Shown piece after piece: positions 1 through 41,805 of a stretch of 41,805 nt of DNA. This DNA is from a virus, in IMG/VR virus record IMGVR_UViG_3300011115_000186, positions 1 to 41,805 of that record, one strand, 5' to 3'. The translations under genes were made by a program, and so were the position numbers. A model generated the notes under the pieces. That model was not told where the DNA came from, did not search any database, and worked only from the letters and a program-made list of their open reading frames with translations. Within the stretch, counting starts at the first letter, position 1. Each line of letters begins with the position of its first letter.

Positions 1-2
1 CT

Positions 3-269
3 CCCAGTCTGACGATGCAGCTTCTTCCGTTGCAGAACTCTGGCTCCGGGTACAACAACCCCAAGTCCGTAGGTGGTACGGACACAACGGCTACCCAGAG
101 CGTAACGGCAACGCAGACCTACCCAATTGACTTGGATACCTTCACGGGTCAGGTCAATATCAGGGTTCGTGGACGGCAAATGTCGATGCGGATTGAGTCT
201 ACTGCGCTGGGTACGCAATGGCAGTTGGGAAGTCCCCGAATAGACCTCAGGCCCGATGGGAAGAGATGA
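3..269 (+). CDS. phage virion structural protein, C-terminal part (5' truncated)
   Basis: The reading frame is open from the left edge (frame starting at base 3) to a TGA at 267-269, so only the last ~88 residues are present and the ATG at 15 need not be the start. The end of the protein carries a basic pattern, RVRGRQMSMRIEST, followed by a short tail with LGSPRIDLRPDGKR. From memory this resembles the C-terminus of podovirus-like virion proteins of the tail or stabilisation type, but I cannot name the family with certainty. It lies 3 bases before the next plus-strand structural gene, which supports a late structural role. The missing N-terminus prevents a firmer call. Confidence 0.6.
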   Translation, partial: PSLTMQLLPLQNSGSGYNNPKSVGGTDTTATQSVTATQTYPIDLDTFTGQVNIRVRGRQMSMRIESTALGTQWQLGSPRIDLRPDGKR

Positions 270-272
270 CCT

Positions 273-656
273 ATGGGAATGCTTGCGTTACGCGCACCTC
301 CTAACCTGCCAAAGCCACCGCAGGAGTACGACCCTGCCTACATGAATCAGTTGCTGAACATCCTGACGTTGTTCTTCAATAACCTGAACTCAGTACAGCA
401 GCTTTCATTGGCGGGGCTAAACTTAAACCTAGATACCTTGCCAACAGACGCAGATTACGATACCCTGCGTGATGGTGATGTTTACAGGGACAGGTTTGAT
501 CCCGTAAATGGGCTTAAAATCAAGGCTCCGATATCCTTTGGTTACCACATGACAGGCGTATTTGCATCAGGCGCAGTCGGTACAGTCGTGCCAAATATTA
601 GCGCAGCCCTATCAGGGGTATCCGCAGCGGGAGCAGCGGGAACGGTAACACCATAA
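273..656 (+). CDS. small Ala/Gly-rich putative virion protein
   Basis: This 127-residue protein sits between structural genes in the same direction, 3 bases after the preceding stop. The N-terminal half is predicted helical and ordinary in composition (YDPAYMNQLLNILTLFFNNL). The C-terminal ~35 residues are rich in Ala, Gly, Val and Ser with a loosely repeated pattern (ASGAVGTV, then AAGAAGTV). Such GxVGTV repeats are seen in phage tail or tail-associated proteins and are likely beta-rich. No catalytic motif, signal peptide or membrane segment is evident. A role in the tail or fibre is inferred from position and composition only. Confidence 0.6.
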   Translation: MGMLALRAPPNLPKPPQEYDPAYMNQLLNILTLFFNNLNSVQQLSLAGLNLNLDTLPTDADYDTLRDGDVYRDRFDPVNGLKIKAPISFGYHMTGVFASGAVGTVVPNISAALSGVSAAGAAGTVTP

Positions 657-669
657 ACAGAGGTCAGAT

Positions 670-3663
670 ATGAGCCTACAACTCGCAGCACAACACTTAG
701 CGTCACAGGGTCGCAACGGCGATAGCACGCTAGTTCACATGACCCCCAGCGAGGTTAAGGGTCTACAAGACTTGGCGCTAATGCACGGTGGGTCGCTAAC
801 AATCAACCCAACTACGGGACTACCTGAAGCTAGCTTCTTATCTAGCATTCTTCCCACTATTGCTGGTTTTGCGCTTAATACATTCATGCCGGGATTTGGG
901 ACTGCGATTGGTGAAATCTTTAGTTTGGGCAGTGCTGCGGGTACTGCGATAGGCGTTGGCGCTATAACAGGTTTGGCTAAAGGTAGTATTTCAGAAGGTT
1001 TGATGGCTGGTATGGGCGCGTATGGCGGTGCTAACTTATCTGAAGGCATGATGGGTGCTGGAGCGCAAGAACTTGGTAAAAATGCAACTTCGCAGTTTGC
1101 TGATGACGTTGGTCATAGGGCGGGAAATCCTGCTGTACCTACTACTGCAAGTGCTTGGGATAAGATTAGTGCTGGTGCTACTAGTGGTCATGTGGGTGAT
1201 TACATGAAAACTATGGGTGGGCCGAGTCTTATGCAGTCTGGTCTTATGGCTGCTTCGCCTATTCTTGCAGATGCAATGGTTCCTACCACAACTAAGGCTC
1301 CTCCTGTACAGAATACGGCGTTTATTCGCCAAAAGATATACGATCCCGGCACAGGCACTTACCGCAGTTTGACTCCCGTAGCCGCTTCGAATTGGGGCAA
1401 TAGGAGCTTTTCTGATGTGTATGCTAATGGTGGCATTATGTCTTCCGATAAAGTTAAGCATTACGCTAATGGTGGTTTTACCAACGAGCAGGTTGCCTCC
1501 TACATAAAGGACAACAAACTGAGTTCCGATGATGCCCGGATTGCTGCGGGTAAGTTTGGTGTAAGCGAAAGCCAGCTTATGCAAGCACAGCAGCTTCTTG
1601 GTTCCGGGGATGCAAACCTGACGGGTGTCAATGCTGCACACAATGCATACCAAGCTGCCGTTGCCGGAAAGCCAGACCTAGTCGCGCAAAATGCAAATTT
1701 TTCAACAGCAAATAATCTAACCACCAGCCCGACAGGAGGAAACTCCAACGCATTCTTAGCTGCTTCTAACACAGCTACAGGCGGGATAGGACTTCCAGCA
1801 CTGGACGCCAATCTTCAAACATATGCAAGAAACGTAAACCCGACTTTTATAAACACATTACCCGGAGCAACGGGAGGGGGTCTGGATTCCTTGGCCGAAA
1901 TACAAACGCGCATCCGTGCTGACATGGCTGCTAATGGCGTAAGCGAAGCGGATATGCAACGCGCTACTGGGCAAACAGTTGCCCAACTTGCTGCAAAGGG
2001 TGTGCCAACGGAATATGGTGTTTTTGATGCCGCTAATGCCTGCCCTGCTGGATACCACTGGGACGCAGGAGCCAAGTCTTGCGTTTTGAATTTTCCTGAA
2101 AAAGTTGATACATTTAATACTGTTACTGATGCTGTTTCTGTACCAAGTATTATAAAGACCCAAGCAGACACCTTTGATTCCGCGCCCACGCTAACGGGAC
2201 AAGCTGCACTTCATCCTGAAATTGCTTCGGGTATGAGTGGCGCAGGCAACGTGGTAACTAACACAAACGGAACAATTACGCAAAGGCCAGATATTCCCGG
2301 TATCCCCGTAGGTGGATTCGTCGGTGCAAAAAACATGCGGGACATCTATGAAACAGGTGGCGGCAGTCTGGGGTACACCTCACCGACTCCTACTTCCTAT
2401 CAAGCTTTAGAAGATGAATATTCTAGGTCGGCTAATCAACAAGCCATACTGGACTATATGCAGGGCAAGCCGGGAGCTAAGTATCCCACTAGGCCAATTA
2501 TTGAAGGTGGTGGAGAAATCTCTAAATCATATAAAGAGATGCAAGGGTATCCTGCAAGTTCTAATAAACAATGGAATTACGATCCTAAGACGCAGCAATA
2601 CTCTAAGAACCGTGATTATGTGCCAATGAATCGGGATAAGGGGGGCGATCCTGTATATGGTATGTCCTTGAATGCTGTCAAAAAGGCATACACTGATCAG
2701 GCAGTGACCGATGCTGATCTTTTTACATGGATGAATACGCAAGACCTTACGCCACAGGATCTTTCGGATGCGCTAGGTATCCCCTTGTCTGCTGTCATGG
2801 CTAAGTTTGGTACTAAGAAAGTAGCCGCCGATGGTGGAATGATGTATGCTAAAGGTGGTGTTGTTACTAAAGATGCTGATGGTGTAGAACATAAGGTAAT
2901 GGACAACGGCACGGCTTGGATCAGGCGCAATCCGTTCATGGCATGGGAGCGTGACTTTAACTATTCGATGTCTGACCCGTACGCAAGCTCGTCAACGATT
3001 AAAGGGGGAGATGCATCGGGCGGCTCTCCTTCCCCCAGTCTTGGTAGAGACAACGGGACTTATAGCGGGTTGACTGGGCCAGATAGCGTATTTGGACAAG
3101 ACCCGTCTAAGGTAGGCGTTTCGGATCTGAGCGACTATGGTGGGTTACCCGGAGCAAGCGTAGCTTCGCAAACTGGCCCTGCTACAGGTACAACAGGTGG
3201 TACTCCGGCAGATGCACAAGGACTTGGTGGGCCAGCCCCCGGCGCTCCCGGTGGCCCTGACGCTGGTAATCCAGACGGCGCTGATGGCGCTGGCCCCGGT
3301 AGTGCTGGCCCCGGTAGCGATGGCTCCGGTGAAGCTAATGGAGGTGTGATTGGGCGCTATCCGTCGCATGGTGAGGGAACCCTTGGCTCTTACTCTGATG
3401 GTGGTCGCTTATTGCGTGGCCCCGGCGACGGTGTATCTGACTCAATTCCTGCGACAATAGGTGGTCGGCAACCTGCTCGACTTGCAGATGGTGAATTTGT
3501 GGTTCCTGCGCGTATCGTGTCTGAACTTGGTAATGGCTCCACGGAAGCTGGAGCGCGTAAACTTTACGCAATGCTAGATCGTATTCAAGCACATCGTGGC
3601 AAATCAGTTGGCAAAGGCAAGGTAGCCGTTAATAGCCGTGCTGATAAATTTCTTCCCGCATAA
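670..3663 (+). CDS. large Gly/Ala-rich virion protein with GG-motif segments
   Basis: This is a 997-residue low-complexity protein whose ATG is preceded by GAGG. Residues ~55-135 are hydrophobic and Gly/Ala-rich. The middle is rich in Asn, Thr, Ser and Gly. The region ~800-900 is almost entirely Gly, Pro, Ala, Asp and Ser and is probably disordered. Short motifs recur: YANGGIM, YANGGF, YAKGGVV and YSDGGRLL. Near the C-terminus there is ADGEFVVPARIV followed by SELGNGS and a basic helical tail. A DGEFVVPA/LGNGS ending is familiar from uncharacterised virion proteins of aquatic phages, where it is often annotated as tail fibre or internal protein; that is recollection, not a search. It is followed 9 bases later by another GG-motif protein. 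Confidence 0.65.
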   Translation: MSLQLAAQHLASQGRNGDSTLVHMTPSEVKGLQDLALMHGGSLTINPTTGLPEASFLSSILPTIAGFALNTFMPGFGTAIGEIFSLGSAAGTAIGVGAITGLAKGSISEGLMAGMGAYGGANLSEGMMGAGAQELGKNATSQFADDVGHRAGNPAVPTTASAWDKISAGATSGHVGDYMKTMGGPSLMQSGLMAASPILADAMVPTTTKAPPVQNTAFIRQKIYDPGTGTYRSLTPVAASNWGNRSFSDVYANGGIMSSDKVKHYANGGFTNEQVASYIKDNKLSSDDARIAAGKFGVSESQLMQAQQLLGSGDANLTGVNAAHNAYQAAVAGKPDLVAQNANFSTANNLTTSPTGGNSNAFLAASNTATGGIGLPALDANLQTYARNVNPTFINTLPGATGGGLDSLAEIQTRIRADMAANGVSEADMQRATGQTVAQLAAKGVPTEYGVFDAANACPAGYHWDAGAKSCVLNFPEKVDTFNTVTDAVSVPSIIKTQADTFDSAPTLTGQAALHPEIASGMSGAGNVVTNTNGTITQRPDIPGIPVGGFVGAKNMRDIYETGGGSLGYTSPTPTSYQALEDEYSRSANQQAILDYMQGKPGAKYPTRPIIEGGGEISKSYKEMQGYPASSNKQWNYDPKTQQYSKNRDYVPMNRDKGGDPVYGMSLNAVKKAYTDQAVTDADLFTWMNTQDLTPQDLSDALGIPLSAVMAKFGTKKVAADGGMMYAKGGVVTKDADGVEHKVMDNGTAWIRRNPFMAWERDFNYSMSDPYASSSTIKGGDASGGSPSPSLGRDNGTYSGLTGPDSVFGQDPSKVGVSDLSDYGGLPGASVASQTGPATGTTGGTPADAQGLGGPAPGAPGGPDAGNPDGADGAGPGSAGPGSDGSGEANGGVIGRYPSHGEGTLGSYSDGGRLLRGPGDGVSDSIPATIGGRQPARLADGEFVVPARIVSELGNGSTEAGARKLYAMLDRIQAHRGKSVGKGKVAVNSRADKFLPA

Positions 3664-3672
3664 GGACAAATC

Positions 3673-6204
3673 ATGGCTGACCCAACGACAGTAACGCAGT
3701 ACCAGACTGGCTTTGCTCCAGAGATTGCTCCTTATGCACAAGACCTATTGGGGCAAGCGCAAGGTGTAACTGATACAATCGCAAATCCGTATCAGGTATA
3801 TCAAGGGGAGCGGCAAGCTGCGTTTACCCCAATGCAGATGCAGTCGTATAAGAATGCGGCAATGATGCAGACGGCTCCCCAGTTGCAAGATGCAACGGCT
3901 ATGGCGGGGCTTGCCGGGATGGGGGCGCTCAATACAAACTTTACATACAACCCGTACTCAGCATCGCAGGTAAATGCAGGGCAACTAAGCAACTACCAGA
4001 TGGGTGCGCCATCTTCCGTAAACACACAATCGTGGACTGATCCGGGCATGGCCCAGAGCTTCATGAACCCGTACCAGCAGAATGTTACGGACATAGGACT
4101 GCGTAAAGCGAACGAGCAAGCTGGAGTGGCTGGAGCGCAACGTGGTGCGCAAGCTGCGGCTTCTGGAGCCTTTGGGGGTTCCCGTCAAGCCATAGGAGAT
4201 GTGGCAGCGGCATCAGGTCTGCGTCAGCAGTTGGGTGATATTCAAGCGCAGGGTAGCAACGCTGGATACATGTCGGGCATGGGTCAGTTCAACGCCCAGC
4301 AAGCAGCTAACCTTCAGGCGCAGCAAGCCAATCAACAGGCAGGATTGACCGCTGGAGGACAGAATCTTAACGCCATGCTTGGCGTACAGCAGTTGGGTTC
4401 CGGGCAAGCCTTACAAGCACAGTTGGCTAATCAACAAGCACAGCAAAGTGCAGCGCAACTAAATGCACAGCAGGGTCAGTTCGGTGCGGGGCTTGGACTC
4501 CAAGGACTTCAGACTGCTATGACCGGAGCGAACACGCTAGGCAATTTAGGCCAGACGCAGTATGGTCAGAACATAGGTATTAACCAACTACAGAACCAGC
4601 TTGGTACGCAGCAGCAGGGGCAGTACCAGAACATGGTGAACAATCAGTACCAAGATTTCTTGGGCGCTCAGAACTACCCGTACAAGCAACTGGGCTTTAT
4701 GTCCGATATGTTGCGCGGCCTTCCCCTGTCTACACAGGGCAGTTCCGTATATGGGGGCACGGGAAACACCGCTGCGCAACTGCTCGGTACTGGATTAAAC
4801 ATAGCTAGTGGTGCTGGAGCATTTGGTACACCTACTAAGGCTGAAGGTGGTGTGATAAATGGCTACGCAGAGGGCGGGATGCCAATAAGTAGGCCCACTG
4901 AGCAGAAGCTTACTAGTATGATGGATGGTCTGTCTGATCAACAACTTCAGCAGATTCTCCAACGCCCAACTTCCCTAGCTGAGTTTAAGCAGGCTCAAGA
5001 AGAAATTGCGTTCCGTACTTCAACTCGCGGAGCAGGTATTGCCAGTGCGCTACCTAACCCAGAATCTCAAGTCAATATGGCTGGCGGCGGTGGGATCATT
5101 GCGTTTGCAGATGAAGGACTAGTACCCCCGGCAGAAGTATCAGAAACCGCAATTGGTAAGTGGATGCGGGAGCGAAAGGAAAATTTAACCGCAGAAAGAG
5201 AAAAAAAACAGCAGCAAATAAAACTTGGTGAACAAAGAGTTGCTGCTATAGTTCCTCCGTGGGAGTCTGTTACGCCCAGCGAAAGGGCGGCAAGGGAAGC
5301 AAAGGTAAGTGCTATAGAAGCAAAACAAAATCCTGTAAGCGAATGGGATACTTTAGAACCAAATTCTGTAGGGCTACCACCTGTCTCACGCCCACAACCC
5401 AAGCTAAAAGCCAAGCCAGCACCTACGGCTGGAAAAGGCATATCTTCCGCGCTTGATAGTCTATCTGCGCAATCGGGTGAGTCACGAGAGAATTTAGATA
5501 CAGCGTTTGATAGGATTTACGGGAAGCTGCGCGAGTCCAGTAAGGCTGATCTTGATGAGCTTCACAACGCAATGAAGGAATACGCCAAGCGCCCAGATGA
5601 GATCAGGGCCAATTCGATGAACGCTATGATTGGTAAGTTTGGCGCTGCTTTGGCAAAGTCTGGTTCTAAACCGGGAGCTACATTCTTGGGTTCTTTAGCT
5701 GAAGGATCGGCTGCTATACCTGAGTCTATGGCTGAGACAGATAAGCTGGTGCGGGAGGCACAGGACATGAACATCAAGGCTAAGGAAGCCGATGCTAGGT
5801 TTAGAATTAGCTTAAATAGAGGCGACAAAACTGCTGCGATGCAGGAACTTTCAATTAAACGTCAATTGGAACAAGGACAAGCTTCCCTTGTTGAACAGAT
5901 TAGATCTAACAAAGCGACAGAAGAACTTAAAGGCCGACAAATTGCTGCTACTACTGCGCGGTATGCTGCTGCTGCGGGTTCAAAACAGTCCGCGCCTATT
6001 CTTACTGCTTTTGGAAAGGCAGATGATAGGGCTGAAAAAATGACTAAAAACTATCGGGCTACTCCAGTAGGTATGCAAGATAAGCGTTCTGATACTGAAA
6101 TTTTTAGAGGGTATCGAAAAATGTTTAGAGAGTCAATAACTTCAGGTATAGGATTTGGGCCTACTGGTGAAGTATCTGATGTTGATGACACTGATGAAGG
6201 TTAA
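3673..6204 (+). CDS. Gln/Ala-rich virion protein with GGIIAFADEG motif
   Basis: This is an 843-residue protein with an AAGGAC ribosome site. Residues ~70-340 are dominated by Gln, Ala, Asn and Gly with many AQQAN-type repeats. Around residue 395 there is AEGGVINGYAEGGM, and near 470 there is MAGGGGIIAFADEG, a motif type shared with the upstream 997-aa protein and common in virion proteins of environmental phages. A Lys/Glu-rich helical stretch follows at ~495-520, then further predicted helices, and the protein ends in the acidic VSDVDDTDEG. No enzyme motif is visible. A structural role, perhaps as an internal or ejection protein, is inferred from its position directly before the giant protein (2-base gap). 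Confidence 0.65.
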   Translation: MADPTTVTQYQTGFAPEIAPYAQDLLGQAQGVTDTIANPYQVYQGERQAAFTPMQMQSYKNAAMMQTAPQLQDATAMAGLAGMGALNTNFTYNPYSASQVNAGQLSNYQMGAPSSVNTQSWTDPGMAQSFMNPYQQNVTDIGLRKANEQAGVAGAQRGAQAAASGAFGGSRQAIGDVAAASGLRQQLGDIQAQGSNAGYMSGMGQFNAQQAANLQAQQANQQAGLTAGGQNLNAMLGVQQLGSGQALQAQLANQQAQQSAAQLNAQQGQFGAGLGLQGLQTAMTGANTLGNLGQTQYGQNIGINQLQNQLGTQQQGQYQNMVNNQYQDFLGAQNYPYKQLGFMSDMLRGLPLSTQGSSVYGGTGNTAAQLLGTGLNIASGAGAFGTPTKAEGGVINGYAEGGMPISRPTEQKLTSMMDGLSDQQLQQILQRPTSLAEFKQAQEEIAFRTSTRGAGIASALPNPESQVNMAGGGGIIAFADEGLVPPAEVSETAIGKWMRERKENLTAEREKKQQQIKLGEQRVAAIVPPWESVTPSERAAREAKVSAIEAKQNPVSEWDTLEPNSVGLPPVSRPQPKLKAKPAPTAGKGISSALDSLSAQSGESRENLDTAFDRIYGKLRESSKADLDELHNAMKEYAKRPDEIRANSMNAMIGKFGAALAKSGSKPGATFLGSLAEGSAAIPESMAETDKLVREAQDMNIKAKEADARFRISLNRGDKTAAMQELSIKRQLEQGQASLVEQIRSNKATEELKGRQIAATTARYAAAAGSKQSAPILTAFGKADDRAEKMTKNYRATPVGMQDKRSDTEIFRGYRKMFRESITSGIGFGPTGEVSDVDDTDEG

Positions 6205-6206
6205 AC

Positions 6207-9200
6207 ATGGCAACTTATCAGGTTAAAGGCCCAGACGGTAAGTATCATGGATTTCAAGGCCCAGAAGGGTTACCAGCTAATCTGGTAAATTTACTTGCCC
6301 AAGACTTTTTTGAGCCTGCTGAAGAAGTAGCTCCTCCCCCGCCAGCACCTGTAGGTGAGTCTGGGTTTCTGCCGTCCGTGTACCGTGGAGGGCGTGGGGT
6401 TGCTTCACTGCTTACTGATGTGCTTCCCGCTATGGCTGCAAAGGCTGTGGGACAGGATGAGTATGCAACTAAGAAGTTGGTGCAAGCTGCTGCGTACCAG
6501 AAAGAAACTGAACAAAAGTATCCCGCTGAAGTACCATCCTATACCAACATAACTGGTGTCGGAACCGCACTTACTTACCTAAAGGAAGCCGTAGGGGAAG
6601 CTATTCCTTCGATGATTCCCAGTCTACTTACTGGTGGCATGGCGTCTATTGCAGCGCGTCCCGCCATAAAAGCGGCGATGACTGTAGCTACTGAGGTAGC
6701 TGAACGGGAAGTAGCTAAGGCAGCAGCTAAGAATATTCTTACACAAGAGTCGCTTGAAGGAATTAAGAAGTTTGCCATTGATGCTGGTGCTAAGGAAGCC
6801 CAGAAGATAGCCCTGACTTACGATGCCACGGGTGCATTGGTTGGCTCGGCGCTTCAGAATATACCTGATGTATACCAGAATGTATATGACAAGACGGGTA
6901 AGCAAGATCTAGGTACAGCCCTAGCTTTCGGTGGGTTCAATGCTGTACTGGATGCAGTAACTCCGTTTAATATTCTTCGCAAGATGCGCACATCTGGCAT
7001 AGAGCCAGAGCAGTTGATTGGCGCATGGTACAAACGTGGCGCTTTGGGTGCGTTGGAAGGGTTTGCAACGGAGGGTAGTACCGAAGCATTGCAGGAGATG
7101 TCTTCAGTTGCCGCTGAGAACCTTGTGGCTAGGCATGGTGAGTTCTTTAATCGTGAGAACTTTGTTAGGTTTGTAGACGCTGGACTCAAGGGTGGTCTAG
7201 GCGGTGGCGTTATTACGGGTGCTACTAACGTGGCATTTGGCAAAGGAGAACCCAAAGCCCCGGAGGTTGTTGCCCCGGTTACTGAGGAAGAAGCCCCTCC
7301 TGCTGTTGCTGGAACCACTGCCCCCGTTGCTCCTCTAACACCGGGCGAACAAGACTTTGAGATTAACGCACCGGGGTTTGTACCCGCAGGCACAGTTACC
7401 ACTGCGCTGACGCCTGAACAAGCTACGCTCAAAACAGAGATTGATGCGCTTAAGGTTGAAAATGAAGCGCGTAGAGTTAGTTTAGAAAAAGCCCCCCTGC
7501 CTACAGAAAAGGGACAGGCAGCTAGGCTAGCTAAGTATGTAGCTACGATTGAAGAGATTAAACAGAAAGAAATCCAGCTAGCCGCACTACCTACAACTCA
7601 GCCAGCATTAGAAGATGTACCAGAACTAGGAGCCGCAAATGCTACAGAACTTGGATCAGAAGTTAGTGGAGCAGGCATTCCTATATCTGGAAAACCCGAT
7701 ACAGGAGTCACCACCGAAGGAACTCCGACACCTGAACGATCTGGAGTGGTTTCTACTGGACAGGATGCTCCAGTCATTGATACAGGAAAAGAACAGCCAG
7801 CCTCTACAGTAATTACTGAAGAGCAAATTGCTGCTGCGCCTACGCCGCCTGTAGAAGTAGGATTAATAAAGAAAGTAGCCTTCGATATTCTTGAAGCTGC
7901 GCCCAAGGTGCTGACCCCTGCGGAACTACAGAAGCAGCTACTACAACCGGATACCGCTGCAAAGTGGACAACAGATAAAGAGCCTGTACTAAGCCTGAAA
8001 GAAACTGCGGGGCTGATAAATGCCATCATGCCGTCGTTGACCCCCAAGGTTAAAGCAAAAGCGGCAACGGTGACACCACTTGCTAGGCCAAGCAAGGCTG
8101 CAATCAATGAAGATATTGCTAAGTATGAAAAACAAATAGGTACTGAGTACGATAAAGAATATAAAGAATACTCAGATAAAAATGGAGCATACAACTTATT
8201 GCAATGGGGAGATTTACCTAGAGATGCAAAAGATGTGTTTCTTAATAAGGTAACAGAAAATACCCCGGAAGAACGCAGTAAAGGTTTTGCAGTTTTAACT
8301 AGCTATATTAGTAAGGTCAGGGAAGCCCAGCTAGAAACCTCTGAGGATAAAGGACTTCCAGCACCAGCAAAACTAAAAGCAGATGTAGTAGCAGGTAAGT
8401 ATGAGCGTAATCGCCATACATATCAATATAGAGATAGACTTACATACCCCTCATGGGATCAGCTTACTACAGAACAGCGCGAGATATTTGAAAATAAACT
8501 TAACGAAGAAGCTCCTAAGCATAAAAAGTCTAAGGAGCCAATGGTTAGTAAGGCAAATGCTGAACATGAAGACACAGCATTTAAAGCAGTATCAGACCAT
8601 CTAGTTAATGAGGGTTATGTAGCCAAGCCGGGGGTTACATACGGTGAGGTTCGGGAAGCACAACTTAAGCAACAAGAAGCTAAAAGACTTACGGACATAC
8701 AGAAAGAACGTGCCGTAGAAGAACCTAAATCTGAAACAGAGTACTCTGCCAAATGGGAATACAAAGCAAATGAAGAGTACATACCTAAATTTACAGATGA
8801 AGAGTTAAATAAAACCGCGCCTAACTCTGCGCCTATCCATGATGCAAAGATAAAGTTTCTACCTGATAATATAGTTACGGCAATTAAAAGCGGAAATCTA
8901 CAGCCTTTATTAGATCATCTCAGAATCCGTACTCCTATTAAAGTATCTGACGTTGTAAGTAAGATTGTTGCTCAACGGATGTATGAGTTAGTTAAAGATG
9001 TCAAAATTAAATTTGTAGATAAATTAAATAAAAACCATATAGCCGAATACGATGCGGTTTTTAATACTATATTTGTTACATCTAGTGGGCTTAATGAATA
9101 CACAATGCAGCATGAGTTAGTTCATGCGGCTACCGTAAAGATACTTGATCTGTATATAAACCGTAAAGGAGTTGGGCTTACAGCAGAACAGAAACAAGCA

Positions 9201-12200
9201 GCGGAACATATTATTAAGCTGATGGAACACGCCAAAACAAAATTGGGTTCTAAAGTATATAAGGAAGCTTTCACAAACCCGTTTGAGTTTGTAGCCTATG
9301 CTTTATCAAACCCACCATTTCAGATGGAGTTGGCGCGTATGGGTGGGCCGCATGGGATGGCTAGTCTGTCTCCTGTTGGCAAACCTTCGGCGTGGTCTGA
9401 ATTCCTGCGTAGCATAATAGATGCTCTTGGGCTTAAAGAACTTGTTAATCTAATATCGTGGCAAAAGGCTACAGGAAAAACTCCCACTACCAATGTGCTT
9501 CTAGAAGTAGCTGAGGCGTTTAACCGGATAGCATCTGCTCCTGAGGGTAATATAGAGATAGCTCCGTTGCCAGCAACGGCAGCGGCGGCATCGACCACTA
9601 AGCAAGCGCCCCCTAAAACTCCTGCGTATGTAACCACTGCCGAGGCATTGGCGCAAGTGGCTATCAAGGATAAGGGTGCGGCATCGTCAATTAAGAACCT
9701 TGGGACTACTCGTGGACTGCAATGGCTTGCTACCATGTTTCAGAATGATCGCTACGAACTTAAGCTTGCTGAAGATCGCGGGGCGCTGTTTGGTATTCTA
9801 GAACGCCTTGGTGACAAACTTAATAATGTATACGGGCAGATTACTCGCTCATCGGGCATAGCAGTTGACTTGTATGCAACGCGCCTAAAATTCCCTACAG
9901 AGAGAGTCAACCATGCGGTTGAGTCTTATGCGAACAAGCTTGGTATATCCATTAAAGACGCTCTAGCGCGGCTCCACCTTATACTTGAAGCACGCCATGA
10001 GCCAGAGCGCCGTGCCGTTAAGTATCTACGCAATGTTCCTTTGGATGATGCTAATAAGAATTATCTGCGGTACGGGAAAGACGCAAGTGGTAACCCTCTA
10101 TATTACTCAGCGGCAGGGTTCCGTGAAGCTGTTCTTAAAGCATTGTCTCAGCCGATGCCTAAACTTTCCGATGCGCAACGCAAGCAATGGGCGCAAACCT
10201 TACGGGGTATGCTGGATAAAGTAGTTGCCGATAAAAACTCCCACGCCATAATAGACAGCAAGGGGAATGCTATAGGGGCTGATCTCTTTGATATTAACAG
10301 CGTTCACTACAATGTAATTGCTGACCGTCCTTCAGCAGATATTGCTAGGTATACAAGAGACCTTGATACAAAGGCAGATAAAAAAGAAATTGATGCAGTA
10401 TCAGATGCAATTAAAGCAGTACATGAGATTACGATAGACCTTAATAGGGAAGCTAACTACTGGTCACAGCCTGTATCCAATGTCGTAGACTTTTATGGGT
10501 TTAAGAATTATGTGCCATTTAAAGGGCGTCCTGAAGGTAAAACTATTGATGAAGAGTTTAATATAGATAGCAAGCGTCTTGGTGGCGAGATGCAGGAGGG
10601 GCAGGATACCTTCCAAGGGCGTATGTCTGAGTCTGAGAATCCAATCCTGCAATCACTTGCAGATGGCGCAACTGCTGCTCTACGGGCTGGGCGCAAAAAC
10701 CTCACGCTAGCTGTTAAAAATGCTGTTAATAAAAGCGCAAGGATTCTGCACGGTAAAGTTATAGGCCATATAAAATTTGAGGATCGGTTTCTTGGCTCTG
10801 TAAATAAGGCTATGCTTGGTGGAGAAAACAAAATCTTCCACTATAACCAAGATGGCACGATTGATATTATTGAGTTAACTGATAAGAAGCAGAAGGAAGC
10901 CCTCCGTCGATCCTATCGGGAATCCCAGCCTGTAATGGACATAGTAAATAAGATAACTAGTGGGATTGGGCAGGGGCATACACGGTACAACCCAGCGTTT
11001 GCTCCGATGAACTTTGTGCGTGACTCACTCACTAATGCATTCACAATTGGTGCGGAACTTGGCGCATCCCGTGCAGGCAAGCTGATCAGCGGTATCTCTC
11101 AAGATGTAGCTAGCGGTGGACTGTACAGGGCGCTTAACTATTCCAGCCTGTATGCCAATGGGAAGTTTGACCAGATTAAAACATTGGCTGGTGGAGATAA
11201 AGCCTATAACAGCCTTACGGATAAAGAACGGTATTACCGGGATCTGTCTGACTATGTGACGATGGGTGGCAAGGTAGAATACCTGCAAAGTGTGGCGGCG
11301 CGGGGTAAGTTAGAAGAATTGGTTAAAGAGGTTGGTCGTTCAGGCATCTTGCTTAAGAAAGACCAGATAGATAAGTTTATTGACGTCTACAACGATATGT
11401 TTGAGTTGTCTAGTCGTGTTGCTAGCTATAGGATGCTCAAGACAGAATTTGAAGCTGAGAATATTAAGAAGGGCATGGCCCCGGCAAAAGCTAGGGAAGA
11501 TGCACAGATACAAGCAGTTGAGTATGCCAAGAATCTAGCCAACTTTGAGCAGGTTGGGCGCTGGGGCAAGAACGCCGGGGCGTTGTTTATGTTCTTCCGT
11601 CCCGCAGCTACGGGTGCTGTTCGTGCGATTGAGTCGCTTGCCCCTGCGTTTGGGTTCAATGAAAAGAACTTTAGGTTAAAAGCCGAGGCTGAACTAACGG
11701 GTACACTTAAAGCAGAAATTGACTCACTTAAAGCCAAAAATGAAGCGCGTAAGGGAAAAGTAGAAGAAGCGGAGCAGTATATAGCTACGCTTGAAAAAAT
11801 TAAACAGAAAGAAATTCAGATAGCCCCCATGCTTGCTAAGATAGATGCGGCTGTAGCTACTATGTATGAGCGCCAGCACCATGCTCGTGTAATGGCGGGT
11901 TCCCTCGCGGGTATGGGTATGGCTATGTATTTTATGGCCTTGATGATGAGCGGTGATGATGAGCAGGGGCGCAACAAAGTACTGAACGATGATATGTCGC
12001 GCTGGGGCAAGTATGCGCGGTTCCCTATTCCCGGCACGGATGTGATTATCCAGATACCTTGGGCTTTTGGTATAGGGACTTTTGCTGCCGCTGGCGCACA
12101 GCTAGCATCATTGGCTACTGGCAAGCAAAAGATAGTTGATGTATTTACCAATATTGGTGTTATGGGACTAGAAAACTTCTTGCCCCTACCAGTATCGCGT

Positions 12201-12911
12201 ATAAACCCAGTTGATAATTTACCTGCGGCAATATTTGATTCTGTTACCCCCTCCCCCCTGCGTCCGTTCTTTGAGTATGTGATGAACCTTGATGGGCTTG
12301 GGCGTGAGATATATAACAATCGCCAGTCTAAATATGGTGATGCCTACACAGGTGGCGATAATATTCCTGAGATGTACAAGCAAGTAGCGCGTAGCCTCTT
12401 CAATGCCACTGATGGTAAAACAGATATTAGCCCAAATACTCTGTACTTCTTTATGAGTAATTATCTGGATGGCTTTAACAAAATATTAGGGGGCGCAACT
12501 AACTTAGGCTTGCTTGCTTCAGGTGCAAAGGACTTTGATCCCAAGAACGATATGGTTCTGCTGAGTAGCTTTATTGGGTCTAAGTCCAACGTCGATGCAC
12601 GCGAGTTTAGCGAGGCAGAAAAGCAAATTAAGGATATGGATAAGCGCATCAACTCGCTTAAGGACAAGCCAGAGATGCTATCTAGATACATGGAAAGTAA
12701 TCCAACAGATTACTACATGGTGCAGTATTACAATCAGCAAGTTAATGGTAGTCTAAAGAAATTGCGAACAGTTGCGGGTCAAGTCCGTAGTAGTACTGAT
12801 CTTACTATAAGGGATCGTAAGTTGCAAACTGAGCAGATCAACCAGATGGAAAACGTGGTCAAGCGTCAACTGCTGGACTCGTTTGAGTACATCAAGAAGG
12901 GTGCTAGCTAA
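6207..12911 (+). CDS. giant internal/ejection-type virion protein, LPD38-like, with HExxH motif
   Basis: This 2,234-residue protein is the largest gene in the window. It opens with a short beta-type module (VKGPDGKYHGFQGPEG) of the kind that starts many phage internal proteins. Residues ~350-650 are Pro/Ala/Thr-rich linker. HELVH at 969-973 fits a zinc metallopeptidase motif. From ~1590 (HTRYNPAFAPMNFVRD) to ~2050 it resembles the large polyvalent protein-associated domain LPD38, including FMFFRPAATGAVRAIE and a hydrophobic segment near 1897-1915. A coiled-coil stretch occurs twice, at residues 408-459 and 1834-1873, the second inside the LPD38-like region. By analogy with podovirus internal proteins it may be ejected into the host cell; that is inference. 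Its stop overlaps the stop of the convergent gene. Confidence 0.7.
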   Translation: MATYQVKGPDGKYHGFQGPEGLPANLVNLLAQDFFEPAEEVAPPPPAPVGESGFLPSVYRGGRGVASLLTDVLPAMAAKAVGQDEYATKKLVQAAAYQKETEQKYPAEVPSYTNITGVGTALTYLKEAVGEAIPSMIPSLLTGGMASIAARPAIKAAMTVATEVAEREVAKAAAKNILTQESLEGIKKFAIDAGAKEAQKIALTYDATGALVGSALQNIPDVYQNVYDKTGKQDLGTALAFGGFNAVLDAVTPFNILRKMRTSGIEPEQLIGAWYKRGALGALEGFATEGSTEALQEMSSVAAENLVARHGEFFNRENFVRFVDAGLKGGLGGGVITGATNVAFGKGEPKAPEVVAPVTEEEAPPAVAGTTAPVAPLTPGEQDFEINAPGFVPAGTVTTALTPEQATLKTEIDALKVENEARRVSLEKAPLPTEKGQAARLAKYVATIEEIKQKEIQLAALPTTQPALEDVPELGAANATELGSEVSGAGIPISGKPDTGVTTEGTPTPERSGVVSTGQDAPVIDTGKEQPASTVITEEQIAAAPTPPVEVGLIKKVAFDILEAAPKVLTPAELQKQLLQPDTAAKWTTDKEPVLSLKETAGLINAIMPSLTPKVKAKAATVTPLARPSKAAINEDIAKYEKQIGTEYDKEYKEYSDKNGAYNLLQWGDLPRDAKDVFLNKVTENTPEERSKGFAVLTSYISKVREAQLETSEDKGLPAPAKLKADVVAGKYERNRHTYQYRDRLTYPSWDQLTTEQREIFENKLNEEAPKHKKSKEPMVSKANAEHEDTAFKAVSDHLVNEGYVAKPGVTYGEVREAQLKQQEAKRLTDIQKERAVEEPKSETEYSAKWEYKANEEYIPKFTDEELNKTAPNSAPIHDAKIKFLPDNIVTAIKSGNLQPLLDHLRIRTPIKVSDVVSKIVAQRMYELVKDVKIKFVDKLNKNHIAEYDAVFNTIFVTSSGLNEYTMQHELVHAATVKILDLYINRKGVGLTAEQKQAAEHIIKLMEHAKTKLGSKVYKEAFTNPFEFVAYALSNPPFQMELARMGGPHGMASLSPVGKPSAWSEFLRSIIDALGLKELVNLISWQKATGKTPTTNVLLEVAEAFNRIASAPEGNIEIAPLPATAAAASTTKQAPPKTPAYVTTAEALAQVAIKDKGAASSIKNLGTTRGLQWLATMFQNDRYELKLAEDRGALFGILERLGDKLNNVYGQITRSSGIAVDLYATRLKFPTERVNHAVESYANKLGISIKDALARLHLILEARHEPERRAVKYLRNVPLDDANKNYLRYGKDASGNPLYYSAAGFREAVLKALSQPMPKLSDAQRKQWAQTLRGMLDKVVADKNSHAIIDSKGNAIGADLFDINSVHYNVIADRPSADIARYTRDLDTKADKKEIDAVSDAIKAVHEITIDLNREANYWSQPVSNVVDFYGFKNYVPFKGRPEGKTIDEEFNIDSKRLGGEMQEGQDTFQGRMSESENPILQSLADGATAALRAGRKNLTLAVKNAVNKSARILHGKVIGHIKFEDRFLGSVNKAMLGGENKIFHYNQDGTIDIIELTDKKQKEALRRSYRESQPVMDIVNKITSGIGQGHTRYNPAFAPMNFVRDSLTNAFTIGAELGASRAGKLISGISQDVASGGLYRALNYSSLYANGKFDQIKTLAGGDKAYNSLTDKERYYRDLSDYVTMGGKVEYLQSVAARGKLEELVKEVGRSGILLKKDQIDKFIDVYNDMFELSSRVASYRMLKTEFEAENIKKGMAPAKAREDAQIQAVEYAKNLANFEQVGRWGKNAGALFMFFRPAATGAVRAIESLAPAFGFNEKNFRLKAEAELTGTLKAEIDSLKAKNEARKGKVEEAEQYIATLEKIKQKEIQIAPMLAKIDAAVATMYERQHHARVMAGSLAGMGMAMYFMALMMSGDDEQGRNKVLNDDMSRWGKYARFPIPGTDVIIQIPWAFGIGTFAAAGAQLASLATGKQKIVDVFTNIGVMGLENFLPLPVSRINPVDNLPAAIFDSVTPSPLRPFFEYVMNLDGLGREIYNNRQSKYGDAYTGGDNIPEMYKQVARSLFNATDGKTDISPNTLYFFMSNYLDGFNKILGGATNLGLLASGAKDFDPKNDMVLLSSFIGSKSNVDAREFSEAEKQIKDMDKRINSLKDKPEMLSRYMESNPTDYYMVQYYNQQVNGSLKKLRTVAGQVRSSTDLTIRDRKLQTEQINQMENVVKRQLLDSFEYIKKGAS

Positions 12912-13128
12912 CGCGCCAAGTCCGACAACCGAAGATACCCTCCTCGGTTGTCGTGTAGACTCTGACCCTGATTCCCGCTTTTTTAGCCGTTGTGTCGATG
13001 ATATAAGTCAAGTAGGAGGGCTTCATGGTCGGTATAAAGAAGCTATCTCCCACCTGCATACCTGAGTAGGGAAAGACCCAAACAGGTTCATCGTATGGCT
13101 GTGAATCACTCGGCGGCTTTTTCTTCAT
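12904..13128 (-). CDS. small conserved phage protein, end of the early operon
   Basis: This 74-residue protein has a Lys/Ser/Pro-rich start and a compact core: PYSGMQVGDSFFIPT, a middle YIIDTTAKKAGIRVRVYTT, and an ending with GIFGCRTWRVS. The pattern MQVGDSFFIPT...VR...RVWR is familiar from small phage and bacterial proteins often found near replication genes, and probably forms a small alpha/beta fold that could bind nucleic acid. No function is known to me. It overlaps the end of the primase-helicase gene by 23 bases in another frame and is the last gene of the minus-strand operon. Its TAG overlaps the tail of the convergent virion gene. Confidence 0.7.
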   Translation of the reverse strand: MKKKPPSDSQPYDEPVWVFPYSGMQVGDSFFIPTMKPSYLTYIIDTTAKKAGIRVRVYTTTEEGIFGCRTWRVS

Positions 13129-15958
13129 TTGCCGTAAACATATGCTCTATGTTCATCTCAATCTTGTAGGCGTATATATTAGTTGAGCCAAACGCTGTCT
13201 TCCAGCCAGCCGCCATCTGCTTACGCGACTTTGCCTTCAGGATACCCCGCTTGGTTAGTTCGCCCTCAAACCATGAAATACTTAGCTTGTTCATCTTGAG
13301 GTATTCCTTGACCGCACTACAGGAAATCCAGATGCTACCCTCATCCACATTGGCTGTAATGTTTAGCGCATTGCGCGGTTCCATGCTGATCTTGTTATCT
13401 CGGAACACAAGGCAGTTCTGAATGTTTCTGTTGATGAAGTCACCCAGCACGCTCTCTGCCTTACTGTCATCGTCTGCACTCTTACCGCTAATGATGTCAT
13501 CAAAGTCTGAACCTACTACCTTAAAGATTCGGTCGAGATTAAAATCTAGTAGGCCCATTGAGTTGGCAATCTTACCCGCCAGCATTGCCACACCCTGAAG
13601 ATTAGACAGGAAACGGTACTCGGCGTTCTTTGTGTGCCTATCCCCTACGGCTAGGTATTCTTTTGTAACCCTGCTTCGTATCTCAGGAATGCCTATCTTG
13701 AATAACTCTTGTATGTATAGCGGCCCTGCATATCCATGATTACGCTTGAGTGAATCAAACATGACCATGCCTCGTTCATCCGTCAACTCATAGCCCGGAA
13801 CCATTGGCTTTTGTATCGTAGGTTCAAGGATACGCATTTCTTCTGCGTTTGTGTCACCCTTGTACACAGCCATCAATTCCTTAAGTTTGATGTTGGTGGT
13901 GATAATTGCTATCAGCTTGGTGATGAACGCAATCTCTCGCTCTTGATTTGAAGACGCTTGCATCCGTAGCTTTGGCTGACCAGAAGATATGTTATAGGCA
14001 ACGTGCGAGACTACCTTACCGTCTGTATTGGTCTGCTCATCTAGTCCGTAGGTGATGTTCTTTGAAGTAATCATGCGACTGATAAGCGCATTCTGAGTGC
14101 CATCAAACACAGACAGCTTTTCAGGATGCCCCCAGATGCTCATCGCACCGTACAACGCGCCCGTCTTACCGTACCCTGATTTACCGAACAGGGAAAGAAT
14201 AACTCCATTGACGTTGGTGAATTCCATAAGGGGGCTTGCGAACCCACACAGGACAGTAAAAGCGTGCCACTCATAGCCGGGGTCATTAAACATCGTCATG
14301 ATGCGCTTCCACTCCTCAAGAGTGCCGCCCTGCTTGATGTTGTTAACGACATTCTTAGCTAGTGGTGAGGGTGGGCAATGCCTAATATCCCCATCGCTGA
14401 AGTATTCATTTGTGCCAAGCACGAATGACTTATGTTCATCTGAAGTCCAACCCTGCTGTATACGCATGATGTCTGCTCTCTTTGTGCTAGTTAAGAAGGT
14501 TGACCATTTCATGAAGTAACTCGCTATTCTTGGTATTAGTACTGGTTCAAAAGTAACGCTGTTGTTAGTAAGGAACTCCTTTAGCTTATCGAATGAAGCC
14601 ACATTTCTAAGGGGCAATAGAAACTCCCTGTCTCCATCGTGCGGCAGTTCAACTTTTACCAGCAAGCATTCGCCATCATGGGGGCTGTTGAGCCTTTGTA
14701 TTGGGTAAGTAGAGAAGGGCAGTATCAATTCATCGGGGTCTTGTATCATCCCCTTCTTGGTTGATCTAAGAGGTGGCGTGTAATAGATTCCTCCATTGAC
14801 TCCTCTTGAGTAGGGCTTAAGGAAGCTAGGGAAGATATAGCTTGTTTTGGTGGGCGTATTGGGCCGAATTGGTTGCGCTTCCTCTTCTTCTGTTCCAGTA
14901 TCTCCTGTAGGGGGGTCGATGGGTTCTTCTGCAACTCTGAGGATTTGTCCAAGCTTGATAGGCCCAGTAATTTTTCCTCGGTAGGGACACCCGCTACAGT
15001 TTTCTCTATTCTCTTTCTCAAAGGCGCTGCATCCGTGTGACCATTCAGCTTGTTCAAGAGACTGCTGGGCTTTCTTTTCGGTATTTTCTGAAGAGTAGGT
15101 GGGATGTCCATCTGACATTTGATGTATGGCAGTACCGCCATCACGACACCTAACGGCGACAGATATTCCAGCGTACCACAGCGGCTCTGGACAAGTAGCT
15201 GCGTTTTCGATGATGTATTTAATTTGAGCACAGCCTGTTCCTTCTAGACTTTGTAGTACTATTTTTGTGAAATCATATTCAAAATTATCCCGGCGCTTCT
15301 CATGTATGGCCTTGGTATCCTCATCAAGTCCCTTGTCCACCTGACCAAGATTGAACTCAGGAGTTACCTCACCAAGTAGAGCGCACAAGTCTTCAAATGC
15401 TGTAGGTTCAGCGTCCTGAATAATCTCAACAGGTAATGGTTCACCTTTAAGATTGCGGGAGCCGGGTACTCTGAGGATACGCGCTGCGTCGGCAGTTACA
15501 GTCTCATCAATAGCCAGACCCCAATCTACGCAGAACTGCTTGAACTTTTCTGCATAGGGCTTCCATGCTTCAGCGGTAACTTCCTCAGTGAAAGGCCAGT
15601 ACGCATGGATACCGTGCCCCGAGTTGACGATGACAGGTTCAGGGAAGTTGTTCTCAGATACAAACTTGTACAGTTTAATTAGCGCGTCTTCCCATGATGA
15701 AAACGGCTTACCCTCCCCGCAATCCAAGTCTATAAAGAAAGCACGCATAGCGATACAAGCAACCGCCTTACGCTGATATCCTTGGAAAGTACCTAAAGCA
15801 AAGAATGTGTTGTAGTCTCCTTCATCAAAAGCAGCCATGTGCTTCATGGCCTCATCTATATTTTCGGCAAATTTGGGTCGGACTAATTCGTTTTTAATTC
15901 CGACTACACAAATGTTACCCTGCGTTGGCAATATCTTTTCGAAAAATTGTTTGTTCAT
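13106..15958 (-). CDS. primase-helicase: AEP-type primase fused to a DUF927-like ATPase
   Basis: This 950-residue protein would make primers and unwind DNA at the phage fork. The N-terminal third fits an archaeo-eukaryotic primase: the metal-binding pair is in FFIDLDCGEG (D77, D79), followed by SGHGIHAYW (113-121) and DAARILRVPGSRN (157-169). A Cys-rich segment, NCSGCPYRGK, lies near residue 325, as in related primase-helicases. The C-terminal half holds a Walker A, GKSGYGKT (592-599), followed by GLDEQTN, which fits the DUF927 type of superfamily 3-like helicase. The length suits a two-domain enzyme. A hairpin followed by a T run ends 12 bases before the start codon, so expression may depend on readthrough. 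The ribosome site is weak. Confidence 0.85.
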   Translation of the reverse strand: MNKQFFEKILPTQGNICVVGIKNELVRPKFAENIDEAMKHMAAFDEGDYNTFFALGTFQGYQRKAVACIAMRAFFIDLDCGEGKPFSSWEDALIKLYKFVSENNFPEPVIVNSGHGIHAYWPFTEEVTAEAWKPYAEKFKQFCVDWGLAIDETVTADAARILRVPGSRNLKGEPLPVEIIQDAEPTAFEDLCALLGEVTPEFNLGQVDKGLDEDTKAIHEKRRDNFEYDFTKIVLQSLEGTGCAQIKYIIENAATCPEPLWYAGISVAVRCRDGGTAIHQMSDGHPTYSSENTEKKAQQSLEQAEWSHGCSAFEKENRENCSGCPYRGKITGPIKLGQILRVAEEPIDPPTGDTGTEEEEAQPIRPNTPTKTSYIFPSFLKPYSRGVNGGIYYTPPLRSTKKGMIQDPDELILPFSTYPIQRLNSPHDGECLLVKVELPHDGDREFLLPLRNVASFDKLKEFLTNNSVTFEPVLIPRIASYFMKWSTFLTSTKRADIMRIQQGWTSDEHKSFVLGTNEYFSDGDIRHCPPSPLAKNVVNNIKQGGTLEEWKRIMTMFNDPGYEWHAFTVLCGFASPLMEFTNVNGVILSLFGKSGYGKTGALYGAMSIWGHPEKLSVFDGTQNALISRMITSKNITYGLDEQTNTDGKVVSHVAYNISSGQPKLRMQASSNQEREIAFITKLIAIITTNIKLKELMAVYKGDTNAEEMRILEPTIQKPMVPGYELTDERGMVMFDSLKRNHGYAGPLYIQELFKIGIPEIRSRVTKEYLAVGDRHTKNAEYRFLSNLQGVAMLAGKIANSMGLLDFNLDRIFKVVGSDFDDIISGKSADDDSKAESVLGDFINRNIQNCLVFRDNKISMEPRNALNITANVDEGSIWISCSAVKEYLKMNKLSISWFEGELTKRGILKAKSRKQMAAGWKTAFGSTNIYAYKIEMNIEHMFTANEEKAAE

Positions 15959-15970
15959 AGCCGCAGAGAC

Positions 15971-15993
15971 AAAAAAGCGGAGACACCTCCGCT
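15971..15993 (-). terminator. intrinsic terminator/attenuator before the primase-helicase gene
   Basis: Read on the minus strand, there is a perfect 7-bp stem (AGCGGAG pairing with CTCCGCT, 4-base loop) followed by six T residues. It lies after the HTH gene and 12 bases before the primase-helicase start, so it could reduce transcription into that gene. Confidence 0.65.
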
Positions 15994-16010
15994 ATGTGCG
16001 AGTTAAATCG

Positions 16011-16349
16011 TTAACTCACCGTCTTTTTGCTACCTACCTTGATAGGACTGCCAAGCATATCCTGAAGGTAGATTCGCGCTTCGCTAAGAGTCTTGCACGG
16101 TAGCAACCCCCTAGCCATATCCTCCTCTACTAGTTTAATAAATAGTTCCACTCGCTCACGCTTTTTGAACCGTATCTCCCCACCCCTGAACCACGAATGA
16201 AGAGTCATGCGTGTGGTATTGAAAACTTGGGCGACATAGGAAGCAGGTAGATTTGCATCAATACAAGTGACAGCTAAATCCAACCCAAGCTTGTATACGC
16301 TTGCGGTTTGTACCCTGTTCAGGAGGGCGGGGCTATACGGGCGGCTCAT
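16011..16349 (-). CDS. helix-turn-helix DNA-binding protein
   Basis: This 112-residue protein has a clear helix-turn-helix region at about residues 28-56: CIDANLPASYVAQVF, then NTTRMTLHSWFRGG. The C-terminal half is helical and basic. It resembles small HTH proteins of phages that sit beside replication genes. Its start overlaps the stop of the upstream putative SSB gene (TAATG), so the two are probably translationally coupled. It may bind the origin or regulate early promoters; several palindromes in this window are possible targets, but nothing links them directly. A terminator-like hairpin follows the gene. Confidence 0.75.
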   Translation of the reverse strand: MSRPYSPALLNRVQTASVYKLGLDLAVTCIDANLPASYVAQVFNTTRMTLHSWFRGGEIRFKKRERVELFIKLVEEDMARGLLPCKTLSEARIYLQDMLGSPIKVGSKKTVS

Positions 16350-17194
16350 TATTTCTTAGTCCACTTCTTCACTATGTCGTTGACATCATCTGCTCCTGCC
16401 ACGGCTGGCTTTGCAGTCTGACGCTTGGTGGGTTCAGAAATGGCATCGGGTTGGCTAGGTGGCTCGACTTCCTCAGTCGCGTCTGTCTTGTAGACAGTCA
16501 GCCTAACAGCGTTCTCAGCAGCGGGGGTTTTGCCTTGCTGAATAACAGCATCGCGCATATCGGGAGGTACTGCGCTCACTGGCGAGAACAGCAGCCGAGG
16601 TACTGGCGAGTTGATATCAAACTGCATTTTGGTCACAACGCGCCCAGCCGAGACATTGTTATTAGCAAGCATCTGAATGTACGGACGGAAAGGCCACTTG
16701 CCCCCTTCTTCCTTGCCGAATGAACTAGTCGCTGGCAACACCAACTGATACACATCTCCCGATGGATCATTAGGCAGGACTACAGCGGTGCGCCAAGACA
16801 GGCGACAAGCGGTTCCAGTACCCCCTTGACCTGAACCCTTGACTGAGTTGGGGCAGGTAGAGCAGGTTTCCGCATAGGGCGCTCTAACCTCTGCATCTGG
16901 AACCTTAGAGTCATTAGACCAGCAAGCAGGGGACAGCTTCACACCCTTCTTATACGAACTGTTGTAGTAGGTGCGGGATGCGTCATGCGCCATCTTGACC
17001 ACGATGACGTTCATGTAGTTGTCGGTGTTAACACTCTGCTCTTTACCGCCTACGATTTTGCGGAACACGCGCCCCTCAATGGATATGCGCTTATTACCTT
17101 TGGTTGCATTACCTGCAACGGCTAGGGTGTCTTCATCAAGGCCCAATTCGATTAGGTCTGATCCTTGAAACATGGTTGCGAGTTGATTACTCAT
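16349..17194 (-). CDS. putative single-stranded DNA-binding protein
   Basis: This 281-residue protein begins with a polar N-terminus and has a beta-rich core (ISIEGRVFRKIVGG, YMNVIVVKMAHD). A Cys cluster, CWSND...CSTCPNS...CR, may bind zinc. The C-terminal ~70 residues are low-complexity Pro/Glu/Thr-rich and end in DDVNDIVKKWTKK. An OB-like core plus a flexible tail, placed among helicase, polymerase and primase genes, suggests a phage ssDNA-binding protein; related phages annotate similar genes this way, from recollection. It lacks the typical acidic DDDLPF tip of bacterial SSB, so the assignment is moderate. It is spaced 14 bases from the upstream gene and overlaps the HTH gene. Confidence 0.6.
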   Translation of the reverse strand: MSNQLATMFQGSDLIELGLDEDTLAVAGNATKGNKRISIEGRVFRKIVGGKEQSVNTDNYMNVIVVKMAHDASRTYYNSSYKKGVKLSPACWSNDSKVPDAEVRAPYAETCSTCPNSVKGSGQGGTGTACRLSWRTAVVLPNDPSGDVYQLVLPATSSFGKEEGGKWPFRPYIQMLANNNVSAGRVVTKMQFDINSPVPRLLFSPVSAVPPDMRDAVIQQGKTPAAENAVRLTVYKTDATEEVEPPSQPDAISEPTKRQTAKPAVAGADDVNDIVKKWTKK

Positions 17195-17208
17195 GATTTA
17201 TAAATACC

Positions 17209-17622
17209 TTAAACTGTAATTTCACTGGTGGAAGAAGCCTTGCGTACAACAATATCGTACTCACGCAGGGCATTCACGCCGGGAGGTAAGCCTTGACCCA
17301 CTCTTTCAGCTATGAATTCTTTGAAGTTGCGTTGATGGATGCGGCGTTCAAGCAGATCAATAGAGCCTTGCTCTTCTATGAAAGTCTTGAAGTGATCCCA
17401 ATCGGTGCAAAAATATCTATCCTTAACTTGGCGCGTTACCGTACCAAAGGTGGTACGCAGCCCACTCACATTCGTCGTATTGCAGATGTCCAGTAAAGCA
17501 GCTTCGATCTGTTCCATGTCTGCTTTCAGGGTTCCGTCTTGCGCTTCATAGGAACTTTTTAGGTTCTCACGTTGTCTCCTTATTGTCAAATAGGTTTCTA
17601 CTAATGCTTCTGTGTTAACCAT
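17209..17622 (-). CDS. conserved phage protein with N-terminal coiled coil (unknown)
   Basis: This 137-residue protein starts with a coiled coil (residues ~5-45, including YLTIRRQRENLKSSYEAQDG). A conserved-looking core follows: GTVTRQVKDRYFCTDWDHF and LERRIHQRNFKEFIAE, with a C-terminal beta strand YDIVVRK. Similar proteins lie between recombination and SSB-like genes in other phages, and a recombination-accessory role (Gam-like) is conceivable but not shown here. It has a GGAG ribosome site inside the end of the helicase gene and overlaps that gene by 8 bases, which implies coupled translation. Confidence 0.65.
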   Translation of the reverse strand: MVNTEALVETYLTIRRQRENLKSSYEAQDGTLKADMEQIEAALLDICNTTNVSGLRTTFGTVTRQVKDRYFCTDWDHFKTFIEEQGSIDLLERRIHQRNFKEFIAERVGQGLPPGVNALREYDIVVRKASSTSEITV

Positions 17623-19189
17623 TGTCTGCTCCTAATTCTTCACGATACAGGTCTACCAATTTCTCGTGTAAGTCCACCTTGCTTTGCAGCATTGCGTACA
17701 TACGGCGCTCCACCTCAGACCCTTGGAGGTGTATTACTGTCATACTGTTCTTCTGCCCTACTCGGTCAATCCGGGCAATACATTGCAGATAGGTTTCAAC
17801 AGACATGACGGGTGACCAGAACACAACCGTGTCCGCAGCGGTCAGCGTGACGCCGTGCGATGCAGCTTGCGGTTGTATTAATAACACTCTAGGATCGGTC
17901 ATAGTTTGAAACCGATTAAAGATAGTGGAGCGCGAGTTCGCTGTAACATCCCCGGAAATAACTTCATTAGTCACCCCGGTCTTATTCAAGTAGTTCTTCA
18001 GCAGCGTTAGTGTGTGCTTGTACGGTACAAAGATTAGAACCTTGTGAAGCGCCTCGTCCAGAACTTCTTGCAGGGCGTTGAGTCTTGGGGTGATGTCAAA
18101 CTCCACCACATTGCCACCATCTGTGTAGACAGCGCCCCCGGATAGTTGGAGCAAGCGAGTCAGAGCAGCCGCAGCGTTGACCGTACTGATAGTCTCACCT
18201 ACGGTAGTTATCTGCATTTCCTTCAGTAGTTCCTTGTAGTACTTCAATGCCTGTGGGGATAGCGGCACTACTCGCGTCTGGTACACAACATCAGGCAGAT
18301 CAAGGCATTGGGCTTTCTCGTACCGGATGGCTGGCTGCAACGCATCAAACACCATCTCCCTAGACCCTACCTTTGGAACCCATTTGAACTTGGTAATCTG
18401 GGTCATTACCTTGTCTTTCCATGCCGTCATGTACTTCGGTACATTGTCTGGGTTGATCATCTTGGCAAGCCCAAATGCATCCATAGGAGACTGCGCGGCG
18501 GGAGTCCCGGTCATCATCCACATATACGCATCTTTCCGCACTAGCCTAGCCAATGTGCGCCACCGTTTGGTTGATGCTGTCTTGTAGGCATTGGCTTCAT
18601 CCACAATGATCAGATCGAACCTAGCCTCTGCTATAGCCCCCTGAACTACATTCACACCATCGTAGTTGATGATCACAAAGTCGTAATTGCCTTTGATAAT
18701 CTTCTCGCGCTTTGAGGTAGCGCCATGCGCGATAGCGGAGGTACGATGCATTGCAGTCTTGAATAGATCAGCTTGCCATGCGGACTGCATGATGGATAGG
18801 GGGCATATCACTAGTACACGCTTCACCAGCCCCTGATTCATTAAGTAGTCTGCTGCCCATATAGCAGCGGAAGTCTTGCCTGTACCCGCCTCATTGAAAC
18901 AGAACGCTCGTTTATACAGGGACAGGAACCGTGAGGTATCTTTTTGGTGAGCAAACGGCTGGAACATTCCGGGCCAGCTATAGTCACGCTCTATGGGAGA
19001 GGGAACCTTGATAGATAATGGTGCAATACGCGCAAGGCGCTGCATCTCGTCTAGCCCCCAATAAACTACAACATCAGCTATACCTTTATCTGTGCCTAAG
19101 ACTTCGCTCTTGGGGATATAACTAACGATTGTTCGCGCAATGTCTTGGGGACAATGGAACCTAACTGCGCTACTATTTAATATTTCCAT
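17615..19189 (-). CDS. SNF2-family DEAD-like DNA helicase/translocase
   Basis: This 524-residue superfamily 2 ATPase has an N-terminal Q-type region (QPFAHQ, ~77-82), motif I AGTGKT (101-106), motif Ia VLVICPLSIMQSAW, motif II DEAN (197-200), motif III MTGTPAAQSP (226-235) and motifs V-VI ending QCIARIDRVGQ (469-479). This order fits SNF2-type helicases carried by phages, which move along DNA during replication or recombination. The DEAN box instead of DEAH is within the range of the family. It is the first gene after a strong promoter and a 180-base leader that could fold, so it probably starts its own transcript. It overlaps the next gene by 8 bases. Confidence 0.88.
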   Translation of the reverse strand: MEILNSSAVRFHCPQDIARTIVSYIPKSEVLGTDKGIADVVVYWGLDEMQRLARIAPLSIKVPSPIERDYSWPGMFQPFAHQKDTSRFLSLYKRAFCFNEAGTGKTSAAIWAADYLMNQGLVKRVLVICPLSIMQSAWQADLFKTAMHRTSAIAHGATSKREKIIKGNYDFVIINYDGVNVVQGAIAEARFDLIIVDEANAYKTASTKRWRTLARLVRKDAYMWMMTGTPAAQSPMDAFGLAKMINPDNVPKYMTAWKDKVMTQITKFKWVPKVGSREMVFDALQPAIRYEKAQCLDLPDVVYQTRVVPLSPQALKYYKELLKEMQITTVGETISTVNAAAALTRLLQLSGGAVYTDGGNVVEFDITPRLNALQEVLDEALHKVLIFVPYKHTLTLLKNYLNKTGVTNEVISGDVTANSRSTIFNRFQTMTDPRVLLIQPQAASHGVTLTAADTVVFWSPVMSVETYLQCIARIDRVGQKNSMTVIHLQGSEVERRMYAMLQSKVDLHEKLVDLYREELGADNG

Positions 19190-19373
19190 ACTACCTATAC
19201 TTAATTAAACTATGACGGACGGGGGGAGCGTCCCCCCACCCGATCAACCCCGCGCACCAAAAAGCAAATACGCTGATCGACTGATATGGTTTGGGCAAAC
19301 TAGGAGTACCGCAACTGCAACCCTTCGGTAGGACACCCTACCCGGCCCACTCATACCTTATGACCGTACCTAC
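19190..19373 (-). other. structured 5' leader of the SNF2 helicase transcript
   Basis: About 180 non-coding bases lie between the promoter and the helicase start. On the minus strand I see several hairpins: GGTAGG-GTGT-CCTACC (around 19326-19342), GTTTG-CC-CAAAC (around 19290-19301), and a 7-bp G/C arm pair at 19221-19237 just upstream of the start codon. No T run follows, so this is not a simple terminator. It could be a regulatory leader or small RNA. Confidence 0.4.
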
Positions 19374-19401
19374 ATGATAGCGGCTATTTCCGCAATGTCA
19401 A
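19374..19401 (-). promoter_or_regulatory. sigma70-type promoter for the helicase-primase transcript
   Basis: On the minus strand there is TTGACA (19396-19401), a 16-bp spacer and TATCAT (19374-19379). The -35 box is half of an inverted repeat, AATGTCAA / TTGACATT, at about 19394-19416, which could be an operator. Confidence 0.65.
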
Positions 19402-19415
19402 GTTAAAATTGACAT

Positions 19416-19733
19416 TTATTTTCGTGGTTTGCGTTCTTTTTTGCTGGTTTCGGAGACTAGGTTGCCCTGCGAGTCACGCCTGAACGAGCGATTCTTAGCT
19501 GCGCTCTCTATGCGTAAACCATCCTTATTAGAGCCACCCTTGTCTAATGCCTTGACATGGGCAACATCCTTGCCCTCTCGACGGTCTGCTTCGCCGTTGT
19601 GGTTGTCATCTGCACCTGTCTTGTCTATTGAGCGGCGACCCCGCTGGCGTTCCATGCGGCGTTCGTGTTCACCACGCGCCTTCTGTTGTTGGTACTCCAG
19701 CTTATAAGGTCTAGGTTTATTAACGTAGGGCAT
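19416..19733 (-). CDS. small basic HNH-like phage protein
   Basis: This 105-residue, very basic protein has an HNH-like core, DVAHVKALDKGGSN followed by ...IESAAKNRSFRR. This matches the second half of small HNH-type proteins that phages often carry, with a His, a GG turn and an Asn. The first catalytic elements are not clear, so it may bind DNA without cutting it. The N-terminus is rich in Arg, Lys, Glu and Gln and is probably helical. It overlaps the upstream 62-aa gene by 14 bases and is followed by the promoter of the helicase unit. Confidence 0.6.
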   Translation of the reverse strand: MPYVNKPRPYKLEYQQQKARGEHERRMERQRGRRSIDKTGADDNHNGEADRREGKDVAHVKALDKGGSNKDGLRIESAAKNRSFRRDSQGNLVSETSKKERKPRK

Positions 19734-19908
19734 CTTCTTGCTCCTTCATGTGACGGATTGAGTTGAGCATGATTCTGGTTTCCACCAAGGTGGTCATGGC
19801 AGCGCCTATGGCTTCGTCATACTGTTTGTCCAGCATGGCAGCGTGAGCGCGTTTGAGTCCATCTTCTGCCATCATGCAGGGGTAAGCGTAGTCAATTACC
19901 TCGGTCAT
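19720..19908 (-). CDS. small hypothetical helical protein
   Basis: This is a 62-residue, largely helical protein (for example LKRAHAAMLDKQYDEAIGAA), overlapping its upstream neighbour by ATGA and its downstream neighbour by 14 bases. The helical pair pattern slightly resembles small TPR-like or antitoxin-like folds, but no family is recognised. Its tight coupling to the RecB-like nuclease and the HNH-like gene suggests it is real and expressed with them. Confidence 0.55.
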   Translation of the reverse strand: MTEVIDYAYPCMMAEDGLKRAHAAMLDKQYDEAIGAAMTTLVETRIMLNSIRHMKEQEDALR

Positions 19909-20570
19909 TTTGATTTGTAGAACTCACAGGTTTTAACAGGACACCAGCCGCATAGTCCAGTAGGGTTAGCTTGCCATGTGTCAGATACATAGGAATGGTG
20001 TAGCCGTTCAAGGTTCCACTTAAAATCGTCCCACAGAGAATCCTTATCATCTCGGGCATATTCGGCGGTTATGAAATGCTCGTGCATAACGAACAGTAGC
20101 CCAGCCTTGAAATGCTTGACTTCAGGGAAATGTTCAAATCCCATAAGCGCCATCAACTGAAGCTGTTTCGTGTCAGGGTACTTATTGCTCCCGGTCTTGT
20201 AGTCCACAATAAACCCTTGGTCACCATTAACCACTATCAGATCAGCGATGCCTCGCACCCAATAATCCTTAGCGCCAAAAGTACACGCCTTCTTCTCGTA
20301 AGTTAGCGCCATGCGTAGTTCAGGGAACTTTGTACCCTCCATGTCCCTAAGGGGATCAAGCTGATCTTTGAACCGTTGATAGTTCTCCTGTAGGGGAGTG
20401 CCATCCTTGACATAGTGTTCCAGCGCATGGTGAACCGCTGTTCCATACAGCATCTGCTGCGTAGGATACTTCTCCCACTTTTTAAGGACTTTAACCTCTT
20501 GATACTGTTTAGGGCAGTTGATGTAGTCTTTGAGGCCAGAATACGACCACTTGATTTCGGAAGGTTGCAT
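19905..20570 (-). CDS. RecB/Cas4-like PD-(D/E)XK exonuclease with probable Fe-S cluster
   Basis: This 221-residue nuclease has the Cas4/RecB family features in order: WSYSGLKDYINCPKQY with C19, GTAVHHALEHY (H47/H48), GIADLIV with D110, IVDYKTG with D123 and K125, and a following Gln (Q136). Three more Cys near the end, CGWCPVKTC (C207, C210, C215), together with C19 fit the four-Cys iron-sulfur cluster of Cas4 and AddB-type nucleases. It likely trims DNA ends during recombination, replication or host DNA breakdown. No Cas genes or CRISPR array are present, so a CRISPR role is not supported. It lies between the DNA polymerase and helicase genes. Confidence 0.85.
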   Translation of the reverse strand: MQPSEIKWSYSGLKDYINCPKQYQEVKVLKKWEKYPTQQMLYGTAVHHALEHYVKDGTPLQENYQRFKDQLDPLRDMEGTKFPELRMALTYEKKACTFGAKDYWVRGIADLIVVNGDQGFIVDYKTGSNKYPDTKQLQLMALMGFEHFPEVKHFKAGLLFVMHEHFITAEYARDDKDSLWDDFKWNLERLHHSYVSDTWQANPTGLCGWCPVKTCEFYKSK

Positions 20571-20610
20571 GATACTGATTTAACTGAGAAGTTTAGGGAT
20601 TAGTATCGTA

Positions 20611-22518
20611 TCAGCAATCTCCGTAAGTTGCACCTACTTTTGCTTCACAGGCTACAGGCAGTTCCTTGCACCAGTCGGGCGGCGTTGACATGATACCAGT
20701 TATTGCCGCTACAGCTTCATTTACTTCATCTTCCGGCACAACACACACCGCCGCATCATGCACAGTTAAAGCTACACGGTACAGCTTGTCGATTGCCAGC
20801 ATCTGCGTTCCTACGATTATCCGCGCTAGTGCCTGTACCACATTCTCTACAACGCCCCCACCCCATATGGATACCTCTCCTTTGCGTGAGTCATAGACCA
20901 CACGAGATTTCCCATCCTTCTCGGCTAGGCGTAAGTTGGGGTATCTAATACGCAAACCATTGGGCAAGATGATGCTGTCCTTGTCATGAGTTACGCAACC
21001 GTGCAATCCAAACTTGATTGGCGCGGCTATGCTGTTGTTCATCATGTCATCAAGCATCTGATCAGCCTCACCCCACAGGCCGACTATCTTGTTATTGCTC
21101 CTGCGGTACAGGTCAACAATGCGTTTGCACTCAGCCTCTTCTAGCTTCACGCTTACAGGTTGAGAGGTAGACAATGTATGTTGCAGTTTTAATGCACCTG
21201 TGCCGTAGCCAAGGCCGAGTATGCAAGTCTTACCTACAAACCTTTCCGTTGGGTCTTTCTTAGAGATGGGTCGCTCGTATACATCAGTAGCAAAGATGGA
21301 GTACACATCGTCCCCGTTGGCAAACTGCTTGGTCACATCCTCCTGACCAGCGAACCACGCAAGCACCCGCGCCTCTATCTGAGAAGAGTCGCAGTTGATG
21401 ACCATGTAACCATCGGGCGGAATGATCGCCTTCTTTAGTGCTTTCTTCTTAACATCTCTTGATGGAAGATTCTGGAAGTTAACCTTGTCCGTGCCAGCCC
21501 ACCGACCCGTGTGCGCTCCGTAGTACTTCAGGGGGACAGGAAGCATCCCATTGTTTCTATGCCCAATAGCCCTGAAACGCTCAATGCGCTTCTCCTCCAT
21601 CGTAGACTTAGTACCCAGACGCACAGCGCATAGATGCTGTATGAATACATCCTCACCTTCGGCTAGGGCAATAAAGCCCTCATCCTTCTTGGCAAGCGCG
21701 AATGCTTCCTTGCCTGTTACCGGACTAATCTTTGTAGGTGGGGTGATGCCAAAGTCTTGTAACACCTTGGCAAACTTGGCGTTGCTGGAGAGTTGCTTAC
21801 GCACATCCTCCTCTGTGTCGCACTTCAACTTGTCCTTGAGTGAGGACAGTAGTTCGGACTTCTCATTGACCAGATCAGTTAGACGATCCTGCAATGTATC
21901 CTGATCCACATACAGCATTGGGTTGGTGAACATCCGTATGGTCATGTTGATCAGTTGGAGTTCTTCCGGGGGGAATGCCATAGCCATTATTGCAAACAGC
22001 TTATAGGTCAGCCGCACATCGTTCTTACAATACTCGCCGTACCGTGCCAAGTCTTCTGGCGTAAATGCGGCGCGCGACTTACCGATGGCTTCCAGTACTT
22101 CTGTACCTTTCTCTCCTATCTGGTAGCGTTCTGCTAGCTTGGCAAGTGAGCCACCTGCATCAACACCGTGAACGGCTCGTGCCATAGACAGCGTATCAAG
22201 ATAGGCATGGGGTGTGATGTTGAATATCCAGCTAAGGATAGCCCCATCGAACAGGGTGTTATGTGCAAGGACGGTACTGTTCTTCCAGTCAAACTGTCTC
22301 AGCCATTTGCGTAGCGTTTCACGGTCACCTGAATTCCAAACTGGCTCCCCATCATCTACCTGTACGGCAACGCCTATGACTTCAAATCTAGGATCGCGTA
22401 CATATTCTTCTGTTGTTAGCTTACTGAACCCAAAGTCCTTGGTGTAGTAAGTTTCAAAATCGACTGTGATAAAAGACAATGTATTCCCCAAGGGGGCAGG
22501 GGGCAAGCCCCCCGCCAT
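20611..22518 (-). CDS. polA: family A DNA polymerase with 3'-5' exonuclease
   Basis: This is a replicative polymerase of the Pol I family, 635 residues from the ATG at 22518. A TTG at 22557 would add 13 residues; I prefer the ATG because the TTG lies within the upstream gene. Exonuclease motifs are FITVDFETYY (D20, E22), LAHNTLFDG (D91) and YCKNDVRLTY (D167). Polymerase motifs are A: NCDSSQIEAR (D377), B: RFVGKTCILGLGYG (R426, K430, Y438), and C: VHDAAV (H587, D588). The residue matching E. coli Pol I Phe762 is Leu434. Motif C has Ala where HDE has Glu. No 5' nuclease domain is present, as usual in phages. A G/C-rich hairpin (22499-22512) lies at the very start of the frame, so an even later start is possible. 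Confidence 0.92.
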   Translation of the reverse strand: MAGGLPPAPLGNTLSFITVDFETYYTKDFGFSKLTTEEYVRDPRFEVIGVAVQVDDGEPVWNSGDRETLRKWLRQFDWKNSTVLAHNTLFDGAILSWIFNITPHAYLDTLSMARAVHGVDAGGSLAKLAERYQIGEKGTEVLEAIGKSRAAFTPEDLARYGEYCKNDVRLTYKLFAIMAMAFPPEELQLINMTIRMFTNPMLYVDQDTLQDRLTDLVNEKSELLSSLKDKLKCDTEEDVRKQLSSNAKFAKVLQDFGITPPTKISPVTGKEAFALAKKDEGFIALAEGEDVFIQHLCAVRLGTKSTMEEKRIERFRAIGHRNNGMLPVPLKYYGAHTGRWAGTDKVNFQNLPSRDVKKKALKKAIIPPDGYMVINCDSSQIEARVLAWFAGQEDVTKQFANGDDVYSIFATDVYERPISKKDPTERFVGKTCILGLGYGTGALKLQHTLSTSQPVSVKLEEAECKRIVDLYRRSNNKIVGLWGEADQMLDDMMNNSIAAPIKFGLHGCVTHDKDSIILPNGLRIRYPNLRLAEKDGKSRVVYDSRKGEVSIWGGGVVENVVQALARIIVGTQMLAIDKLYRVALTVHDAAVCVVPEDEVNEAVAAITGIMSTPPDWCKELPVACEAKVGATYGDC

Positions 22519-22522
22519 GTTA

Positions 22523-23011
22523 TCAAGCGATGTGTTGGCGCATGATTTCGCGCTCAAGATACCAACGCGCTTTCTCTAGGTCTTGAACCTTATTGCCCTT
22601 GTGGTCTGCTCGGGTGAGATACTTTACTACATTGCCAAGGTTGTAGCCCAGACCCTTTGCCTCAATGAAGTCTATTGTCTCAACGCCCCCTACCTTGTAG
22701 TGCGGTGGGTGATTGACCAGATCAGCTAGTACATCCTTATCTGGCTCGGTCATCGGAGCATACATCACCTCTTGCGGTGCTGGCGCTTTATCACGACGCA
22801 TATAGCCACGCTTCAGCACAGACTTGCCATCCCAGACTTTAGGTATCTTAGGTATCAGGGACTCGCTTGTTTTGCGCTTGATATAGCTACGCATTTGATA
22901 TACCTTCTTCACCGGAACCTTGAAATGCTTTGCTATGTCTGCGCTTGATACAGTTGGATTATCAGCAATGAATTTACTAATACTACGATTAACTAGTGTA
23001 GATTTTTTCAT
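22523..23011 (-). CDS. HTH-DUF3310 fusion protein
   Basis: This 162-residue protein has two parts. Residues ~18-45 form a helix-turn-helix-like stretch (SSADIAKHFKVPVKKVYQMR). Residues ~98-158 fit DUF3310, a phage family sometimes called nucleotide kinase-like: LVNHPPHYKVGGVETIDFIE, LGNVVKYLTRADHKGN and DLEKARWYLEREI. The function of DUF3310 is not established; it is common in phage replication regions. The fusion suggests a DNA-binding role or regulation of nucleotide metabolism. No clear ribosome site precedes the ATG. Its stop lies 4 bases before the polymerase ATG. Confidence 0.8.
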   Translation of the reverse strand: MKKSTLVNRSISKFIADNPTVSSADIAKHFKVPVKKVYQMRSYIKRKTSESLIPKIPKVWDGKSVLKRGYMRRDKAPAPQEVMYAPMTEPDKDVLADLVNHPPHYKVGGVETIDFIEAKGLGYNLGNVVKYLTRADHKGNKVQDLEKARWYLEREIMRQHIA

Positions 23012-23074
23012 GGTGTGTTACTAAATTAAAATAAAGCTTCTTCGAATTTGTTTATGTAGTTTGCTAGTGATTGT

Positions 23075-23263
23075 TTATGAATCCTTTCTAATAGTTGTGG
23101 GTCTACTCGCACGAACGGGTCGAACATCCGTGGGTTCTGTAACACAACGCTCTTCCGTCTTGAAGGTGTGGTAGTTATGGCAGATACGCCTTCTTGTGAT
23201 GGCGCCTTCTTTGGTTCTCGTTTCTTTAACATCAGTTACTGCTCCGCATTGAGGGCATCTCAT
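23075..23263 (-). CDS. NrdR-like zinc-ribbon protein (possible frameshifted end)
   Basis: This 62-residue protein starts at an ATG that overlaps the upstream stop (ATGA). Its first half, MRCPQCGAVTDVKETRT then RRRICHNYHTFKTEE, resembles the N-terminal zinc ribbon of the repressor NrdR (CPxCG...RRRxC). Here the second zinc pair would be Cys plus His (CHNYH) rather than CxxC, as in other small phage versions. The ATP-cone domain is absent. After FKTEE the sequence turns Arg/Pro/Thr-rich. A second frame, ending at 23026, encodes a more protein-like tail (VDPQLLERIHKQSLANYINK), so a frameshift is possible. Confidence 0.65.
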   Translation of the reverse strand: MRCPQCGAVTDVKETRTKEGAITRRRICHNYHTFKTEERCVTEPTDVRPVRASRPTTIRKDS

Positions 23264-23652
23264 GCATAAGCCTCTGCTCCTTGCCTCATTTTGTACCATA
23301 CAACCCTTAAATGAAGTGCGCGTAGTTGACTGCCAGTAAACTTGTTACCCCTACCCGCATCGTAGGAGTTAATAGTTTCTAACCGCTTTAAGAATGCCTC
23401 AGGGTTCATGCCGATCAGCCTCGCAAAGTTTTTGAATCGTTCATTGTTTTTTCCAAAGAAGAATATAAGACTAGACAGCGCATCTTCATTCAAGTTAATG
23501 CGTTTCCTTCGCTCAACGGTTGTTGGCCTTTCCATTAGATCAGCCGTAGCCCTGCTGATTACCGCAGCGAGAAGCTGCGCGCTTCGTTGCGCTTGCGTTT
23601 CAATGTCGGGATGGGTGGATAAAAGATCAAACATCTTTTGCCTTAATTCCAT
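23260..23652 (-). CDS. conserved hypothetical helical phage protein
   Basis: This basic, helical protein is 130 residues from the ATG at 23652. Candidate starts are a TTG at 23664, the ATG at 23652 and an ATG at 23634; the last has the best-spaced AAGG. Recognisable stretches include LSTHPDIETQAQRSAQLLAA, FFFGKNNERFKNFARLIGMN and GSQLRALHLRVVWYKMRQGA. The middle resembles a conserved region of phage proteins of unknown role. It overlaps the upstream 59-aa gene and ends with ATGA over the zinc-ribbon gene. No catalytic motif is seen. Confidence 0.6.
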   Translation of the reverse strand: MELRQKMFDLLSTHPDIETQAQRSAQLLAAVISRATADLMERPTTVERRKRINLNEDALSSLIFFFGKNNERFKNFARLIGMNPEAFLKRLETINSYDAGRGNKFTGSQLRALHLRVVWYKMRQGAEAYA

Positions 23653-23806
23653 GTGCCTCTTCAATTAACCTGACATACATAGTCATCCAGCTACCCCATC
23701 GTTTGTTGATTTCAGCCTGAGTCATGGGGGTTAATGGAATCCAATGTTCCAGCACATGGTTTATGCGACGATCTAACTCGTCAAATGCTTCGTCTTCTTC
23801 AGTCAT
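23627..23806 (-). CDS. small hypothetical protein (59 aa)
   Basis: I read this short frame directly. It has an ATG at 23806 overlapping the upstream stop as ATGA and a GGAGAGG ribosome site 5 bases before it, and encodes 59 residues: an acidic start MTEEDEAFDELDRRI, then WIPLTPMTQAEINKRWG and a helical end. The strong ribosome site and the overlap at both ends fit the pattern of every neighbouring gene. No family is recognised. The composition suggests a small soluble helical protein. Confidence 0.55.
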   Translation of the reverse strand: MTEEDEAFDELDRRINHVLEHWIPLTPMTQAEINKRWGSWMTMYVRLIEEAHGIKAKDV

Positions 23807-24027
23807 AGTTTCCTCTCCTTCAACATGTTGTGTAGTTTCTCTTCAATGGGTGTATCAAGCCCCCCGCCAGTCCATGCGTCCCACATCCCGAGTCGTTTCT
23901 GGTTGATGGTCAAGTCACCATCCGGGCTGTTCCTCAGTAATACCCCCATGTCCGCGCAGCTTGCTGTGAATCTCTTGGGTTCCTCTTGATCGGGACAGAT
24001 CGTGTATGTGTACGGTAATTTAGCCAT
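23803..24027 (-). CDS. small hypothetical protein (74 aa)
   Basis: This 74-residue protein begins MAKLPYTYTICPDQEEPKRF and contains MWDAWTGGGLDTP before a basic helical end, IEEKLHNMLKERKL. Its ATG lies within the last codons of the preceding KLKEKN gene, whose AAAGGAG supplies the ribosome site. The end resembles a shortened form of the EAKLKEKN tail of the three genes before it, so a distant relationship is possible. Function is unknown. Confidence 0.55.
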   Translation of the reverse strand: MAKLPYTYTICPDQEEPKRFTASCADMGVLLRNSPDGDLTINQKRLGMWDAWTGGGLDTPIEEKLHNMLKERKL

Positions 24028-24277
24028 GATTCTTCTCCTTTAATTTGGCTTCAACAGCTTTGGCAAAGCGATACATTTCGCGGGTTTCTTGGTAACCTTG
24101 TGTGCCGTGAATTTCTTCATCCGTCAGCCCTACCCATTCACGCTCAAGGTATTTACGCAGTTCGTCAATTTCCTCATGTAAACGCTGTTGAATCATTGAG
24201 TTGCTAATCATCCCATCTTGATGGTCGGGGTGTTCATTACAGCGTTCGCTAAACTCTTTTATGTCTTGGTATTTCAT
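24020..24277 (-). CDS. small phage protein with LTDEEI...EAKLKEKN tail (copy 3)
   Basis: This 85-residue protein has a charged N-terminal half (FSERCNEHPDHQDGM, RLHEEIDELRKYLE) followed by the shared C-terminal module EWVGLTDEEI...FAKAVEAKLKEKN. The same module ends the two genes upstream, so the three are tandem paralogs at their C-termini with different N-termini. Such WxxLTDEEI-AKLKEKN tails are widespread in small phage proteins of unknown role. The KLKEKN codons contain AAAGGAG, which serves as the ribosome site of the next gene. Its ATG overlaps the upstream stop (ATGA). Confidence 0.65.
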   Translation of the reverse strand: MKYQDIKEFSERCNEHPDHQDGMISNSMIQQRLHEEIDELRKYLEREWVGLTDEEIHGTQGYQETREMYRFAKAVEAKLKEKNHG

Positions 24278-24504
24278 GTGTTCTTCTCCTTCAACTTAGC
24301 CTGAATCTGATCCATCAGCTTGCGGGTATACCCCTTGATAGGCGTGTCACCCCATGACCCGATGATCTGTTTAATCTCGTCGTCGGTTAGGTTGACCCAA
24401 GGGCGTTCAAGGTACAGGGGCCGCATCGTCTGGCCCCGGTCAGCATCATCTGGAAACTGATACAGGCGTCCTCCCCCGTCCATCCATGCTACGGGTTCAG
24501 CCAT
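24274..24504 (-). CDS. small phage protein, PVAWMDGGGRL start and KLKEKN tail (copy 2)
   Basis: I start this gene at the ATG at 24504 rather than at the longer upstream frame, because AAGGAG lies just before it and it overlaps the upstream stop by 8 bases. The 76 residues begin MAEPVAWMDGGGRLYQF and continue with RPLYLERPWVNLTDDEI, then the tail QIQAKLKEKNT. An EPVAW...PLY N-terminus joined to an LTDDEI tail is a recurrent phage architecture of unknown function. Its own KLKEKN codons provide AAGGAG for the following gene. Confidence 0.65.
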   Translation of the reverse strand: MAEPVAWMDGGGRLYQFPDDADRGQTMRPLYLERPWVNLTDDEIKQIIGSWGDTPIKGYTRKLMDQIQAKLKEKNT

Positions 24505-24952
24505 TGTTCTTCTCCTTGAGTTTGGCTTCAATGGCTTTAATAAACCCTTCAATATCAAAAGTATCTTCCCAATCCCACCATTTGAGGCTTGTAATCTCTG
24601 CCTTCTCTAACTCTGTCAGCCCTACCCATGTCTTTCTAGGTGGTACTGATGCCAACGCCAGCATGTCGTGTACCTGCCTTAATATCTTGCAGGCGGCGTT
24701 GTTTGTTTCTACCCACTCACGCTCAGTCTGCGGTGGATTCAGGCGGTCAAACATCTTCTTGCCCAGTTCGTAGAACTCTTTGTCTTTACCCGTGCTGTTG
24801 TCTTTCATAGCAGTTCCCCTTGAGTAGTATTTTTCTTCGCATATATTTGCACACGCCTCACGCTCAGTATCACGGACAAGTTCTGCAAAGTGTTCAATGT
24901 CACCATGCAGGGTCAGCCCGTTGTCTTCTATTAGTTGAAATACTGTTTTCAT
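24497..24952 (-). CDS. phage protein with KLKEKN tail (copy 1, longest)
   Basis: This 151-residue protein has an N-terminal region with FAELVRDTEREACANICEE, a pattern seen in many small phage proteins (a helix with paired Cys), then YELGKKMFDRLNPPQTEREW. The C-terminus has the shared module TWVGLTELEKAEI...FIKAIEAKLKEKN. It overlaps the small membrane protein before it (ATGA) and the next gene by 8 bases. The function is unknown. The two Cys in CANIC could bind metal, but no full site is visible. Confidence 0.65.
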   Translation of the reverse strand: MKTVFQLIEDNGLTLHGDIEHFAELVRDTEREACANICEEKYYSRGTAMKDNSTGKDKEFYELGKKMFDRLNPPQTEREWVETNNAACKILRQVHDMLALASVPPRKTWVGLTELEKAEITSLKWWDWEDTFDIEGFIKAIEAKLKEKNNG

Positions 24953-25116
24953 CTCACCCCCCAGAAATAACCCGACAGAAAGCCAATGGCGAACACCAGC
25001 GCCACTACGCCTACGATAGCCAGCCCCGTGCGGATTACGCCAGCTACGGTGTCAGCGTAGTCGTGTTCGAACCCGATGGGGTGAGACTCTTTATTTAGAT
25101 ATTTGTAATCATTCAT
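24949..25116 (-). CDS. small single-span membrane protein (55 aa)
   Basis: I read this short frame directly between overlapping stops. It has an ATG at 25116, a TGA at 24949-24951, ATGA overlaps at both ends and GGAGATGG as ribosome site. The first ~28 residues are polar (MNDYKYLNKESHPIGFEHDY). Residues ~31-50 form one strong membrane helix (LAIVGVVALVFAIGFLSGYF), ending in WGVR. A role at the host membrane, such as a takeover or superinfection factor, is possible. It sits in the early operon, which argues against a holin, but that cannot be excluded. Confidence 0.6.
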   Translation of the reverse strand: MNDYKYLNKESHPIGFEHDYADTVAGVIRTGLAIVGVVALVFAIGFLSGYFWGVR

Positions 25117-25322
25117 ACACCATCTCCTTTGCTTTTAGCGTTTAAATGGTCTGTTGCCCCCGGCCTTACTGGTGTAACCCAGTCGGTCTTGTATATTTGT
25201 TTGTCTTTCAGATGACTAAAGGTGACAGGAGGGGCTTCCCCCTCCAGCTTGTTGCGGGGCTTCCATACCTTATCTGTCAAGTGCATGATCGTCCTGATTC
25301 TCTTAGTTAGTACATCACTCAT
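25113..25322 (-). CDS. small basic hypothetical protein (69 aa)
   Basis: I use the ATG at 25322, which overlaps the upstream stop by ATGA and has AAGG before it, instead of the longer frame reaching 25430. The protein has 69 residues: MSDVLTKRIRTIMHLTDKVW, then PPVTFSHLKDKQIYKTDWV and TPVRPGATDHL. The ending VRPGA is familiar from small phage proteins but no function is known to me. The sequence is basic and probably soluble. Confidence 0.55.
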   Translation of the reverse strand: MSDVLTKRIRTIMHLTDKVWKPRNKLEGEAPPVTFSHLKDKQIYKTDWVTPVRPGATDHLNAKSKGDGV

Positions 25323-25480
25323 AGCTGCACCTTCTTCTGCACCTGCACAGCCAACAACCACTTGTCGCCAAGGAACCGTACTGAGCGCACCCATGCCCTC
25401 ATGTTGTGCCTGTTCGTGTGGGTGGGGCACAGCGGGTTACTGAAATGCTGCCTTACTCTTATCAACATATTTGTTTTCAT
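25319..25480 (-). CDS. small basic phage protein (53 aa)
   Basis: I read this frame directly: ATG at 25480 (after GGAGAAAGC), TGA at 25319-25321, ATGA overlaps at both ends. Its 53 residues include HFSNPLCPTHTNRHNMRAW and RSVRFLGDKWLLAVQVQKK, rich in His, Arg and Trp. The CPTHTNRH stretch could hold metal with another ligand, but only one Cys is present. A pattern of NRHN followed by RSVRFLGDKWLL resembles small phage proteins of unknown role, from memory. Confidence 0.55.
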   Translation of the reverse strand: MKTNMLIRVRQHFSNPLCPTHTNRHNMRAWVRSVRFLGDKWLLAVQVQKKVQL

Positions 25481-25773
25481 ATTGCTTTCTCCAGAATTAC
25501 TTCCTTGAGTGTCCCTACATTGGTCTCATCAATCAGCAGCGCAATGCCGCCCTTATCTTTTATTTCTGCCATGTGTGATAGCTGAAGGCGTGTAGGTTTA
25601 TTTCCATTAGCTTTCACCTCTATACCTATGAACCATCCGTTGTAGCAACATAAGATGTCAGGTGCTCCTGAATTGCCATACCCACTCGTGACGGGCATGG
25701 TGTAGTACGCGCCGATTGCAGCGAGTACCAAGAGTACTTTCCTCTTAACCTTCTTCTCTGGTGTGTCTGCCAT
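25477..25773 (-). CDS. VRR-NUC domain nuclease
   Basis: This 98-residue protein (from the ATG at 25773, GGAG 6 bases before) is a complete small VRR-NUC domain of the PD-(D/E)XK fold. The conserved elements appear in order: a basic helix KVKRKVLLVLAAIG, SGYGNSGAPDIL with D39, WFIGIEVKANGNK with E52 and K54, and Q64. Stand-alone VRR-NUC proteins in phages are thought to cut branched DNA, like Holliday junction resolvases. It overlaps the gene before it by 29 bases and ends in ATGA over the next. A TTG at 25785 would add four residues. Confidence 0.85.
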   Translation of the reverse strand: MADTPEKKVKRKVLLVLAAIGAYYTMPVTSGYGNSGAPDILCCYNGWFIGIEVKANGNKPTRLQLSHMAEIKDKGGIALLIDETNVGTLKEVILEKAI

Positions 25774-26113
25774 GCATCTCTCCAAGGAATGCCTGATCTA
25801 GGATCAGGATGTACAGGTTCTTAGTCACTTGCCAGCCAATGTCATCTAGCTTCTTGTCTTGCACATTGATGTATGCATCTATCGGATTTATCGCCCACTT
25901 CTCCCTGAAGTTAGGAGGGAAAGCATGGATCATAGTCATCGTTGCCTTGATCTTGTCGGGGAGCGTTTCTTCCGAGAAGTTGCGAATTTTATCCTTCCCA
26001 ATGCACAAAGCATAGTTGTATTTTTCAACCATCATGGGCGTTCGATAGCTGCCAGCTATCTTTGCATGGGCAATGGGAACATAGTCTGTACCAAGTTCTC
26101 CGTCCCATTTCAT
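25745..26113 (-). CDS. hypothetical protein (122 aa)
   Basis: This 122-residue protein overlaps the upstream 311-aa gene by ATGA. Its sequence includes GTDYVPIAHAKIAGSYRTP, KYNYALCIGKDKIRNF and INPIDAYINVQDKKLDDIGW. There is no recognisable catalytic motif, signal or membrane segment. The C-terminal WQVTKNLYILILDQAF is hydrophobic but too short and polar-flanked to call a membrane helix. Its coupling to the preceding unknown gene suggests that the products act together. Confidence 0.55.
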   Translation of the reverse strand: MKWDGELGTDYVPIAHAKIAGSYRTPMMVEKYNYALCIGKDKIRNFSEETLPDKIKATMTMIHAFPPNFREKWAINPIDAYINVQDKKLDDIGWQVTKNLYILILDQAFLGEMHGRHTREEG

Positions 26114-27045
26114 GGGGCTACCTTGGGAATAAACACATACATTCCCTTGCCATCTGCTACAGCTACATCAATATCCTCGTGGTATCCCTCATCGTAGGGA
26201 AGTCCAAATTCATTCGTCTTAGTGAACTTTGGTTTACCTTGCATATAGGTGTTGATCATCTTCACATCTACTGCAATGTCTGGGCAGTCTTCCAATTTAT
26301 CATAGCGTTTCAGTCCCTCATGAATCACTAATATCTTATCCTTCAAAGACATATCACCTACAAGATAGTAGCTTACATGAGCATCAGACCATTGACCCAT
26401 TTGACCTATTCCTATCACAACCCTGAACCCGCCATCAGAGAATCTTTTCATGGTTACCCGCTTCTCATCGTACTTAGCAAACCTAACGCTGTATTCCTTG
26501 TAAGCATCAGTAATCATTTGAGTGTGTGTTTGTACAGAATATTTGTCTATGTCCAAATACGATTCTGCCATAGCTAGGATTGCAAGTGATCCAAGTTTAA
26601 TACTCGGTTTGTTGTAATCACTATTTCCAATACTAATAATGTTAGAGGGTATATCGTTCGTAAAGATGTTAGTAACTTTCTCAATGGTAGGACTTTCACC
26701 ATTTCGCTTGATCGCGGTGATTAGATGTTTTATGCTCTTGGAGGTACGGATATGTCTGCTGTTACGCCCTCCTACCGCCCTATCCTTCGCTACAATATCT
26801 TTTGCTTCATAGAAGTATTCATCCTTAGTAGTCTTATCGCCCATCACCCCGCCCTTCTTCACGCCGATAAATCCAGCGGGGATGCCAGTTACTGTAAACA
26901 CACTTAACTTATTATTTTGAATGTTCGATGCCACCCTCGTATTGAAGGTATGGCAGAACTCGTTGGCGAATTTACATAGGTCGTGATTATTGTTCAACAC
27001 GCCCATCACTTCTTCTGTATTCGCGTAGATAGAAATTATGCTCAT
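26110..27045 (-). CDS. hypothetical protein (311 aa) near the MoxR/VWA genes
   Basis: This 311-residue protein has a good ribosome site (CAGGAGAAAGC). I do not recognise its family. Visible features are FTVTGIPAGFIGVKKGG near residue 55, a basic stretch RHIRTSKSIKHLITAIKRNG near 100, GGFRVVIGIGQMGQWSD near 210, and an ending YVFIPKVAP. The composition is mixed alpha/beta with many Lys and Asp and no membrane segment. The gene looks somewhat more AT-rich than its neighbours. It lies two genes downstream of the MoxR/VWA pair, so it could be a client or partner, by position only. Confidence 0.55.
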   Translation of the reverse strand: MSIISIYANTEEVMGVLNNNHDLCKFANEFCHTFNTRVASNIQNNKLSVFTVTGIPAGFIGVKKGGVMGDKTTKDEYFYEAKDIVAKDRAVGGRNSRHIRTSKSIKHLITAIKRNGESPTIEKVTNIFTNDIPSNIISIGNSDYNKPSIKLGSLAILAMAESYLDIDKYSVQTHTQMITDAYKEYSVRFAKYDEKRVTMKRFSDGGFRVVIGIGQMGQWSDAHVSYYLVGDMSLKDKILVIHEGLKRYDKLEDCPDIAVDVKMINTYMQGKPKFTKTNEFGLPYDEGYHEDIDVAVADGKGMYVFIPKVAP

Positions 27046-27057
27046 TGCTTTCTCCTG

Positions 27058-28011
27058 TTAGTTAAAACGAATTACCTTAGACCCATCTGCCATTACTATC
27101 CGGTGTCCCCATGTAGCGGACGGAAACTCCTCCCCTGCCTTCAATTCTTTCTCCTCAAACACATGATCACACCCCATAAGAACAGTCTCGCGCAAGGTAC
27201 AAGGTAAAGAATTATGTAGAGTCTTGAGGAATGATTCGTACTGCTTAGGATTGGTTTGAAAGTGGAGCCACCTTACGCCGTGAATATTATGTATTAGCGC
27301 AAAGTACACAGCGGCATCTACAAACTTATTTTCTTTTACTAGCTGAACAAAACTATCATTACTTAATCGGTATACACCATTGTACTTTTTACTTATGTCT
27401 CTTACGACTTCAACTACCCCCTCGCTAGTCATCGCATTAATCATTGGTTTATATACATTAAGAAAGTCTGTATACAAACTCATCTCCTGATCGGCTTTCT
27501 TACGATTCACCCTCCTCTGAAATACTCTATAGGGAGTTAGTGCCTTACCATCATTCAGGCTTATGCGTAGACCTTCAAACCCCGGATGAATATAGGGGTT
27601 CCTATTTATGAATCCTTTCTTAGTGTAGTTTGCACCATCTATGATTACCCCTTGGTGCTTTGAACTATGACTAACCGCTGCAAATAGCATATTACTAAGC
27701 ATCATTGTTTGTCCGTTATCATTGATGTTGTGAAACTCAATTGAGTTATCACTATGCACAGTAGCAATTGCACAGGACTTCCATCGTTTCATCATGCTCT
27801 CGGTTACCGTGTCTCTACCTGCTGATGCATCATCAGCTTCTTGTCTACCGTGGTAGTAGATAGTCATAGACCCATCTTCCCTATTCACCCGGAAGTGCCG
27901 ACTAGAATACTTTCTATCCCCGAGAGGGTACGCATTTGAGTTCTTGTATGGGCCTCTCGCAATGACCCTCTGCATCGCGCTGTAAGATACTTTTCGTATA
28001 TCGTGGAACAT
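27058..28011 (-). CDS. hypothetical protein (317 aa) next to the VWA gene
   Basis: This 317-residue protein starts 9 bases after the VWA gene with a strong AAGGAG site. No family is recognised. It begins MFHDIRKVSYSAMQRV, has DGSMTIYYHGRQEADD near residue 46, the basic RVFQRRVNRKKAD near 162, and WGHRIVMADGSKVIRF at the end. Tyr, His and Arg are frequent, which would fit a nucleic-acid-binding or virion-like beta protein. It and the next gene look more AT-rich than their neighbours, possibly a separate origin. Its constant closeness to the VWA gene would be worth testing in related phages. Confidence 0.55.
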   Translation of the reverse strand: MFHDIRKVSYSAMQRVIARGPYKNSNAYPLGDRKYSSRHFRVNREDGSMTIYYHGRQEADDASAGRDTVTESMMKRWKSCAIATVHSDNSIEFHNINDNGQTMMLSNMLFAAVSHSSKHQGVIIDGANYTKKGFINRNPYIHPGFEGLRISLNDGKALTPYRVFQRRVNRKKADQEMSLYTDFLNVYKPMINAMTSEGVVEVVRDISKKYNGVYRLSNDSFVQLVKENKFVDAAVYFALIHNIHGVRWLHFQTNPKQYESFLKTLHNSLPCTLRETVLMGCDHVFEEKELKAGEEFPSATWGHRIVMADGSKVIRFN

Positions 28012-28020
28012 AATTACTCC

Positions 28021-29229
28021 TTAGTTAGAGATAAATACTTTCTTGCCAGACGGCGGTTCCCATGTTTTGTTCTGTGTGACCATCCACAGAGTAGGCGCTT
28101 CTATGTCCCACACGATGTCGTTCTCCAGATACCCATCGGTGAACACCACTACGCATTGAGCGTTAATCTTCTTCTCTTTGATGTACTTCGCAACACACCC
28201 AACCCTCGTACCCCCACCACCCTTGGGCTTGAGCATCTTTGCCACGCCAGAGTAATCACCGGAGAACTTCTGCTCACCATGCACCATCGTGTCCCACCAC
28301 AGGATTCTTACCATTTCAGGGGTTACTGAATCGCAGATCGACACAAACTCGGTAGCGAACTCATTCAGTTCCTTCTCCCCGATAGACCCCGATGTATCTA
28401 TGGCTATGACAATCTCACCTACAGTCTCATCCTCTACCGATGGCATATAGATATCATTAGGAATCAGCCTACGGTTGAACCTCCTCCATGTGTACTCATC
28501 CTTGCCCTTGGTCTGTGCCACACACCACTCGCGGAACGCTTCCTTCCAATTAACCTTGGTCTCCAGTATCTCTGTGATATGTCTGGGTATATCCACACCT
28601 AGCCGACCAGCAAGCAACGCCCCTTCGCGCAACGCACGGTCTACTCGGGCATCCATCTCCTTCATCTTGTCTGCGTTCATCTCCTCCCCATCGCCCTCGG
28701 TATCATGCTCATCGAACTGATACCCACCTCCACCACCATCTTGCGGTTCACCCTTGCCTGAATCCTTACCTTTGCCACCACCCCCCTCTTTATCTTCCTT
28801 CAGTAACTTATATACCTCACGCATATTCATGTTGTGATACTTGTGGTCATAGCACCCGCCTTCTGGCAGTTTCACCAAGGCTTTGTCCTTGATGTTCACG
28901 ATGATGTCATTGACCACATAATCAGCCGCCCGATTCGCCAAGTCCTTATCCTCTACGAATAAGTCCCTGTTGTGGATCATGTGGCGCAACGCTATGTGAA
29001 GGTTCTCGTGAAGTACGAGGCCAGTTACCTCTCGGTCATCTTTGCAAACCTCCTCCAAGAACTTACGCCCGTAGCGTTTGTTCACCCCATCCGTGTATGC
29101 AGTAATGTTGTCATCCGTCACATCGCTCATACCCATCATCATCACGCCCGAATACAACGCAGTCTCGGGGTGCTTCATCATCGCAATGTGCGACTTCTTC
29201 AGTCGCTGTTCTTGAGTCAATGCCATCAT
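28021..29229 (-). CDS. VWA-like protein with N-terminal metallopeptidase domain (DUF2201 type)
   Basis: This protein is 402 residues from the ATG at 29229, which overlaps the stop of a 30-aa membrane peptide (ATGA). A TTG at 29238 is the longer alternative. The N-terminal domain has VLHENLHIALRH, an HExxH zinc site (H74-H78). A disordered Gly/Asp/Glu-rich linker runs from ~148-190. The C-terminal VWA-like domain has a MIDAS: AIDTSGSIG (D278, S280, S282), GGGGT (T341) and FTDGY (D365). This order fits proteins with DUF2201_N and DUF2201 domains. Such proteins normally work with a MoxR-type AAA+ ATPase, and one is encoded just upstream. Target and cell location are unknown. Confidence 0.85.
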   Translation of the reverse strand: MMALTQEQRLKKSHIAMMKHPETALYSGVMMMGMSDVTDDNITAYTDGVNKRYGRKFLEEVCKDDREVTGLVLHENLHIALRHMIHNRDLFVEDKDLANRAADYVVNDIIVNIKDKALVKLPEGGCYDHKYHNMNMREVYKLLKEDKEGGGGKGKDSGKGEPQDGGGGGYQFDEHDTEGDGEEMNADKMKEMDARVDRALREGALLAGRLGVDIPRHITEILETKVNWKEAFREWCVAQTKGKDEYTWRRFNRRLIPNDIYMPSVEDETVGEIVIAIDTSGSIGEKELNEFATEFVSICDSVTPEMVRILWWDTMVHGEQKFSGDYSGVAKMLKPKGGGGTRVGCVAKYIKEKKINAQCVVVFTDGYLENDIVWDIEAPTLWMVTQNKTWEPPSGKKVFISN

Positions 29230-29318
29230 GCTCTCCAAAGTAAAAGGTCTATCAACACCACAATCAATGCAGTCATATACACCACAAAGAACGCAATCTT
29301 CTGTTTGTTTATTTTCAT
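29226..29318 (-). CDS. 30-aa membrane peptide between MoxR and VWA genes
   Basis: I read this tiny frame directly. AAGGGGAT precedes the ATG at 29318 by a few bases, and the TGA at 29226-29228 overlaps the VWA start (ATGA). The peptide is polar at both ends (MKINKQK...WRA) with one membrane helix between (IAFFVVYMTALIVVLIDLLL). It fills the only gap between the MoxR and VWA genes, and both the ribosome site and the overlap support translation. It could anchor the MoxR/VWA complex at the membrane, or serve only to couple translation. Confidence 0.5.
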   Translation of the reverse strand: MKINKQKIAFFVVYMTALIVVLIDLLLWRA

Positions 29319-29327
29319 ATCATCCCC

Positions 29328-30398
29328 TTACATGATCTGGAAGTTCTCAGTCGCCCACTTATTGATCTGCTGGTTGTATCGCGCAATGCGTGGCTTAGTC
29401 CGCATGATCATCGTGAAGAAGATCGACTGAACCTCGCTGCTCGGTATGCGGTTAACAAACTCCATGTAAGAGTTCAGGTCATCCTGAATCTCTATCGTGT
29501 CCACAGCTTCGAACATCATCATGATCAGCGCACTTATCTCGTCGGGTACACGGATAGTCTTAGGACTCTTGATGATCTCCTTGAAGGTAATCAGCTTGCC
29601 CTCCAGCGCAATGAACGCTGCCATACTCTTAGCTGCTGCCTCACCGATAGTCCCCGCGAGTGCCGCCATCATGGACTGCTCACCTATAACATCCTTGCTC
29701 TTGACGATGACCGATGACTTCGCTAATGACCTTGGGGACACGAACTGCCTGACCGTGCTTGATGGTTTGAAGATATACGGGTTGTCTGACTGATCAGGAT
29801 CGAGATACGACTTGAACGCCTTCGTAGTCATCGCCGCCCAAGCCCGGATCGGACGCGCAACGCCCTGCTTACTTGCCCACTCGTTCCATTCCTCATGTGT
29901 CGGCTTACGCATCTTGATCTCACAGACACGGTTCGCTGCGTGCGCCATCATCGTGTCACCCACCCCATCGGTTGTGTTGTTAGATGTACCAAAGACGATA
30001 GACCCTTCTGGCAGCGGCACATCACCCACACTACGCTCCAGCATCAACCGTGTGAAGATGATCTGCAATAGCTTGGGTGCTTTCATGAACTCGTCGAGCA
30101 TGATCACCTTCTTCTTGCCATTGCCCAGCTTGAACAATGAGGACACATAGTACTCAAGGGTCTTGGTCGCATGGTGCGGTATGGATGCTGCTATGTCCAT
30201 CATGTCCTTGACCGGGCAATCTACATAGATGAAGTCATACTCATCTGTGCCCATCTCTACCTCAAGCATCTTGAGGATGGATGACTTGCCACACCCCGGC
30301 TCGGAGACAATGATCGGCGTGATCTCGTGACCGATAGCGCGTATGGTTTTAGCGCACTCGTTGATGTTCAGGTTCAAGGTGAAGTTAATCTGTGCCAT
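29328..30398 (-). CDS. MoxR-type AAA+ ATPase
   Basis: This 356-residue AAA+ ATPase has Walker A SEPGCGKSS (32-40), Walker B VIMLDEF (98-104), sensor 1 IVFGTSNNT (134-142) and a likely arginine finger in ANRVCEI (N156, R157). The GEPGxGKS-like P-loop with a MoxR/CbbQ/CobS arrangement and a VWA partner encoded just downstream fit the MoxR class, ATPases that remodel or insert cofactors into partner proteins. The C-terminal ~150 residues are helical and would include the lid and client-binding part. In a phage this pair may remodel host complexes or the phage replisome; the target is unknown. The ribosome site is modest (GAAAG). Confidence 0.85.
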   Translation of the reverse strand: MAQINFTLNLNINECAKTIRAIGHEITPIIVSEPGCGKSSILKMLEVEMGTDEYDFIYVDCPVKDMMDIAASIPHHATKTLEYYVSSLFKLGNGKKKVIMLDEFMKAPKLLQIIFTRLMLERSVGDVPLPEGSIVFGTSNNTTDGVGDTMMAHAANRVCEIKMRKPTHEEWNEWASKQGVARPIRAWAAMTTKAFKSYLDPDQSDNPYIFKPSSTVRQFVSPRSLAKSSVIVKSKDVIGEQSMMAALAGTIGEAAAKSMAAFIALEGKLITFKEIIKSPKTIRVPDEISALIMMMFEAVDTIEIQDDLNSYMEFVNRIPSSEVQSIFFTMIMRTKPRIARYNQQINKWATENFQIM

Positions 30399-30425
30399 GA
30401 TATGCTTTCAGGTTGTAGTGAATTA

Positions 30426-31325
30426 CTAGTTAAATTTCAACGGGGCAAACTTACTCAGCATCTCGTCTATGCCCTCTTTGACGGTTGCTCTTGCGTAGCT
30501 ACTCTCACGCAATTCCTCCACGGTCACCCCGCGCAATGTGTCGGTGATCTCGTCGCACGCAGCATTCAGGGCTGCATTGTTTGTCAGGTTGAACGACTTC
30601 AGCGTAGTACACAACTCCTTCGCTTGCGCGAATGTTGTGTCGTATATCTTCTTGCGCCTTGCCTTGCCATCTTCCCCTGCTACTGTCTCAGTACAGGCTG
30701 CACTCATCCTGCCAGCTATGCTGACCAACTGCTCGGATGCATCTGCCATCACCTGATCAATGATGGATGTGACCTGCCTCTCGTAGTGCTTCTTCAGATC
30801 GTCTGCGACTTCATCAGATATAGAGGAACGAAAGTCCCCGGCCGGTACATCGGTAACGAACAGCTTGATACGAAACTTGCCCCGCACTTCTTCCACTTCA
30901 GGATACTCTGAACGGTTAAACATATCGCCTTGCTTGAACGCCGCATCGCTGATCATCTGTGGATACTCCGTAAGGAACTCCTCCAGCAACTCTTTGAACT
31001 TGATCTCATGCAACCTGTACTCTGACATGAACCTCTCAAAGTTAATCATTGGGAGAAGCCGCATCGACCCACTCCAGTCATAGGTGACACGCTGAAGCCA
31101 GTTATAGACGGTCTGCCGATAATTCAGCAGCGTCTTATGCTTGATACTATTTGCCAACAGATTCTTTGTGAACCTGCCCGAGTCCGCATCTGCATTCTTC
31201 GCTGCGGTCACCTCATTGGAGATGGCGCGGTCTTGCTTGGTTGCGCTCCAGATGTTCATGTCCACGGTGACGATGTGTGCAGATGTTGCAAGGGAGATAA
31301 TGTGCTTGGGGGAATTGAGTTCCAT
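30426..31325 (-). CDS. conserved phage protein of the MoxR/VWA module (DUF3150-like?)
   Basis: This 299-residue, mostly helical protein with an AGGA ribosome site lies directly upstream of the MoxR gene (27-base gap). Segments include NYRQTVYNWLQRVTYDW, FERFMSEYRLHEIKFKELL, and RGKFRIKLFVTDVPAGDFRS followed by long helices. The size, helical content and fixed position before MoxR and VWA genes recall DUF3150 proteins of phages. I am not certain of the family and could not run a profile search. It may be the substrate or adaptor of the MoxR ATPase. Confidence 0.65.
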   Translation of the reverse strand: MELNSPKHIISLATSAHIVTVDMNIWSATKQDRAISNEVTAAKNADADSGRFTKNLLANSIKHKTLLNYRQTVYNWLQRVTYDWSGSMRLLPMINFERFMSEYRLHEIKFKELLEEFLTEYPQMISDAAFKQGDMFNRSEYPEVEEVRGKFRIKLFVTDVPAGDFRSSISDEVADDLKKHYERQVTSIIDQVMADASEQLVSIAGRMSAACTETVAGEDGKARRKKIYDTTFAQAKELCTTLKSFNLTNNAALNAACDEITDTLRGVTVEELRESSYARATVKEGIDEMLSKFAPLKFN

Positions 31326-31348
31326 GATGCTTCCTAATAGTTAATGAT

Positions 31349-31558
31349 TCAGGCCGAGGTGAACTTGGGATTTAATTGCTTGAGTAGACTCCTATCAGAT
31401 ATGTATATGTAATTGCTCTTGTTCATGGGCGCTATCGTGTGCTTGCGCTCACGCGCCACATCTTCCCCGCATGGCAGGCACAGGTTGTACCCTGCATTGG
31501 CTCGTTTGGCAGAGTAGATTTCACCGCACGCATTGCACAGGGGCTTCATGCGCCTCAT
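31349..31558 (-). CDS. small zinc-ribbon protein
   Basis: This 69-residue protein has four Cys in a treble-clef or ribbon arrangement, C8-x2-C11 and C27-x2-C30 (LCNACGEIYSAKRA ... LCLPCGEDVAR), followed by a basic, beta-rich tail ending in LLKQLNPKFTSA. Its start overlaps the upstream stop (ATGA). Similar small zinc proteins are common in phages and probably bind nucleic acid or RNA polymerase; that is inferred from the fold. It is the second gene behind the weak promoter at 31881-31909. Confidence 0.7.
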   Translation of the reverse strand: MRRMKPLCNACGEIYSAKRANAGYNLCLPCGEDVARERKHTIAPMNKSNYIYISDRSLLKQLNPKFTSA

Positions 31559-31821
31559 ACCTCGTCCCGGTTGACGGTCTTGGTTATGACAGAATAGCTA
31601 AGGTTTGTACCATCGTTGGTATTAGCCCTGCGACACAACTCCATGTCGTGAAAGGCTGTACGCTTATCCGCATACGCCCCCAACACCCCACCATCGCACA
31701 TGAGGATGTGAACCTCATTCTTCGGGAGATGCTTGGCTATGACTTCAGCAAAGGCTGAAACACTAAGCATTGTTTGCTCTTGCTCTTGCGCCTCATAGAG
31801 GGCAGACTTGACTTGACCCAT
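31555..31821 (-). CDS. hypothetical protein (88 aa), first gene of the long operon
   Basis: This 88-residue soluble protein with AAGGAG before its ATG contains LSVSAFAEVIAKHLPKNEV, HILMCDGGVLGAYADKRTA and NLSYSVITKTVNRDEV. I do not recognise the family. It leads the long minus-strand operon after a 60-base untranslated region with a hairpin and a 16-bp repeat. Its end overlaps the zinc-ribbon gene (ATGA). Confidence 0.6.
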   Translation of the reverse strand: MGQVKSALYEAQEQEQTMLSVSAFAEVIAKHLPKNEVHILMCDGGVLGAYADKRTAFHDMELCRRANTNDGTNLSYSVITKTVNRDEV

Positions 31822-31834
31822 GACTTACTCCTTG

Positions 31835-31850
31835 AACTGAATTGAACTGA
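31835..31850 (-). repeat. 16-bp leader repeat, copy 1
   Basis: The plus-strand sequence AACTGAATTGAACTGA occurs here and again, identically, at 32183-32198. Both copies lie immediately before a ribosome binding site of a minus-strand gene, so the leaders are duplicated or share a control element. Confidence 0.75.
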
Positions 31851-31875
31851 TTCGGTAGGAAACTCTCCCACCGAA
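31851..31875 (-). promoter_or_regulatory. 5' UTR stem-loop before the 88-aa gene
   Basis: The segment can fold into a hairpin with arms TTCGGT-x-GGA and TCC-x-ACCGAA (one mismatch, 5-base loop). It lies between the promoter and the ribosome site and may stabilise the mRNA or control translation. Confidence 0.45.
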
Positions 31876-31880
31876 CCTCC

Positions 31881-31909
31881 ATTGTACCACAACTTGACGA
31901 ATAAACATA
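31881..31909 (-). promoter_or_regulatory. extended -10 promoter candidate
   Basis: On the minus strand TGGTACAAT gives an extended -10 (TACAAT at 31881-31886); the -35 region (TATGTT) is weak. The same TGGTACA(A/T)T core appears before the plus-strand terminase gene at ~35086, which supports both calls slightly. Confidence 0.4.
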
Positions 31910-31931
31910 GGTGTTTACCCTAACTTTTTTA

Positions 31932-32099
31932 CTAGTGTGCTGTGGTGGCTGCATGAATCTGTACGCAGATCATGTACACGGCATCCTCCGTTGGCTCAAT
32001 ACCCGCCTCGCGTAGTGCATACGCTTCGCATACCGGACACCCCGGCTCGTATTCTGGGCATGGCTCACCCCAGACTTGTTCCATAGTCGGCTTTTTCAT
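31932..32099 (-). CDS. small Cys-containing protein (55 aa)
   Basis: I read this frame directly: ATG at 32099 overlapping the stop of the 24-aa peptide (ATGA), TAG at 31932-31934. It encodes 55 residues with three Cys clustered in EPCPEYEPGCPVCEAYALRE and one more near the end (MICVQIH). The CPxC-type cluster suggests a small metal-binding protein. It is acidic, without membrane helix. It is preceded by a strong promoter at 32268-32295 and a palindrome, and ends 23 bases before the next promoter region. No family is recognised. Confidence 0.5.
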   Translation of the reverse strand: MKKPTMEQVWGEPCPEYEPGCPVCEAYALREAGIEPTEDAVYMICVQIHAATTAH

Positions 32100-32170
32100 T
32101 TCAGTCCCCTATGAAGTCCCGCACCCAGTCGATGCGGACTTGGCGGGGTGTATGTGAATGCTGCGTGCAT
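32096..32170 (-). CDS. 24-aa leader peptide
   Basis: A short frame starts at the ATG at 32170 after a well-spaced AGGAG and ends in TGA overlapping the next start (ATGA). The peptide, MHAAFTYTPPSPHRLGAGLH and a few more residues, is basic, rich in His and Pro, and has no clear fold. An upstream start at 32293 would place the promoter inside the gene, so I reject it. It may act as a leader that couples or regulates the 55-aa gene. Confidence 0.45.
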   Translation of the reverse strand: MHAAFTYTPPSPHRLGAGLHRGLK

Positions 32171-32182
32171 GGTGCTTCTCCT

Positions 32183-32198
32183 AACTGAATTGAACTGA
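32183..32198 (-). repeat. 16-bp leader repeat, copy 2
   Basis: Identical on the plus strand to 31835-31850 (AACTGAATTGAACTGA), again just upstream of a ribosome binding site (AGGAG) for the 24-aa peptide. Confidence 0.75.
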
Positions 32199-32203
32199 AT
32201 GTA

Positions 32204-32221
32204 ATTCAGGTGAACCTGAAT
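32204..32221. promoter_or_regulatory. palindromic operator-like site 1
   Basis: A perfect 8-bp inverted repeat, ATTCAGGT-GA-ACCTGAAT, lies in the leader downstream of the 32268-32295 promoter. A close relative occurs at 32833-32848 and a weaker one at 33788-33803. Each is followed on the plus strand by CGCTAT-like sequence. Confidence 0.5.
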
Positions 32222-32267
32222 CGCTATTTGAAGGGGGGGACAATGAATTCTCTCTCCCTTCGCCTCC

Positions 32268-32295
32268 ATTATAACACAAATACAAGATACCACAA
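32268..32295 (-). promoter_or_regulatory. sigma70 promoter with extended -10, start of the micro-operon
   Basis: On the minus strand: TTGTGG (32290-32295), a 16-bp spacer, and a perfect TATAAT (32268-32273) preceded by TG (TGTTATAAT). It drives the 24-aa and 55-aa genes and may contribute to the long operon behind them. Confidence 0.65.
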
Positions 32296-32299
32296 TAGT

Positions 32300-32830
32300 T
32301 TACGAAAAAATGTTGAGCAGGGGGATTTTTGGGGGTAAAAGGCGATATATGTAAAAAGCTGTTGGAACTGGAATAAATATTGGAATCGGTGATTGTGGAT
32401 AAGTCGGGGAAACGGGATTTGTAAGTGGTTGATCTATATAGAGAAAGAAAGAGAGAGTAGTAGTAGTATATATATATATATGTATAAATTCCAAAATTCC
32501 ACGATTCCACAACTTTCTGCATTTTCAGCGAGGCCGGGAGGATGACTGGGAGTACGGAGTTGGGATTTGCATAATCACTCGCTGCCAAAAAGCTACTACG
32601 AAAAACGCTCCGTGGGGTCGTATTCGATTTTGATTTTGGAATTTTGGAATATCCACAGGTTATACATGGAAAAAGCCTTTAGAATCAAGCACTTACAGAG
32701 TTCCACACAGCTACAAAAAGTATAGCAAATTTGGAATTATATGTAAAATTTATTCCAATTCTGGAATTCCACGATTCCAACTCAGTTCCAATATTCTGGA
32801 ATCGCTCTGGAACTATGGAATCGGGTGACC
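32300..32830. other. candidate replication origin: iteron-rich non-coding region
   Basis: The ~530-base stretch has no convincing gene. I count 14 exact copies of TGGAAT or its complement ATTCCA, at 32369, 32381, 32488, 32496, 32504, 32637, 32645, 32732, 32752, 32762, 32766, 32774, 32797 and 32816. A perfect DnaA box (TGTGGATAA, 32394-32402) and an 8/9 match (ATATCCACA, 32649-32657) are present, with a TA run at 32468-32486 and G-rich and A/T-rich patches. Clustered iterons in both orientations, DnaA boxes and a DNA-unwinding-like element beside the early promoter are what an origin should look like. No origin-binding protein is identified, though the HTH protein is a candidate. Confidence 0.55.
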
Positions 32831-32832
32831 AA

Positions 32833-32848
32833 TTCAGGTTGACCTGAA
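32833..32848. promoter_or_regulatory. palindromic operator-like site 2
   Basis: Inverted repeat TTCAGGT-TG-ACCTGAA at the edge of the iteron region, followed on the plus strand by ACGCTATATAAGGAATC. It shares this arrangement with sites 1 and 3. Confidence 0.5.
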
Positions 32849-32899
32849 ACGCTATATAAGGAATCGCCTAATGCTTGCTTGGCGCATTTCAACCCCTTG

Positions 32900-33006
32900 C
32901 CATGCACGCACACACGCACTTGCTCACGCGCGCCGACACATAACTGGTATCTTAAGAAACCTTGGGACAAAAAAAACCCCACACAATCTTTCGACTGTGT
33001 GGGGTT
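32900..33006 (-). repeat. terminator/spacer cassette, copy A
   Basis: This is the first of three similar ~100-bp units. On the plus strand it has a CACGCAC-rich segment, then GACACATAACTGGTATC (32935-32951), then an A run and the terminator hairpin of the minus-strand 225-aa gene. Copies B and C have the same order. Confidence 0.6.
32967..33006 (-). terminator. strong intrinsic terminator of the 225-aa gene
   Basis: On the minus strand there is an 11-bp stem (AACCCCACACA pairing with TGTGTGGGGTT, 10-base loop), followed by eight T residues. It begins 9 bases after the gene's stop and would keep transcription out of the origin region. Confidence 0.85.
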
Positions 33007-33014
33007 CGTGGCGC

Positions 33015-33692
33015 TTATTTGTTGTACGCTGTCCAGAAGGCTATGATTGCAAGGCCGTATTTCTCAGGGTTTGCTGTCGTATCACCACGCGCCTTCGCAG
33101 ATTTCACGCTTTTCTCGCCTTCTGCGAATTTTGCCTTCTGCGAATCTGTGAACAACTTTGTCTCGCCACGCTTGCGTGCAACCTTGCCTAACAGATTTTG
33201 TGCGGCACTTATAAGGCGTTTAAAATTGTCGCTGGAATGCTTGGATACTTCCGCGCGGCACGCTACTATGTGAGCATACTTGGCTGCACCTAGTTCGGCC
33301 TTGTTATTTGCTGTAGTTAATGCTTGCTGAGTCCATGACATAACATAAGCCACCGTGAAGGCCACGCGCTCGCCTTTCCAATCTAAATCCTTATCCTCAC
33401 GCCCGAGTTTAATAAGCGTGCCGCCTTCACCGATACCATATTGACCGAATCCCGTTTTGCCGCCGTTGTCCCACAATTCGGCGGCGTGTAGTAAGAATCC
33501 ACTGACCAATTCGGCGCGGGTAGTTTCGGCAATATCGCCGATTTTCTTCGCCTTCGAAAATGTAGAATCTTTCCCGATGACATACTGCGCTATCGCAGCC
33601 ATGCCAGTAGCGTTTACGCTGGCTTTGTATCCAGCGTCACGCAAGGAAGTAATCAACAAGTCCGAAGGAAGAGGTTTATTTGCTTTTGACAT
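33015..33692 (-). CDS. hypothetical early protein (225 aa), own promoter and terminator
   Basis: This 225-residue, Ala/Lys-rich, mostly helical protein has recognisable stretches TGMAAIAQYVIGKDSTFSKA, GGKTGFGQYGIGEGGTLIKL and a basic end with KAKFAEGEKSVKSAKARG. No catalytic motif or family is recognised. It stands alone between a strong sigma70 promoter with a 40-base conserved leader and a strong terminator, which fits an independently expressed early gene, perhaps for host takeover. The ribosome site (GAAAG) is modest. Confidence 0.65.
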   Translation of the reverse strand: MSKANKPLPSDLLITSLRDAGYKASVNATGMAAIAQYVIGKDSTFSKAKKIGDIAETTRAELVSGFLLHAAELWDNGGKTGFGQYGIGEGGTLIKLGREDKDLDWKGERVAFTVAYVMSWTQQALTTANNKAELGAAKYAHIVACRAEVSKHSSDNFKRLISAAQNLLGKVARKRGETKLFTDSQKAKFAEGEKSVKSAKARGDTTANPEKYGLAIIAFWTAYNK

Positions 33693-33712
33693 AATATACT
33701 TTCAAGAGTTTC

Positions 33713-33752
33713 AACGAACTGTCCGAAAATATTCCTATTCCCGATCCAGTAA
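33713..33752 (-). repeat. conserved 40-bp 5' leader, copy 1
   Basis: This leader matches the one at 34401-34440 over 40 bases without gaps (31 identical by my count). It includes AACTGTCC and CGATCCAGTAA or TGATCCAGTAA on the plus strand. It runs from just downstream of the -10 box into the untranslated region. Confidence 0.65.
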
Positions 33753-33756
33753 GGCA

Positions 33757-33785
33757 ATATTAGCGCATACCGTGGCAAATGTCAA
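33757..33785 (-). promoter_or_regulatory. strong sigma70 promoter of the 225-aa gene
   Basis: Minus strand: perfect TTGACA (33780-33785), 17-bp spacer, TAATAT (33757-33762). An operator-like palindrome abuts the -35 box on its upstream side. Confidence 0.8.
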
Positions 33786-33787
33786 GT

Positions 33788-33803
33788 TTCAGGCGGAACT
33801 GAA
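33788..33803. promoter_or_regulatory. palindromic operator-like site 3 (imperfect)
   Basis: TTCAGGCGGAACTGAA has 5-bp outer arms (TTCAG/CTGAA) and is followed on the plus strand by TCACTATATAAGGATTC, like site 2. It lies 2 bases upstream of the -35 box of the 33757-33785 promoter. Confidence 0.4.
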
Positions 33804-33825
33804 TCACTATATAAGGATTCAGACC

Positions 33826-33927
33826 ACGCGCAACCACGCACGCGCATAGCCGCGCCCGACGACACATAACTGGTATCAAAGGGATATTGGGCACAAAAAA
33901 AGGGACAGAGCCGAAGCCCTGTCCCTT
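33826..33927 (-). repeat. terminator/spacer cassette, copy B
   Basis: It has the same order as copy A: a CACGCAC-rich part, CGACGACACATAACTGGTATC around 33857-33877, an A run, then the terminator hairpin of the 149-aa gene. Confidence 0.65.
33893..33927 (-). terminator. intrinsic terminator of the 149-aa gene
   Basis: On the minus strand there is an 11-bp stem (AGGGACAGGGC with GCTCTGTCCCT, one G-T pair) closed by the stable loop TTCG, followed by a run of T residues. It begins 7 bases after the stop. Confidence 0.88.
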
Positions 33928-33933
33928 CTCATG

Positions 33934-34383
33934 TTAGTCGCATTGGATCTCGTACTTCTCGACTACCTTCGTCTCCGTGCCCACTACGATGCGTCGGCAA
34001 GTTGCGCTGTCGTCTTTCACATACGCTGACAGGCTGACTACAATCCCGTCTGGCAGTTTAAAAGTGTAGTCACGATTGATGCTGCTGCTGCTGGGCCAAT
34101 CGCGCGTCGTTGGGTCACCCACTACCTTATCGTTAAGGTAATCAAGAAGCTTGGCAAGCCGTTCGCACTTGAAGCTATCCAAGTTGTAGATCGTCGCGCT
34201 AATCTGTACATCATTACCAGACACATAGACCGACACATAGTCAATCTCCATTGTCAAAACGTCGACAATCGGTTCGATCTTTTTAGCCATCTTCTTAAGA
34301 AGCTTGATCTCTTTCCGTTGCTGTGCGATTGACTCCAACACAATGTTGATGCTGCGGGCCACTGTCTCTTTTGCTGTTGCCAT
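33934..34383 (-). CDS. hypothetical early protein (149 aa), own promoter and terminator
   Basis: This 149-residue protein has a helical basic N-terminus (IAQQRKEIKLLKKMAKKIEP) followed by a beta-rich part: MEIDYVSVYVSGNDVQISAT, YTFKLPDGIVVSLSAYV and RRIVVGTETKVVEKYEI. ACGGAGAGC precedes the ATG. No family is recognised. Like its neighbours it is a single-gene unit between a strong promoter with the conserved leader and a TTCG-loop terminator, suggesting strong early expression. Confidence 0.65.
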   Translation of the reverse strand: MATAKETVARSINIVLESIAQQRKEIKLLKKMAKKIEPIVDVLTMEIDYVSVYVSGNDVQISATIYNLDSFKCERLAKLLDYLNDKVVGDPTTRDWPSSSSINRDYTFKLPDGIVVSLSAYVKDDSATCRRIVVGTETKVVEKYEIQCD

Positions 34384-34400
34384 AATGCTCTCCGTTAGTT

Positions 34401-34440
34401 AACAAACTGTCCAACAGCATTCCTGCTGCTGATCCAGTAA
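34401..34440 (-). repeat. conserved 40-bp 5' leader, copy 2
   Basis: Second copy of the leader at 33713-33752. On the minus strand it contains a possible small hairpin, CAGCA-GCAGGAA-TGCTG. Confidence 0.65.
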
Positions 34441-34444
34441 CTTA

Positions 34445-34473
34445 ACTATAAGGGATCGGGTCTCTTTTGTCAA
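34445..34473 (-). promoter_or_regulatory. strong sigma70 promoter of the 149-aa gene
   Basis: Minus strand: perfect TTGACA (34468-34473), 17-bp spacer, TATAGT (34445-34450), with GATAAC directly upstream of the -35 box as in the next promoter. Confidence 0.82.
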
Positions 34474-34510
34474 GTTATCAGAGGTATTCGCGTCCTACGG
34501 AGCGCCGTTG

Positions 34511-34600
34511 CCATCGCACGCACTCAGACGCCCGACGACAAATAACTGGTATCATAAGAAATCTAGGCACAAAAAAAGGGAGCCGAAGCTCCCTTTTTTA
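34511..34600 (-). repeat. terminator/spacer cassette, copy C
   Basis: Same order as copies A and B: a CGCACGCAC part, CGACGACAAATAACTGGTATC around 34533-34553, an A run and the terminator of the 64-aa gene. Confidence 0.65.
34569..34600. terminator. bidirectional intrinsic terminator
   Basis: GGGAGC-CGAA-GCTCCC is flanked by seven A and six T residues, so it can end transcription on either strand. On the minus strand it follows the 64-aa gene and has the loop TTCG. Confidence 0.85.
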
Positions 34601-34614
34601 CGAGTACGCCTTTT

Positions 34615-34809
34615 TCAGCGATCTGAATTGCATCCTCCAGCATCGCTTTTCTCCAAAAGTGAGTATCCGGCAGCCTTCACCTCTTCCGAGGTCGGGCGGC
34701 AGTAGCCGCTAAACTCGTACCCCCTCCAGTCGGCACCGACTGGAAACACATTTGTCACTTCAAGCTCATCATCAATGATGGTGTAAGTTGCACCGTAATA
34801 CTGTGTCAT
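34615..34809 (-). CDS. small hypothetical early protein (64 aa)
   Basis: I start this at the ATG at 34809, where GGAG lies 6 bases upstream. An ATG at 34836 lies too close to the transcription start and lacks a ribosome site. The 64 residues, beginning MTQYYGATYTIIDDELEVTN, include VGADWRGYEFSGYCRPTSEE and are acidic and aromatic-rich. It is the first of three single-gene minus-strand units, nearest the divergence point. A small acidic early protein could be a host-takeover inhibitor or a DNA mimic, but that is speculation. Confidence 0.6.
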   Translation of the reverse strand: MTQYYGATYTIIDDELEVTNVFPVGADWRGYEFSGYCRPTSEEVKAAGYSLLEKSDAGGCNSDR

Positions 34810-34857
34810 GCTTCTCTCCAAAGAACTTCTAGGCATGATTGCTTTCGAAGTAATTCA

Positions 34858-34886
34858 ACTATGCCATATCCTCTTCTATTTGTCAA
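34858..34886 (-). promoter_or_regulatory. sigma70 promoter of the 64-aa gene
   Basis: Minus strand: perfect TTGACA (34881-34886), 17-bp spacer, CATAGT (34858-34863), with GATAAC upstream of the -35 box, as in the 34445-34473 promoter. Confidence 0.75.
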
Positions 34887-35084
34887 GTTATCGGCGGATA
34901 GCGACCCCATGCCCCCTTTTCTCAGATGAGCCTCCCCCTCGCCCCCTTACCCCATAACTTGCACAAACCACACAACACTTTTCCAAATCCCCCCACTCCC
35001 TACTAAGTTAGTATCCACTACCCACCCCCCTACAAAACAAAAACCCAAACTAAAAAATATTTCTACAAAAAATTCTGAAAAACG
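34887..35084. other. divergence-point spacer, G-poor and C-rich on the plus strand
   Basis: No gene is seen. The plus strand is strikingly rich in C and A and almost without G between ~34,930 and 35,080, with several CCCCC runs followed by an A-rich stretch. It separates the minus-strand early units from the terminase genes. It could contain late promoters, a packaging site or a second replication element; I see no direct proof for any of these. Confidence 0.4.
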
Positions 35085-35093
35085 TGGTACATT
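35085..35093 (+). promoter_or_regulatory. late promoter candidate (extended -10)
   Basis: TGGTACATT lies after an A/T-rich stretch and matches the TGGTACAAT core of the minus-strand promoter at 31881-31909. There is no good -35 box. If it is real, the terminase gene cannot start at the GTG at 35084. Confidence 0.3.
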
Positions 35094-35128
35094 ACAAACT
35101 TACTAACGGAGTGCCCTTTTCCTCCATG

Positions 35129-35686
35129 ATAGAACTTGTCCCTGACATAGACGAAGACATCCCCCTGCCGTCCTCTGCAACAGAGGCCATGCCCTACCTC
35201 ACTTCCCGTGAGGAACTAGAGATGCGTGGACGCACGATCAAATTAATATCTGATCTAACAGGCAACCCGATAGAGCCAACAGAAGCTGACCGAGGCGAAG
35301 CCTTGAAGCTGGCTCACAACATGATGATCAACCCGGCGCAGTCACCCAATCTTGCGGTTTATGCCAATGAGACCCTTGCCTATTTAGCAGGCATGGTTGC
35401 CCAACACGATACCTTGGTGGTCAAGGAACTCTCTGACCTTAAGAAGTACATTGTTAATAAGCTCATTGCAGAGACGGATAGCCCTGATGCCAAGACAAGG
35501 CTTGTTGCCTTACGCGCTTTGGGTGAAGTAGATGGGGTAGATGCCTTCAAACGGCGCTCTGAGATCACAGTTAAGCAGCAGTCTATTGAGGAAGTAGAGA
35601 AGGAACTGCTTGAAACCCTTGCTAAACTGGAGCGGCGCACAGTAAATGTAGAAGCAATAGTGGTAGACAATGCGGTTAACGCCTGA
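35129..35686 (+). CDS. terS: putative terminase small subunit
   Basis: This protein is 185 residues from the ATG at 35129; GTG codons at 35111 and 35084 are longer alternatives and none has a clear ribosome site. The N-terminus is acidic (LVPDIDEDIPLP), the middle is helical (RTIKLISDLTG, LAYLAGMVAQHDTLVVKELS), and a Lys/Glu-rich helix follows near the end. It lies directly before and overlaps the large terminase gene, the standard place for the small subunit that recognises phage DNA for packaging. The sequence is not similar to a named family that I can confirm, so the call rests mainly on position. Confidence 0.65.
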   Translation: MELVPDIDEDIPLPSSATEAMPYLTSREELEMRGRTIKLISDLTGNPIEPTEADRGEALKLAHNMMINPAQSPNLAVYANETLAYLAGMVAQHDTLVVKELSDLKKYIVNKLIAETDSPDAKTRLVALRALGEVDGVDAFKRRSEITVKQQSIEEVEKELLETLAKLERRTVNVEAIVVDNAVNA

Positions 35687-37184
35687 ACTAGTGGCGCAGC
35701 TTAAAGCTGCCCTGCCTACTATGCCTGATGACATGAAAAGGCGTACCCTAGAGCTACTAAAACAGTGGGATAGTGAGTCAGTACAGCTAGTGGCACAGGA
35801 ATCTATACTGGAATTTGCCAATCATGTCTATCCGGGGTACAAAGTAGGCCCACACCACCGTAGACTAGCCAAAATCTTTGAAGAAATAGCGGCAGGTAAG
35901 AAAAAGCGGGTCATTGTTAACATAGCGCCGCGACATGGTAAGTCAGAACTCATATCCTATCTTGCCCCTGCATGGTTTTTGGGCAAATACCCCCATAAAA
36001 AGGTCATAATGGCCTCACATACCGCTGATTTGGCGGTAAATTTCGGGCGTAGAGTGCGAAATCTGGTCAGTTCTGACCCGTATAAAGACATATTTCCGCA
36101 GGTAGAACTGCAAGCTGACTCTAAAAGTGCATCTAGATGGGGGACAAACTTCAATGGAGAGTACTTTGCAATTGGTGTCGGTGGTGCTTTGGCTGGCCGT
36201 GGCGCTGACCTGTTTATTATTGACGATCCACACTCTGAACAGGACGCGAAACAAGGAAGATCGGATGTTTTTCTTCCTGCTTGGGAGTGGTTTCAGTCTG
36301 GGCCTATACAACGGCTTATGCCCGGTGGTGCAATTATTGTTGTCATGACCCGGTGGAGTAAGTTGGACTTAACGGGGCAGATTGTTAGCCAGATGGCTAA
36401 AGAAGAAGATGTGGATGAGTGGGAGGTTGTAGAGTTCCCTGCCATACTCAACGACAAGCCGCTTTGGGGTGAATTTTGGTCGATTGAAGAACTGCTTGGG
36501 AAGAAAGCAGGGATGGATCCCCGGTACTGGCAAGCCCAGTATATGCAGAATCCTGTGTCAGAAGAGGGTGCGCTACTTAAGAAGGAATGGTGGAATATAT
36601 GGGAGAAGGACAGCCCACCGGAGTGTGAATTCACTATTATGTCCTTGGATGCTGCTCAAGAAGCCAATAATAGGTCTGATTACAATGCACTGACTGTATG
36701 GGGAGTGTTCTTTAATGAGGTCACTAAGGCGTACAACATCATTCTACTTAACGCAATTAAAAGACGCTTGGAGTTTCCTGATCTTAAGAAGCTGGTACTG
36801 GAGGAATATAAAGAGTGGCAACCTGATGCGTTCGTGGTTGAAAAGAAGTCAAATGGCGCTGCGCTCTATCAGGAACTAAGGCGTATGGGGATTCCGGTGG
36901 GGGAGTTTACTCCGGGCAAAGGACAGGATAAGATAAGCAGGGTGAATGCTGTTTCTGATTTGTTTTCATCGGGGATGGTATGGGCACCTGATCGCAGGTG
37001 GGCTAAGGAGGTCATTGAGGAGTGCAACGACTTTCCTAGCGGAACGAATGATGACTTGGTGGACTCCACGACACAGGCCATCATGCGGTTTAGGCAGGGT
37101 GGGTTTATCCGCTTGCCGTCTGATGAGCCAGAACCGATACGGGAATTTAAGAGTAGTCGCAACGCGGGGTTCTATACAATATGA
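35670..37184 (+). CDS. terL: terminase large subunit (packaging ATPase-nuclease)
   Basis: This 504-residue DNA-packaging motor has both expected domains. The ATPase has Walker A APRHGKSE (86-93), Walker B LFIIDDPH (181-188) and a coupling region with VVMTRWS. The nuclease (RNase H fold) has SLDAAQ with D327, VEKKSNGA with E391 and NDDLVDS with D461/D462. Length and motif order match complete phage large terminases. The start overlaps the small-subunit gene by 17 bases, and the end overlaps the next gene (ATGA). The motor acts at the portal vertex to fill the procapsid. Confidence 0.93.
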   Translation: MRLTPELVAQLKAALPTMPDDMKRRTLELLKQWDSESVQLVAQESILEFANHVYPGYKVGPHHRRLAKIFEEIAAGKKKRVIVNIAPRHGKSELISYLAPAWFLGKYPHKKVIMASHTADLAVNFGRRVRNLVSSDPYKDIFPQVELQADSKSASRWGTNFNGEYFAIGVGGALAGRGADLFIIDDPHSEQDAKQGRSDVFLPAWEWFQSGPIQRLMPGGAIIVVMTRWSKLDLTGQIVSQMAKEEDVDEWEVVEFPAILNDKPLWGEFWSIEELLGKKAGMDPRYWQAQYMQNPVSEEGALLKKEWWNIWEKDSPPECEFTIMSLDAAQEANNRSDYNALTVWGVFFNEVTKAYNIILLNAIKRRLEFPDLKKLVLEEYKEWQPDAFVVEKKSNGAALYQELRRMGIPVGEFTPGKGQDKISRVNAVSDLFSSGMVWAPDRRWAKEVIEECNDFPSGTNDDLVDSTTQAIMRFRQGGFIRLPSDEPEPIREFKSSRNAGFYTI

Positions 37185-37441
37185 CAACGCAAAAGTTTGC
37201 TGGGTCTAATCAGCTTATAAATAGGCTTACTGCGCAAGTGGGGTCTAGGGACAAGGCTTTAAGCATCCTGCGTGAACGAGGTCAGATGTATCAGGGGTCA
37301 GAGAAATTTACTCCCGCAGGGGCTAAACGCAATGCGATGACTGCCCAAGAACGAGCGATAGATAGAGCATCAACTAGATCAGGTAATGCGCCTGAAGCGT
37401 ACAAGTACAGCCTGAAGACAAACCGAGCTACATTGAAGTAA
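37181..37441 (+). CDS. conserved small phage protein between terminase and portal
   Basis: This 86-residue basic protein is coupled to terL by ATGA. It contains NQLINRLTAQVGSRDKALSI, LTAQVGSRDKA as core, then AMTAQERAIDRASTRSG and KTNRATLK. This arrangement recurs between terminase and portal in environmental podovirus-like genomes, from memory, and has no known function. It may be a minor head or packaging accessory protein. There are no Cys and no membrane helix. Confidence 0.7.
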   Translation: MTTQKFAGSNQLINRLTAQVGSRDKALSILRERGQMYQGSEKFTPAGAKRNAMTAQERAIDRASTRSGNAPEAYKYSLKTNRATLK

Positions 37442-37450
37442 GGATACGAC

Positions 37451-39937
37451 ATGGCAACCAACATAGACAAGTCTTTGTACCAAGCCCCTATGGGCTTATC
37501 TGATCTAGCGGGGCCGGATATTGAGATAGAGATAGAAGACCCTGAGGCTGTACGCATTGGGATCGACGGCATAGAGATTGAGATAGAGCCGGGAGAGGAT
37601 ACGGCTGAAGACTTTGAGGCGAACATAGCCGACTACATGAGTGACTCTGAGTTGGACAGTCTAGGGTCAGAGCTAGTTGAGGACTTTGGCAAAGACATGA
37701 TGGATCGTAAGGAGTGGATACAGACCTACGTTGATGGGCTTAAGCTGCTAGGTCTTAAGTATGAGGAGCGCACGGAGCCTTGGAACGGGGCTTGTGGTGT
37801 ATTCCACCCGATGCTTACTGAGTCTGTGGTTAGATTCCAGAGTGAAGGGATCATGGAGACATTCCCTGCTGCGGGGCCAGTCAAGACCCAGATCATTGGG
37901 AAGGATACCCCGGAGAAAGAAGAAGCTGCTACCCGTGTCCGTGAGGATATGAACTACCAGTTGACCGAGGTAATGCACGAGTACCGCCCGGAGCATGAGA
38001 AGATGCTGTGGTCGCTGCCACTAGCAGGTAGTGCGTTCAAGAAGGTCTATTACGATCCAAGCAAAGGTCGGCAGGTTTCGATGTTTGTTCCAGCAGAAGA
38101 GATCGTTGTTCCGTATGGAGCGTCTAGTCTGGAGTCAGCAGAAAGAGTTACGCACATCATGCGTAAGACTCCGAACGACCTGAAGAAGCTGATGGCTGCT
38201 GGGTTCTACTCTGATGTTGAGTTGGGTGAGCCGACAAACGAGCTAGATGATATTGAGAAGCAGAAGGCCAAGGATCAGGGGTTTTCAGCTACCTATGACA
38301 ATAGATACCGCATTCTTGAGATGCAGGTTGACCTTGACCTGAAAGGCTACGAGGATGTAGATAAATACGGAGAAGTCACGGGTATCGCGCTACCGTACAT
38401 TGTTACCCTTGAGAAGGGGACTTCTAAGATTCTGGCTATACGGCGTAATTGGTACGAGGATGACAAGCTAAAACTCAAGCGCGATCACTTTGTACACTAC
38501 CAGTACATCCCCGGCTTTGGGTTCTATGGGTATGGGCTAATTCACCTGATCGGTGGGTATGCTAAAAGCGCGACCATATTGATGCGGCAGTTAGTGGATG
38601 CTGGCACATTGAGTAACCTTCCCGGTGGTCTGAAGTCTAGGGGCTTGCGGATAAAGGGAGATGACACTCCGATAGCTCCGGGGGAGTTCCGGGACGTAGA
38701 TGTGCCATCAGGATCAATCCGTGACAATATTCTACCGCTGCCATACAAGGAGCCGAGTCAGGTTCTGTACACGCTGTTTCAGAATATTGTTCAGGAGGGA
38801 CGGTCATTCGCCTCTGCTGGAGATATGAATGTAAGCGACATGTCGGCGCAGGCTCCAGTAGGCACTACTCTGGCTATTCTTGAGCGGACGTTGAAGGTAA
38901 TGGGCGCGGTTCAAGCCCGGATGCACTTTTCGATGCGGCAAGAGTTTAGGCTCCTCAAGCACATTATTGCGGACTACACGCCCGAGGAGTACAGCTACGA
39001 CCCTGAGGAGGGGGATAGGAAAGCGAAGAAGTCTGACTATGATGCGGTAGATGTGATACCCGTGTCGGATCCGAATGCGGCTACGATGGCACAGAAGATT
39101 GTGCAGTATCAGGCGGCACTTCAGTTGGCTCAGACAGCACCGCAGTTGTATAACCTGCCCCTGCTCCACAGGCAGATGATTGAGATTCTGGGCATAAAGA
39201 ACGCAGCTAAACTGATACCGCTTGAGGATGATCAGGTACCGATAGACCCGGTGCAAGAGAACCAGAACTTGCTTAACCACAAGCCAGTCAAGGCGTTCAT
39301 GGAGCAGAACCATGAGGCTCACATAGCCATGCACATGGGGATGATGCAGGATCCGAAAATTATGATGCTGCTTCAGAATAACCCGCAGGCTCCCATGCTA
39401 CAGGCGGCAGTTATGGCACACGTTAATGAGCATATAGGGTTTAACTACCGCAGGGAGATAGAGACTCGCATCGGCATGACGCTCCCCGGTGAAGAGACTA
39501 ATAAGCACGTTCCGCAAGAGATGGCTGATCAGATTGCTGTGCTTACGGCACAGGCGGCTACGGCGATGTCCCAGCAGAACCAAGCGATGGCTGCTCAACA
39601 ACAGGCGCAACAGAAGATGCAAGACCCGATTATTCAGATGCAGATGCAAGAGCTTCAGCTTAAAACAGAAGACCTGAAACTCAAGCAGCAAAAGCAGATC
39701 ATCGACGCTACGGCTAAGGCTGATCAGATCAGGGTTGAAGAGTCACGGATTGCGGCGCAGAAGGAGATTGCAGCTATGCAGGTAGGGGCTACGGCTGCGG
39801 CAGCACGGGATAAGCTTGCTAAACAACAGGAGCTTGAGGGAGCGCGAATGGGTATAGATATAGCTAAAAGTAAGGCACAATTGTCTCACCAGCGTTCCAC
39901 CCAGATCATTCAGAATCGTCTACCACAGAAAGGTTAA
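37451..39937 (+). CDS. portal protein (P22-like, long)
   Basis: This 828-residue protein has an AAGGA ribosome site. After an acidic N-terminus with repeated EIEIE stretches (residues ~24-60), the portal body starts near WIQTYVDGLKLLGLKYEERT and includes RFQSEGIMETFPAAGP, WSLPLAGSAFKKVYYDP and a long central region with GFGFYGYGLIHLIGG. The C-terminal ~130 residues are Gln/Ala/Met-rich coiled coil, which would form the barrel. The size and C-terminal barrel match P22-type portals of podoviruses. It forms the dodecameric gate for DNA at one capsid vertex and lies between terminase and scaffold. Confidence 0.88.
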   Translation: MATNIDKSLYQAPMGLSDLAGPDIEIEIEDPEAVRIGIDGIEIEIEPGEDTAEDFEANIADYMSDSELDSLGSELVEDFGKDMMDRKEWIQTYVDGLKLLGLKYEERTEPWNGACGVFHPMLTESVVRFQSEGIMETFPAAGPVKTQIIGKDTPEKEEAATRVREDMNYQLTEVMHEYRPEHEKMLWSLPLAGSAFKKVYYDPSKGRQVSMFVPAEEIVVPYGASSLESAERVTHIMRKTPNDLKKLMAAGFYSDVELGEPTNELDDIEKQKAKDQGFSATYDNRYRILEMQVDLDLKGYEDVDKYGEVTGIALPYIVTLEKGTSKILAIRRNWYEDDKLKLKRDHFVHYQYIPGFGFYGYGLIHLIGGYAKSATILMRQLVDAGTLSNLPGGLKSRGLRIKGDDTPIAPGEFRDVDVPSGSIRDNILPLPYKEPSQVLYTLFQNIVQEGRSFASAGDMNVSDMSAQAPVGTTLAILERTLKVMGAVQARMHFSMRQEFRLLKHIIADYTPEEYSYDPEEGDRKAKKSDYDAVDVIPVSDPNAATMAQKIVQYQAALQLAQTAPQLYNLPLLHRQMIEILGIKNAAKLIPLEDDQVPIDPVQENQNLLNHKPVKAFMEQNHEAHIAMHMGMMQDPKIMMLLQNNPQAPMLQAAVMAHVNEHIGFNYRREIETRIGMTLPGEETNKHVPQEMADQIAVLTAQAATAMSQQNQAMAAQQQAQQKMQDPIIQMQMQELQLKTEDLKLKQQKQIIDATAKADQIRVEESRIAAQKEIAAMQVGATAAAARDKLAKQQELEGARMGIDIAKSKAQLSHQRSTQIIQNRLPQKG

Positions 39938-39940
39938 TAA

Positions 39941-40141
39941 TTGGAAACACATAAGATACTTGCACATATCGCCAAGGAAATTGACAAGCACCGAAGCGAT
40001 CAGGCTAGCTTTCTAGCCTCAGGTAGAGCAGGAGATTACGCCGAGTATCGGCACGTTTGTGGGGTTATCCGGGGTCTAACCTTCACAGATCAAATTGTCA
40101 AAGACCTCGTGCAAAGAATGGAGATTAACGAAGATGAGTGA
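39941..40141 (+). CDS. small hypothetical head-module protein (66 aa)
   Basis: This 66-residue helical protein starts at a TTG with AAAGG 7 bases upstream, 3 bases after the portal stop. Sequence features are ILAHIAKEIDKHRSDQASFL and YAEYRHVCGVIRGLTFTDQI. Short proteins of this kind, with a YxxRxxxGxIRGL helix, are often seen between portal and scaffold in related phages. The role is unknown. It overlaps the GroES-like gene by 8 bases. Confidence 0.6.
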   Translation: METHKILAHIAKEIDKHRSDQASFLASGRAGDYAEYRHVCGVIRGLTFTDQIVKDLVQRMEINEDE

Positions 40142-40544
40142 ACTTCTAATTGGACAATCGCTAGACCCTAGCGGCCCCGTATCTGTGCTACCCGATAGCG
40201 CGGAAGAAAAGGCCAAGCAGATTCCAGACCCCGCTACTTACCACGTTCTGTGCGTTTTACCAGAAACGGAAGATAGGTACGACAACGGAATACTGAAATC
40301 TGGGCAGACTATGCAGTACGAGGAATTGCTTTCCCCAGTGCTGTTTGTCATCAAGATAGGCCCAGATGCCTTCAAAGACGAGAAACGGTTCCCTAGTGGG
40401 CCTTCTTGTAAGACAGGTGACTTTGTTGTGGTTCGCCCTAGTTCGGGGTCCCGGATGAAGATTCACGGGCAGGAATTTAGGATCATCAATGATGACTCTA
40501 TTGAAGCGGTTGTTCAAGACCCCCGTGGCATTACACGGGTATAA
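40134..40544 (+). CDS. GroES-like co-chaperonin domain protein
   Basis: I start this at the ATG at 40134, which overlaps the preceding stop. The 136-residue protein has a Cpn10-type layout: HVLCVLPETEDRYDNGILKS (37-56), a beta segment VLFVIKIGPDAF (69-80), KTGDFVVVRPSSGSRMKIHG (93-112) and EFRIINDDSIEAVVQDP (114-130). These parallel GroES signatures, namely GII near a mobile loop, VGPG, KVGDxVxF and E/DGEEYLIMREDDILAVV. It could replace host GroES in folding the capsid protein, as T4 gp31 does, or be a structural relative. It lies between portal and scaffold, a place where capsid folding matters. Confidence 0.75.
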   Translation: MSELLIGQSLDPSGPVSVLPDSAEEKAKQIPDPATYHVLCVLPETEDRYDNGILKSGQTMQYEELLSPVLFVIKIGPDAFKDEKRFPSGPSCKTGDFVVVRPSSGSRMKIHGQEFRIINDDSIEAVVQDPRGITRV

Positions 40545-40554
40545 GGAGTAGAAA

Positions 40555-41496
40555 ATGGATAAAGAAGAATTTGAGTTTCCTGATGAGAAGGAAGCTAAGG
40601 CTAATGAAGTTGAGATAGAGATTGTTGATGACACCCCGGAGGTAGACCGTGGCAAATCGGCTATGGCTGCTCCTGTTGATGAAGTAACGGATGAAGAACT
40701 GGCTTCATACGACGAAAAGGTACAGAAGCGGATTAAGAAGTTCACCAAGGGATACCATGATGAACGACGGGCTAAAGAGGAAGCTTTCCGTGAGCGTGAG
40801 GCTGCTGAAGGCTTTGCGCGTTCCATATTTCAGGAGAACAAACGGCTACAGAGCCAGCTAGCTAACGGCAGTAATGCGTATATAGAGCAGTCTAAATCTG
40901 CTGCTACGCAAGAGCTTGAAGCGGTAAAGAAACGGTACAAGGAAGCTTATGAGTCTGCTGACTCTGACGCGATGGTTCAGGCACAGGCAGATATTGCCAA
41001 AGCTACCTTGCGACTGGATAAAGCGGAGAATATGCGACCTGTTCAGGTCGAAGAACGGGAGATGCCTGTTGCGCAGCAACAACAGCAACAGCCACAAAAA
41101 TCTACGGTAAATCCCCGCACTCAAGAGTGGATAGACGCTAATAATGAGTGGTTTGGCGCTCCCGGCTTCGAAGATATGACTATGATGGCAATGGGGCTTG
41201 ACAAAAAGCTTCAGCGCGAGTATGGTGCGGACTATATCGGTAGTGATAAATATTTTAAGAATATTGACACTACAATGCGAAAGAGATTCCCCGAGCATTT
41301 CGGGAGCCAACCGGATGAGGAAGAAACCCCTCGCCGTGCAAGTAGACCAGCTTCTGTGGTAGCCCCGGCTACGAGGAGCACACCGCCTAACCGTATTAGG
41401 CTCAAGGCATCTGAGGCCGCGATTGCTCGTAGGCTTGGGGTTCCTTTAGAGCTTTATGCTAAACAGGTTGCTAAACTGAATACGAGTGGAGTATGA
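40555..41496 (+). CDS. scaffolding protein
   Basis: This 313-residue, highly charged, helical protein has AAGGAG before its ATG. The acidic N-terminus (DKEEFEFPDEKEAKANEVEI) is followed by a coiled coil at ~65-165 with KRIKKFTKGYHDERRAKEE and LQSQLANGS, a Gln run near 175-182, and a basic C-terminus with RIRLKASEAAIARRLG. Helical, charged proteins between portal and capsid genes are typical phage scaffolds that guide capsid assembly and later leave. The basic end would bind the capsid protein. It overlaps the next gene by ATGA. Confidence 0.85.
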   Translation: MDKEEFEFPDEKEAKANEVEIEIVDDTPEVDRGKSAMAAPVDEVTDEELASYDEKVQKRIKKFTKGYHDERRAKEEAFREREAAEGFARSIFQENKRLQSQLANGSNAYIEQSKSAATQELEAVKKRYKEAYESADSDAMVQAQADIAKATLRLDKAENMRPVQVEEREMPVAQQQQQQPQKSTVNPRTQEWIDANNEWFGAPGFEDMTMMAMGLDKKLQREYGADYIGSDKYFKNIDTTMRKRFPEHFGSQPDEEETPRRASRPASVVAPATRSTPPNRIRLKASEAAIARRLGVPLELYAKQVAKLNTSGV

Positions 41497-41805
41497 ATAT
41501 GAGTGAAGTTAAAACAGGTCGTTTGAATCGAGAACTTGAAACACGAGATACCGTTGAGCGCCCCAAAAAATGGTCGCCTCCTCAACTGCTGCCAGAACCC
41601 AATCCAGAGCCGGGTTATGGATTTCGTTGGATTCGATTGAGTACGCTTGGTGTAGCTGACGCCATTAACATATCTTCCAAGTTACGAGAGGGTTGGGAAC
41701 CTGTGAAGGCATCGGATCATCCTGAAGTGCAATTGATGGGAGGGCAGTCTCTGCGTTTCCCCGATAGCATTGAGATTGGTGGCCTGCTGCTTTGCAAAAC
41801 ACCTG
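41493..41805 (+). CDS. conserved hypothetical head-module protein (3' truncated)
   Basis: The frame starts at the ATG at 41493 (ATGA overlap; a second ATG is at 41499) and runs off the right edge. The visible ~104 residues contain PNPEPGYGFRWIRLSTLG, NISSKLREGWEPVKASDHPE and FPDSIEIGGLLLCKTP. A YGFRWIR...REGWEPV pattern is familiar from small proteins located between scaffold and major capsid genes in related phages. The function is unknown. The major capsid gene is expected next, outside this window. Confidence 0.65.
   Translation, partial: MNMSEVKTGRLNRELETRDTVERPKKWSPPQLLPEPNPEPGYGFRWIRLSTLGVADAINISSKLREGWEPVKASDHPEVQLMGGQSLRFPDSIEIGGLLLCKTP

Follow-up and report, generated by a model that had tools for sequence, protein, structure and literature searches.

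What a phage gains from an ATPase and a protease-like protein encoded side by side is the question raised by this locus. On the minus strand of the 41,805-nt stretch analysed (the window), positions 28,021–31,325 hold three ORFs, for a DUF3150-like protein, a MoxR-like AAA+ ATPase, and a metallopeptidase-VWA protein. This confirms the three adjacent genes of an earlier sequence-only reading, which had also assigned them to an early operon; the trio does sit among the genes of the replication side. Related records run to ~52–66 kb, which makes the window a fragment. Its source is a marine phage lineage to which the trio is core: among contigs chosen by DNA polymerase alone, each reaching 8 kb or more upstream of the polymerase gene, 17 of 17 carry all three genes in order, so the co-conserved module claimed earlier is upheld. 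The ATPase and metallopeptidase-VWA pair is not new. It corresponds to gp24/gp25 of phage N4 and was published for jumbo phages in 2021, and the earlier statement that its purpose in phages is unknown was too strong, since proposals for both the pair and the peptidase fusion are in print (PMC7824862, PMC4193335). New here are the DUF3150-like third subunit, common to the same cassette on bacterial megaplasmids, and an unannotated gene for a single-helix membrane peptide between the ATPase and VWA genes. We also present evidence tying the pair to replication genes and not to structural ones, and profile evidence for a gluzincin-like HExxH domain.

Subunit B, the ATPase (356 aa; 29,328–30,398, minus strand), is encoded beside its VWA-domain partner and matches phrog_1297 “ATPase” (E 2.1e-50); the top PDB chain for its profile is Midasin (E 1.3e-7). 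The AAA+ catalytic set is complete (Walker A Lys, Walker B Asp-Glu, sensor 1, arginine finger, sensor 2), with K38, D102, E103, N140, R157, and R223 invariant among 36 relatives. In the Walker A motif, SEPGCGKS (30,282–30,305, minus strand), Ser replaces the first glycine, and E33, P34, G35, and G37 are invariant as well as K38; the Walker B acidic pair D102-E103 lies at 30,090–30,095 (minus strand). The complete motifs reported earlier thus hold, but the Pfam AAA_5 match expected with them does not, as the window ATPase clears no Pfam cut-off. The AAA_3 model gave no match to the window either, and at E 0.01 or better AAA_5 was matched by 6 of the 36 relatives and AAA_3 by 3. We therefore call the protein MoxR-like.

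Subunit C (~401 aa; 28,021–29,229, minus strand) most likely starts at the ATG at 29,229 or 29,226 and not at the TTG at 29,238, which would give 405 aa. Both expected Pfam domains exceed their curated cut-offs, the N-terminal DUF2201_N at 86.6 bits (cut-off 23.2) and the C-terminal DUF2201 (VWA) at 61.5 bits (cut-off 26.4). The protein also matches phrog_1314 (E 3.2e-85), a PHROG wrongly named HNH endonuclease. The VWA fold was recovered by fold search (Z ~12, rmsd 2.6–2.9, over 133–136 residues), and its MIDAS is invariant in 35 relatives: the DxSxS motif DTSGS (D281-T-S-G-S285; 28,384–28,398), T344 (28,207–28,209), and D368 (28,135–28,137), all on the minus strand. In the HExxH motif, HENLH (H77-E78-N79-L80-H81; 28,996–29,010, minus strand), L80 varies and the other four residues are invariant among 35 close relatives, bearing out the earlier description of an HExxH domain and an intact MIDAS in one protein. 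The motif's H, E, and H are invariant in 18 diverse homologues, N4 gp25 included. It is retained in nine diverse phages at 20–30% identity and is missing from one Variovorax plasmid copy. By this conservation, the protease-like domain is under strong constraint.

For the metallopeptidase fold we rely on sequence profiles: a structure search for a zincin fold returned a match list filled by the VWA domain, the one domain that the fold search covered. The N-terminal profile matches solved metallopeptidases, the best being MJ1213 (E 1.2e-4), with projannalysin at 0.012, and the model of subunit C places the HExxH inside a helix (68–83) that follows strands 38–57. The likeness to these minimal gluzincins centres on the HExxH helix, whereas the residues downstream differ. 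There the 18 diverse homologues share an invariant N-x-A-x-D-x3-N motif (28,909–28,935, minus strand) with D106 as candidate third metal ligand; these invariant residues include no Glu, the usual third ligand of gluzincins. The profiles suggest a gluzincin-like, metallopeptidase-type domain; an HExxH lying in an unrelated fold, the outcome that would have told against the earlier reading, is not what the profiles indicate.

Subunit A, encoded by the first gene of the trio (299 aa; 30,426–31,325, minus strand), scores 18.8 bits against Pfam DUF3150 (PF11348), under the curated cut-off of 24.9, and is therefore filed as DUF3150-like only; the DUF3150 match entertained earlier exists, but below threshold. 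DUF3150 is matched by 17 of 37 relatives (best 7.9e-5). Profile-profile alignment with the plasmid DUF3150-like family (hhalign) gave a probability of 99.9 and E 4.6e-36 over 280 columns, and this full-length homology, together with the same operon partners, links the two. The protein had been described as helical and conserved. Conserved it is, but its AF2 model (pLDDT 83) is not purely helical. Foldseek yielded no known fold (best E only 0.08), and VIA was rejected as a fold match, its best Z of 8.9 covering C-terminal helices only and perhaps reflecting just a common helical arrangement. No DUF3150-like gene turned up around the pair in N4 or in rV5-like, jumbo, or other phages; the upstream “anti-sigma factor” gene of rV5-like phages is not a family member.

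The MoxR/DUF3150-like/VWA cassette was found on Burkholderiales, Rhodovastum, and Variovorax plasmids, some of them conjugative. All three of its subunits are homologous to those of the phage trio and form a compact operon, although the order is ATPase-DUF3150-VWA on plasmids and DUF3150-ATPase-VWA in the window phage. A family-profile search of the first 45 kb of IncC plasmid pAR060302 found no cassette member.

Between the ATPase and VWA genes lies the unannotated micro-ORF (29,226–29,318, minus strand), whose stop overlaps the ATG of the VWA gene and which encodes 30 aa with one predicted membrane helix, MKINKQKIAFFVVYMTALIVVLIDLLLWRA. Such single-helix micropeptides, of 28–38 aa, occur at 28 of 63 loci compared with 1.26 expected from shuffles, and 25 loci carry a family with the tail [LMI]Dx[FYL]xWR. 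A conserved WR tail might be due to the Shine-Dalgarno sequence (TGGAG) of the following gene, but selection persists with the last five codons left out, at a median dN/dS of 0.4.

The surroundings of the trio, all on the minus strand, are a conserved 69-aa CxxC...CxxC protein upstream (31,349–31,558), with weak zinc-finger matches, and two fast-evolving genes. Gene D (317 aa; 27,058–28,011) lies directly downstream, in the same place in more than half of the loci, at 21–33% identity and with no Pfam or PHROG family over cut-off; gene E (311 aa; 26,110–27,045) shows no kinship with it by hhalign (probability 0.1). DNA polymerase A, identified by Pfam and PHROGs, belongs to the same gene block (20,611–22,557). 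The ATPase gene and the polymerase are co-stranded in 18 of 18 related records, and terminase is on the opposite strand in all those checked. HTVC023P and CRP-902 have terminase, portal, and head genes in common with the window phage, whose portal is nearest the HTVC023P/MinM2 types, and the module is absent from both. In RHph_TM29 the replication block keeps its order, with the ATPase and VWA pair just upstream of polA, and the structural genes show no detectable similarity to those of the window phage. Pseudomonas phage Rollin has the entire replication block in common with the window phage and yet no detectable module; this replication type therefore does not strictly need it. The pair also occurs on actinobacterial chromosomes, so a role tied to the replicon is not universal. 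One profile search of genome contigs returned a single locus, on a phage-like contig within an actinobacterial MAG.

Among known systems, the closest is N4 gp24 (ATPase) and gp25 (vWFA, DUF2201) of Schitoviridae, which belong to the same PHROGs, 1297 and 1314. N4 gp25 has DUF2201_N and DUF2201, keeps the HExxH and MIDAS, and is likewise on the replication side with its partner. However, the N4 pair is only 22–24% identical, and neither a DUF3150-like gene nor a convincing membrane ORF was found in the gp24-gp25 gap. Of the window proteins compared with 30 kb of N4, the ATPase and VWA proteins alone gave matches, and no counterpart of the replication block or virion RNA polymerase typical of Schitoviridae emerged from this comparison. 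In jumbo phages, a MoxR protein and a vWA protein with an N-terminal metallopeptidase show the same architecture and pairing, and virion assembly was proposed (Iyer et al. 2021, PMC7824862), whereas the third subunit, plasmid cassettes, and gene content found here point elsewhere. Mass spectrometry of the fENko-Kae01 ATPase was set aside as virion evidence, the sample having been merely ultrafiltered, with 220 phage proteins found. NorQ/NorD, CbbQ/CbbO, and RavA/ViaA likewise combine a MoxR ATPase with a MIDAS-bearing VWA partner, but their clients are host enzymes and their VWA partners have not been described with an HExxH peptidase domain or a DUF3150 partner. MoxR-vWA conflict systems have VMAP, iSTAND, or an FtsH-like protein as third component; the third component here is DUF3150-like, and a scan with Pfam models gave no match to any of those three.

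We tentatively favor, at somewhat under even odds, a trio that forms an ATP-driven protein-remodelling machine of the replicon itself, acting early to middle in infection on a complex that is likely located on replicating or newly entered DNA. This reading follows from the trio being core, co-stranded with the polymerase, and in step with the replication block in the gene-content test; from the occurrence of this three-gene cassette on plasmids, replicons that form no virions; from the HExxH kept across diverse phages, with an N-terminal profile matching metallopeptidases; and from N4 genes 24/25, which belong to the 14-gene core of N4-like phages and are middle-transcribed, not late (PMC4193335). 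Against it, roseophage RPP1 encodes virion proteins near its gp24/25 homologues (PMC4193335). By analogy with NorQD, CbbQO, and Midasin, and with the ring, finger, and MIDAS mechanism of MoxR-VWA machines (PMC13036017, PMC9976466), the ATPase would form a six-fold ring plugged by the VWA domain, the MIDAS metal would grip an acidic client residue, and ATP hydrolysis would twist or pull the client. The metallopeptidase domain might then cut the remodelled client or serve as a client-binding arm, and the DUF3150-like protein might pick clients, most likely the replication complex of the phage or some host protein attached to that complex. The machine is possibly membrane-tethered, the small peptide keeping it at the inner membrane in the subclade of the window phage. 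A more specific version, which we consider a long shot, is that the MoxR-like ring strips proteins from replicating phage or plasmid DNA and feeds them to the fused minigluzincin-type protease, with the DUF3150-like protein as client selector and the micropeptide as a subclade anchor. If true, this would be a bacterial mobile-element counterpart of eukaryotic Wss1/Spartan with Cdc48, in its logic though not by descent; Wss1/Spartan have been placed in the minigluzincin class (PMC4559962).

The main competitor, unlikely but not negligible, is host takeover or anti-defence, in which host targets such as defence proteins or the host polymerase are taken apart by the ATPase for the metallopeptidase to cut. 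The metallopeptidase domain, the early-side gene position, and the fast-evolving neighbours D and E would all suit such a role, and survival in the host is a need shared by the phages and plasmids that carry the cassette. Anti-defence genes are usually variable, however, and this module is core and not patchy, both in the 17 loci here and in the 14-gene core of N4-like phages. The pair is also found on actinobacterial chromosomes, and PADLOC models matched no complete anti-phage defence system, nor defence partners beyond weak generic ATPase similarity to QatA and mad8. Of the purposes suggested by the sequence-only reading, gene content speaks more for “replisome maturation” than for a machine acting on host proteins or against defences.

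Virion assembly or maturation, with the pair as chaperone and processing peptidase, has the advantage of being already proposed for the same fusion and of a precedent in the archaeal virus ATV, whose MoxR-VWA pair acts in tail development (cited in PMC7824862); RPP1 adds structural genes close by. It is now less likely, and we regard it as improbable: the module is absent from the phages sharing structural genes and the pair is present in the one sharing the replication block, terminase is on the opposite strand, the plasmid carriers have no virions, and N4 gp24/25 are middle genes. The conserved third gene, the membrane micropeptide, and the tie to replication, which plasmids show too, point to genome maintenance over particle assembly. 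Metal insertion into a phage or host enzyme, with the HExxH domain binding metal for delivery and not for proteolysis, is the least probable explanation. MoxR-VWA pairs such as NorQD do insert metal (PMC13036017), and one protein here holds two metal sites, HExxH and MIDAS, but the HExxH domain resembles peptidases by profile, and the scanned window proteins, which represent part of the ORFs of an incomplete genome, include no recognisable metalloenzyme client, CobN-like or otherwise.

Genes of the gp24/gp25 type belong to the small core common to all N4-like phages, and several hundred phage records hold homologues. The VWA gene often carries the wrong label “HNH endonuclease” in annotations. 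The main text of a published CRISPRi-ART phage study that included N4 contains no genome-wide N4 screen; knock-down tools already available for N4 make the function of the pair open to direct testing. The question is now narrower: the pair tracks replication genes over virion genes, the third subunit is common to plasmids, and the protease-like domain is strongly constrained.

The three-gene block lies at 28021-31325 on the minus strand of the window, a linear virus record of 41,805 bases. The phage is uncultured, and related IMG/VR records reach ~52-66 kb. The open reading frames of the block code for a 299-aa protein (30426-31325), a 356-aa AAA+ ATPase (29328-30398), and a protein of ~401 aa (28021-29229). 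The last matched the Pfam models DUF2201_N ('putative metallopeptidase domain') and DUF2201 ('VWA-like'), both well over the cut-off. The ATPase matched only general AAA models, all under the cut-off, and the 299-aa protein scored 18.8 bits against DUF3150, under the cut-off of 24.9. PHROGs placed the ATPase in phrog_1297 (ATPase) and the VWA protein in phrog_1314, and these assignments agree with the three genes described in the sequence-only reading. PHROGs calls the phrog_1314 family 'HNH endonuclease', and so do many phage genome records. As gp25 of phage N4 (6165-7307 of the stretch examined, L111) scored 293 bits with DUF2201_N and 158 bits with DUF2201, this label is probably a propagated misannotation.

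The pair of ATPase and metallopeptidase-VWA protein is already known. N4-like phages share 14 core genes, N4 genes 24 and 25 (vWFA) among them, and these two are middle transcripts (PMC4193335); AAA-VWA pairs are also found in haloviruses (PMC7911831). In jumbo phages, Iyer and colleagues reported a vWA protein that carries a metallopeptidase at its N-terminus and is paired with a MoxR ATPase; comparison with the archaeal virus ATV led them to suggest a role in virion assembly that includes the processing of peptides (PMC7824862). What is new here is the third subunit, a micropeptide conserved in one subclade, and gene-content evidence on the role.

Searches with the VWA protein gathered 30 loci and those with the 299-aa protein 80, and the one-strand order 299-aa gene, ATPase, VWA was found wherever the contig was long enough. 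Because these sets were picked by the trio genes themselves, the test was redone with loci picked by DNA polymerase alone. The trio is complete and in order in each of the 17 that extend at least 8 kb upstream of the polymerase, which supports co-conservation of the three genes in this lineage; although a small number of the contigs are in the first sets too, their selection was independent of the trio. The trio also appears in phage order, with a VWA protein 53% identical to that of the window, in CAIPLJ010000099.1 (L124 and L135), which comes from a MAG labeled 'uncultured actinobacterium' and is likely a phage contig binned with the bacterium.

The third subunit had no relative among annotated phages by tblastn. 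A profile search found one in cyanophage MinM2, next to genes for MoxR and VWA proteins, and the MinM2 protein as query retrieved 39 plasmids. The phage and MinM2/plasmid families matched in profile-profile comparison with a probability of 99.9 (E 4.6e-36, 280 columns). In the Cupriavidus, Rhodovastum, and Variovorax plasmids examined the order is ATPase, DUF3150-like, VWA, whereas in the window lineage the DUF3150-like gene precedes the ATPase. No DUF3150-like gene was found near the pair in N4, MIJ3, VCO139, RHph_TM29, an rV5-like phage, SABI, fENko-Kae01, or LY01. DUF2201_N is present in 19 of 198 actinobacterial genomes, and a same-family ATPase adjoins its gene in the loci examined. We found no paper on the DUF3150-like partner in the literature searched.

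The active-site residues are intact. H77, E78, N79, H81, and D106 of the VWA protein are invariant in 35 relatives, as are the MIDAS residues D281-T-S-G-S285, T344, and D368, and the ATPase residues K38, D102, E103, N140, R157, and R223 are kept in 36/36 relatives. The invariant residues in a diverse set of 18 homologues (N4 gp25, jumbo phages, and plasmids are represented) are the start Met, the H, E, and H of HExxH, and the N, A, D, and N of a downstream N-x-A-x-D-x3-N motif. HExxH is missing only in the Variovorax plasmid copy (L129, 6935-8221), a candidate natural peptidase-dead variant by its sequence, whose MIDAS DxSxS is kept. The N-terminal domain profile matched solved metallopeptidases (MJ1213, E 1.2e-4; projannalysin, 0.012; M48 peptidase, 0.025), and in the AF2 model the helix holding HExxH comes after a small sheet, with D106 in the next helix. 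These results favor a gluzincin-type domain, in which D106 is a candidate third metal ligand, and argue against an HExxH in an unrelated fold. Structure comparison confirmed the VWA domain (Z ~12, rmsd 2.6-2.9, 133-136 residues), and Midasin was the top PDB chain for the ATPase profile. In Vibrio phage VCO139 (L114, 3511-5911), the half of the ATPase gene that would encode Walker A is missing, and two HNH homing endonuclease genes precede the gene, a pattern suggestive of its invasion by an intron or homing endonuclease.

Between the ATPase and VWA genes, a 30-codon ORF (29226-29318, minus strand) encodes one hydrophobic helix, and its stop overlaps the ATG of the VWA gene. Of 63 distinct loci, 28 have membrane micro-ORFs in this gap, whereas dinucleotide shuffles predict 1.26. 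One family, with an [LMI]Dx[FYL]xWR tail, comprises 25 loci (19 distinct DNA sequences). As its WR codons are also the Shine-Dalgarno of the next gene, the last five codons were left out of the selection test; the remainder gave a median dN/dS of 0.40, with 144, 40, and 196 differences at codon positions 1, 2, and 3, as would be expected of a peptide kept hydrophobic. The remaining subclades have another small membrane ORF or a gap too short for any, so the micropeptide is not a universal component. In RavA-ViaA, an ATPase and its VWA partner bind the inner membrane (PMC9489729).

Directly upstream of the trio is a 69-aa CxxC...CxxC protein (31349-31558, minus strand), conserved in most loci and often its immediate neighbor. 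Downstream of the VWA gene (26110-28011, minus strand), many loci encode two mutually unrelated, fast-evolving proteins (317 and 311 aa in the window), which matched no known family and are 21-34% identical between loci, compared with ~50-75% for the trio. Elsewhere, a 162-aa protein with a C-terminal DUF3310 (22523-23011, minus strand; 73 bits) adjoins DNA polymerase, and a 2234-aa protein (6207-12911, plus strand) closing the plus-strand block has LPD38, a large polyvalent protein domain, near its C-terminus (47 bits); it is possibly an injected polyvalent protein.

The ATPase and DNA polymerase genes share a strand, ~5-10 kb apart, in 18/18 related records that have both, and the opposite strand carries the terminase. 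The module was not found in HTVC023P or CRP-902 (2 kb of CRP-902 unread), both of which share the terminase, portal, and head genes of the window. Rhizobium phage RHph_TM29 (MN988463.1), with no detectable structural-gene similarity to the window, has polA, exonuclease, SNF2 helicase, two small proteins, and primase in the same order, with the ATPase and VWA genes directly upstream of polA. Pseudomonas phage Rollin (OR577172.1) has the replication block in common with the window, yet no module was detectable. Thus, the pair tracks the replication side without being essential to it. This collinear block (13106-22557, minus strand: PolA, exonuclease, SNF2 helicase, 137-aa and 281-aa proteins, and DUF927 primase) is common to Rollin and RHph_TM29, and the structural genes of the window are of HTVC023P type; by gene content, the phage is a mosaic.

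The gene set, its conservation, the intact catalytic and metal-site residues, the operon position, and the occurrence on plasmids as well are established. We tentatively incline, somewhat short of an even call, to a replication-linked remodeling machine. NorQD structures place a VWA finger inside the ATPase pore and show a twisting motion, which is presumed to apply to such pairs in general (PMC13036017), and NorD MIDAS mutants keep NorQ binding while the target is inactivated, which suggests that the client is held by the MIDAS (PMC9976466). By analogy, the phage ATPase may form a ring with a VWA finger in its pore, the MIDAS gripping a client. More speculatively, the protease domain would act on this client, the DUF3150-like protein could select it, presumably on replicating DNA, and the micropeptide might tether the machine to the membrane. 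A special case, quite improbable as it stands, would be a DNA-protein clearing machine resembling in its logic Wss1/Spartan with Cdc48, a reading built on the class of the peptidase, its AAA+ partner, and the link to replication. Host takeover or anti-defense, the latter entertained in the sequence-only reading, is unlikely, and metal insertion very unlikely. Virion assembly, as proposed for the jumbo phage pair, is rather improbable: the gene content moves the likely role of this module away from virion assembly and toward genome replication or maintenance.
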